DNA of 41,669 nt from Pseudomonadota bacterium (lineage in GTDB: Bacteria > Vulcanimicrobiota > Xenobia > RGZZ01), in assembly GCA_010028905.1 (NCBI GenBank), contig RGZZ01000003.1:1-41669 (forward strand). The letters are read 5' to 3'. The notes under the pieces are model-generated. The model worked only from the letters and a program-made list of their open reading frames with translations, was not told where the DNA came from and did not search any database. Below, in pieces: positions 1 through 41,669 of this stretch (position 1 is the stretch's first letter; each line of letters begins with the position of its first letter). Position numbers and translations under genes: made by a program.

Positions 1-378
1 CGCGCCTTCACCCTGGGCCAGCCCATCGCCAGCCTCGGCATCGACGCGCAGGGCCAGTTCCTCGCCATCGGCCTCGGCCGCCCAAGCCACAAGGAGATCT
101 ACCGCCGCACATCGCTCAAGCAGCCGTACGTCACCCCGACGGGTGGACCCGCTCCCATCGTGGTGATGCAGACCGCCACATGCGTGCAGGGCACGGGCGC
201 GACGCCCACCGACAAGGAAGCGTTCCGCATCAGCGGACCGGTGGGAGGCGCGCTCAGCGTGGCGTTCAGCGCTGACGGAAAGCGCCTGCTCGTCGGCGGC
301 GCCGATGGCACCTTGCGCGTCTGGCTCATCACCGATGGCCGCGCCCGCCTTCTCTCGATGGGACATTCAAACGGATGA
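1..378 (+). CDS. WD40-repeat protein, C-terminal fragment
   Basis: The frame is open from the first base, so the N-terminus lies outside the window and 125 residues remain. The tail contains a recognisable WD40 blade: a stretch reading ALSVAFSADGKRLLVGGADG followed by TLRVW (about residues 85-110). An earlier, weaker blade (ASLGIDAQGQFLAIG) sits near residues 10-25. WD40 propellers are protein-interaction scaffolds; no partner can be named here. The stop codon overlaps the argH start (ATGA at 375-378), so the two genes are probably translationally coupled. A functional link to arginine synthesis is not implied by the sequence. Confidence 0.75.
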   Translation, partial: RAFTLGQPIASLGIDAQGQFLAIGLGRPSHKEIYRRTSLKQPYVTPTGGPAPIVVMQTATCVQGTGATPTDKEAFRISGPVGGALSVAFSADGKRLLVGGADGTLRVWLITDGRARLLSMGHSNG

Positions 379-1748
379 CGCTCTGGGGCGGTCGCTTCGA
401 AGGCAGCCCCGCGGCGGAGATGCAGGCCTTCTCCGAGTCGCTGGGCATCGATCTGCAGATGGTCGATGAAGACGTCGACGCATCGATGGCGCACGTGACC
501 ATGCTCGCCGAGCAGGGCATCGTCACGGCGCACGAAGGGCAGGTGCTGCGCGACGGTCTCGAGGCCGTGCGCGCGGAGATCCGCAGCGGAGCCTATCGCC
601 CCGGCATCGACCGCGAAGACGTGCACATGGCCGTGGAGGCCCGCCTCACCGAAATCGTGGGCGAGGTGGGGGGCAAGCTACACACCGCGCGCTCGCGCAA
701 CGACCAGGTGGCCACCGACGTGCGCCTGTGGCTGAAGCGCCGCCTCGGCGCGCTCGATGGGCAGCTGCGTCGGCTCATCGGCGTTCTCGTGCGCCGGGTG
801 CGCGACGATGGCCGGACCCTCTGTCCCGGCTTCACCCATCTGCAACGCGGCCAGCCCGTGTGGCTGGGGCACCATCTGCTCGCCCACGCCTGGCCGTTGC
901 AGCGCGACCGCGAGCGGCTGCGCGATGCCCTGCGACGCATCGATCTGTGCCCCCTCGGCGCAGGCGCCATGGCGGGCACACCCCACCCCATCGATCGCCA
1001 CCGCTCCGCTGCGCTGCTCGGGTTCAGCGACGTCGCGCCGAACGCCATGGACGCCGTATCAGCGCGCGACCACATCATCGAGGCCACCTCGGTGTGCGCC
1101 ATCATCATGGTGCACCTGTCGCGCATGGCCGAGGAGCTGGTTCTCTGGTCGAGCGCGGAGTTCGGCTTCGTGCGGCTGAGCGACGACTGGTCGACCGGCT
1201 CGAGCATCATGCCGCAGAAGCGCAACCCCGACGCCGCTGAGCTGGTGCGTGGCAAGAGCGGCCGCGTCATCGGGGCGCTGAACGCCCTTCTCGTCATGAC
1301 GAAGGGGCTGCCGCTGGCGTACAACCGCGACCTGCAAGAAGACCGCAGCGCGCTGTTCGACGCGGTGCACACCGCCACGCAGTGCGTCAGCGTCACCGCA
1401 GGCATGTACGACACGCTCGCGTTCCGCTCCGAACGCTACCGATCTGCACTCGAGGGCGACTTCCTGCTCGCCACCGAGCTGGCCGACCACCTGACCGCGC
1501 GAGGGGTGCCGTTCCGCGAGAGCCATCACGTGGCGGGTCGCCTGGTGGCATGGTGTGAAGCGCGAGGCGGGAACTTCTCGCTGCTGACCCCCGAGGTGCT
1601 CACCGCGCACCATCCCGCCTTCGACGCCGATGCGATGCGGGCCCTCGATCTCACCGAGGCCGTCGAGCGCAGGCGTTCTGCGGGGGGAACGGCCTGGTGC
1701 GAGATCGAGAAGCAGGCAACGCGTCTCGAGGCGCTCATCACATCGTGA
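375..1748 (+). CDS. argH: Argininosuccinate lyase
   Basis: The product cleaves argininosuccinate to arginine and fumarate, the last step of arginine synthesis, in the cytosol. The 457-residue length is normal for ArgH. It starts MTLWGGRFEG, as family members do, and carries the fumarase/aspartase-superfamily signature GSSIMPQKRNPD near residues 275-290, with the serine of the catalytic loop. The HTARSRNDQ block near residue 100 is also typical. The ATG overlaps the stop of the WD40 gene upstream by four bases. It lies about 11 kb from the other arginine genes (argC onward at 12627), so the pathway is split into at least two loci. The next gene is convergent, 31 bases away. Confidence 0.97.
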   Translation: MTLWGGRFEGSPAAEMQAFSESLGIDLQMVDEDVDASMAHVTMLAEQGIVTAHEGQVLRDGLEAVRAEIRSGAYRPGIDREDVHMAVEARLTEIVGEVGGKLHTARSRNDQVATDVRLWLKRRLGALDGQLRRLIGVLVRRVRDDGRTLCPGFTHLQRGQPVWLGHHLLAHAWPLQRDRERLRDALRRIDLCPLGAGAMAGTPHPIDRHRSAALLGFSDVAPNAMDAVSARDHIIEATSVCAIIMVHLSRMAEELVLWSSAEFGFVRLSDDWSTGSSIMPQKRNPDAAELVRGKSGRVIGALNALLVMTKGLPLAYNRDLQEDRSALFDAVHTATQCVSVTAGMYDTLAFRSERYRSALEGDFLLATELADHLTARGVPFRESHHVAGRLVAWCEARGGNFSLLTPEVLTAHHPAFDADAMRALDLTEAVERRRSAGGTAWCEIEKQATRLEALITS

Positions 1749-1779
1749 CATCAGCGACCCTGCCGCAGGCAACAGCGCG

Positions 1780-3669
1780 CTACTGATTGGCTGGCAGCGG
1801 CTTGAGCACGATGCGCACCGGATAGTTCGACCCGGGCTCCGGAATCAGGCGCACCTCGGCTTCCTGCTTGGTCATGGGCGGCAACAGATACTCCCCCAGA
1901 CCGAACTCGCGCGGCCCTGAAGCGCGCATGAGCGGCGTCTGAGCGACGCGGCCGTCGATCATCACCGTTCCTCGCGCCAGACCGCCCCCCACCGCAAAGA
2001 CCACGTACACCTTCCGCTGCTCGGCAGTCGGGTTGCGCAGCAGCAGGCGAATCCGATGCTCGACCCCATAGCTGCCGACGTTGGGCGAACCCTCTCCCAG
2101 AGGCTCATCGTACGGCGGGCCACCGATGGTCACGAACGTGTACGGTCCCCCCACCGAATACTCGGCCGTGCCTTCGCGAACGGGCGGTCCGAACAGCCCC
2201 TTCCCCCGCACCACCGCCGACAGGGGCGGAGGTGGCGCAGACGCTGTGCTGCCCTGCGAGGCGTCGGCGCTCATCGCCTCGACCACGAGGGAAGGGGGCG
2301 TTCCCGACAGCACGGCAATCCGACCCATGCCGCACGCAATCTCTCGCGAAGCCAGAAGGCGCGCATCGAGAACGAGCGCCTCCCGAGGCCCCAGTCGCAT
2401 GCGCACCCCGCTGCCTCGCGCCAGCCATCGCACGTACCGCCAGGCGGCCAGATGTCCGGCGTAGAGCTCGTCGCGCGATGGACCCGCGCCGCTCTCGGCA
2501 AGCAGCAGCTCCACCGGCGACGCGGTCCGGTTGACCAGACTGACCTGGAGGAATCGGGGCGGTGCCTCTGGCGCGTTCTGGTGATGGAAGTAGAAGACCG
2601 TGGCACCGCTGCCGATGGGCGTGTCGAGAAGGGCGCCATCGACGTCGATGCGCTCCGGATGGTTGCTTGCCGCAAGGGCCGCCGCTTCACCGAACTGCGC
2701 CGATGACAGGGTCACCGATACGGTGACGCGACCCACCACCGGGCGTAGCATCTCTCCCTCGAGCCAGGCGGTATAGACGCGGCTGCCTCCAACACCCGCT
2801 CTCCCGCCCTGGCTGAAGAGCGTCAGCTGCGCCCCCTCCGCGGACGCCGCGGCCTGGTCGATGACGCGCTCGCACGCGTCGTCGACGAAATCGGCTTCCG
2901 GCGCGGCCCCGGCGATCTGCGCACGAACATGGGTGGGAAGACGCCCCGCGGATTCGAGGATCATGATCTCGAGATCGGCCACGGCAGTGCCCTTGACGAG
3001 ATGGATGACAGCGTTTCCGGGAGACCGTCCGCAAACCCGCAGGCGATGGCCCACCAGCCCCGCGGTGAGGCCGGCCCCGTCGGGCAGCTTGACAGAAGCT
3101 CCGCTCCACGACGGCGGCAGCGCAACGATGCACGTCTCACCCACCCCCAGCTCAACCGCCTGGGGAACGCGCGTCGCGTCGCGCGCATCGCGCGCCGCCG
3201 CGCGCAGACGCGCGACCCAGCCCTCCACGAGGGCCTCGGCGCTCGTCAGCGACAGGCTCTCGGCCTGGGCCTGCGTGGCGGGCAGCACCACGCACCCGCG
3301 CCAGGTGAGTGCCGGGCCGTCATCGCCGCGCCCGACCGCCACCGCCGCCAGGGAATCGCGAGACGCGGCAACCAGCGCCAGACGACGGGCCAGTCGCGGG
3401 CCTTCGCGCCTCACCTGGGCGGCACTCGCGCATGGGACGAGAAGAGAGGCCTCCCCGACGGCGAACCGCACACAGGGGCGTCCGCTCGGCGTCGTGGCCG
3501 CAGACCACCGCACCTCCACCCGCTCTCCGGCAGCCGACGCGACCGACGTGCCCCCCCGTGAGGATCGCGAGGGCGGATCTGCTGCCGGCGCGCCGGAGGC
3601 GATCGTGCCGGCCAGCAACACGGCCAGCGTGACGAGGAGCGCGTGCCGGAGGCGTGCGCTACAGCGCAT
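1780..3669 (-). CDS. Secreted protein with a pilus/secretin-type N-terminal domain
   Basis: About 629 residues if started at the ATG at 3669, which leaves an 11-base overlap with the upstream helicase-like gene. A longer reading starts at 3696 but overlaps more. No strong ribosome-binding site separates the two. From 3669 the protein begins with a positively charged stretch and a hydrophobic run (ALLVTLAVLLAGTIA), a probable Sec signal peptide ending near GAPAA. Around residues 170-245 a block from VELGVGETCIVALP to GNAVIHLV resembles the short beta domain at the N-terminus of CpaC/secretin-type pilus proteins. The remainder looks beta-rich and low in lysine, with a proline-rich spacer (APPPPL), and I do not recognise it. 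An extracytoplasmic structural or adhesive role is possible but unproven. Confidence 0.7.
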   Translation of the reverse strand: MRCSARLRHALLVTLAVLLAGTIASGAPAADPPSRSSRGGTSVASAAGERVEVRWSAATTPSGRPCVRFAVGEASLLVPCASAAQVRREGPRLARRLALVAASRDSLAAVAVGRGDDGPALTWRGCVVLPATQAQAESLSLTSAEALVEGWVARLRAAARDARDATRVPQAVELGVGETCIVALPPSWSGASVKLPDGAGLTAGLVGHRLRVCGRSPGNAVIHLVKGTAVADLEIMILESAGRLPTHVRAQIAGAAPEADFVDDACERVIDQAAASAEGAQLTLFSQGGRAGVGGSRVYTAWLEGEMLRPVVGRVTVSVTLSSAQFGEAAALAASNHPERIDVDGALLDTPIGSGATVFYFHHQNAPEAPPRFLQVSLVNRTASPVELLLAESGAGPSRDELYAGHLAAWRYVRWLARGSGVRMRLGPREALVLDARLLASREIACGMGRIAVLSGTPPSLVVEAMSADASQGSTASAPPPPLSAVVRGKGLFGPPVREGTAEYSVGGPYTFVTIGGPPYDEPLGEGSPNVGSYGVEHRIRLLLRNPTAEQRKVYVVFAVGGGLARGTVMIDGRVAQTPLMRASGPREFGLGEYLLPPMTKQEAEVRLIPEPGSNYPVRIVLKPLPANQ

Positions 3670-5809
3670 CGAAGGGGAGCCGCAGCTGCGTGGCATCCGC
3701 GTTCAGATCGGTTCTCGACTGGACGTACAGCCTTCGTCGGCTCGCAGCTCTGCGCGAGAGCGCGGGCACGGCGTCGTCGACATAGTCGTAGAGGCGGGTC
3801 AGGTTCTTGAAGCGCTCCATGATGCGCTGCACCTGGCCCTCAGAGCGGGGAGGCGCCGCCAGCAGGAGACGCGTTACAGCGGAGGCGTCGAACCCGGCGC
3901 CCAGCATGGAATCGATGACCACGAGCGCGCTGACCTGTGACGCGCGCACGCGCTCGAGGGTTGCGTGCCGATCGCTGCGGCCCAGGTCTCCGGTGAGCAC
4001 CGCTGACGCAACGCCTCTCGACTCGAGCCCGGCCTGAAGAACCCGCGCGTGCTCCTTGCGGGTCGTCAGCACGAGGCAGAGCCCGGGAGGCGACTGCGAG
4101 ACGCACTCATGCACGGCATCGTCGACGACCATCTCGTTGCGCGCGCCATCGTGGGAGATGGCATCGATGAGGGCGTTCCAGTCGCGCGCCAGGTCAGCGC
4201 GGGCCGTTCTGACCTCGGGCGCCGTCGGCAGTGCCTCCGGGTCGTCGAAGAGCCGCCCGGACTCGACCTCCGTCACGCGGTCGGCGTCCCTCCCCTGCCC
4301 TCTTCCCGACGCGGTGTGGGTGAACCGGGTGTGACGCGTGACCACCTCGACCACATCGTCGCGTCCCTGCTCGCGCGCACGAAGGACGGGGCCGACCAGC
4401 ATCTCGACCATCCGGTCGAGCCCGTCCTCACGACGCCTGTCGGCGGAAAGCCCGAGAACATGGGCGGCCGGCACGGCCTCCAGCGCTTCCCACAGAGCGT
4501 CGAGAGGAACGCGATGACAATCGTCTGCCACCACCATGCCGAAGGGGCCATCGACCTCTGTGGCGCACCGCCGAACGTCGCTGTAGGTCGCGAGCACGAG
4601 CGGAGCGTCAACCGGCCCGGCCTCTTCGAAGCTGCGCACGTCGTGGGGCTCGAACCCGGCGAGAAGGGCCTGCTCGCGCCAGTGATCGCGTCGGGAGGGA
4701 TTGGTGGTGAGAACGAGGGTGGGCTGACCGCGCTCGGCCACCACGGCGAACGCGACGGATGTGCGCACGAAGTCATCGCCATCGATCACCACACCGCTCT
4801 CACTGCGCAGGGCGACCTCCGCCAGGGCGCGCGCCTCCTGGGCCAGCACCGCGCCTGTCAGCCGAGGAAGCGCGGGCCAGCGCCACCGCACATCGAGCAC
4901 CTCGCAGCGAACGCCATCCTCCTCGCACCACGCAGCCACCTGCTCGAACAGGCCACGCGGGACCCGCCAGGCACCATCGGCACGGGTCCACCCTGGCAGC
5001 AGACGGCGAGAGGGTCGCGCGCGTCGCTCGCCAGGGCGCTTCAGCCCGCGAGGATTGGGGAACGTGAGCCGTCTGCGCAACCGGCGGGCAAGGCCCGGGG
5101 GAAGGGGCCTCGAGAGCACGAGGCTGGCGCTGCGCACGACATCGACCTGCGAGAGCGCAGGACGACGCACCGCACGGCGCTCGCCCCCCTCGACCAGCGA
5201 CGCGACGGTCGAGGCGCTGACGCGCCGGATGGACGCCAGCACCGCCGCTTGATCGGGCAGCACCCCAAGACCTCGCCGGCCCTCCACGAACAGGCCCCCT
5301 CCCACGTGGCGCGCGACACCGCCCAGGGGCAAGGAGAGGGTTCCGGGGGTGGGGCCGGGCACGATCTCTGAAAAGCTGCCGATGCGCTCGATATCGCCCC
5401 CGCTTGCGTGCATCAGCAGCGCCGATGCCAGGCGGCGAGCCTGCAGCACAGGGGTCTCCTCCTCGAGAAAGACCCAGGCGCGCAGACCCGGGTTGGAACC
5501 CGACAAAGCCTCCAGGAGAACCGGCACGCCGAGGGCGGCAGAGGCTGCGGCAAAGTCAACGGCATCGGTCTTCCACGCGCCCCCCTTCTTCCGGCGAAAA
5601 GACAAGGTGACATAGTGGCAGACGTCGTTTACGGCGGGATCGACATCGAGGGTGACGCTTCCCTCGAGATGCGCCCGGATAGCTTCGTGATCGAGCGCCG
5701 GATGGACCCGAGGGTCTATCGCGAAGGCGCGTGCGAACAGCGCGACGTGCGCAGGCGACACGGGGAGAGGGGAGGCAGGGGGGCGTTCCGTCGGGCGCGA
5801 AGAGGGCAT
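3659..5809 (-). CDS. Degenerate TOTE-type primase-helicase homologue (predicted inactive)
   Basis: 716 residues from the ATG at 5809; an in-frame TTG at 5830 falls at the foot of a hairpin and is less likely. The order of blocks follows the archaeo-eukaryotic primase plus SF2 helicase protein of TOTE conflict systems: IRAHLEG (44-50), a strand where the metal-binding DxD should be (65-72), WVFLEEETPVLQARRLAS (112-129), QAAVLASIRRVS (187-198), LPPGLARRL (236-244), then helicase blocks. The usual cysteine insert before IRAHLEG is missing. The primase DxD reads TLSF, and the histidine of the SGNG-H motif is arginine (SNPGLRAW). Walker A reads GDDFVRT instead of GxGKT. DECH is DDCH (429-432), SAT is SAD (455-457), and motif VI keeps one arginine. 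The end, LYDYVDDAVPALSRR, is well kept. I infer a non-catalytic nucleic-acid-binding descendant. No TOTE nuclease neighbour is present. Confidence 0.8.
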   Translation of the reverse strand: MPSSRPTERPPASPLPVSPAHVALFARAFAIDPRVHPALDHEAIRAHLEGSVTLDVDPAVNDVCHYVTLSFRRKKGGAWKTDAVDFAAASAALGVPVLLEALSGSNPGLRAWVFLEEETPVLQARRLASALLMHASGGDIERIGSFSEIVPGPTPGTLSLPLGGVARHVGGGLFVEGRRGLGVLPDQAAVLASIRRVSASTVASLVEGGERRAVRRPALSQVDVVRSASLVLSRPLPPGLARRLRRRLTFPNPRGLKRPGERRARPSRRLLPGWTRADGAWRVPRGLFEQVAAWCEEDGVRCEVLDVRWRWPALPRLTGAVLAQEARALAEVALRSESGVVIDGDDFVRTSVAFAVVAERGQPTLVLTTNPSRRDHWREQALLAGFEPHDVRSFEEAGPVDAPLVLATYSDVRRCATEVDGPFGMVVADDCHRVPLDALWEALEAVPAAHVLGLSADRRREDGLDRMVEMLVGPVLRAREQGRDDVVEVVTRHTRFTHTASGRGQGRDADRVTEVESGRLFDDPEALPTAPEVRTARADLARDWNALIDAISHDGARNEMVVDDAVHECVSQSPPGLCLVLTTRKEHARVLQAGLESRGVASAVLTGDLGRSDRHATLERVRASQVSALVVIDSMLGAGFDASAVTRLLLAAPPRSEGQVQRIMERFKNLTRLYDYVDDAVPALSRRAASRRRLYVQSRTDLNADATQLRLPFDAL

Positions 5810-5830
5810 GGAAGGATGTTCAATAAACAA

Positions 5831-5860
5831 CGTGGCCTCCCTCTCTCGAGGAAGGCCACG
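5831..5860 (-). terminator. Hairpin with T-rich flank, terminator or attenuator
   Basis: CGTGGCCT at 5831-5838 pairs with AGGCCACG at 5853-5860. The stem continues with one mismatch to an inner four-base-pair part and a four-base loop. Read on the minus strand, it is followed directly by TTGTTTATT, like an intrinsic terminator. It ends the YqzL-like transcript but lies only about 22 bases ahead of the ATG of the primase-helicase homologue, so it could also act as an attenuator for that gene. Confidence 0.6.
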
Positions 5861-5969
5861 TGGGGCGCGCCGCTACTGTGGGCGCGCGACTCCTTCTGGA
5901 CGACATCACGGCCCGCCAGCGGCAGCTGCAACGAGATGCGTCGGTTTCAGGTCAGGGCGTCGAAGGAGA

Positions 5970-6059
5970 TCAGTCGCAGTTCAGCTTCTTGTACATGATG
6001 TAGTGCGAGATGGAGCCAGTTGATTTGAACAGATCCCAGAAGATTTCCGGCGTCAACAA
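5970..6059 (-). CDS. YqzL-like microprotein, 29 residues
   Basis: A very short reading frame starting at TTG (6057-6059), preceded at good spacing by AAAGGGG. The protein begins MLTPEIFWDLFKSTGSIS and continues HYIMYKKLNCD. This follows the YqzL pattern of Gram-positive bacteria: an F-W-x-x-F-x-x-T-G-S-I core, then Y-x-x-Y-K. An in-frame ATG at 6081-6083 would give 37 residues, but it would leave a leader of only about 8 bases and has no ribosome-binding site. A well-formed promoter lies just upstream and a hairpin downstream, which supports a real gene. YqzL function is not established; in Firmicutes it is often near recO, which is not seen here. Confidence 0.75.
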   Translation of the reverse strand: MLTPEIFWDLFKSTGSISHYIMYKKLNCD

Positions 6060-6097
6060 GGTACTACCCCTTTCGCGCGTCATTCTGAACCCACGCA

Positions 6098-6126
6098 AGT
6101 ATAACACAGCCCCCCTGGTTTGGCAA
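6098..6126 (-). promoter_or_regulatory. Sigma-70-type promoter for the YqzL-like gene
   Basis: On the minus strand TTGCCA (6121-6126) is followed after 17 bases by TATACT (6098-6103). Transcription would start near 6091, about 32 bases ahead of the TTG start codon and just upstream of the AAAGGGG ribosome-binding site. Confidence 0.7.
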
Positions 6127-6179
6127 CGAGCCGTTTCAGGTTTTTTTCAGGTTCTCCCTGGCCTGGAGGTGAGCGGACG

Positions 6180-6977
6180 ATGAAAGGCAGCGAATCACCG
6201 ATGATCACCAGCCGCCAGAATCCGCTGGTCAAGGAGATCGTGGAGGCGGGTCGCAGACGACCGTCGGGCCTGTTCGTTCTCGAAGGCCCGCATCTCGCTG
6301 ATGAGGCCCTGCGCGCCGACGTGCGCATCGTGCGGGTGCTGCTCGGACCGAACGCCGACCCTCACATTGCGGCGCGGCTTCGAGAGCGCGCTGAACGGGT
6401 CTTCGACGCCTCTGCCGAAGTCGTCGCGCACGCCGCCGACAGTCAGCATCCCCAGGGAATCGTCGCTCTCGCGGAAGAGCCCCCGCTCGCGCTCGAGCCC
6501 GATCGCGCCCGCGTGGGCCGGCTGCTGCTGCTCGATGAGGTGCGCGATCCGGGAAATCTGGGCACGATCATGCGAACCGCCTGGGCTTCCGGCGTTGCGG
6601 GCGTGATCACGGTGGGAAGCTGCGTCGATCCCTGGAACCCCAAGGCGGTGCGCGCATCCGCCGGAGCCTGCTTCCACGTGCCGGTGCTGCGCATCGCCGA
6701 TCGCGCCGAGCTGCCCCCCTGGCTCGAGACGCACGGACAGCGGGCGCTGCGGGTCGAGGCAAACGGCCGACGCTCGTGCTTTGAAGCCGACCTCTCGTCG
6801 CCCGTCACACTGGTGCTGGGCAGCGAAGCGCACGGGGTGCACCCTGAGACCGCGGCAGCCTGCGCCGACTCGCTGCACGTGCCGATGCGCGGAGGGTGCG
6901 AGTCGCTCAACCTGGCGGCGACGGCGGCCGTTCTCTGCTACCTGGCCCTCGATCGGGAGACGCGGCTCAGGTCTTGA
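6180..6977 (+). CDS. SpoU/TrmH-family RNA 2'-O-methyltransferase
   Basis: 265 residues from the ATG at 6180, which follows GGAGGT by nine bases; a longer TTG reading from 6120 has no such signal. The three SPOUT motifs are present: motif 1 DPGNLGTIMRTAWASG (asparagine and arginine of NxGxxxRxA), motif 2 LVLGSEAHGV, and motif 3 VPMRGGCESLNLAATAAV. The N-terminal 100 residues form the substrate-binding domain typical of 23S rRNA 2'-O-ribose methyltransferases (opening SRQNPLVKEI, then VLEGPHL). The family uses S-adenosylmethionine and a trefoil knot. The exact rRNA target cannot be read from sequence. Its 3' end overlaps the convergent S26-like gene by 11 bases. Confidence 0.93.
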   Translation: MKGSESPMITSRQNPLVKEIVEAGRRRPSGLFVLEGPHLADEALRADVRIVRVLLGPNADPHIAARLRERAERVFDASAEVVAHAADSQHPQGIVALAEEPPLALEPDRARVGRLLLLDEVRDPGNLGTIMRTAWASGVAGVITVGSCVDPWNPKAVRASAGACFHVPVLRIADRAELPPWLETHGQRALRVEANGRRSCFEADLSSPVTLVLGSEAHGVHPETAAACADSLHVPMRGGCESLNLAATAAVLCYLALDRETRLRS

Positions 6978-7584
6978 ACCTGCTGCCCTTCTTCTTGCTC
7001 TTTCGCACCAGCACCGGCGCCTCGATCTTGGTGACGTCGTCGCCCACCTCGAGGTTGTCCTCACGGCGCTTGTGAAGCGGCAGCATGAAGAGAACGAAGT
7101 CAACGAACTTCGACCAGACGGGGCGGGTGCCGTACGAGGTGAGCCAGTCGATGGGCCCGCGATTGAGACGCCACGCGCTGATCTTGCGACCATGACGCTC
7201 GACGTGGATGAGCTTGGCGAGAAGCTGTGAGGCCCGCAGCTGATCACGCTCGTTGTGATCGACATCGGAGCGGGTGATGAGGGTGGCCTTCCCCTCCACG
7301 AAGAGCTTGCGCACCACCCGACGCACCGCGGGCACACCGCTGTTGATGCGGTAGAGCACGAAATCGCCCTCGCGTGTCTTCACGTAGTTCGTCGACTTGA
7401 AGACCATGAGATCACCCGGCTGGATGAACGGCATCAAGGTGGTGTCGGTGACGCGAACGTTGAACGCATTGCCCGCCGACAGGGTGTCGATGATGCGCTG
7501 GATGGCGTCCGCCGCGCCCTGCATGGCGAGAAAGCTGCCACGGTGCAGGCTGCCAGGGGAGATGTCGAAGCCTTCTTCGCTCAC
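6967..7584 (-). CDS. S24/S26 peptidase-like protein with altered catalytic residues
   Basis: 205 residues from a GTG at 7584 with GGAGG eight bases upstream; longer readings run into the upstream transporter gene. The middle is built like a signal-peptidase/LexA-type fold: VTDTTLMPFIQPGDLMVFK (45-63) matches the VxGxSMxPxxxxGD box. The catalytic serine position is threonine (T49) and the preceding glycine is aspartate. The basic box reads VRRVVRKLF where signal peptidases have a lysine or HRV, and TRSDVDHNERD corresponds to the later TKGD box. There is no clear N-terminal membrane anchor. The tail is lysine-rich (RKSKKKGSRFK). It may be a protease with a threonine nucleophile, or an inactive relative. 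It is 25 bases downstream of the symporter gene. Confidence 0.7.
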   Translation of the reverse strand: MSEEGFDISPGSLHRGSFLAMQGAADAIQRIIDTLSAGNAFNVRVTDTTLMPFIQPGDLMVFKSTNYVKTREGDFVLYRINSGVPAVRRVVRKLFVEGKATLITRSDVDHNERDQLRASQLLAKLIHVERHGRKISAWRLNRGPIDWLTSYGTRPVWSKFVDFVLFMLPLHKRREDNLEVGDDVTKIEAPVLVRKSKKKGSRFKT

Positions 7585-7609
7585 GCAGACGCCCTCCAGA
7601 CCCACGAGC

Positions 7610-8929
7610 TCATGAGTGACCCACTGCTGCCGCAGCGTCGTCGGCGACCGCAGGCGGAGGCTGCGCACCCGTCGTGGGCTGCGCCTCCGTCGGATCGGCC
7701 AGCACGCCTTCCCAGCGCGCCACCACGGCGGTGGCGAGGCAGTTCCCGAGAACGTTCACCGCGGTTCGCGCCATGTCCATCACGGCATCGACACCGAGGA
7801 TGACGGCAACCCCTTCCACAGGCAGGTTGAAGGTGGCAAGGGTTCCCGCGAGGATGACCAGCGACGCCCGAGGCACCCCCGCCACCCCCTTGCTGGTGAG
7901 CATCAGGGTGAGCACCATTAGCATCTGCTGGCTCAAGGGCATGTCCACCCCCGCTGCCTGCGCCACGAACACCGATGCCAGGGACAGGTACAGCGTGGTG
8001 CCGTCGAGATTGAAGCTGTAGCCGGTGGGAATGACAAACGACACGATCTGACGGGGCACGCCGAACCGCTCCATGTTCTGCATGGCGCGAGGCAGCGCGG
8101 CTTCGCTGCTGGTCGTGGAGAATGCGATGGTCACTGGTTCGCGCACGGCCTCAAAGAACCGGCGCACGGGGATTCGCGCGATCGCCATCACCGTGCCGAG
8201 CACGAAGACGACGAAGAAGAACAGCGCCAGGTACAGCGTGCCGATGAGCTTGCCCAGATACCCCAGCACCTGCACGCCCTGCCCTCCGATGGTCGCCGCC
8301 ATGGCGGCCGCCACGCCGATGGGCGCGTACCGCATGATGAAGCCGGTGTACTTGAACATGACCTCGGCCACGCTCTCGCACAGCTCGATGACGGGCTTGC
8401 CACGGTCGCCCGCCGCCACCACCCCCATGCCGAACAGCACCGCGAAGACCACGATCTGGAGCACGTCGCCACGGGCCATGGCGTCAACCACGCTGGCGGG
8501 GAAGGTGTGAAGAAGGATGTCGGCGGCGCCGTGCATCTTCTGGGCATCGATCTTCTCCGCGCTTGCCGCGAGTGTCAGGTTGACGCCCGCGCCGGGCTGC
8601 ACGAGGTTCACCGCGGCCAGCCCGACCAGAAGCGCAAACGTGGTCACCACCTCGAAGTACACGAGCGCCTTGAGGCCCATGCGCCCCACGGCCTCGAGCG
8701 AGCCGACCCCCGCGATGCCCACCACGAGCGTTGCGAACACCAGCGGAGCGATGATCGACTTGATCATCTGCAGGAACAATGTGCCGAGGGGCTTGAGGCT
8801 CACCGCCAGATCCGGGCGCACCACGCCGAGGGCCACACCCAGGGCCAGTCCGATGAAGATCTGGGCCGTGAGCCCGATTCCCTTGGCGGGAGCGGGTGGG
8901 GCGGCGGAGGCCTCGGCATCGATGCGCAT
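7610..8929 (-). CDS. Dicarboxylate/amino acid:cation symporter (DAACS family)
   Basis: 439 residues from the ATG at 8929. The long open frame above it is out-of-family, alanine/arginine-rich and overlaps the next gene, so it is not coding. The protein is a multi-pass inner-membrane transporter of the GltP/DctA type: TSSSEAALPRAMQNME (serine-rich re-entrant loop), GYSFNLDGTTLYLSLASVF, SKGVAGVPRASLVILAG, and the substrate-site helix DAVMDMARTAVNVLGNCLA. These proteins import glutamate, aspartate or C4-dicarboxylates with Na+ or H+. The arginine of DMARTAVN fits acidic substrates, but I cannot separate amino-acid from dicarboxylate specificity. The S26-like gene follows closely on the same strand. 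Confidence 0.92.
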   Translation of the reverse strand: MRIDAEASAAPPAPAKGIGLTAQIFIGLALGVALGVVRPDLAVSLKPLGTLFLQMIKSIIAPLVFATLVVGIAGVGSLEAVGRMGLKALVYFEVVTTFALLVGLAAVNLVQPGAGVNLTLAASAEKIDAQKMHGAADILLHTFPASVVDAMARGDVLQIVVFAVLFGMGVVAAGDRGKPVIELCESVAEVMFKYTGFIMRYAPIGVAAAMAATIGGQGVQVLGYLGKLIGTLYLALFFFVVFVLGTVMAIARIPVRRFFEAVREPVTIAFSTTSSEAALPRAMQNMERFGVPRQIVSFVIPTGYSFNLDGTTLYLSLASVFVAQAAGVDMPLSQQMLMVLTLMLTSKGVAGVPRASLVILAGTLATFNLPVEGVAVILGVDAVMDMARTAVNVLGNCLATAVVARWEGVLADPTEAQPTTGAQPPPAVADDAAAAVGHS

Positions 8930-9039
8930 GCCGTGAGGTTCGTCAGGAATGGCGTGAACGTCCTTCCGCGGCAGCGCACCGGACTGCACAGCAGACTCGA
9001 GCCTGCGGCAGCGCCCCCACCTGACGCAGACGGCTCGCG

Positions 9040-9975
9040 TCAGTGCGCGGGCAGGGGCCTGAGAAGACGGTCGAGCATCACCGCCAGCCGCACGCCGCCG
9101 ACCAGCATCCTCCGCATGGCAATGCTCTCCGCCTGCGCCACATAGTGCGCCGAGAGCGGCTCGACCTCCCGGGGCAGGTGCTTCGGGTCGGTGATGACAG
9201 CCCCCGGCACGGCCCCCTCGCAGTAGACCCGCGTGACCGCAAGCTTCTTCCCCTCCGTGATCCACACGGTCGAATCGCCACCGCAGAACTTCGGGCGCCC
9301 CCCAACCTCCAGTGCGCGCGCACGCGCCGGCACGTCGGTGGACGCATGGACCACGAGCCCGTCCCAGAGCGCGTGCAGGTTGATGACACGACCCTCGGGC
9401 CGACAGACCGCCCAGAGGTTCCCCCCCTGATCGCCTCCGGGCAGCGCGCGGCTCACGCGCTCGACGCAGTGCAAGGGCTGATGCAGATCGCCGACGAGGT
9501 GCAAAATCCAACAGATCGCCTCAGCGCGCTCGCGGCGGGTCGCCCCGGGCCGGCGAAGCGTCGCTTCGCAGCACGCAAGGGCCGTGACGGCGTTGGGGGT
9601 GGGCGGTTCGGTCACACGGGTGCCATCGAACGAGATGCGCTGGTCGATGTAATGCCAGTCAGAGTGGACCTGATCCGGCTCGACACGAAAGGGATTGTCG
9701 CTGCTCCTGCGCTTGATGTCGTCTGGCCAGACCGCCGCCCGCCCCACCACGTAGGCACGCCAATCGGCGACAGCGGCAGCAACAGCCTCCTTCTCCCAGA
9801 CGGGAAAGGACGGGTGCGCGCGCAGGATGATGAAGAGACGGGAGCGCGTCTCCTCGTCGAGACGGTTCCACGCGAGGTGCGCCACCAGCTCGTGACCGGG
9901 CCGGCTCCACGCGTGACAGAGCCCCGCGAGCTGCAGCCACACCAGTGCGCACATCACGACCCGTCTCGATCTCAT
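9040..9975 (-). CDS. Secreted S1/P1-type nuclease
   Basis: 311 residues from the ATG at 9975, with GGGGAGG five bases upstream. The N-terminus is a short signal peptide (VVMCALVWLQLAGLCHA) and cleavage would expose tryptophan. In this family the mature N-terminal tryptophan is itself a zinc ligand, so the cleavage site fits. Other metal ligands follow in order: GHELVAHLAW, WPDDIK, HSDWHYID, HLVGDLHQPLHCV, GGDQGGNLW and NLHALWDG. These trinuclear-zinc enzymes degrade single-stranded DNA and RNA and remove 3' phosphates, so it may scavenge phosphate or nucleotides outside the cytoplasm. It is divergent from the DUF2231 fusion gene across 245 bases with no clear control site. Confidence 0.93.
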   Translation of the reverse strand: MRSRRVVMCALVWLQLAGLCHAWSRPGHELVAHLAWNRLDEETRSRLFIILRAHPSFPVWEKEAVAAAVADWRAYVVGRAAVWPDDIKRRSSDNPFRVEPDQVHSDWHYIDQRISFDGTRVTEPPTPNAVTALACCEATLRRPGATRRERAEAICWILHLVGDLHQPLHCVERVSRALPGGDQGGNLWAVCRPEGRVINLHALWDGLVVHASTDVPARARALEVGGRPKFCGGDSTVWITEGKKLAVTRVYCEGAVPGAVITDPKHLPREVEPLSAHYVAQAESIAMRRMLVGGVRLAVMLDRLLRPLPAH

Positions 9976-10220
9976 GACAGCCTCCCCGATCTCGCCTCCG
10001 CGCCGAGCCCCCCGCGTCAGCCGCGCGTGCCCGGCGCAGGGAAGCGTTCCGCTCCGGCGGGCCACGATTCCTTCGCGGATGCGCCACCGCCCTCCGCCGT
10101 GCCGATGTCGCGGCCATCCGGAACGCTGTTCTGGCAGGCGTTGCCCTCCCCGACTGCGAACCCGCGCCTGCCCCTGGCTTGATAGCGAGGGCCCAAGACC
10201 CGACAAGGAACGTCATTCAC

Positions 10221-12482
10221 GTGGAGCTCGCCAGACTGCTCGGCGGAGCGCACCCGCTCCTGGTTCACTTCCCCATCGCACTTCTCCCCATGGCCACCCT
10301 CATCGACCTCTTGGGCTGGTGGCGTCGCAGCGAACGCCTGGCCTGGTGTGGCTACTGGCTCACCTTGCTGGGCACGGTCGGAGGCGTCTGCACCTTCGTG
10401 TGCGGCATTCTCGCCGAGCTCTTCGCGGCGCGCAGCGGCGTGCCGCAGCACATGATCGAGGTGCATGAGTGGCTGGCGACCTTCGCCGTGTGGACCTTCA
10501 TCGCCGTGGCCGTGGCGCGCATCCTGATGGGGGTCACGCTCCACCGGCGGAGCGCTCCGATCTACCTGCTGGCTGCCATCGCGGGCTGCGCGCTGCTCGT
10601 GATGGCCGCGCATCGCGGGGGGCAGGTGACCTACGCCTACGGTGCCAACGTGACCGGCGTGCAGCTGCAGCGGCTGCCGAGCGACGAAGACCTTGCGGTG
10701 CTGGCCCAGCATCAACGCGAAGACACGCTGCAGTACTCCAACCAGATGCACTGGATCTTCGGCGGCATCGTCCTGGCGCTCGCCGCGAGCGTTCTGCTCG
10801 AGCGCCTGCCGCGAGGACGGGTGCGCGAGCTGCGACGGATCATGCCGCTCGTGTTCGTGGGCGGCGGCGTCTACCTGGCCATCTTCAGCGACTGGGACAG
10901 CTGGCCCATCTCGACGCTTCGCCCCCTCACCGACCCCGAGGTGCTGCTGCACAAGTTCATCGCCTTGCTGCTGGTTGCCATGGGCGTGCTGTCGTGGCGC
11001 AAGCCGCCCCAGGCCGACACCTCGGCATCGACCTGGCAGAACCGCGTCATCGCCGTCATGTCGGCCATCGGTGGCGGCCTGCTCTTCACCCACGTGCACA
11101 CCAACGCGCCCTACACGAACGTGGCCGTGGGCGTCTACCTCAATCACAGCGCCCTCGGACTGGCCGCCTTCGGCGTCGGAGCCGCAGTGCTCCTGGCCGA
11201 CGCCTTCCCCCAGTCGAAGCGCATCGCGTGGCTCTTCCCGCTCTTCCTCGCCATCGAGGGCGCGCTGCTGCTCACCTACAACGAAGATCTGCCATGGTTC
11301 GCAGGCTACCACCGGATCTCGAACCAGCCAACGCGCGGCGGCGTGCTCGCCCACCTCGAGAAGGGTCGTGCTGAGCTGACCTTCGACCGCAACAAGGGGG
11401 TGCTCGATCTGTACCTGCTCGGCGCCCACGACGCACAGCCCCTCGAGCGGTCGGAGCCGACGCTCGACGGCGTCATCGAAGCCCGCCAGCGGGCCTTCCC
11501 CATTGCGTTCACGAGCGTGGAGAGCGGGCACTACCAACTGGCCCTCGACTGGCTGCGCGCCGTTCCCGTGTTCAACGTGCGCCTGGGCGCGCCGCTCGAC
11601 ACCTCGTTCGATCCCATCGTCACCGCGCCGCTGCTGCCCCCCCTCGAAGGCGCGGAGGTGGTCTACGCCTGCGCGATGTGCCCGGATGTGCGATCGTCGA
11701 TTCCGGGCACCTGCAGCATGTGCGGCATGACGCTCGAGGCGCTGCCGAAGCCCGAGATCACGGCCCCCGCCGTGCCGCCCCACGACCCGGAACTCGACTG
11801 CCGTCTCGCAGTGCAGCGCCCCCCGAAAGCGGGAGAGCCCGTCAAGATGACCCTGACGCCGGTCGGACCCGGCGGCGCCACGCTCACCAACCTGCACATC
11901 ATGCACGAGAAGTTGATGCACCTCATGATCGTGCGCGACGATCTGAATGCATTCGATCACGTGCACCCGATCCGCCAGTCGGACGGCTCGTTCGTCATCG
12001 AGCACACCTTTCCCAGCGGCGGGCAGTACGTTCTCTTCGCCGAGATCGCGCCCACGGGCCGGCACGCGCAGCGCTTCCGGATCCCGGTGACGGTGGACGG
12101 GCCGGCCGCGCCACCGCCCCCTCACCGACCGCAGACCGCCCTCCTCCAGCAAGGCGACTACACGTTCTCCCTCGACACGGGAACGCTCCCCGTGCGCGCG
12201 GGTGGCGAGACGCCCCTCACGGTGAGCATCTACAAGAACGGACGTCCCGTCGAGGACCTGACGACCTGGCTGGGCGCCGCAGGGCACTGCGTGATCATCT
12301 CTTCCGACACCCTCGACTACGTGCACGCCCACGCGCTGCAGCTGAGCGCGGTGCAGACCCCCGCCGGTCCCGACATCGCCTTCCACGCTCGACTGCCTCG
12401 CCCTGGACGGTACCGCATGTGGGCCCAGCTGGCCCATGGCGACAAGGTGCTCACCGCCGACTTCGATCTCGAGGCGCGCTGA
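10221..12482 (+). CDS. DUF2231 membrane protein fused to a heavy-metal-binding module
   Basis: 753 residues from a GTG at 10221 with AAGGA upstream; a TTG at 10179 is the alternative. Residues 1-150 form a DUF2231-like membrane domain (HPLLVHFPIALLPMATLIDL). More helices follow (about 190-350), including GGGLLFTHVHTNAP, a histidine pair facing the membrane as in copper-associated proteins. At about residue 482 comes YACAMCPDVRSSIPG, then TCSMCGM: the heavy-metal-binding motif usually written YxCPMHP..CPxCGM, but with cysteine in place of the histidine. The last 250 residues are beta-rich and contain HIMHEKLMHLMIVRDDL, DHVHPI and YVHAHAL, histidine/methionine-rich stretches seen in copper-handling proteins. 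I infer a membrane-anchored metal-binding protein, probably copper, with periplasmic C-terminus. Confidence 0.75.
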   Translation: MELARLLGGAHPLLVHFPIALLPMATLIDLLGWWRRSERLAWCGYWLTLLGTVGGVCTFVCGILAELFAARSGVPQHMIEVHEWLATFAVWTFIAVAVARILMGVTLHRRSAPIYLLAAIAGCALLVMAAHRGGQVTYAYGANVTGVQLQRLPSDEDLAVLAQHQREDTLQYSNQMHWIFGGIVLALAASVLLERLPRGRVRELRRIMPLVFVGGGVYLAIFSDWDSWPISTLRPLTDPEVLLHKFIALLLVAMGVLSWRKPPQADTSASTWQNRVIAVMSAIGGGLLFTHVHTNAPYTNVAVGVYLNHSALGLAAFGVGAAVLLADAFPQSKRIAWLFPLFLAIEGALLLTYNEDLPWFAGYHRISNQPTRGGVLAHLEKGRAELTFDRNKGVLDLYLLGAHDAQPLERSEPTLDGVIEARQRAFPIAFTSVESGHYQLALDWLRAVPVFNVRLGAPLDTSFDPIVTAPLLPPLEGAEVVYACAMCPDVRSSIPGTCSMCGMTLEALPKPEITAPAVPPHDPELDCRLAVQRPPKAGEPVKMTLTPVGPGGATLTNLHIMHEKLMHLMIVRDDLNAFDHVHPIRQSDGSFVIEHTFPSGGQYVLFAEIAPTGRHAQRFRIPVTVDGPAAPPPPHRPQTALLQQGDYTFSLDTGTLPVRAGGETPLTVSIYKNGRPVEDLTTWLGAAGHCVIISSDTLDYVHAHALQLSAVQTPAGPDIAFHARLPRPGRYRMWAQLAHGDKVLTADFDLEAR

Positions 12483-12626
12483 GCCCCGCCCATCATCGCA
12501 ATCGCGCCAAGAGGGTCGCTCTCGCGCGGAACACGGCAGGACTGCCCGTCGACGCGTGAGAAACCAACGCTCTCGCAACAACGGGTTCCGCGCATCCGAG
12601 GCCCTTCTGCGAACGAGGAGGGCCAG

Positions 12627-13646
12627 ATGATCAGGGCGGGCGTCATGGGCGCGACCGGCTACACCGGACTCGAGGTGATCCGCCTGCTGTCGCGCCATCC
12701 GCAGGCGCAGGTGGTCTTCGCAACAGCCCGCTCGCAGGCCGGCCTTCGGCTGCCCGACGTTCACCCGGGCGCCCCGGACATGGCCCTCTCCGACGCGGCC
12801 GACGTGCGGCTCGCTGACGCCGACGTGATCTTTCTCTGCCTGCCCCATGGCGCAACCCAGACTGCCGCTCGGTCGGCCCTCGACGCGGGATGCGTGGTCA
12901 TCGACCTCTCCGCCGATCACCGCCTGCACGATCCCGCCACCTACGCACGCTGGTACGGGTCGGCGCACGCGCACCCCGACCTTCTCGGCGAGGCCGTCTA
13001 CGGGCTCACGGAGATGCGTCGCGAAGCCATTCGCGAGGCCCGTCTCATCGGCAACCCCGGATGCTATCCGACGAGCATCCTGCTCGGCCTCGCCCCCCTG
13101 CTCCAGAGCGGCCTGCTCTCCGGCGCCACCGTCATCGCCGACAGCAAGAGCGGCGCCAGCGGCGCGGGCCGGACCCCTTCGGTGCCGCTGCTCTTCACCG
13201 AGGTGAATGAGAACGCGCGCCCGTACAACGTGGGCCATGTGCATCGCCACGTCGCTGAGATCGAGCAGGAGCTCTCCGCGCTTGCCGATGGCCCCCCTCC
13301 CACGGGAATCGTGTTCTCGCCGCACCTGCTGCCTGTGAACCGTGGCATCATCAGCACCCTCTACGTCCCGCTCTCCGACGGCGGAGCCGACGCGTCGGTC
13401 CGCTCGCTGTACACCGAGCGCTATGCGAGAGAGCCGTTCGTCCACGTGCTGCCGGAAGGCCAGACCGCCAGCCTCGCCCACGCGGTGCGCACCAACCGGG
13501 ATGTCATCAGCCTGCATCCGGTCCCCGAGCGAGGCATGCTCATCGTCGTGAGCGTCATCGACAACCTCCTGAAAGGCGCCGCGGGTCAGGCGGTGCAGAA
13601 CATGAACGTTCGCTTCGGGCTCGATGAGACGGCCGGCCTTCCATGA
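12627..13646 (+). CDS. argC: N-acetyl-gamma-glutamyl-phosphate reductase
   Basis: 339 residues, starting at an ATG preceded by GAGGAGG. It reduces N-acetylglutamyl-phosphate to the semialdehyde using NADPH, step three of arginine synthesis. The Rossmann start AGVMGATGYTGLEVIRLL, the active-site GNPGCYPTSILLGLAPLL (catalytic cysteine) and the catalytic histidine block HVHRHVAEIEQEL are all intact. It opens a co-directional arginine/carbamoyl-phosphate run and overlaps argB by four bases (ATGA at 13643-13646). The 144 bases upstream probably contain the operon promoter, but no convincing -35/-10 pair or ARG box was seen. Confidence 0.97.
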   Translation: MIRAGVMGATGYTGLEVIRLLSRHPQAQVVFATARSQAGLRLPDVHPGAPDMALSDAADVRLADADVIFLCLPHGATQTAARSALDAGCVVIDLSADHRLHDPATYARWYGSAHAHPDLLGEAVYGLTEMRREAIREARLIGNPGCYPTSILLGLAPLLQSGLLSGATVIADSKSGASGAGRTPSVPLLFTEVNENARPYNVGHVHRHVAEIEQELSALADGPPPTGIVFSPHLLPVNRGIISTLYVPLSDGGADASVRSLYTERYAREPFVHVLPEGQTASLAHAVRTNRDVISLHPVPERGMLIVVSVIDNLLKGAAGQAVQNMNVRFGLDETAGLP

Positions 13647-14410
13647 ACGCGCCTCTCGTGCTCAAGGTCGGCGGGCAGGAGCTCGACAGCCCCGCGTTTC
13701 TGGCAGGCCTGGCGCAGGTCGTGACCGCCCTGCCCGCGCCGCCCGTCATCGTGCACGGCGGTGGCAAGGGGTCGACCCGCCTGGCCGACCGGCTCGGCCT
13801 CGAGACCCGCTTCATCGATGGACGCCGCGTCACCGACGACGCCACGCTCGAGATCGCGGTGATGGGGCTGGTGGGGCAGGCCAGCACGCAGCTCGTGCAG
13901 GGTCTCGTGACAGGCGGCGTGCGGGCCATCGGGCTGAGCGGCGTGGACGCCGGTCTGGTCACGGTGGCGCCCGCCGCCCCCCGCGACCTCGGGTGGGTGG
14001 GCGAGCCGTCGACGGTGCGTCACGAGGTGCTCCACGACCTCGTCAAGGCAGGGTTCGTGCCTTGTCTCGCGCCCATCTCCCTGGGCGATGACGGCTGCGT
14101 GTACAACGTGAACGCCGATACCGTGGCGGCCGCCATCGCGGCAGCGCTCGGAGCGCCCGCCCTGGTCATGCTCACCGCCGCGCCCGGTGTGCTGCGCGAC
14201 GGCCAGATCATTCCCACGCTCACCCCTCACCGGATCGAGCAGCTCATCACCGATGGGGTCATCCGCGACGGCATGATCCCCAAGACCCGAGCAGCGTGCG
14301 CCGCCCTGGCGCGCGGCGTGCGCAGCACGCGCATCATCGATCTCGCGGGCCTCACCGCGTGGGTCGCAGATCGCGAAACGCCACAAGGAACCGAGGTGCG
14401 GCCTGAATGA
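13643..14410 (+). CDS. argB: N-acetylglutamate kinase
   Basis: 255 residues; the ATG overlaps the argC stop. It phosphorylates N-acetylglutamate, step two of the pathway. The amino-acid-kinase features are LKVGG at the start, VIVHGGGKGSTRLADRLG, FIDGRRVTD, and YNVNADTVAAAIA for substrate and nucleotide. The P-loop-like box is HGGGK rather than the common HGGGP, a form I associate with Bacteroidetes-type ArgB and LysZ. The protein starts directly at the first strand. Arginine-inhibited hexameric kinases carry an extra N-terminal helix, so this enzyme is predicted not to be arginine-sensitive, leaving control to the synthase. The end overlaps argD by four bases. Confidence 0.95.
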   Translation: MNAPLVLKVGGQELDSPAFLAGLAQVVTALPAPPVIVHGGGKGSTRLADRLGLETRFIDGRRVTDDATLEIAVMGLVGQASTQLVQGLVTGGVRAIGLSGVDAGLVTVAPAAPRDLGWVGEPSTVRHEVLHDLVKAGFVPCLAPISLGDDGCVYNVNADTVAAAIAAALGAPALVMLTAAPGVLRDGQIIPTLTPHRIEQLITDGVIRDGMIPKTRAACAALARGVRSTRIIDLAGLTAWVADRETPQGTEVRPE

Positions 14411-15582
14411 CAGCGACCCCGACCGTCTCCGGCGAGACCCGTCTCGCCCCCACCTACAAGCGACCTCCCATCGTGTTCACGCGGGGGGAAGGGGCCTGGC
14501 TCGAGGACAGCAGCGGTCGACGCTATCTCGATGCCCTCGCCGGCATCGCGGTGAACGCCCTGGGCCATGCCGATCCTGAGACCGTCTCCACCATGCGCGA
14601 AGCGGCCGGCGGGCTGATCCACGTCAGCAACCTCTTCCACACCGAGCCCCACCTGCGTCTCGCGGAGACGCTCTGCGCCAAGAGCTTCGCCGATCGCGTC
14701 TTCTTCTGCAACAGCGGGACCGAGGCCATCGAGGGGGCGCTCAAGTTCGCCCGTCTCGCAACGAAGCGCCACGCGTTCGTGGCCTTTCACGGTTCGTTCC
14801 ACGGGCGCACCATGGGGGCCCTGAGCGTGACCTCCGGCGACCGCTATCGCGCCCCCTTCGAACCGCTCGTGCCCGGGGTGACCTGGGCCTCGTTCGACGA
14901 CCCACAGGGCGCCGTCTCCGCCATCACCGCGGAGACCGCCGCGGTGATCGTCGAGCCCATCCAGGGAGAGGGCGGCATCCGCCCCGCGCCAGAAGGCCTG
15001 CTGCGCGCGCTTCGCCAGCGCTGCGACGAGACGGGCGCGCTTCTCGTCTTCGACGAGATCCAGTGCGGTCTCGGGCGCACCGGCGATTGCTGGGCCCACG
15101 AGGCGACCGGCGTGACGCCGGACATCATGACCCTGGCCAAGCCTCTGGGAGCGGGCCTCCCCATCGGCGCGATCCTCATGCGCGAGACGGTGGCCACGAC
15201 CATCTCACCCGGCGACCACGGGAGCACCTTCGCGGGCGGACCGTTCATCTGCAGCGTGGCGAACGTGGTGCTGCGGCGCGTGACACAAGAGGGGTTCCTG
15301 GCTCGGGTTCGCGAAGCAGGGGCTCGTCTCGGCACCGCGCTGCGCCGCCTCGACCACCCCTGCATCACCGAGGTGCGTGGGCGCGGATTGATGTGGGGCG
15401 TGCAGCTGCGAGAAGACGTGCTCGTGGCAGAGGTGGTTCAGCGCTGCCTCGATCAGGCGCTCATCATCGGCTCGAGCGGCGGCAACACGGTTCGCCTGGT
15501 GCCTCCGCTGATCGTGACCGACGACGAGATCGACATCATCGCGGCCACGCTCGACCGCGTCCTAGGAGGAACACCACGTTGA
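14407..15582 (+). CDS. argD: Acetylornithine aminotransferase
   Basis: 391 residues; ATG overlaps the argB stop. A class III pyridoxal-phosphate transaminase: phosphate-binding FFCNSGTEAIEGALKFAR, aspartate box LLVFDEIQCGLGRTG, and the Schiff-base lysine in DIMTLAKPLGAGLPIGA. It converts N-acetylglutamate semialdehyde to N-acetylornithine with glutamate as donor, and could also serve lysine synthesis as N-succinyl-diaminopimelate aminotransferase. Its stop codon overlaps the TTG start of the acetyltransferase (TTGA), with AGGAGGA inside the argD 3' end serving that start. Confidence 0.95.
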   Translation: MTATPTVSGETRLAPTYKRPPIVFTRGEGAWLEDSSGRRYLDALAGIAVNALGHADPETVSTMREAAGGLIHVSNLFHTEPHLRLAETLCAKSFADRVFFCNSGTEAIEGALKFARLATKRHAFVAFHGSFHGRTMGALSVTSGDRYRAPFEPLVPGVTWASFDDPQGAVSAITAETAAVIVEPIQGEGGIRPAPEGLLRALRQRCDETGALLVFDEIQCGLGRTGDCWAHEATGVTPDIMTLAKPLGAGLPIGAILMRETVATTISPGDHGSTFAGGPFICSVANVVLRRVTQEGFLARVREAGARLGTALRRLDHPCITEVRGRGLMWGVQLREDVLVAEVVQRCLDQALIIGSSGGNTVRLVPPLIVTDDEIDIIAATLDRVLGGTPR

Positions 15583-16136
15583 TAGAGGTGCGCAAGGCGC
15601 GCATCGGCGAGGCCCAGGCCATCACCGATCTCGTGAATCACTACGCGCGCAACGGGCTCATGCTCTCGAAGACGCTGCTGCAGGTCTACGAATACGTGCG
15701 CGACTTCGTCGTGGCGGTCGACGAAGACGGCACCATCCTCGGCTGCGGCGCCCTGCGCCTCATGTGGCACGACCTCGCTGAGGTGCGCTCCCTCGCCGTG
15801 CACGAGAGAGCCCAGGGCCTCAAGCTGGGACGCCGCATCGTCGAAGCGCTCATCGCGGAGGCGCGCACCCTCGATCTTGCGAGGGTGTTCGCACTCACCT
15901 ATCAGCGAGACTTCTTCGAGAAGCTCGGCTTCCATGTGGTCGAGAAGGAGATCTTCCCGCAGAAGGTCTGGCTCGACTGCAAGGGCTGTCCCAAGCAGTC
16001 GTGCTGCGACGAGATCGCGATGCTCTACGTCATCGACCCGGATCGCGCCGCGCGCGGCGAGGCCGAGTTCACCCTCCACTCCGGAGAGGCCGCACTGGGG
16101 GCGCACGGCCCGCAGCCGAAGGTGATCGCGCAATGA
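15579..16136 (+). CDS. argA: Short-form N-acetylglutamate synthase (GNAT)
   Basis: 185 residues from a TTG at 15579, with AGGAGGA upstream; longer readings only run back through argD. The protein is a single GNAT domain: [56 protein letters not shown] (acetyl-CoA loop) and [19 protein letters not shown]. It lacks the kinase-like regulatory domain of E. coli ArgA, as in the short synthases of actinobacteria and other groups. A cysteine cluster, [15 protein letters not shown], is conserved in relatives I know and may bind metal. It acetylates glutamate, step one. Its presence in place of argJ points to the linear pathway, which would need argE elsewhere. The last roughly 25 residues are an extension. 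It overlaps carA by four bases. Confidence 0.9.
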
Positions 16137-17269
16137 GCGCGCGCCTCGCCCTCTCCGACGGAACCGTTCTGCGGGGACGCGCCTTCGGCGCGCGCGCCAC
16201 GCGCCTGGGGGAGGCCGTGTTCAACACGAGCCTCACCGGCTACCAGGAGATCCTCACCGACCCGAGCTACGCCGGACAGATCATCGTCATGACCGCTCCC
16301 CAGATCGGAAACACGGGCTGGGTTCCGGAAGACGACGAGAGCCGGGCCATCTTCGCCAGTGGGCTCGTGGTGCGCGAGGCCAGCCCGACCGTGTCGAGCT
16401 GGCGCTCGCGCGAGACGCTCGACGCCCGCCTCACCCGCGAGGACACCCCCGCCATCGATGACATCGACACCCGCGCCCTCACCCTGCGCCTGCGCGATGA
16501 AGGCTGCCTGCGGGCCGTGCTCAGCACCGAGGAGAGCCTCGATGACGACGCGCTGGTCACCATGGCGCGCGATTGGCCCGGACTCGACAACGCCGATCTC
16601 ACCGGTGAGGTCACCTGCGCCGCGCCCTATGCATGGACCGAGTCGAGCGCACCAGACTGGGCGCCCCTCGACGCGGCCGCCAGTCAGGACCCGCTCCGTA
16701 AGGTGGCGGTGTACGACTTCGGCGTGAAGCGCAACATCCTGCGACGCCTGCGCGCGCTCGGATGCGACCTCACGGTGGTGCCCGCCCGCACCCCCGCCGA
16801 GGAGGTGCTGGCCCTCGAGGTCGACGGCATCGTGCTGAGCAACGGACCCGGCGACCCGGCGGCCCTCGACTGGGCCGTCGAGACCGCACGCACCCTCATG
16901 CGCGCGGAGGTTCCGCTGCTGGGCATCTGCCTGGGCCACCAGATCCTGGCGCGGGCCCTTGGCGCCCGCACCTACCGTCTCAAGTTCGGCCATCACGGTG
17001 GCAACCAGCCCGTGCGCCACCTGCCCAGCGGGCGGGTCGAGATCAGCGCGCACAACCACAACTTCGCCGTCGACCCGGAAACGCTGCCGGAAGATGCGCG
17101 GCCCAGCCACATCAACCTCAATGACGGCTGCTGCGAGGGCTTCGAGCACGCCACCCTTCCCCTCATCAGCATCCAGTACCATCCGGAAGCCGCCCCTGGC
17201 CCGCACGACGCCGATCCGGTCTTCACCCGGTTCGTCACGTCGATGCACACCGTGAAGGTGGGGAACTGA
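16133..17269 (+). CDS. carA: Carbamoyl-phosphate synthase, small (glutaminase) subunit
   Basis: 378 residues from the ATG at 16133, overlapping the argA stop. It hydrolyses glutamine and passes ammonia to CarB. The N-terminal CPSase domain begins [15 protein letters not shown] with [20 protein letters not shown]. The class I amidotransferase domain contains the nucleophile elbow [12 protein letters not shown], the GNQPV box and [12 protein letters not shown], which supplies the catalytic histidine and glutamate. The gene is two bases from carB. Its place inside an arginine run suggests carbamoyl phosphate is directed at citrulline, although pyrimidine synthesis will also use it. Confidence 0.97.
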
Positions 17270-17271
17270 AC

Positions 17272-20499
<3,228 letters not shown>

Positions 20500-20577
20500 C
20501 CCCACCGCGTGCACAGCGCTGCACACGACGCGACTCCCCGATTTGATCATACCAGAAGAAAGAGAGACACAGCGCCC

Positions 20578-21852
20578 ATGACATCGACCCAGCAAAAAGG
20601 CAGAGTTGTACTGGCATACAGCGGCGGACTCGACACATCGTGCATCCTCAGATGGCTCATCGATGAGGGCTACGAGGTCGTGGCGTACATCGCCAACGTC
20701 GGTCAGGACGAAGACTTCGAGGAAGCCCGGCAGAAGGCGCAGGCCATCGGCGCGAGCAAGATCTATGTCGAAGATCTGCGCCGCGAGCTCGTCACCGATT
20801 TCATCTTTCCCGCCATCAAGGCCAATGCCATCTACGAGGGCCGATATCTTCTGGGCACGTCGCTGGCGCGTCCCTGCATCGCGCGCCGACACGTCGAGAT
20901 CGCGCGCCTCGAAGGGTGTCAGTACGTCTCGCATGGCTCGACCGGCAAGGGGAACGATCAGGTGCGCTTCGAGCTCACCTACTACGCCCTGGCCCCGGAC
21001 CTCAAGGTGATCGCGCCCTGGCGCAACCCTGAGTTCCTGGCACGCTTCAAGGGGCGGCCCGACCTGATGGCCTACGCACAGGCCCAGGGAATCCCGGTCA
21101 CCGCGACGGTGGCCAAGCCGTACAGCATGGATGACAACCTCTATCACATCAGCTACGAGTCGGGCATCCTCGAAGATCCGAAGCAGGCCCCCACGGCCGA
21201 CATGTTCCGCTGGACGAAGTCGCCCGAGGAAGCCGAGGCAACACCTGAAGAGATCGCCATCCACTTCAAGGACGGCAGCCCCGTGAAGCTCGAGAACCTC
21301 ACGGCGAAGAAAGCGTTCGAAGAGCCGCTCGAGCTCTTCATGGCGCTCAACGACCTCGGCAGCCGTCACGGCGTCGGCCGCATCGACATCGTCGAGAACC
21401 GCTTCATCGGCATCAAGTCACGCGGGGTGTACGAGACCCCCGGCGGCACCATCCTGCGCGAAGCCCACATGGACATCGAAGGCATCGCCATGGACCGCGA
21501 GGTGATGCGGCTGCGCGACAGCCTGTCGCCGAAGTTCTCCGAGCTCATCTACAACGGCTTCTGGTTCAGCCCGGAGATGGAGTTCCTCATGGCCGCGCTC
21601 GAGAAGAGTCAGGAGGCCATCGACGGAGTGGTCTATCTGCGTCTCTTCCGCGGCCGCGCCACGGTGATCGGGCGCGAGTCGCCGTCGTCGCTCTACGACC
21701 GCGACCTGGTGAGCATGGACATCGAGGGCGGTTTCAACCCCCTTGACTCTGAGGGCTTCATCAAGATCAATGCCATTCGCCTGAAGGCACATCACGCCAT
21801 CATGCAGCGGCGGGCAAAGAAGGCCGAGAGCGCCGCGCTGGCCCCGGTCTGA
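20578..21852 (+). CDS. argG: Argininosuccinate synthase, animal-like type
   Basis: 424 residues from the ATG at 20578; a longer frame to 20509 adds an unrelated tail. It joins citrulline and aspartate using ATP. The PP-loop [10 protein letters not shown] is at residues 13-22, followed by [20 protein letters not shown] and [16 protein letters not shown]. From memory the sequence follows the human ASS1 pattern closely over its whole length (for example [20 protein letters not shown] and LGRESPLSLY, here [10 protein letters not shown]), more than the E. coli type. It is separated from carB by 78 bases, so it may have its own promoter, though none is convincing. A strong hairpin follows. Confidence 0.97.
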
Positions 21853-21864
21853 GGCGTGTCGGTC

Positions 21865-21894
21865 GCGGGCGGAGGCGATGACGCCTCCGCCCGC
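21865..21894 (+). terminator. GC-rich terminator hairpin after argG
   Basis: A perfect 13-base-pair stem: GCGGGCGGAGGCG (21865-21877) pairs with CGCCTCCGCCCGC (21882-21894) around an ATGA loop. It starts 12 bases after the argG stop. There is no T-run on the plus strand, so termination may be helped by Rho or the hairpin may mainly protect the mRNA 3' end. Confidence 0.7.
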
Positions 21895-21929
21895 ACAAGG
21901 TTGATGACTGACGGAAGGGGAAGGCGAGA

Positions 21930-22598
21930 TTGTCTCGTGATGTCGAAGAGAAACGGGTGAGCGAACGTTCTCCCGTCGTGCCGCGTACCGTGGGTGAGGC
22001 GCTCGACGCCTTTCTCATGGCCGAGCGCCTGCGACTGGCCGAGAGCACGCTTCAGCGCTACCGAAACGTCATCACCCTGTTCCGCATCTTCCTCGAGAAC
22101 TCCGAGGTCCAGGCGGCGCCCGGCCTCCACGCCGACGTCGAGATGATGGCGGTTCTGGCCGAAGAGTTCGTGAACGGCTTTCTCGCCAACAAGCTGGCGC
22201 GCGGAGAGAGCACATGGCGAAACGCCGCCACGGTCATGCGCCGCCTGCTGCGATGGCTCGACGACCGCCTGCTCGAGGAGTACACGCCGGATGACGGCGT
22301 CGACAAGACCTCGACCGAGGTCACCGCGGCGGTGAGCCTGCACGATCTGCTGGCCCAGCACCTCGGGCAGCAGCCTCCTGTGCATGCAGTTCGCCACCGA
22401 CGCGACGTGTTCATCGTGGCGCGCACCGAGCCTGGCGCCATGTGGCTCACATCAGCCACCGGAGGCGACGAGGTGGGCCCCGTGAGCGTGCCCATGGCCG
22501 TGTCGCAGATCTGTCGCGTGGGGTGGGAGCTCAACGGCCTGGTGGCCCGCTCGTTCGGCGGCTGGCGGCTGCTCGAGGTCTCGAGCGTCAACGCATAG
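21930..22598 (+). CDS. Protein with integrase-type core-binding (SAM-like) domain only
   Basis: 222 residues from a TTG at 21930, with AAGGGGAAGG upstream. Residues 15-115 read like the helical core-binding domain of XerC/D-type tyrosine recombinases: VGEALDAFLMAERLRLAEST followed by LQRYRNVITLFRIFLE, then a second pair of helices ending MRRLLRWLDDRLLEEY. No catalytic domain follows: the R-H-x-x-R and tyrosine motifs are absent, and the last 90 residues (RRDVFIVARTEPGAMWL and onwards) look like a small beta domain instead. It may be a DNA-binding remnant or an exapted protein. No att site, transposase or repeat flanks it. The function is unknown. Confidence 0.65.
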   Translation: MSRDVEEKRVSERSPVVPRTVGEALDAFLMAERLRLAESTLQRYRNVITLFRIFLENSEVQAAPGLHADVEMMAVLAEEFVNGFLANKLARGESTWRNAATVMRRLLRWLDDRLLEEYTPDDGVDKTSTEVTAAVSLHDLLAQHLGQQPPVHAVRHRRDVFIVARTEPGAMWLTSATGGDEVGPVSVPMAVSQICRVGWELNGLVARSFGGWRLLEVSSVNA

Positions 22599-22626
22599 GC
22601 CCCGCCACGTCTGCGATGGGCAGGCG

Positions 22627-24090
22627 CTACCGCGGCACGTCGCCCTCGAAGTCTGCGAGGGCGTACGTCAGAACAGCCGCCACCGCGGCATTCACCCGCA
22701 GCTCAGCCGGGTCGATCTTGTCGAGGGTGTCGGCCGCCGTGTGGTGATAGTCGAAGTAGGTGCGGCTGTCTTGCAGCAAGCCAAGGGTGGGAACCCCTGC
22801 ATCATCGAGGGGAGAGATGTCTGCGCCGCCGCTCCACGGATTGCGCTGCATCGCCGGCGCCCCGGCCCCCGCGAGGATCCGCGTCACCGGTTCGAGGAGA
22901 TCGGCCAGCTGGGCGCTTCCATGGAGATTGAAGCCGGCTGGATGTCCCGCGCCGAGATCGCTCTCGAGCGCAGCCACATGCCGCGAGATCTCCGCGCGAT
23001 GAAGCGCGGCGTAGGCACGCGCACCCGCCAGGCCGTTCTCCTCGTTCATCCAGGCCACCATGCGAACCGTGCGTGAGGGATGAAGTTCGAGACGGGTGAG
23101 CAGTTGCATCGTCTCCATGGCCACCGCCACCCCCGCGGCGTCATCGAGGGCGCCGGTGCCCAGGTCCCACGAGTCGAGATGACCGCTCACGAGAACGATC
23201 TCCAAGCTGCGCACCGGATCCAGGGTCTGTGGCGTCAGGCGCAGGAAGAGCTCTACCCGACCCTGCCTCGCCAGACGAGCGATGAGCATCGCATCTTCGG
23301 CCGCAACGGCAGCCGCGGGAACCTTCGGAACGCCATCAGCATAACGCATGTTTCCTGTATGGGGAAGCCGGAACTCAGCCCCGCCCGCCGAGCGCACCAG
23401 CGCCGCCACGGCCCCCTTTCGTGCCGCGAGGGAAGCGCCCCGCACCCGCGGTTGCACGGCCAGATCATAGGCCTCTCCCCCCTGTCCGATGCGGGCCAGG
23501 GCCTTGTCGAACGCAACATCGAACAACACGATCGTGCCGCGCACCACGTCATCGGGCAACGCCTCGAGCGCGGTCATGCTCTCCACGACGAGCACGGGCG
23601 CGCGCAGCCCCTCGGCCGCGGTGGCTACGCTGCCGCCAAGCGCCGTGAGCGCAAGCCTCTGCTGCACCCCCTTGGGCTGGCCAGGCCAGGCCACGATGGC
23701 ACCCGTCTCCTCTCCGCGTACCCAATGTGGCACCTCGACCGGTTCGAGGCGCACGTCGAGGCCCAGGTCACGCATTCGAGCCGCCACATGCGCAACGGCC
23801 GCCGCCGCCTGGGGCGACCCGCTGAGACGCGGACCGATGTGATCGCACAGCCACGCACACTGCTGCCATGCGTAGTCGCTGCGAAGCGCCGCGTCGCGCA
23901 GACGCGCGAGGTCAGACCGAAGCGCGGGGGCAAGCCCGTGCGACGGGGGTGCTGGTGCCGCCCAGACCGTGCCGCAGCGTAACGCGGCCCATGCCGCGAG
24001 TGCCAGCAGAGCGAGGCGGAGCGCCGTGGCGCACCGACGGACGAGGCCTCGCGAGAAGCTTCTCCCCGCCGACTCTGGCGCGCGCTTCAC
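22627..24090 (-). CDS. Secreted M28 metallopeptidase, carboxypeptidase Q-like
   Basis: 487 residues from a GTG at 24090, overlapping the stop of the upstream gene (GTGA). A basic N-terminus and hydrophobic run (TALRLALLALAAWAAL) form a signal peptide, possibly a lipoprotein-like or uncleaved anchor. The layout matches plasma glutamate carboxypeptidase/CPQ: CDHIGPRLSGS, VPHWVRGEE, a PA-type insert, then the dinuclear-zinc site SGHLDSWDLGTGALDD (about 300-315), the general base in WMNEENGLAG, ESDLGAG, and the last ligand in YFDYHHTAADTLDKID. All metal ligands appear intact, so it should be active on dipeptides or small peptides outside the cytoplasm. Confidence 0.92.
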   Translation of the reverse strand: MKRAPESAGRSFSRGLVRRCATALRLALLALAAWAALRCGTVWAAPAPPSHGLAPALRSDLARLRDAALRSDYAWQQCAWLCDHIGPRLSGSPQAAAAVAHVAARMRDLGLDVRLEPVEVPHWVRGEETGAIVAWPGQPKGVQQRLALTALGGSVATAAEGLRAPVLVVESMTALEALPDDVVRGTIVLFDVAFDKALARIGQGGEAYDLAVQPRVRGASLAARKGAVAALVRSAGGAEFRLPHTGNMRYADGVPKVPAAAVAAEDAMLIARLARQGRVELFLRLTPQTLDPVRSLEIVLVSGHLDSWDLGTGALDDAAGVAVAMETMQLLTRLELHPSRTVRMVAWMNEENGLAGARAYAALHRAEISRHVAALESDLGAGHPAGFNLHGSAQLADLLEPVTRILAGAGAPAMQRNPWSGGADISPLDDAGVPTLGLLQDSRTYFDYHHTAADTLDKIDPAELRVNAAVAAVLTYALADFEGDVPR

Positions 24091-24569
24091 CGCACCACGG
24101 CGTCCGGCCGCCTCACACCAGCCGGCTGAGCGCTGGGCTGCTCGCCCGCCTGAACCCGCTGCTCCTCGAGGAGGTCGGCCCAGGCCCGCATGTAGGTCAC
24201 GGCATGCGACCGCTGGTTGCGCAACAGATCACGCTCTCCTGGAGGCAGGCACCTCAAGACCCTCGGGTCGGAGAGGTTCTCGAGCGTGCGGAGATCGCTC
24301 GGCGCGAGCCCCGCTTCGAGAAGCAGGTCGATGAGGGCGTCGAGCTCGAGACCGCTCGTGCTGCAGTAGAGGGTCGACTGCTCGCTCCAGTCGCCGCTGC
24401 GTCGCAGGGCGAGGGCGTGGATCTCGTCAGCGGTGAGCGGGGTGAGCGACTGGGCCAGATGCCCGCAGTTGCAACGCCCCATGTGCCCCCACTCGTAGGG
24501 CGAGCCGCCCGCGATGCGATTGGCGGCATCGCGAAGTGCGCCGATCAGGCGCGGAGACGGGGTAGCCAT
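24087..24569 (-). CDS. Conserved hypothetical protein with CNCGH motif
   Basis: 160 residues; ATG preceded by AAGGAGG. The striking block is SPYEWGHMGRCNCGHLAQSL (23-42), followed by LTADEIHALAL, a second cysteine in LYCSTSG (67-73), and a helical end (RSHAVTYMRAWADLLEEQ). From memory, proteins with the same YEWGHMGRCNCGHL block occur in Bacteroidetes and other phyla, without a known function. Three cysteines and nearby histidines suggest a metal site. No signal peptide or membrane segment. It overlaps the peptidase gene downstream by four bases. Confidence 0.7.
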   Translation of the reverse strand: MATPSPRLIGALRDAANRIAGGSPYEWGHMGRCNCGHLAQSLTPLTADEIHALALRRSGDWSEQSTLYCSTSGLELDALIDLLLEAGLAPSDLRTLENLSDPRVLRCLPPGERDLLRNQRSHAVTYMRAWADLLEEQRVQAGEQPSAQPAGVRRPDAVVR

Positions 24570-24639
24570 TCGTATGCGCCTCCTTGACGTTGAATGACAT
24601 CATGGTAGCACGGCAGTGGCGCGTCTTCCAGGGGCTCGA

Positions 24640-26064
24640 TCAACAGGCCGCCTGCTGCGACGCGGAACGATCGCACCCATCGCACCGCCCGCAGCTCGCG
24701 GCCGGCAGACGCTGGCCGAAGTACGCGCTGATGCGCGCATGGCGACACGCCCCCCGCAGGGCGGAAAACTGCGTCATGCGGCGTAGCAGCTGCGTGCGCT
24801 GCAGACGATGTCGGCGCAGGTCGTCGAGCGCCACGTGGCCGTCCGGTGCAGGCCGCACCCAGGCGAACGGCTCGACACGGAGCACGCCCGTGGCGATGAG
24901 CGCTTCGAGGCTCCGCTCCGCCACTGACCGCTCGCGGGGCAGCAGGCCAGGCAGGTCCTCGATGCGCGTGACGCGCAGCCTTCCCTGCTCCGCGGCGGCG
25001 ACGAGGCGCCGCGCCATGGCGTCGTCCGGAAAAGACCTCTCGATGAGTGCGCGATGCACCTGTTCATCGTCCGGCGACTGCAGAAGAACGCAGCGGCACG
25101 GTTGCCCGTCTCTCCCGCCTCGCCCCACCTCCTGCACGTAGGCCTCGAGGCTGGCGGGCATCTGCAGGTGAACCACCGCGCGCACGTCTGGCTTGTCGAC
25201 CCCGAGGCCAAAGGCATTGGTGGCCACGACGGTTGGCGCCTGCCCCCCGACAAAGGCGTCTTGCGCCCGGCTCCTGGCCTCCGGCGACATGCCGGCGTGG
25301 TAGCAGAGGGCGCCGAGCGCGCGAGCGGTCTGCTCTGCCTGCATCCGCGTGGCCGCATAGACGATGGCAGCGCCGGCGCCGGCTATCGCGGCGCGCACCT
25401 CGTCCAGACGATGCGCTGGCGCGATGGGCCGCACAGAGAGGTGCAGGTTCTGGCGATAGAACGACCCCACATGCTCCAGCGGATCGCGCATGCGCAACGC
25501 CGATGCGATCTCGCGACGCACCGCCGGCGTTGCGGTTGCGGTGAGCGCGAGGCGCACCCGCGCCCCGATGCCGTCGAGGGCGGCCCCCAACCTGCGGTAC
25601 GACGGTCGAAAGTCGTGCCCCCACGCGCTGATGCAGTGCGCTTCATCGACAGCCACCAGGCCCACCCCCACCCGTGCGAGCAGGGCTGCGAACGAGGCCC
25701 CTTCAAGACGCTCGGGGGCAAGATAGAGCACGCGCAGCCGTCGCTGCTCGAGAGCCGCCAGCACCTGCTCACGCTCGGCGCTCTCAAGGCCGGCGTGGAG
25801 CGCCGCACAGGCCACCCCCCGGCGCCGCAGCGACACGACCTGATCGCGCATGAGCGCGATCAGGGGAGATATCACAACGGTGAGCGAGCGCGACAAGCAG
25901 GCCGGCAGCTGATAGCACAGCGACTTGCCCGTGCCGGTGGGCAGCACGCCGAGAACGTCGCGACCCGCAAGAAGAGCGGTGATGATCTCACGCTGCCCCG
26001 CCCTGAACCCTTCGTGTCCGAACACGTCACGCAGCACACGCAGCGCCACTTCTGACAAGGCCAT
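24640..26064 (-). CDS. recQ: RecQ-family ATP-dependent DNA helicase, short form
   Basis: 474 residues from the ATG at 26064; an upstream start at 26127 adds an unrelated leader. It has FRAGQREIITALLAGRDVLG (motif 0), LPTGTGKSLCYQLP (Walker A), VDEAHCISAWGHDFRPSYR (DEAH and the RecQ aromatic loop), LTATATP (motif III) and EAYVQEVGRGGRDGQP (motif VI). The C-terminus ends with cysteines ACRHAR, SCGRCDGC, matching the RecQ zinc-binding site. No HRDC domain follows, so this is a short RecQ. It unwinds DNA 3' to 5' in recombination and repair. The gene sits downstream of dprA and hslV on the same strand. Confidence 0.93.
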   Translation of the reverse strand: MALSEVALRVLRDVFGHEGFRAGQREIITALLAGRDVLGVLPTGTGKSLCYQLPACLSRSLTVVISPLIALMRDQVVSLRRRGVACAALHAGLESAEREQVLAALEQRRLRVLYLAPERLEGASFAALLARVGVGLVAVDEAHCISAWGHDFRPSYRRLGAALDGIGARVRLALTATATPAVRREIASALRMRDPLEHVGSFYRQNLHLSVRPIAPAHRLDEVRAAIAGAGAAIVYAATRMQAEQTARALGALCYHAGMSPEARSRAQDAFVGGQAPTVVATNAFGLGVDKPDVRAVVHLQMPASLEAYVQEVGRGGRDGQPCRCVLLQSPDDEQVHRALIERSFPDDAMARRLVAAAEQGRLRVTRIEDLPGLLPRERSVAERSLEALIATGVLRVEPFAWVRPAPDGHVALDDLRRHRLQRTQLLRRMTQFSALRGACRHARISAYFGQRLPAASCGRCDGCDRSASQQAAC

Positions 26065-26148
26065 TCCCCATTCCGCGGAAGAGATACGCGAAGCGACGGG
26101 CTGGCAGCATACGACTCGCCAGCCCATACCAATCGCGGGATTCGCGGG

Positions 26149-26679
26149 CTACAGGGTCTCGACGACGATCTGGTCGTTTGTGTAGATGCAGATCTCCGAC
26201 GCGATGCGCAAGGACTCGCGCACCACCGCGTCTGCCGGGAGCGAGGTGTTGCGGGCCAGCGCCCGCGCCGCGGCCAGGGCGTAGGGCGACCCTGATCCGA
26301 TGCTGGCGATCTGGTCGTCGGGCTCGATGACGTCGCCATTGCCGCTGAGCACGAGCAGGGTGTCCTTGTTGCCCACCACCAGCAGCGCCTCGAGCCGCCG
26401 CAGATACTTGTCAGAGCGCCAGTCCTTGGCCAGCTCGACCGCGGCGCGCAACAGATTGCCGTTGTACTCCTCGAGCTTCGCCTCGAGCTTCTCGAACAGG
26501 CTCAGGCCGTCTGCCGCCGAACCCGCGAAACCACCCACGACCTTGCCGCCCGCCATGCGACGGACCTTGCGGGCTCCGTGCTTCATGACGGTCTTGTCGA
26601 AGGTCACCTGGCCATCGCCGGCCATGGCCATCTGACCGTCGCGCAGCATCGCAACAATGGTTGTAGAGCGGATTCTCAC
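26149..26679 (-). CDS. hslV: HslV/ClpQ protease subunit
   Basis: 176 residues from a GTG at 26679, preceded by GAGGAG at six bases; an ATG at 26700 lacks a site. HslV is a threonine protease that assembles as a double hexameric ring and normally needs the ATPase HslU. The nucleophile block [20 protein letters not shown] is intact, but begins at residue 6, so a five-residue propeptide (MRIRS) must be removed, a state like the N-terminal extension of Bacillus Clp[21 protein letters not shown] and [11 protein letters not shown] also agree. The next downstream gene is recQ and the upstream one is dprA. hslU is not beside it. Confidence 0.95.
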
Positions 26680-26736
26680 AAGCAGCTCCTCTTCTGGCAC
26701 CCGGTGGGTCGACGAACCCTCTTCCCGCGTCGCGCC

Positions 26737-27864
26737 TCATCCCCGCGTGTCTGCGAGGGGGCTGCGAGCGCGGTAGCGGTTGCCCGGCGCCCGCTGCACC
26801 CGCCCCGTCATCTCGAGACGGACCAGCAGGCGCGCCACGGCGCGCATTGGCATTCCCGAACGCGCCGCAATCTCCTCCACCTCGAGCCATCCGCCGTCCG
26901 CAAAGCCATCGTCGGCCTCCAGCACCGCGAGGAGCGCGGCAGACTCGTCATCAGTCGCGCTCGACACACGTACCGGTGGCACGGTCAGCCCGAGCTCGCA
27001 GAGCACGTCGCCCGCGTCACGGGCAAGGGTGGCCGTTCCTTCCGCGAGCAGCTGGTTGCACCCCGCGGAGACTTCGGTGAGAATGCTCCCGGGAACGGCA
27101 AAGAGCGGTCGCTCGTGATCGATGGCATACTCCGCGGTGATCATGGCCCCGCTGCGCATGCCCGCCTCCACGACCAGAACTGCGCGAGAGAGACCGCTGA
27201 TGATGCGGTTTCTCGCCGGGAAGTGCCACGGCATCGGTCCCTCTCCCGGGGGGAAGGGGCTCACAACGGCACCCTGTCTCTCGATGGCGGCTTTCAGCGA
27301 ACGGCTCTCCGGCGGATAGCAGAGGTCGACACCACATCCGAGGACCGCCACCGTGAGCGCGTTGCAGGCAAGTGCGCGTCGGTGGGCCGCCTCGTCGACG
27401 CCCCGAGCCATTCCGCTCACCACCGTGAGGCCGGCACGAGAGAACCCCTCCACGAAGCTCTCGGTGGCGCGCAGCGCATAGGCGGACGCGCGACGCGTTC
27501 CCACGACGGCAACCGTCGGCCAGCGGCTGAGCGCCTCCACGCTTCCACGTACGTACAGCGCGAGGGGCGCCGACGACAGCGTGCCCAGCAGCGGAGGGTA
27601 TGCTGGAGATCCAAGCGTGACAACGGCACAGCCAGCCGCGAGCGCCTGGGCGTGGAGCGCGCCGGGATCAAGCGTGCGACGGGCCGCCACCAGCGCCTCG
27701 ACCGCGGGACCGGGCGCGAGCGAGCGCAAGGTCGTGGCGGGCGCTTCCCATACGTGCGCCGCCGTGGGCAGATGGGGCTGAAGGCGAGAGAGTGTTGCGG
27801 CTCCGAATCGCGGCACGCGAGAGAGAGCCAGCATGGCTTCGACCTGACCGATGGAGGCAGACAT
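26737..27864 (-). CDS. dprA: DNA-processing protein DprA/Smf
   Basis: 375 residues; ATG with GGGGGA six bases upstream. DprA loads RecA on single-stranded DNA taken up during transformation. The Rossmann-like core shows VAVVGTRRASAYALRAT, VSGMARGVDEAAHRRAL, VLGCGVDLCYPPES, FPARNRIISGLSRAVLVVEA and SGAMITAEYAIDHERPLFAVPGS. The N-terminus has a helix-hairpin-helix-like part (VPRFGAATLSRL). The C-terminus (WLEVEEIAARSGMPMRAVAR) is the winged-helix domain seen in many DprA proteins. No com genes are nearby, though a pseudopilin lies at 39400. hslV follows after 57 bases. Confidence 0.95.
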   Translation of the reverse strand: MSASIGQVEAMLALSRVPRFGAATLSRLQPHLPTAAHVWEAPATTLRSLAPGPAVEALVAARRTLDPGALHAQALAAGCAVVTLGSPAYPPLLGTLSSAPLALYVRGSVEALSRWPTVAVVGTRRASAYALRATESFVEGFSRAGLTVVSGMARGVDEAAHRRALACNALTVAVLGCGVDLCYPPESRSLKAAIERQGAVVSPFPPGEGPMPWHFPARNRIISGLSRAVLVVEAGMRSGAMITAEYAIDHERPLFAVPGSILTEVSAGCNQLLAEGTATLARDAGDVLCELGLTVPPVRVSSATDDESAALLAVLEADDGFADGGWLEVEEIAARSGMPMRAVARLLVRLEMTGRVQRAPGNRYRARSPLADTRG

Positions 27865-27939
27865 GAATCGTCCCCCGATTCAAACGCTGCGCACACGGTG
27901 TCATAGAGCTGCGGTGAACAAGATCTCCCCGACCAGGGA

Positions 27940-29439
27940 TCAGCGAACGTTGAAGCGCGTCTGTCCCACGGTGACCACGTCGCCGCGATTGAGGAGCACA
28001 CGTCCTCCGATGCGATGACCGTTCACGTAGGTGCCGTTGGTGGAGGAGAGGTCTTCGAGCCACGCCTCACCCCGCTCCACCCTGACACTCGCATGGCGAC
28101 GCGAAGCGGCGCTGTCGTGCGAGATCACGATGTCTCCCTCTTCGCGACCGATGACCGTCTCTCCCGACTCAAGCGGGTGAGAGACGGTCGCATCGTCGGT
28201 CACCAGCATGAGGAGCGCGGCGGCGCTGGCGCCAGACGCCGCAGCTGTCGCGGGTGGCGCTGGGATGAGCGCCGTGGGGCGGGCCGCCGGCTCGACCGGC
28301 GCCGTGCTGCTGGTGCTGGGAACAGCCTGGGCGGCGGAGAGCGGCGAGGGCTCGACAGGCACTGCTTCGGGCAAAGGCTCGGGCTCACGAGCCGAGGGAG
28401 AGGACACCGGAAACTCCGGCACGGCCACCACGGGAATCGACCCGGCTGCCCGCGAGCCAGGCGCCGGGATGGCGGAGGGGCGCCGTGCACCCGCCTCGAT
28501 GCCGAGGCGCTCGAGAAGATCGAGAAAGCCCGGATAGCGCGAGGTGATGCGATTGAACTCATCTTCCGCCTCGGTGTTGCGTCCGCGATTCGCAAGCGCG
28601 GTGCCATACCCGTAGCGCGCATCGAGCATCAGCTGGGGGTCGAAATCGGTGCGCGTGAGGATCTTCTTGAAGATCTCGAGCGCCGTCTCCGCATCGTGGG
28701 TCTCGACACAGGCCCGCGCGAGAAGGATGAGGTTGCAGAGCGAGATGTTGTCGTCCGGAAGGGTGTCCTTGAGCAGGGCGATGACGTCGCGCCATCGTCC
28801 GGCCTCGATGTAGTGGAGCGAGAGGAAGAACCCCACGACCGGATTGTCTGGAAGCACCCCGAGAAGCTGGTCGAGCACCGTGCCCGCCTCCTCGTCATCA
28901 CGAAGGCCGCGGTGCGCCAGCGATAGCAGGATGCTCACTCCGAGCAGATCGGGATAGAAGGCGAACGACGAGTTCTCCGTGAGGCACAGCGTCAGGCGAA
29001 GCGACGGCACGTACTTGCGTATCTTTGTGCCGAGACGTGCCTGGCAGAGCAGCACCTTCTTGAAGCTGTGCACGGCGCTCTCGTACGCTTCGAGCTCGAG
29101 CGAGATCGCGCCGTGCATGAAATAGGCGTCGGCGAACTGCGCGTCTTTGGTGAATGCGTCGCTGAAGCGCTCGAGCGCGTCGCGCAGCGCCCCTCTGAGC
29201 AGGGCTTCATAGCCGGAGACGAACGAGCGCTCCGCTGCCGGCACCGCGATGTTCTTGAGCACATTGGAGAAGAAGCGGCGAGGCTGCTGCACCTCGAGCA
29301 GCTCGATGACCGGTCGCATCTGCCCGAAGACCGGATGCAGATGCCGCTGATGAAAGACGCCCGTCTCCCCGACCTGTCCCCGCGCATCCTTGGAAGGCAC
29401 GAGGGCGCGTGACACCTCGCCCACGCCACGAGCCGCCAT
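27940..29439 (-). CDS. TPR-like protein with C-terminal FHA domain
   Basis: 499 residues from the ATG at 29439, which has no ribosome-binding site. The frame stays open to just after a stop at about 29520, and a CTG at 29494-29496 lies eight bases after GAGGAGG. That start would add 19 residues (reading LGKEEIFDTLKDGVSLAGR) and is attractive. Residues 70-320 are helical pairs resembling TPRs (SGYEALLRGALRDALERFSD; FADAYFMHGAISLELEAYES). A proline/alanine-rich linker follows, then an FHA domain (last 90 residues) with IGREEGDIVISHD, SRRHASV and SSTNGTYVNG, the phosphothreonine-binding residues. No membrane segment. It should read phosphorylation by the nearby kinase. Confidence 0.88.
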   Translation of the reverse strand: MAARGVGEVSRALVPSKDARGQVGETGVFHQRHLHPVFGQMRPVIELLEVQQPRRFFSNVLKNIAVPAAERSFVSGYEALLRGALRDALERFSDAFTKDAQFADAYFMHGAISLELEAYESAVHSFKKVLLCQARLGTKIRKYVPSLRLTLCLTENSSFAFYPDLLGVSILLSLAHRGLRDDEEAGTVLDQLLGVLPDNPVVGFFLSLHYIEAGRWRDVIALLKDTLPDDNISLCNLILLARACVETHDAETALEIFKKILTRTDFDPQLMLDARYGYGTALANRGRNTEAEDEFNRITSRYPGFLDLLERLGIEAGARRPSAIPAPGSRAAGSIPVVAVPEFPVSSPSAREPEPLPEAVPVEPSPLSAAQAVPSTSSTAPVEPAARPTALIPAPPATAAASGASAAALLMLVTDDATVSHPLESGETVIGREEGDIVISHDSAASRRHASVRVERGEAWLEDLSSTNGTYVNGHRIGGRVLLNRGDVVTVGQTRFNVR

Positions 29440-29555
29440 GCGGCCCGCGAGAGAGACGCCGTCTTTCAGGGTGTCGAAGATCTCTTCCTTGCCCAGAGCA
29501 ATCGCCTCCTCGATGGAAGCGCCTGGAGATGCGCTTCACGAACGGTTGCGCGCCC

Positions 29556-29585
29556 AGTATGCGCGAGACGTCAAGGCCCCGTCAA
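29556..29585 (-). promoter_or_regulatory. Probable promoter for the TPR-FHA gene
   Basis: On the minus strand TTGACG (29580-29585) is followed after 18 bases by CATACT (29556-29561). Transcription would start near 29549, about 50 bases ahead of the GAGGAGG-CTG start candidate. It would separate this gene from the four signalling genes upstream. The intervening 29586-29760 holds nothing I recognise. Confidence 0.5.
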
Positions 29586-29760
29586 CAAGGTGCGCGTGAA
29601 CGAGTTGTTGCAAAGTCCCGGTTCTCTCTTCGCGGTCGAGGCCGCGCAGTCCCGCGCGCACGAGCGCCTTCCCTCGGCTTCCCACGGAAGAGAAAGAGAG
29701 AGGCGGGCGCGCCACCTCCCTCTGTATACCCTCCGTCGACTGCGGCTCGAGGCGTCGACC

Positions 29761-30420
29761 TCAGGGCGTCGAGAAGACGAACTCGGTCTTTCCGAGGCGC
29801 AGGCGGTCGCCGTTTCGCAGGACGCGCTGCTCGCCTGCGGCCATCTTGACGTTGTTCAAGAAGCTGCCGTTCGACGAGCCGACGTCTTCGAAGATGTACT
29901 CGTCGTCATTGCGCAGGATCTGCGCGTGGCGACGAGACACGTACGATTCCGGGTCATCGTTGGTGAGATCGACGTCGGGCTCGATCTGATCGGCAGGGCT
30001 GCGACGTCCCATGGTCGTGATCTCCTTGTTGAGATCGAACTGCTTGGTGCCATCGGCCAGGGCGATGCGCGCGCAGCCGGACGCGGCTGCCACCGGAGCG
30101 GCCGGAGGCGCCACCGGGACGGGCGCGGACACGGCTGCCGGGGCCGGACTCGAGCCGAGATTGGCCCCGCAGTCGACGCAGTAGGCCTCGGTCGACGGGT
30201 TGTCGGCCCCACACGACGGGCACTGCACACTCGCGCCCGTCGCTGCCGGTGCGGAGGGCGGCGCGGCGGCCGGTGCGGGAGGCGGCGCCACCGGCGTCAC
30301 AGCGGGCGCCGGAGGTGGGGTGGACGAGACATCGTGGGGAACGACCACGAGCTTTGCGCCGCAGTCTTCGCAGTAGGCGGCTCCTTCGAGATTGTCTGAA
30401 CCGCAGACGTCGCACTTCAT
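29761..30420 (-). CDS. Double zinc-ribbon FHA protein
   Basis: 219 residues from the ATG at 30420, with AAAGGAG about 12 bases upstream. Two zinc ribbons stand at the N-terminus: MKCDVCGSDN...CEDCG (1-22) and CPSCGADNPS...CVDCG (67-86), four cysteines each. They are separated and followed by proline/alanine-rich linkers. The last 110 residues are an FHA domain with TMGRRSPADQIEPDVDL, YVSRRHAQIL and VGSSNGSFLNN, retaining the arginine, serine and asparagine that contact phosphothreonine. No membrane segment is seen. It lies 43 bases after the VWA gene and shares zinc-ribbon style with the phosphatase fusion upstream, suggesting one module. Confidence 0.92.
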   Translation of the reverse strand: MKCDVCGSDNLEGAAYCEDCGAKLVVVPHDVSSTPPPAPAVTPVAPPPAPAAAPPSAPAATGASVQCPSCGADNPSTEAYCVDCGANLGSSPAPAAVSAPVPVAPPAAPVAAASGCARIALADGTKQFDLNKEITTMGRRSPADQIEPDVDLTNDDPESYVSRRHAQILRNDDEYIFEDVGSSNGSFLNNVKMAAGEQRVLRNGDRLRLGKTEFVFSTP

Positions 30421-30463
30421 ACCAGAGACGGGCTCCTTTCGAATTCGGGACGGAGTGATTTTT

Positions 30464-31747
30464 TCAGGAGGTCGGTGGCAGGGGCACCTGGTCGAGCAGC
30501 TGGGTGAGCTTTCGCGTGCCGTACTGCAGCTTCTTGGTGCCCGCCGACGACGCGGCCGCACCGGTCTCGATGCGCTGGGCTTCTTGCAAGGCCTGCTGCG
30601 CAAGATCGCCCTGGCCGCGCTCGAGAAGCGTGGTGGCCGCGGAGCGGAGCAGCTGCGTCGCCTTGGCCCGATCGCCCGCCTGGGCCAGCTCGAGCGCTCG
30701 GGTCTGCTGGCGGAACACCGAGACGAGATCGACGACGTTCATGACCTGAGGCGTGACCACCGACGCCAGCGCCGGGTCAGGGGTGTAGCCCACCAGCACG
30801 TCACGGCTGACCGACGCATCACGCACCTGAAGAGAGGGCAGATCGTAGGTGGCTTCGACCTGGGCCACACGATATGTGCCCGCCTGTCGAGAGGGCAGCT
30901 CGAGCTCGAACAAGGTCGACTGTACCTCGTTCGACTGCAGATCGGCGAGCTGGACCGTGGCTTCGCGATCGACCATCTGCAGCTGACCGAGGTCATTGAT
31001 GAGCGGCTTCACCTTGAAGGCCCGTCGCACACCGATGTCCTTGGCGAGCTTGAGCTTGATGCGCGGGTTGCGCACCACCACCGACTGCACCCCCTGCAGC
31101 TCGTCAGCGAAGATCTGGGGGATGTCACGCGGATCGTCGATGTAGTACGACTTCCCCCGACACCCGTTGGCGATGCCGAGGAGCAGCTCTTCATTGAAGT
31201 CATCACCCACGCCGATGGTGGACACCGAGATGCCATCGCGGTTGGCCTCGAGACAGCGCTCGTGGCACTTCTTCTCGGCCTGGGTGAGACCATCGGTGAG
31301 GATGACCACATGGTTCATGCGATCTGGCGAGAACGCGTTGCGCACCTGGCTCACCGCGGCCTCGATGCCCTTGAGCATCTCGGTGCCGCTGCCCACATCG
31401 ACCTGGTCGATGTTCTTGATCATGCGCTTGGCCTGCTCCTTGTCGTAGAGCTGACCGCTGGGAATCAGGACGCGAGCCTTGTCGGCGAACGCAATGATGG
31501 AACAGAGATCGGTGGGGCGCAGCTGATCGATGACGAACTGCACGGCATTCTTGACGTACTCGAGCTTGCGCGCCGCGTACATCGAACCGCTCTTGTCGAG
31601 AACGATGGCCAGGTTGAGGGCCGCGGGACCCGCCCCCACAGCCTCTCCTGGCCTCACCTCTGCAAGCAGGTAGAGCAGCTTCCGCTCGCTCGTCACCAGG
31701 ACATTCTGGTAGCTCAACAGCACGTCGAGCATCACTTCTTGTGCCAT
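30464..31747 (-). CDS. VWA-domain protein
   Basis: 427 residues. A von Willebrand factor A domain covers roughly residues 40-220 and has a complete metal-ion-dependent adhesion site: DKSGSM (51-56), T122 in GSGTEM, and D152 in LTDGLT. A beta-rich region and a helical C-terminus (LELAQAGDRAKATQLLRSAA, TPR-like) follow. No signal peptide or membrane helix, so it is probably cytosolic. Genes encoding a VWA protein, a PP2C phosphatase and a kinase together are known as the TerY-P triad in tellurite-resistance-type stress loci; this neighbourhood is similar in content, with FHA proteins added. The VWA protein is a likely adaptor or substrate. Confidence 0.93.
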   Translation of the reverse strand: MAQEVMLDVLLSYQNVLVTSERKLLYLLAEVRPGEAVGAGPAALNLAIVLDKSGSMYAARKLEYVKNAVQFVIDQLRPTDLCSIIAFADKARVLIPSGQLYDKEQAKRMIKNIDQVDVGSGTEMLKGIEAAVSQVRNAFSPDRMNHVVILTDGLTQAEKKCHERCLEANRDGISVSTIGVGDDFNEELLLGIANGCRGKSYYIDDPRDIPQIFADELQGVQSVVVRNPRIKLKLAKDIGVRRAFKVKPLINDLGQLQMVDREATVQLADLQSNEVQSTLFELELPSRQAGTYRVAQVEATYDLPSLQVRDASVSRDVLVGYTPDPALASVVTPQVMNVVDLVSVFRQQTRALELAQAGDRAKATQLLRSAATTLLERGQGDLAQQALQEAQRIETGAAASSAGTKKLQYGTRKLTQLLDQVPLPPTS

Positions 31748-31895
31748 GCGCGTTCCTCGCCTCTCCGTGTGCGGACCTCAACCCGCGCCGAACCTGCAGG
31801 CTCGGGAGGGATATCGCACTTCAATTGAATTGCGCAGGTTTCCTCCAACACCGCGTCACCGCCTGCCCTTCGCTCCCCTGCTCGCGCGCTGATGA

Positions 31896-33815
31896 TCAGG
31901 CGCTCGCGGGAAGGATGTGCACGATGATGGCCGTGGCGTTGTCGTCGGCGCCCCGACGCAGCGTCTCCTCGATGAGACGCTCGCAGGTCGCTTGAGGATC
32001 GTCGCCCTGCCGCATGAACCCGATGATCTCGTCCTCCGAGAAATATTCCCATACCCCGTCTGAGCAGAGGAGCAGGCGATCGCCCCGAGCCAGCTCCCGC
32101 GTGTAGAGGTCGACCTCGAGCTCCCCCTGGGTTCCCAGGGCGCGATAGAGATACGAGCGCTGAGGAGAGGTTCGGGCCTCCTCGCGGGTCAGCTGACCGA
32201 TGCGCACCAGCTTGCCCACGAGCGAGTGATCTTCGGTGACCTGATCGATCTGCTGCGATGCAGGGCGGTACAGATAGGCGCGGGTATCCCCCGCGTGCCC
32301 GAAGACGGCATGCGGCCAGTCGATCATCAGCGCCGTCAGGGTCGAGCCCATGCCGCGACGCGACTCGTCCTGGCGAGAGTAGTCGAACACGCAGCGGTTG
32401 GCCGTCTCGATGGCCTCGTGCACCAGCTCCTCGAGCCGTGGCACCGTCTCTGTGGGACGAAGGCGGCTCGTGTCGGTGCCGGTCTTCACGGGGATGCAGC
32501 TGGCGAGAACGTGGCTGGCCATCGATCGGATGGCCAGCGAAGATGCCTTGTCACCCTCAGCCTCGCCGCCCATGCCGTCGGCAACGACCACGAGGAGCGC
32601 CTGCGTCGGCACAGAGTGCTCCCACGCGGAGAAGCCCGTCACCAGGAGACTATCCTGGTTCACCGATCGCACGCAGCCGACGTGCGACTTCATGCCGATG
32701 ACACACGGGAGGAAGCCTGGCGCCCACGGCTGCTGCGGCGTCGAGGCCTCACCTGCCGAAGCGGGCTCGGAAGCCGGCGGCGCTGCCTCCGAGGGAGAGG
32801 GCGCCGGAGGGTCGGCTGGCGCAGGTGGCGCCTCACCCGCGGTGGTCGGAGCCGCGTCGCCAGCGGTGTCCTCAGCCCCGCCCAGCAGAACCTCTTCCAG
32901 GGCGTCAGCCATCTCGTCGGCCGAGGAGAAGCGGTTGCGAGCGTCCTTGCTGACGGCCTTCATCACAGCCGCCTCGAGACGAGGGGGAACGCCCTTCACG
33001 TGGGTTCGCAGAGGCGGGAAGAAGAAGAACTGCTCGCGGCTCACGGCAGCCGGGCTCTGACCGGAGAGCAGGAAGTAGAGGGTGGCCCCCACCCCGTACA
33101 CGTCGGATGCGACGCACGGCGAACCGCCCACACCGAAGGCCTCCGGCGCGGAATAGCCCTCGGTGACGCTGCACACCGCGGGGAGGTCGTCGATGCGAGC
33201 GAGGCGCTCATAGCCGTCGAGCAAGGCGAGCCCGCCATCGTCGATGAAGATGTGCGACGGGTGCACCCCGAGATGCAGAAAGCCTCGCCCGTGAAGCTCG
33301 GAGAGCGCCTTCAGCGTGGCGATGCCGATGGCAACGACGTCATCGTGGGGCAGCGGACCGCCATCCTGACGGTAGGGCTGAAGCGCGCACTGCGGGAGGG
33401 GGTCTCCCACCAGAAAGCCTCGCCCTTCGCGATAGAAGAAATCACTGACCGCCCACAGATGCGGGCACTCGCTGGCCTGCAGGGCACGCCAGGCTGTTGC
33501 CGCGCGAGACGGGTCTTCAGGGTGAGGCTGGCCAGGCGAAGCCTCATCGGCCTTCTCGAGGGGCGGCGCCTCCGCGTCTTCGAGGACGCGAGCCGCCTTG
33601 CCGTCACGCGCGCGAATGGCCTCGTAGACGTTGAACGCGCCGTCGACGCGCGCCGAAGCGACGATGTACCCTGTGCCGGGGATCTCGCCCAGGGGCAGGA
33701 GATCGTGACGCTGACGCTGCTCGAGAACGACGGGGGCCGCCGTCAGCAGTGCCCCGCAATCGGCACAGTAGGTCTCTTCACCGGGGTTTTCGAGCTCGCA
33801 CGATGGACACCTCAA
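31896..33815 (-). CDS. Zinc ribbon - pseudokinase - PP2C phosphatase fusion
   Basis: 639 residues from a TTG at 33815 (GGAG nine bases upstream), giving an MRCPSC start as in the neighbouring FHA protein; a GTG at 33854 is possible. Residues 1-22 form a four-cysteine ribbon. Residues 45-310 follow a kinase fold, but key residues are lost: the VAIK lysine is arginine (AARVL, 74-78), HRDLKPSN reads HLGVHPSH (181-188), and DFG reads DGY (200-202). SAPEAFG and the DVYGVG helix remain. After a proline/alanine linker, residues 370-639 are a PP2C phosphatase with NQD (386-388), VADGMGG (411-417), GDTRAYL, CSDGVWEYF and DDNAT, all metal ligands intact. I infer a phosphatase whose targeting or regulation comes from a dead kinase. 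Confidence 0.9.
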   Translation of the reverse strand: MRCPSCELENPGEETYCADCGALLTAAPVVLEQRQRHDLLPLGEIPGTGYIVASARVDGAFNVYEAIRARDGKAARVLEDAEAPPLEKADEASPGQPHPEDPSRAATAWRALQASECPHLWAVSDFFYREGRGFLVGDPLPQCALQPYRQDGGPLPHDDVVAIGIATLKALSELHGRGFLHLGVHPSHIFIDDGGLALLDGYERLARIDDLPAVCSVTEGYSAPEAFGVGGSPCVASDVYGVGATLYFLLSGQSPAAVSREQFFFFPPLRTHVKGVPPRLEAAVMKAVSKDARNRFSSADEMADALEEVLLGGAEDTAGDAAPTTAGEAPPAPADPPAPSPSEAAPPASEPASAGEASTPQQPWAPGFLPCVIGMKSHVGCVRSVNQDSLLVTGFSAWEHSVPTQALLVVVADGMGGEAEGDKASSLAIRSMASHVLASCIPVKTGTDTSRLRPTETVPRLEELVHEAIETANRCVFDYSRQDESRRGMGSTLTALMIDWPHAVFGHAGDTRAYLYRPASQQIDQVTEDHSLVGKLVRIGQLTREEARTSPQRSYLYRALGTQGELEVDLYTRELARGDRLLLCSDGVWEYFSEDEIIGFMRQGDDPQATCERLIEETLRRGADDNATAIIVHILPASA

Positions 33816-33945
33816 GAACCGTTGCTCCGTTCTGTCTGCCGCGCACAACCCCACCAGGTGAGGGCCCGCCGTGACGTACCTCGTGCAGGTGGGCTTCTCT
33901 GGTATTTCAGCGGAATCCTCCGCTCCCGTTGCGGCGGCGCGACGG

Positions 33946-35406
33946 TCAGTGCAGCGGCACCGTGAACAGGTTCATCCACGGGAACCAGCGCGACAGGGGA
34001 TGACCCCGAGCGAGAAGGAAGGCGATGAGCGCAAGGTTCAGCCCGCAGCAGCACGCCGCAGCCACGGCGAACACACGCAGCGCGATTCGCTCATCGCTCG
34101 GGCAGGCGTAGTAGAGCACCGCCAGCAGCAGAGCCGCCACAAACCCGAAGACGGGGATGAGCGAGGCCACGGCGAGGAGGGCGGCGAGTATGACGCCCAG
34201 CAGGCTGAGACGCGCGGGCTCGATGGACACGCACACAGGCAGGCGGACCTCCCCGGCGGGGCTGCGAAGGAAGACCTCGGTTCGATGTGTGCCCCCCTCG
34301 CGCAGCGAGGAGGTGTACACGGTGACCTCCACGGTCGCGTCCGCACGCTCGAGGAACCGAGGCTCGATGCGAACCATGCGCCGTTCCGGGCAGGACAGTG
34401 CACCACGCGCCCCTCCCGTCACGCGCACCTCGAGCCGGCGGGTCTCGCCCTGTCGCAGCGTGCCGAAGTCGAGAGCCGCGGGGGCGAACGCCAGCGCCAT
34501 CTTCTGGGTATGCACAGGGGCTTGAGGCTCCGGCGACGGGGGCATCGCTGGCCGTTGCGCGAGCGGAGGGGCGGATCGGCCGGCAACGCTGTCGAGCGCT
34601 TCCCGCAGAGCCGCCCCCATCTCGGCCATGTCGGAGAAGCGATCGGCCGGGTTCACCGAGACGGCACGAAGAACGACGGCGTCCACGGCGGGTGGCAGGC
34701 CGCCACAGATCGACGAGGGCGGGAGGAACACAAACATGTGGTCGGTGGGGGCGCGCGCGGTGAGCAGATAGTGCAGCGTGGCCCCGAGCCCATAGACGTC
34801 GACGCGGCCATCGCTCTGCCTTGCGCCGTACTGCTCGGGCGCTGCGTAGCCAGGCGTGCCCAGGGCCACGGTGTCCGCCGCCTTCTCGGCGGAGTGGAAG
34901 CGAGCGATGCCGAAGTCGATGAGCTTGATGGCGCCATCGGTGGTGAGCATGACATTCGAGGGCTTCATGTCACGAAAGATGACCGCAGGGGAGCGGCCGT
35001 GCAGATAGACGAGCGCCTCTGCGAGCTCGACGCACCACTGCAGCGCTCGGGAGGGGTCGACCGGGCCCGACTGCTCGACCCGTCGCTCGAGGGTCTCCCC
35101 TTCGAGCAGCTCCATGACGAGATAGCGACGCCCCCCCTCGATGAAGTAGTCGCACACACGGGGAAGCGTGCGATGGCTGAGCGCTGCGAGCATGATCGCT
35201 TCCTGCTCGAACAGCCGCCCCGCCTGCTCGAGGTCGTCGCCATCGAGATGATCGACCCCCATCTCCTTCACCGCCCACACCGCGGTGGCTAGACGTCGAT
35301 CGCGTGCTCGATAGACGGCACTCATGCCCCCTCGCCCCAGCAGCGAGACGATCTCGTAGCGCTCGGCGAGCACGGTTCCCGGGGGCAGCAGATCCGAGTC
35401 TGACAT
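33946..35406 (-). CDS. Ser/Thr protein kinase with Ig-like domain and C-terminal membrane helices
   Basis: 486 residues from the ATG at 35406 (a GTG at 35415 is possible; neither has a clear ribosome site). A complete kinase domain fills about residues 15-290: LGRGGMSAVYRA, AVKEMG (ATP lysine), FRDMKPSNVML with phenylalanine for the usual histidine, IDFGIAR, and GTPGYAAPEQYG. An Ig-like or ASH/PapD-like strand-rich part follows (LDFGTLRQGETRRLEVRV). The last 100 residues contain two to three hydrophobic helices (LLGVILAALLAVASLIPVFG; VFAVAAACCCGLNLALIAFL). This is reversed from PknB-type kinases, which sense with an outer domain; here the inner side holds kinase and Ig-like parts. It begins the signalling run. 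Confidence 0.93.
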   Translation of the reverse strand: MSDSDLLPPGTVLAERYEIVSLLGRGGMSAVYRARDRRLATAVWAVKEMGVDHLDGDDLEQAGRLFEQEAIMLAALSHRTLPRVCDYFIEGGRRYLVMELLEGETLERRVEQSGPVDPSRALQWCVELAEALVYLHGRSPAVIFRDMKPSNVMLTTDGAIKLIDFGIARFHSAEKAADTVALGTPGYAAPEQYGARQSDGRVDVYGLGATLHYLLTARAPTDHMFVFLPPSSICGGLPPAVDAVVLRAVSVNPADRFSDMAEMGAALREALDSVAGRSAPPLAQRPAMPPSPEPQAPVHTQKMALAFAPAALDFGTLRQGETRRLEVRVTGGARGALSCPERRMVRIEPRFLERADATVEVTVYTSSLREGGTHRTEVFLRSPAGEVRLPVCVSIEPARLSLLGVILAALLAVASLIPVFGFVAALLLAVLYYACPSDERIALRVFAVAAACCCGLNLALIAFLLARGHPLSRWFPWMNLFTVPLH

Positions 35407-35489
35407 GGCAGGCACAAGGTTCGGCGCGGCGACTCCTCCAGGCCTGCCATCGCACGCTGACCGCCCAGGGCCTCCCCAGAACGCGAAGA

Positions 35490-35519
35490 GGGGCCGTCGC
35501 CCGGATGAGCGACGGCCCC
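35490..35519 (-). terminator. Terminator hairpin after rplL
   Basis: GGGGCCGTCGC (35490-35500) pairs with GCGACGGCCCC (35509-35519) around an eight-base loop, an 11-base-pair GC-rich stem between the rplL stop and the kinase start. The flank is not T-rich. It lies about 31 bases downstream of rplL on the minus strand. Confidence 0.65.
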
Positions 35520-35550
35520 CCTCCTCGCGGCGAAGATTCGCCGCCCGTGG

Positions 35551-35952
35551 CTACTTGAGCTTGATCTCGGCGCCGACCTCGGCGAAGCGAGCCTTCATCT
35601 TCTCGGCCTCTTCCTTGGTCACGCCTTCCTTGATGACCTTGGGCGCGCCGTCGACGAGCTCCTTGGCCTCCTTAAGGCCGTGGGTGGTGAACTCGCGCAC
35701 CACCTTGATGACCTGGACCTTGTTGGCATCTGCCTTCACGGAGGCGAGCTCGATGTCGAACGAGGTCTTCTCCTCCTCGGCAGCGGCAGCGCCGCCACCC
35801 GCCGCGCCGGCGACCGGCATGGCAACCGCGGCCACGGGCGCTGCGGCGGAGACGCCGAGCTTCTCCTCGAGGGCCTTGGTCAGCTCAGCCGCCTGCATGA
35901 GCGTGAGGTTGCAGATGGCATCCATGAGTTCTTCCTGGGTAAGCGTAGGCAT
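35551..35952 (-). CDS. rplL: Ribosomal protein bL12 (L7/L12)
   Basis: 133 residues, AAAGGA about 11 bases before the ATG. The N-terminal dimerisation part ([20 protein letters not shown]), an alanine/glycine hinge ([20 protein letters not shown]) and the C-terminal factor-binding domain ([20 protein letters not shown], then [19 protein letters not shown]) are typical. It forms the ribosomal stalk with L10 and recruits GTPase factors. The gene is 60 bases after rplJ, with which it is co-transcribed, and is followed by a hairpin. The usual rplK-rplA are not upstream. Confidence 0.98.
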
Positions 35953-36012
35953 GATTGAAGTTCCTTTCTCTTCGTTGAAACGTGGGTTGTGCTCGGGTGA
36001 GATGCGACCGTA

Positions 36013-36591
36013 TCAGGCTTCCGCGGCTGCGGGAGCGCCTTCAGGCTGCTTCTCGGAGATCTGATGGGTGATGCTCGCCACGCGGCGTCCGGGCTCCTGA
36101 AGAAGCCGCATGAGCTGCTGGTGCGGAGCGATCAGCATGCCCAGCAGCTGCTGGTAGATGACCTCGCGGGACGGCAGCGACGCCAGGGCGTCGATTCCCT
36201 TCGCATCGAGGACCTGCCCATCCATGTAGGCGGCCTTGATGTACGGGGGCTTCTGCTTGCGTTCCTTGAGGAAATCAGTCAGCGCCTTTGCGAGCGTGAC
36301 CGGATCCTTGTATCCGAACGCGATGGCCGTGGGGTTCTCGAAGTGTGCGTCGAGCCCCGTGATGCCAAGCTCACCAACGACCTTGCGGGCCAGCGTGTTC
36401 TTGACGACCTTGTACTCGCCGTCTTGTTCGCGCAGCCTTCCGCGAAGCGCAGTGATGTCCTTGACGTCGAGTCCGTCGCCTTCACCGCGGTAGTCGGTCA
36501 GGATCGCGATCTTCGCGTTCCCGAACTTCTCGCGGAGCTCTTCGAGGCTGGCGGTCTTTCTGGCCATGGCCTGCTTGTGCGTGAGTGCCAT
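36013..36591 (-). CDS. rplJ: Ribosomal protein uL10
   Basis: 192 residues; ATG preceded by AGGAGGT at a good distance. The N-terminal rRNA-binding part (MARKTASLEELREKFGNAKI, DYRGEGDGLDV) and VVKNTLARKVVGELGI identify it. The tail helix (IYQQLLGMLIAPHQQLMRLL) is where L12 dimers bind. The protein forms the base of the stalk. It probably represses its own operon by binding the leader at about 36790-36890 together with L12. Confidence 0.98.
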   Translation of the reverse strand: MALTHKQAMARKTASLEELREKFGNAKIAILTDYRGEGDGLDVKDITALRGRLREQDGEYKVVKNTLARKVVGELGITGLDAHFENPTAIAFGYKDPVTLAKALTDFLKERKQKPPYIKAAYMDGQVLDAKGIDALASLPSREVIYQQLLGMLIAPHQQLMRLLQEPGRRVASITHQISEKQPEGAPAAAEA

Positions 36592-36789
36592 ACGCTCACC
36601 TCCTCTCTATGAATCCGAGGCGCGCGTCTTGGGCGCGTCTCGGTCGATGTGCCACAGGCACGGAAGGTGAACCTGCCAAAAAGCCCTCGCCACCGCTGCG
36701 CCCATGTCGGGCCGGATGTCGAGGGCTCCAGGAAGCGCGCAACGCCTGAGCGACACGCGGTCGCGGCAGCGGCGCACACAGAAGTTGCT

Positions 36790-36890
36790 TTCTGGACGTT
36801 CACCTCGGCAGGCGGCTTGCGCCATTCTCCCAGCCCGGTTCGTCGCGAAGGGTCTCGCGGTGATCGGGCGGGCACCTGCTGTCTACGGCT
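36790..36890 (-). ncRNA. L10 leader (autoregulatory r-protein leader)
   Basis: On the minus strand the transcript begins near 36889. It contains GTAGACAGCAGGTG (36873-36886) and, about 60 bases on, CCTGCCGAGGTG (36801-36812). The GCAGG and CCTGC parts pair, and this pair of boxes is the hallmark of the L10 leader found mainly in Firmicutes and relatives, where L10-L12 binds and lowers expression. A later GGGCTTTTTGGCAGG (near 36678-36692) could take part in an alternative fold. Boundaries are approximate. Confidence 0.75.
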
Positions 36891-36895
36891 TCGGT

Positions 36896-36925
36896 ATTAT
36901 AGGAGATTCGATTCATTGCTGTCAA
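36896..36925 (-). promoter_or_regulatory. Consensus promoter for rplJ-rplL
   Basis: Minus strand: TTGACA (36920-36925), an 18-base spacer and TATAAT (36896-36901), both hexamers perfect. Transcription should start near 36889, giving a leader of about 300 bases ahead of rplJ. It stands back to back with the rpmB promoter. Confidence 0.9.
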
Positions 36926-36933
36926 GCGAGGAC

Positions 36934-36962
36934 TTGCGCTCGCCGCGGTAGTGTGATATCAT
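36934..36962 (+). promoter_or_regulatory. Promoter for rpmB
   Basis: Plus strand: TTGCGC (36934-36939), a 17-base spacer and TATCAT (36957-36962). The start would be near 36969, leaving a leader of about 190 bases. From 36970 to 37156 I see only an ACGGAGA ribosome site near 37140-37146 and no further structure. The -35 boxes of this and the rplJ promoter are eight bases apart. Confidence 0.65.
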
Positions 36963-37156
36963 CTCGCATCGTTGGGCTCTCAGCAGCCGCGTGCTTCTAC
37001 TTCTGCCTGCACGGCTGAACACGCAACCGCTGCGCTGAGCGGGCCGCGCGCTTCCTGCGCATCGCCCCGCCCGCCGACAAGCCGACGGCGACCGTGCGCT
37101 GAAGTGAAGCGCGCAGTGCCGCCCGCGATTCCTGTTCGAGAACGGAGACATCACTC

Positions 37157-37348
37157 ATGGCTATGGTCTGCGACCTCTGTGGCAAGGGCCCGGTGAGCGG
37201 GAACACGATCAGCCACTCCAACCGCAAGACGCGTCGCCGTTGGCTGCCGAACCTGCAGTCGACGAGCCTCACCATCAATGGCAAGGAGAAGGCGGTTCGC
37301 GTGTGCACGCGCTGCCTTCGCACGCATCGCAAGGCCGCGGCGAACTGA
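37157..37348 (+). CDS. rpmB: Ribosomal protein bL28, zinc-binding form
   Basis: 63 residues, GGAGA nine bases upstream of the ATG. The start [20 protein letters not shown] and the later [12 protein letters not shown] give two CxxC pairs, the zinc-binding version of L28 found in many Gram-positive and related bacteria. The protein is part of the large subunit. Many bacteria also carry a cysteine-free copy induced by zinc starvation; none is in the window. Confidence 0.97.
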
Positions 37349-37380
37349 TACCCCCGCAGCCGTTCCCGAGAGACGTCACC

Positions 37381-37905
37381 ATGCCGTCGCCGCTGCGCTT
37401 GCTGAAGACCGTCACTCTGGTTGTCGTGGCCGTGGGCCTGTGCCTCACCCGAGGGTGGGGGCAGGTCTACGATCCGCACACGGGTGACCCCCCCTCTCAC
37501 TCGCACGTCCAGTTCACCACGAACGATTGGCAGGTCGAGGCAACGCCAGACGGCGGCAAGCTGAGTGGCACCTGTCGTCTCGACTGCTACGTCGATGAGT
37601 ACGACCAGGTGTACCTCAAGCTCCGCGGCCTGAAGGGCCAGGGGCTATACACCGTCTGGATGGTGAAGCGCGACAAGGGCGAGAGCGAGGAGCGCGCGGG
37701 CGTGTCGCGCCACTGGAACGGCGATGACGCCAGCCGCTTCGACTTCACCGCCGAGCCGAGCGGCTCGGGGTACTACAACGGCTGGACGCAGAAATGTCCC
37801 CTGGGGCGCTGGAAGTTCCTCGAGGTTCGCTACCACCCGAACGGCAACATGAAGGACCTCGACTCCAGCGTGGTCGCTCTGCGCGTTCGGCTGCGACCGC
37901 AGTAG
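37381..37905 (+). CDS. Small secreted protein of unknown function
   Basis: 174 residues from the ATG at 37381, 33 bases after rpmB. An N-terminal hydrophobic run (LKTVTLVVVAVGLCL) is a signal peptide ending near GWGQ. The mature part is strand-rich with two cysteines close together (GTCRLDCYV, probably a disulfide or metal pair) and a third in QKCPLG. Aromatic and glycine-rich stretches (YYNGWTQKC, KFLEVRYHPNG) suggest a beta-sandwich. I do not recognise the family. The DUF2079 gene begins a few bases after its stop. Confidence 0.7.
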   Translation: MPSPLRLLKTVTLVVVAVGLCLTRGWGQVYDPHTGDPPSHSHVQFTTNDWQVEATPDGGKLSGTCRLDCYVDEYDQVYLKLRGLKGQGLYTVWMVKRDKGESEERAGVSRHWNGDDASRFDFTAEPSGSGYYNGWTQKCPLGRWKFLEVRYHPNGNMKDLDSSVVALRVRLRPQ

Positions 37906-37910
37906 GGCGG

Positions 37911-39413
37911 TTGCGTCCGCTCACGCGGGTCTGGCTGGCAGCAGCCCTCTACACCGCGCTCTACTCCTGGTTCTGCGTGCAGCGCGCCGTCTCCGCCTAC
38001 TACGGCGATCCAGACTACGGTCTCTTCCAGCAGAGCTTCTGGACCACGCTGAACGAGGGCTGGCTCTTCTACAACACGTACGAGAGCGGCACCCACTTCT
38101 CGAAGCACAACTCCCCCATCCTCTTCCTCGTTCTCCCGTTCTACGCGGCGCTCCCGCGCCTCGAGACACTGCTGGTGGTGCAGACAGCGGCCATCGCTCT
38201 TGGGGCCGTGGCAGTCTTCAAGCTCGCCGCGCTGCTGGTTGACGAAGAGAGCGCGGTGCTCCTGGCCTGGTCGTACCTTCTCTACCATCCGATGCACGGC
38301 GTGAGCTATGACCAGTTCAATGAGCTGGCCTTCCTGCCCGCTCCCCTGCTCTTCGCGTTCTACTTCATGGTTCAACGCCGCATGGGCTGGTTCTGGGCCT
38401 GCATCACCGCCTCGCTGGCCTGCAAGGAAGACGTGCCGTTCGTCACCTTCGGCCTCGGGCTGTACATGATCTGGCTCGGACGCAACACCCGCCGCGAGAG
38501 CGAGTCCCCGGATCGTCTGGTGCGCCATGGCCAGCTGCTCGCCCTCATCTCGGTCGCCTGGCTCCTGCTGTCGCTGCGCGTGATCTTTCCGCTGCTGCGC
38601 GATGGCGCGACCTGGCCGTACTTCAGAGAGCGCTATGGCCAGTTCGGCCGCGACTTCACCGAGGTTGCGCTGAACCTTCTCGCGCACCCCTGGATCATCG
38701 TGCCATACCTGCTGCGTCGGCATGCTCTGCTCGTGCTCGTAGAGCTCACCGCCCCGCTCGCCTTCCTCCCCTTCCGAGCCCCCGCCGTGGCGGCGATCCC
38801 GCTGGCCACGTGGGTCGTTCTGCAGCTGTCGTCGTTCGGCGCGATGCACAACTGCGGCTCACGGTACATGGCCCCCGTGATCGCGTGCATGTTCGCGGCG
38901 ACCATCGTCGGGCTGCGCAACGTGGTTGCCGCGACGGCCGTCTCCGACGACTCTGTCGAACAGGCTGCCCAGCGTCGCCGGACCGGTCTGCGCTGGAGCC
39001 GGTGGGTTCTCGCCCTCACCACGCTCTCGACACTTGCGCTCGATACCACCCCGATGCGCTTCCCCTTCCGAGGCATTCGACGCCCCACAGCCCATCAGAT
39101 CGCAAGAAACGCGCTGGCCGAGCGCGTTCCCGCCAGCGCCAGTGTTTCGACCCAGCCGGAGTTCTACGCGCCGCTGAGCCGCCGCGCCGATGTCTGGCTC
39201 GGATACCATCCCGGCACGGACTACGTGCTCGTCGACCCCACCCCTGATTTCACGGGCCACGCAACGTGGTTCGATCACGCCCGCTGGAACGTGAACCTTC
39301 CGCAGATCGTTGCGCGGGGCGAGTACGTGATGGTCGACCAGGCAGACGGTGCGGTGCTGCTCAGACGCGTGCCCTGGGCGATGCGGGGGGCTCGCCGGCC
39401 TACTGCTCCTTGA
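37911..39413 (+). CDS. DUF2079 multi-pass membrane protein
   Basis: About 500 residues if it starts at the TTG at 37911, five bases past the upstream stop; AGGG lies just before it. A longer ATG frame at 37794 would run through the end of the upstream gene. The N-terminal lumen-type loop reads DYGLFQQSFWTTLNEGWLFY, then HFSKHNSPILFLVLPFYAALP, the recognisable DUF2079 signature. About ten hydrophobic helices follow, and the C-terminal part is soluble (ASVSTQPEFYAPLSRRADVW). These proteins resemble GT-C glycosyltransferases and may transfer sugars from lipid carriers, but no activity is proven. The 3' end overlaps the convergent pseudopilin gene by 14 bases. Confidence 0.85.
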   Translation: MRPLTRVWLAAALYTALYSWFCVQRAVSAYYGDPDYGLFQQSFWTTLNEGWLFYNTYESGTHFSKHNSPILFLVLPFYAALPRLETLLVVQTAAIALGAVAVFKLAALLVDEESAVLLAWSYLLYHPMHGVSYDQFNELAFLPAPLLFAFYFMVQRRMGWFWACITASLACKEDVPFVTFGLGLYMIWLGRNTRRESESPDRLVRHGQLLALISVAWLLLSLRVIFPLLRDGATWPYFRERYGQFGRDFTEVALNLLAHPWIIVPYLLRRHALLVLVELTAPLAFLPFRAPAVAAIPLATWVVLQLSSFGAMHNCGSRYMAPVIACMFAATIVGLRNVVAATAVSDDSVEQAAQRRRTGLRWSRWVLALTTLSTLALDTTPMRFPFRGIRRPTAHQIARNALAERVPASASVSTQPEFYAPLSRRADVWLGYHPGTDYVLVDPTPDFTGHATWFDHARWNVNLPQIVARGEYVMVDQADGAVLLRRVPWAMRGARRPTAP

Positions 39414-39828
39414 GGCCGCCGTTCAAGGTGTACTGGGGATACCCCGTGGGCAGGCTCAGGTCGAGATGCGTGACGCCGGTGCACGACATGGTGTAGTTCG
39501 CAGGTGTCGTGGCACTGGTGTAGCCATTCGTGTAGCAGGAGTTGTCGAGCGCGGACGGGCACTTGGCGATGATCTTCAGGTAGGTCGGCGTGAGAGAGGT
39601 CAGCATCACGGGGTAGCGCTGGTCGTTCTCCTCTGAGTACATGGTGAGGGCGGTCGCCGTGTTGCGCAGGTTCGACTCGCACCCGCTCAGGCGCGTGCGG
39701 GCCTTTGCGCGAACGAAGTTGGGCAGGATGATGAGGATGAGCACGGAGATGAGCGACAGCACCACCATGAGCTCAATCAACGTGAACCCTCGACGCACCC
39801 GTACTCTCTTCTGACCGTGCTCGCTCAC
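39400..39828 (-). CDS. Type IV pilin-like prepilin (pseudopilin)
   Basis: 142 residues from a GTG at 39828. The class III signal is clear: basic leader VRVRRG cut before FTLIELMVVLSLISVLILII, with the glutamate at position 5 of the mature protein. The globular part has four cysteines (GCESN, KCPS, SCYT, SCTG), perhaps two disulfides, and ends LNGGLKEQ. It resembles GspG/PilE-like minor pilins of Gram-positive-related and cyanobacterial-type genomes. No prepilin peptidase, ATPase or secretin lies next to it, so it is an orphan in this window. It could serve type II secretion, pili or DNA uptake together with dprA. Confidence 0.9.
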   Translation of the reverse strand: MSEHGQKRVRVRRGFTLIELMVVLSLISVLILIILPNFVRAKARTRLSGCESNLRNTATALTMYSEENDQRYPVMLTSLTPTYLKIIAKCPSALDNSCYTNGYTSATTPANYTMSCTGVTHLDLSLPTGYPQYTLNGGLKEQ

Positions 39829-39883
39829 AGGTAAATCTCATCCTCGCGCGTGGAACTGCTCCACATCGTTCTGCTCTCGCCCA

Positions 39884-40468
39884 TCACAGGACCACCGTAG
39901 AGCTGTTCATAGCGGCATTTGCTGCGTCAACCCGTTCCTTGATGGTTCTCACGGCAAACGGAAACTCCGGGAAGAACACCGAATCGATCCAGCAGGTGCG
40001 GCCCGCCATCTCGAGGGTGCAGATCTTCACGAAGCTGCCTTGCACAGGCTTCACCACGATCTGATGCCAGTCTGCCGCAAGCATGGAGTCGCTGTCGCGG
40101 ATCACGAGCCGCCGCGTCTCCATGATGACGCTCTTGAGAGCGTACGACAGATAGATGAACACTGACGTTGCGACAAGTCCGCCCGAGAAGAACGAGCAGA
40201 GGCCTACCGCAAGATACCGCAGGGACGCATCACCCGGAGGGATCACCCTGTAGTAGTACATCGCCGAGATGACCAGCAAGACGGCGGGGAGCAGGGGCAG
40301 GATGCACAAGAAGAGCACCCTGCCCCTGTTCGCGTGAATCGTGCGTGTCTCGAGCGAGATCGGTGCTGACGCAGCGGCTCGCTTCTCGGTTGGCTTCATC
40401 TGCCTGAGCAGATCGGTCTTATCGTCGCCAAAGCGATATGGGTTGTTTGTCTTTGAGTCGTCTCCCAT
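39884..40468 (-). CDS. Membrane protein with two helices and a C-terminal PH-like part
   Basis: 194 residues from the ATG at 40468; the frame continues to 40561, but that part looks non-coding. Two hydrophobic helices (VLFLCILPLLPAVLLVISAM and YLAVGLCSFFSGGLVATSVF) are followed by ETRRLVIRDSDSMLAADWHQ and IVVKPVQGSFVKICTLEMAG, a beta-rich stretch that could be a small PH-like domain. I do not recognise a family. It is 55 bases upstream of the pseudopilin gene on the same strand. Confidence 0.65.
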   Translation of the reverse strand: MGDDSKTNNPYRFGDDKTDLLRQMKPTEKRAAASAPISLETRTIHANRGRVLFLCILPLLPAVLLVISAMYYYRVIPPGDASLRYLAVGLCSFFSGGLVATSVFIYLSYALKSVIMETRRLVIRDSDSMLAADWHQIVVKPVQGSFVKICTLEMAGRTCWIDSVFFPEFPFAVRTIKERVDAANAAMNSSTVVL

Positions 40469-40593
40469 GTTCGCCACACCCGTCTCCGGTTGTTCCGGCT
40501 GATGGGTTCGACATTGCAGCGACAGATCCTGTGCCGAGCGAGGCTCGAGCGTGGGTCTCACGCCCCCGTGGCTACGCCTCTCTCTGCGGCTGT

Positions 40594-41550
40594 TCAGGCG
40601 TGGGACAGACGCTCGCGCAGCTCCTCGAGCGCAGCCTCCGCACGATCAGCAGATGTGTCGGCGGGTCCGACACTGGCCTCGACAGCCGCGAGCGCCTGCT
40701 GCACGGATGAGAGAGACGCGTGCACCTGACGAACCGCGTCGCGGATCTCGCGCGCCGAACCGCTCACGTCGACACCGGTGCGATCGGACTTGATGACGGC
40801 CACCGACGCGTCGGTGAGCGACAGGCAGGTCTCCGCGAGACGAAGTTCAGAGAGGCTCGGCGTCAGGGCGCCATCGATCTGGCTGCTTCTCTGCAGCGCC
40901 TCGGTCAGGGCCTCACGCGCATCGTCGAGAACCGCGAGCACGCCGTTCTCCGACGGGAGGCAGGTGCGCAGGTCTTGCAGGCAGACAGCAGCGCTCTCGA
41001 GGTTGCGGGTGATGCCACGGCCATCACCAACGGTGCGAGCGGCACCGATCTCGCAGTCATGAAGTCCGTTGCGAGCGCTCCACAGCTGGAAGTCGAGCTG
41101 CTCACCAGCCCCCCGGACGTTGCGGCTGGGCGTATCGGCCTCTGCCTGCGCGAGCGGACCTTCGAGGCGATGCACGTCGCTTCGCGCGCGGTTCACCGTG
41201 AAGTCAGCATACTCGACATCAGACTGCGCGTCCGCCAGGCCTTGGCGAGCCGAGCGGAGATGCTCGAGGGCAAGATCGAGGGTGGTCCCAGAATCGGTGA
41301 CGGTGGAGGTCCGAGGGCAGGCGATCTCTGCTGAGGGAGGCGCATCGACCGCGGCGCGCAGCGACGGCGACGGCGACGCAGGGGAATCAACAGCGCCGAA
41401 CGCTGACGCGTCGCTGGTGGCGTAGAAGTCGACCCCTTCCTCGCACGCGATGCACTCGCGGGGAAGGGAGACGTGGAGCAAGCCACTCTTTCCGCACGAC
41501 GGATCCGTGACGGGGATGCGTATCACGTTCGCATTCTGGATGGCGTCCAA
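40594..41550 (-). CDS. Helical, alanine-rich protein with N-terminal cysteines, unknown
   Basis: 318 residues from a TTG at 41550; a GTG at 41526 is an alternative. The N-terminus has cysteines in DPSCGKSG and ECIACEEG, possibly a small metal site. A serine/proline-rich linker follows. The remainder (about 90-318) is long amphipathic helix with repeated phrases such as LALEHLRSARQGLADAQSD and RDAVRQVHASLSSVQQALAA, likely coiled coil or a helical bundle. No signal peptide, membrane helix or catalytic motif. A probable promoter lies just upstream, so it seems to be the first gene of its unit. Function unknown. Confidence 0.6.
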   Translation of the reverse strand: MDAIQNANVIRIPVTDPSCGKSGLLHVSLPRECIACEEGVDFYATSDASAFGAVDSPASPSPSLRAAVDAPPSAEIACPRTSTVTDSGTTLDLALEHLRSARQGLADAQSDVEYADFTVNRARSDVHRLEGPLAQAEADTPSRNVRGAGEQLDFQLWSARNGLHDCEIGAARTVGDGRGITRNLESAAVCLQDLRTCLPSENGVLAVLDDAREALTEALQRSSQIDGALTPSLSELRLAETCLSLTDASVAVIKSDRTGVDVSGSAREIRDAVRQVHASLSSVQQALAAVEASVGPADTSADRAEAALEELRERLSHA

Positions 41551-41632
41551 GCGCTGGCGGTATCCCTGCTGCTGATCTCACGGCTCGCGACGCACTGGGG
41601 GGGCAGTGGCGTTGCGGCGGCGGTGTTCTCCA

Positions 41633-41661
41633 AGAATATCCGCACAGCGATGGCGAGACAA
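41633..41661 (-). promoter_or_regulatory. Possible promoter for the helical cysteine protein
   Basis: Minus strand: TTGTCT (41656-41661), a 17-base spacer and TATTCT (41633-41638). Transcription would start near 41626, about 75 bases ahead of the TTG start. The hexamers are moderate matches. Confidence 0.45.
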
Positions 41662-41669
41662 TTAACAAG

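Follow-up and report, generated by a model that had tools for sequence, protein, structure and literature searches.

The window, a stretch of DNA of 41,669 nucleotides, carries on its minus strand an ORF of 716 amino acids (3659-5809) that begins with ATG at 5809, with TTG at 5830 as a possible alternative start, and has no internal stop codon. Its features and its two closest neighbours are the following.

3659..5809, minus strand: gene P0001, coding for an AEP-SF2 helicase of 716 residues predicted to be dead (ORF call, Pfam, profile)
5186..5710, minus strand: AEP (Prim-Pol) domain, residues 34-208 (Pfam 7.7e-15, profile match, fold match to CAPP Prim-Pol 2.5e-9)
in 5588-5614, minus strand: slot of AEP motif I, TLSFRR
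in 5474-5503, minus strand: slot of AEP motif II, GLRAW
in 5279-5299, minus strand: AEP motif III, LFVEG
4385..4852, minus strand: helicase RecA-like domain 1, residues about 320-475 (profile, motif comparison; XPB/RAD25 match among PDB sequences, 3.3e-7)
in 4757-4792, minus strand: Walker A slot, DDFVRT
in 4511-4534, minus strand: DDCHR at the DECHH slot
in 4433-4450, minus strand: SAD at the SAT slot
3725..4186, minus strand: helicase RecA-like domain 2, residues about 542-695 (Helicase_C 1.1e-4, profile, motif comparison)
3671..3688, minus strand: beta-clamp-binding-like motif QLRLPF, residues 708-713, with DAL and the stop codon after it (consensus from PMC13254535)
1780..3669, minus strand: secreted DUF3370-like gene, downstream, with a likely ATG at 3669
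5970..6083, minus strand: YqzL-like small ORF of 37 amino acids just upstream, a weak assignment (PF14006, E=0.0018, below the cut-off)

Positions 3659-5809 encode a protein that joins an AEP-TOTE primase to an SF2 helicase. Its amino-terminal half, which an earlier note on this DNA had singled out for comparison with AEP models, matches Pfam PF22548 (AEP-TOTE) at residues 38-204 with E=7.7e-15 and a score of 55.5 bits (cut-off 27), while a Pfam Helicase_C match at residues 565-666 (E=1.1e-4) is slightly below its cut-off. The block-for-block colinearity with the AEP-helicase of TOTE systems put forward in that note is borne out: a profile of ten active AEP-helicases, four from the same phylum and the others from plasmids and viral contigs, aligns colinearly with the protein, in three blocks, at E=1.3e-53, and of 400 shuffled sequences none matched. 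All the blocks quoted in the note are present. Structural claims are based only on an AlphaFold2 model of residues 1-335 (pLDDT 71, core about 90); the full-length model is weak (pLDDT 57, with residues 551-640 at about 77-94). The best PDB match of the AEP half is the solved CAPP Prim-Pol domain (7nqd, 7p9j; Foldseek E=2.5e-9, target TM 0.63), and the top six BFVD matches include a protein annotated as "TOTE conflict system primase domain-containing". The helicase half has XPB/RAD25 (3.3e-7 among PDB sequences) and RadD as best solved relatives. Together the Pfam, profile, Foldseek, BFVD and XPB/RAD25 matches make the AEP-helicase identity real and far above chance. The order of domains is that of the AEP-TOTE primase-helicases of plasmids, viral contigs and chromosomes (PF22548), with colinear AEP, linker and both RecA blocks. 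CAPP (CRISPR-associated Prim-Pol) shares the AEP fold but is an active, TPR-linked protein without SF2 helicase.

Residues invariant in seven active relatives (DxD, the SGxGxH histidine, GKT, DExHH, SAT and the motif VI arginines) served as reference for the losses, and by this measure those listed in the earlier note are real. At AEP motif I (hhhDhD/E) the window protein has TLSFRR, within YVTLSFRR, in place of DxD; at motif II (sxH) SGxGxH is replaced by SNPGLR; the cysteine (zinc) insert is absent, as it likewise is from an Arcobacter copy that has GKT and DxD. AFGKT of Walker A has become DDFVRT, SAT has become SAD, and in RecA-like domain 2 motif V (GAGFD) is kept in outline and the motif VI arginines are missing (ERF for GRLHR). 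ATP hydrolysis requires the Gly-Lys pair of Walker A together with the arginines of motif VI, and XPB/RAD25 and RadD helicases keep their ATPase motifs whereas the window protein does not. The claim that both active sites were lost thus holds for motifs I and II, for Walker A and SAT, and for the arginines of motif VI, but goes too far for DECHH, which is only partly lost (DDCHR), and for motif III, defined as hD/E (PMC10345425), whose acid is kept as Glu (LFVE, versus vFVD in active proteins). Mutations in motifs I and III abolish Prim-Pol activity (PMC10345425). From what is established for Prim-Pol and SF2 enzymes, a protein missing motif I and the Walker A lysine is predicted to be inactive in both primer synthesis and ATP hydrolysis. 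DNA binding may survive the loss of the metal site, since DNA binding by Prim-Pol is thought to be metal-independent (PMC10345425).

The window's own genome has one AEP-TOTE match. A first scan of genome contigs with the window protein as query gave no match; a search of the phylum yielded degenerate relatives in four more genomes (G002, G009, G011 and G012), all from class UBP9 of Eremiobacterota, to which the window itself can be assigned through these named relatives. The carriers are five genomes only, and G014, 95% complete and from the genus of three of them, gave no match. The G002 protein, from a different genus of the same family, is known for 398 residues up to the contig end and is 36% identical to the window protein over 388 aligned residues; it has AADGMRRS at Walker A and TDL at SAT, and keeps DE within DEVR. 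Proteins of the f3 family (G009, G011 and G012: UBA6111, UBA1432 and MAG no_shock_S1_038) are shorter and consist of AEP domain, linker, RecA domain 1, basic linker and tail, RecA domain 2 being gone; that of G012 is partial because a run of N covers part of RecA domain 1. Against PF22548, G011 alone gives E=2.4e-4, below the curated cut-off. In f3 the motif I acids vary (DLD in G009, DAE, DLE), motif II reads GLD or GLQ with no histidine, and the stretch that would hold motif III has been deleted. Walker A is absent from the window, G002, G009 and G011 proteins and from the partial G012 protein, no group member has the full AEP triad, and none of the five degenerate proteins has both DxD and GKT.

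The window/G002 family and the f3 family therefore differ in which parts of the AEP site have gone, and have the missing Walker A in common. In BLAST comparisons G002 is no nearer to the f3 proteins than some active AEP-helicases are, and the tree, with its very long branches and a support of 30/0 for the grouping of the dead proteins, does not secure a single dead clade, so that two independent decays are possible. Loss may have proceeded in two steps or in two lineages; we could be looking at one inherited dead protein or at two decays that each ended in a clamp-like tail, the latter being the more striking alternative. A changed yet active enzyme that uses the altered residues (DDFVRT, DDCHR, the motif III Glu) is very improbable. 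The kept Glu, the two aspartates at the Walker B slot (DDCH), the DE of DEVR in G002 and the DLD at motif I in G009 would suit such an enzyme, but Walker A is without its Gly-Lys pair and motif VI without its arginines, motif I and III mutations are incompatible with Prim-Pol activity (PMC10345425), and the altered slots differ among the relatives instead of being newly conserved.

The earlier note had argued that a neutral pseudogene would have collected stops. This argument is weak when taken alone, because the antisense strand of the same DNA, at 68% GC, holds a chance ORF of 440 amino acids (4049-5371, plus strand), and the case for retention rests on comparison with the relatives rather than on the open frame. 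Pairwise dN/dS within f3, a comparison the note had called for, is 0.22 (G009-G012), 0.33 (G011-G012) and 0.39 (G009-G011); the value of 0.67 for the window and G002 is weak evidence because dS, about 1.07, is near saturation. A simple simulation of neutral decay over the 388 codons aligned with G002, at their GC and 38% identity, predicts about 5 stops, with a probability of about 0.003 of finding none. The sequenced parts of the relatives, G002 included, contain neither stops nor frameshifts, and the marks of a pseudogene (stops, frameshifts, dN/dS near 1) were not found. These comparisons support retention of the gene under selection though both enzyme halves are degenerate. A recently broken copy is rejected in view of the relatives and of dN/dS. 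A mobile-element relic decaying slowly and functionless today could account for the successive loss of motifs and then of a whole domain, for the patchy presence of the gene and for the long branches; we disfavour this relic, which appears quite improbable given the low dN/dS of the three f3 genomes, the intact reading frames, the gene order kept in G002 at 36% identity and the outcome of the simulation. Domestication of the gene as a non-catalytic binder or sensor, as proposed previously, is partly supported, by the degenerate halves and by retention as judged from G002, dN/dS and simulated decay; the loss of function may not have been a single event.

Genes around the AEP-helicase gene include argH, argC, argD, carB and others coding for rRNA methylase-like, dicarboxylate symporter and S1/P1 nuclease-like proteins. 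The last of these, several genes away, is presumably a secreted-type nuclease and not a TOTE partner. No nuclease or Mu-Gam-like partner of a TOTE conflict system was found in the locus and no defence island surrounds the gene; PADLOC returned only its generic PrimPol model, and Rfam gave no matches in window positions 1-12000. A TOTE defence locus was rejected for want of these partner genes, and evidence for the defence or conflict role that the earlier note mentions for TOTE systems was not found, the neighbours being arginine biosynthesis and other housekeeping genes. A dead TOTE-type copy could still serve in defence by sensing invading DNA or acting as a decoy for it, as the nearest active relatives reside on plasmids and viral contigs. 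We regard this role as improbable in view of the missing nuclease, Mu-Gam-like or restriction partner, of the arginine biosynthesis, rRNA methylase and transporter genes nearby, of the generic PADLOC hit and of the f3 copies, which adjoin metG and a CoA-disulfide-reductase-like gene.

Counted from its likely ATG, the secreted DUF3370-like gene shares 11 nucleotides with the 3' end of the AEP gene. In G002 the gene order is that of the window, followed by a DUF3370-like gene (44% identical) with the same kind of stop/start overlap. Conservation of this arrangement in two genera might point to a single pathway for the two proteins, an idea that we find hardly credible, as no DUF3370 match occurs in the examined f3 neighbourhoods and DUF3370-like genes are found in 28 of 28 sampled genomes, mostly without this partner.

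The beta-clamp-binding-like peptide at the carboxyl terminus, absent from the earlier note, is the most informative feature of the protein. The carboxyl termini read ATQLRLPFDAL* in the window protein, TTQLRLPFDA* in G002, SSEQLLLFE* in G009 and G012, and SSEQLFLSFE* in G011; candidate clamp-binding peptides of the group include ADATQLRLPFDAL and SSEQLLLFE. All five agree with the beta-clamp-binding consensus QPhi-x-[LM]-[FL] or QPhi-x-[LM]-x-[FL] (PMC13254535), the window protein through QLRLPF at residues 708-713, and QLSLPL is a tight-binding peptide for the E. coli clamp (PMC12309361). A six-residue peptide can arise by chance, and the explanation proposed below is to be read with this caution. 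As background we used 468 ORFs of at least 200 amino acids outside the family, taken from the DNA analysed: none has the strict form QLxL(x)F within its last 12 residues, and 2 of the 468 have a loose form. The tail is also missing from the 26 helicase ORFs inspected (0/26), of which about ten have a clearly homologous carboxyl terminus ending near GYxxxGY and several others, whose ends are extensions or lie in another frame, carry little weight. Within this sample the clamp-binding-like peptide is confined to the dead group. In active AEP-TOTE copies, which end near GYxxxGY, DxD, SGxGxH, GKT, DExHH, SAT and the arginines of motif VI are kept, and mostly the cysteine insert too; the dead group is without most of these and ends in QLxL(x)F.

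Similar tails terminate DinB (polymerase IV) of the same genomes: QLLLPFPS* in the window's own genome, QLELFDHEE* in G009 and G011, and QLELWPEEAVLA* in G002. An exact match of tail type between DinB and AEP protein within each genome was looked for and not found (QLELW versus QLRLPF in G002; QLELF versus QLFLSF in G011). The window and G002 peptides are identical in residues, with synonymous changes at three of the six codons (CTG/TTG, CGG/CGT, CTC/CTG), and the f3 proteins kept the tail though the RecA domain 2 in front of it was dropped. The idea that the tail is conserved merely on account of the overlapping start codon was discarded, since the f3 proteins keep it without a DUF3370 neighbour and the shared codons do not resemble a ribosome site. 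Known beta-clamp binders (E. coli QLSLPL, Pol IV tails, RecB QVEMEF) carry the same short QLxL(x)F-type peptide, carboxyl-terminal as in DinB here; they have other folds than the dead AEP-helicase, whose clamp binding is a prediction. Alternatively, the dead AEP-helicase could have been retained to bind nucleic acid or a protein partner, its tail being fortuitous or meant for another partner: selection and fold homology are independent of the tail, and peptide motifs are short. We consider this unlikely, because the tail is found in five of five carboxyl termini from two families, including proteins without RecA domain 2, against a background of 2/468 even in loose form, and because the DinB tails of the same genomes are alike.

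The agreement of all five tails with the consensus, their low background, their likeness to DinB, the synonymous codons and the retention of the tail in f3 lead us to privilege a clamp-tethered role. We propose, with a probability of about 0.55, that the protein is a dead, clamp-tethered, DNA-binding accessory factor for replication or repair derived from an AEP-SF2 helicase of TOTE/plasmid type. The ancestor would have lost primer synthesis and ATP-driven unwinding and have been kept as a binding protein, whose AEP and RecA-like folds have most likely kept the ability to bind DNA, single-stranded or branched, or else a partner. Its carboxyl-terminal QLxL(x)F would dock on the DnaN sliding clamp, which would put the protein at replication forks or at the gaps left behind them, where, without catalysing anything itself, it may serve as an adaptor or a competitor during restart of replication or during repair.

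Retention of dead enzymes as adaptors is known, but no dead AEP primase-helicase maintained on a bacterial chromosome is known to us, the literature having been searched only briefly. More tentatively, and at somewhat less than even odds, a mobile-element primase-helicase would have been stripped of both activities and given a clamp tail, possibly twice in one class, with one branch shedding RecA domain 2 and keeping the tail. This raises the question of whether gain of a clamp tail accompanies catalytic loss. If our proposal is true, the tail gives the dead AEP-helicase a definite work site and reveals a route by which replication enzymes of mobile elements or defence systems may enter the fork machinery of the host.

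The gene of the dead AEP protein lies immediately downstream of a small ORF resembling YqzL, and its other neighbour encodes a secreted protein:

1780-3669 of the window: secreted DUF3370-like protein (weak Pfam match, 0.028)
5970-6083 of the window, minus strand: YqzL-like small ORF of 37 aa (PF14006, E=0.0018, below the cut-off)

Relatives of the DUF3370-like protein are present in 28/28 sampled Eremiobacterota genomes, mostly in two or three copies per genome. Elsewhere in the window, a single ORF fuses two domains:

31896-33854 of the window, minus strand: protein kinase domain joined to a PP2C/SpoIIE phosphatase domain

AEP proteins preserving both DxD and SxGxH are encoded at loci L042 to L046, from genomes G009, G012, G014, G001 and G008, and are represented by:

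L044:799-2868, minus strand: TPR, AEP and Mu-Gam/Gp157-TOTE domain protein (relatives at L042, L043, L045 and L046)

G009 and G012 each carry a dead AEP protein together with an intact one of this type. Six genomes from three other families of the phylum code for a further type:

L049 to L054: AEP-TOTE/RecA-DnaB-like ATPase proteins of 680-707 aa

These have an amino-terminal diverged AEP-TOTE domain, whose DxD looks altered too, a middle part with cysteines and a carboxyl-terminal RecA/DnaB-like ATPase.

An active AEP-helicase is found on a viral contig:

L113:2872-5223, plus strand: AEP-helicase with carboxyl terminus QKPLDLEFK

Its tail is similar to the clamp-binding consensus but does not fit it. 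The shorter dead relatives (f3 proteins) share a near-invariant block:

L077:5055-6479, plus strand: f3 protein with LLEHTRMARTPRGW-RCWGPTPWG at about residues 214-237

This block lies between the AEP part and the helicase part and is a possible surface for binding.

What the first reader, a model, noticed from the sequence alone, without database searches (positions are those of the whole stretch)
27940..35406. Five-gene phospho-signalling module: kinase, pseudokinase-PP2C, VWA, and two FHA proteins
The genes lie in one direction with short gaps. They contain a writer (kinase), eraser (PP2C), two readers (FHA) and a MIDAS-complete VWA protein, with zinc ribbons on two of them. The TerY-P triad (VWA, PP2C, kinase) is a known kind of system. 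Here it is enlarged by the FHA proteins, carries a fused pseudokinase, and the kinase has membrane helices at its C-terminus. No ter genes or type VI secretion genes are visible. This may be an undescribed variant with its own function.
Basis: partly seen in the sequence, partly recalled or inferred. Interest (0 to 1): 0.7.

Follow-up and report, generated by a model that had tools for sequence, protein, structure and literature searches.

The report
Bacterial ArnA-ArnB-like phospho-switch operon

Summary
The five genes are real and were read correctly. Wherever contigs allow, their order is kept across the class (Eremiobacterota), and the VWA gene is single-copy in 18 of 18 class genomes. The proposed family is the weak part. 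No type VI sheath gene (0 of 18 genomes) and no terD (own genome; 14 of 18) was found, and the kinase lacks the C-terminal zinc ribbon that defines TerY-P. The VWA protein instead has the three-part ArnB architecture (Z 25.5 to ArnB, residues 3-419), and the next gene encodes a zinc-ribbon-FHA protein, as ArnA is. New evidence: the VWA C-terminal tail (AGTKKLxYGTRKLTQ) is its most conserved stretch (88% identity to Nitrospirota homologues; the rest 34%) and carries tandem T-x-x-L motifs, the spacing FHA domains prefer. All 18 sampled VWA proteins beside an FHA gene, from four or five phyla, have at least three T-x-x-[LIM] in the last 60 residues; 11 without one have none or one. Best reading: the kinase phosphorylates the tail, zinc-ribbon-FHA (and perhaps TPR-FHA) binds it, and the ZnR-pseudokinase-PP2C removes the mark. 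Phosphorylation and binding are inferred. The downstream output is unknown. New variant of a known kind.

The parts
33946..35406 (-). Writer: Ser/Thr kinase, 486 aa; kinase domain ~15-275, linker 278-302 (T300-Q-K-M), beta-sandwich ~303-395, C-terminal membrane helices ~402-467
31896..33815 (-). Eraser: zinc ribbon + pseudokinase + PP2C, 639 aa (TTG start; GTG 33854 possible)
30464..31747 (-). ArnB-like scaffold: VWA domain (complete MIDAS) set in a beta-sandwich, then helices, 427 aa; single copy in 18/18 class genomes
30500..30544 (-). Codons 402-416 of the VWA gene: invariant tail AGTKKLQYGTRKLTQ with tandem T-x-x-L (T404 at 30536-30538, T411 at 30515-30517); proposed FHA docking site
29761..30420 (-). 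ArnA-like reader: two CxxC-x10-CxxC zinc ribbons + FHA, 219 aa
29695..29723 (-). Terminator-like hairpin after the zinc-ribbon-FHA gene (consensus match only)
29556..29585 (-). Promoter-like match TTGACG-18-CATACT before the TPR-FHA gene (consensus match only; 0.6 expected by chance)
27940..29502 (-). Second reader: TPR repeats + C-terminal FHA, up to 520 aa (499 aa from ATG 29439)

Best explanation
A phosphorylation switch built around an ArnA/ArnB-like pair. The membrane-anchored kinase phosphorylates threonines T404 and T411 (perhaps T415) in the invariant C-terminal tail of the VWA protein. The zinc-ribbon-FHA protein, loosely held by its zinc ribbons when the tail is unphosphorylated, then binds tightly through its FHA domain. 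The ZnR-pseudokinase-PP2C reverses the mark; its similar zinc ribbon may bring it to the same VWA surface. TPR-FHA is a second reader that passes the signal on. Shown here: the genes, domains, intact or lost catalytic residues, conserved order, ArnB-like fold, and tail conservation and motif spacing. Inferred: phosphorylation of the tail, FHA binding, zinc-ribbon docking, and the output, which remains unknown.
For: (1) The predicted VWA model (pLDDT 80.7) aligns nearly end to end with ArnB 8s05_A (Z 25.5, 364 residues, model 3-419), with its paralogue 5a8j (Z 21.9) and with 4fx5 (Z 30.1). (2) ArnA is zinc finger + FHA and binds ArnB phosphothreonines in the C-terminal helices; kinase ArnC and phosphatase PP2A act on it (PMC6509490, PMC12852372). 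The adjacent gene here is zinc ribbon + FHA with the same C-x2-C-x10-C-x2-C spacing (sequence). (3) Tail 402-416 is 97% identical within Eremiobacterota and 88% against Nitrospirota and relatives, versus 67% and 34% for residues 1-401; it is the most conserved 13-residue window, above the MIDAS. (4) The tail profile hits only this protein, once in each of the same 23 genomes. (5) FHA ligands often use the +3 residue as a specificity determinant (PMC6733907); T404-K-K-L and T411-R-K-L fit, and ArnB phosphopeptides include T-T-R-R-I twice. (6) VWA proteins beside an FHA gene: 18 of 18 have at least 3 T-x-x-[LIM] in the last 60 residues, with different sequences in Deinococcus and cyanobacteria; 11 without an FHA gene have 0-1. 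(7) FHA phosphate-binding residues are conserved.
Against: No phosphorylation or binding data. The tail is modelled as a low-confidence helix (pLDDT 61-66), so its conservation could be structural. ArnB sites T353, T363 and T375 are not identical in sequence to T404/T411. By sequence the FHA domain is nearest to GarA/OdhI. The best structural match, 4fx5, has no known phospho-switch. The tail-FHA association ignores relatedness and partly compares different subfamilies. One homologue (L162) has a different tail and L153 lacks T404. TPR-FHA is absent or not found in some outlying families.
Confidence: 0.6

Rival explanations
1. The conserved tail is a structural or docking helix that holds a partner (zinc ribbon, pseudokinase or PP2C) without phosphorylation; the FHA domains read other targets, such as the kinase itself, as in GarA/OdhI systems.
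For: The tail is modelled as a helix; the FHA domains are nearest GarA/OdhI by sequence; T-x-x-[LIM] also occurs in the kinase linker in 14 of 17 sequences (4.8 expected).
Against: T and +3 residue stay fixed while everything around diverges; Deinococcus and cyanobacterial tails differ in sequence but keep repeated T-x-x-[LIM]; VWA proteins of similar size without an FHA neighbour lack it.
Confidence: 0.22
2. A TerY-P type stress or defence switch (VWA, PP2C, kinase) to which FHA genes were added.
For: Same three enzyme/VWA classes (PMC11090510; PMC7159879).
Against: No C-terminal zinc ribbon or OB-fold on the kinase; no PADLOC hit for the VWA; terD absent in the own genome and 14 of 18 class genomes; core single-copy gene, not island-like.
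Confidence: 0.08
3. A type VI secretion threonine-phosphorylation pathway (PpkA-PppA-Fha).
For: Shares kinase, PP2C, FHA and VWA domains; weak TagH model match (49 of 120 bits).
Against: No TssC/VipB gene in any of 18 class genomes.
Confidence: 0.01
4. Co-transcribed housekeeping signalling genes with no joint complex.
For: Core, single-copy, vertically kept; module split in three genomes (G008, G026, G021).
Against: Order kept in different contexts and in other phyla; matched reader and ligand motifs.
Confidence: 0.09

Closest known systems
ArnA-ArnB archaellum regulatory switch (Sulfolobus acidocaldarius; kinases ArnC/ArnD, phosphatase PP2A)
   Same: Zinc-finger-FHA protein encoded beside a VWA / beta-sandwich / helix-bundle protein; threonine-rich C-terminal region; kinase and phosphatase act on it.
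   Different: Here a kinase and a PP2C (not PP2A) are encoded in the same cluster, the PP2C carries a zinc ribbon and a pseudokinase, the kinase is membrane-anchored, and a second TPR-FHA reader is added; bacterial host; the tail motif is near the very end; the output is unknown.
Catenulispora acidiphila VWA protein 4FX5 and YfbK-type VWA proteins
   Same: Same three-part fold (4fx5: Z 30.1).
   Different: No described FHA partner or phospho-tail; neighbourhood of 4FX5 not examined here.
TerY-P triad
   Same: VWA, PP2C and Ser/Thr kinase genes together.
   Different: No zinc ribbon on the kinase, no ter genes in this genome; ArnB-type VWA with FHA readers.
Actinobacterial kinase-PP2C-vWA triads of GAP1-N2 GTPase systems (PMC7159879)
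   Same: Zinc-ribbon/beta-domain/TM kinase with PP2C and vWA genes.
   Different: FHA readers are not described there; whether GAP1 or DO-GTPase genes occur here was not tested.
GarA/OdhI-PknB/PknG
   Same: Bacterial FHA domain reading a kinase-made phosphothreonine with a hydrophobic +3; closest FHA sequences in the PDB.
   Different: There the FHA protein itself is the substrate; here a separate VWA protein carries the sites.
T6SS threonine phosphorylation pathway (PpkA, PppA, Fha)
   Same: Kinase, PP2C, FHA and a VWA domain.
   Different: No T6SS sheath genes in the class.

Membership tests
ArnA-ArnB switch | VWA domain + beta-sandwich + C-terminal helix bundle scaffold | tested here: met
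   Predicted model vs 8s05_A Z 25.5 over residues 3-419
ArnA-ArnB switch | Partner with zinc finger + FHA encoded beside it | tested here: met
   Gene 29761-30420: two C-x2-C-x10-C-x2-C ribbons + FHA
ArnA-ArnB switch | Threonine sites in the C-terminal region of the scaffold | tested here: met
   T404, T411, T415 in the invariant tail; sequence motif only
ArnA-ArnB switch | Kinase-dependent phosphorylation of those sites and FHA binding to them | not testable with these tools
   Needs purified proteins
ArnA-ArnB switch | Sequence orthology to ArnA and ArnB | tested here: inconclusive
   VWA profile hits 8s05_A at 5e-14 but 4cn8 and 4fx5 equally well; FHA nearest to GarA/OdhI
ArnA-ArnB switch | Control of archaellum expression | not testable with these tools
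   Bacterial host; output unknown
TerY-P triad | Ser/Thr kinase with C-terminal zinc ribbon (or OB-fold) | tested here: not met
   Kinase C-terminus is a beta-sandwich + membrane helices, no zinc-ribbon hit
TerY-P triad | TerY-like VWA protein | tested here: inconclusive
   No PADLOC hit; vWA-TerF-like below its cut-off; no TerY sequence was compared directly (one search failed)
TerY-P triad | Association with ter genes | tested here: not met
   No TerD in the own genome; 4 of 18 class genomes have it
T6SS threonine phosphorylation pathway | T6SS genes in the genome | tested here: not met
   TssC/VipB 0 of 18, control rings in E. coli
Pseudokinase-PP2C fusion | Kinase fold with catalytic Asp and DFG lost | tested here: met
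   13 full-length homologues aligned

The most novel reading that the evidence does not exclude
A widespread bacterial counterpart of the archaeal ArnA-ArnB switch, not described as such in the papers searched: a VWA scaffold whose C-terminal tandem T-x-x-[LIM] tail is a dedicated FHA landing strip, paired with a zinc-ribbon-FHA reader and encoded with its own kinase and PP2C, found in Eremiobacterota, Nitrospirota, a deltaproteobacterial group, Deinococcus and cyanobacteria, and fixed as a single-copy core system in one class.
Probability: 0.45. Interest if true: 0.75.

Novelty: new variant of a known kind. Interest (0 to 1): 0.62.

Why it matters
Many bacterial FHA proteins have no known ligand. 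Here reader, proposed ligand, writer and eraser lie together, and a 15-residue tail gives a concrete binding site that can be tested with a synthetic peptide. It would link bacterial signalling to the archaeal ArnAB switch and, through the shared fold, to the Sec23/24 core, and suggest that this phospho-switch occurs in both Bacteria and Archaea. It would also give a handle on a signalling system that every sampled genome of an uncultured bacterial class keeps.

Tried and rejected
TerY-P and type VI secretion were tested and set aside. PADLOC hits (PD-T4-6 and others) are generic kinase matches and were not taken as a sign of defence. A sixth gene (exported, Cu_amine_oxidN1-like) follows TPR-FHA in three families but not in the window, so it is not part of the core. 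T-x-x-[LIM] in the kinase linker is above shuffled expectation (14/17 against 4.8), but the test ignores relatedness and the window's own copy (TQKM) is weak, so it is kept as a lead only. L156 was first counted as having no FHA neighbour; a profile search found an FHA gene directly downstream and it was moved; with or without the move the difference stays (Fisher 3.5e-7 and 2.9e-8, relatedness ignored). L155 has an FHA-kinase gene 2.4 kb away and was left in the no-FHA group. For Nostoc ATCC 53789 the FHA gene would lie across the start of the record and was not seen, so it is counted with the FHA group on the strength of its PP2C and kinase neighbours only. No fold search was run on the kinase's beta-sandwich. 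Literature searches covered open-access papers only. In PMC12852372 (section 9 read in full, rest by term search) the bacterial cases seen are structural orthologues (4FX5, YfbK); FHA operons were not mentioned in what was read.

Full report
What is there. On the minus strand, downstream of rplJ-rplL and upstream of dprA and hslV, lie five genes: a Ser/Thr kinase (35406-33946), a zinc-ribbon-pseudokinase-PP2C (33815-31896), a VWA protein (31747-30464), a double-zinc-ribbon FHA protein (30420-29761) and a TPR-FHA protein (about 29502 or 29439-27940). Domain scores are far above chance. The kinase keeps all catalytic motifs. The second kinase-like domain has lost the HRD Asp and the DFG in all 13 full-length homologues aligned while its PP2C half keeps the metal-binding motifs. 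Gaps are 130, 148 and 43 bp, then 260-320 bp; the last holds a terminator-like hairpin and a promoter-like match, so in this genome TPR-FHA may be transcribed apart.

Distribution. The host is a member of the phylum Eremiobacterota (relatives' record titles: Candidatus Eremiobacterota, UBP9). The VWA gene is present once in each of 18 class genomes and in five further genomes of the phylum, and absent at this threshold from the other 126. Wherever contigs are long enough the order kinase-PP2C-VWA-ZnR-FHA-TPR-FHA is kept; TPR-FHA was not found in some families outside the class, and in G008, G026 and G021 the module lies in two pieces. Flanks differ: ribosomal genes only in the window's family, EF-P and panE in others. 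Nitrospirota (13 of 148 genomes) and a phylum with a deltaproteobacterial MAG (3 of 148) carry PP2C-VWA-FHA, often with a second VWA, FHA and kinase. Deinococcus and cyanobacterial plasmids carry VWA-kinase-FHA-PP2C or VWA-FHA-PP2C-kinase with only 23-29% identity in the VWA.

What it resembles. An AlphaFold2 model of the VWA protein (pLDDT 80.7) matches 4fx5 (Z 30.1) and, nearly end to end, ArnB in the ArnAB complex 8s05 (Z 25.5, 364 residues, model 3-419) and its paralogue 5a8j (Z 21.9). In Sulfolobus, ArnA (zinc finger + FHA) holds unphosphorylated ArnB loosely through its zinc finger; phosphorylation of threonines in ArnB's last helices by ArnC lets the FHA domain bind tightly, and PP2A counteracts (PMC6509490, PMC12852372). 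The next gene in the window encodes that partner type, with the same zinc-ribbon spacing. Resemblance of fold and architecture does not prove function, and sequence orthology was inconclusive.

The tail. Residues 402-416 of the VWA protein (AGTKKLQYGTRKLTQ) are the best conserved part: 97% identity within Eremiobacterota and 88% against Nitrospirota and relatives, where residues 1-401 show 67% and 34%; the top 13-residue window scores 0.90 against a mean of 0.36 (SD 0.14) and exceeds the MIDAS. Part of the Nitrospirota set was found with a tail pattern, but those found by whole-protein profile have it too, with one exception (L162) and one T404A (L153). A tail-only profile finds no other protein in 148 genomes. 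T404-K-K-L and T411-R-K-L have the T-x-x-hydrophobic spacing that FHA domains often require (PMC6733907), and the ArnB phosphopeptides read ...ETTRR-I...ETTRR-I. Deinococcus tails (KTISLGTAKTMRLGAKTQTL) and cyanobacterial tails (GTRKTVKMGSKGKTVKM) differ in sequence but repeat T-x-x-[LIM]. In a comparison of 29 VWA proteins, 18 beside an FHA gene have three to six such motifs in their last 60 residues and 11 without have none or one. This test does not correct for relatedness, and some controls belong to fused subfamilies; five controls of similar size and no fusion (L185, L192-L195) have none.

Mechanism proposed. Kinase phosphorylates the tail at the membrane; zinc-ribbon-FHA switches from loose to tight binding; PP2C, possibly recruited through its own zinc ribbon to the same surface, resets it; TPR-FHA reads the same or another mark and relays the signal. 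The pseudokinase may regulate or localise the phosphatase. All steps after 'kinase, PP2C and readers are intact and conserved together' are inference.

Novelty. No paper found in the open-access library describes this bacterial set as ArnAB-like; in PMC12852372 (section 9 read in full, rest by term search) only structural orthologues (4FX5, YfbK) were seen for bacteria, and PMC7159879 describes kinase-PP2C-vWA triads with GAP1-N2 GTPases. The search covered open-access papers only. I rate it a new variant of a known kind.

Noticed in passing
L186 (Deinococcus wulumuqiensis plasmid) 3095-10834: The VWA-kinase-FHA-PP2C set lies directly downstream of pprA and lexA, DNA-repair and damage-response genes. 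ArnA of Saccharolobus islandicus is reported as a DNA damage response repressor (title of PMC10470591), so the parallel may not be accidental.
   Followed up: no
L048 4238-5320, L056 15172-16302, L159 7637-8794 and others: In three families of the class the gene after TPR-FHA encodes an exported protein with a weak Cu_amine_oxidN1-like domain and a long charged linker; in the window dprA is there instead.
   Followed up: partly
L154 4283-6325 (-), L155 5031-7031 (+): VWA proteins fused to a C-terminal Sir2 domain, next to kinase genes, in G033.
   Followed up: partly
L146 4887-7331 (+): Nitrospirota operons carry a second protein (815 aa in L146) with two FHA domains, a VWA domain and a C-terminal zinc ribbon between the ZnR-FHA gene and the kinase.
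   Followed up: partly
window 27940-29502, N-terminus of TPR-FHA: A conserved [ETDSQ][TS]G[LV][YF] motif near the N-terminus resembles the GarA/OdhI phospho-motif, but T is replaced by S in several relatives (resemblance from memory).
   Followed up: no
L040 9079-16172: In G021 a PP2C gene, an FHA gene, dprA and hslV stand in the same order as in the window while the VWA gene is elsewhere.
   Followed up: partly
L162 1363-2793: A VWA homologue whose tail lacks GTKKL/GTRKL but has KTQTL, TTLL and KTQML repeats beside a ZnR-FHA gene.
   Followed up: partly
G004, G005, G006, G015: Four genomes of one family (the matching records are titled as rumen assemblies) carry many TerD-family genes (4 to 17 matches each) absent from the rest of the class.
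   Followed up: no
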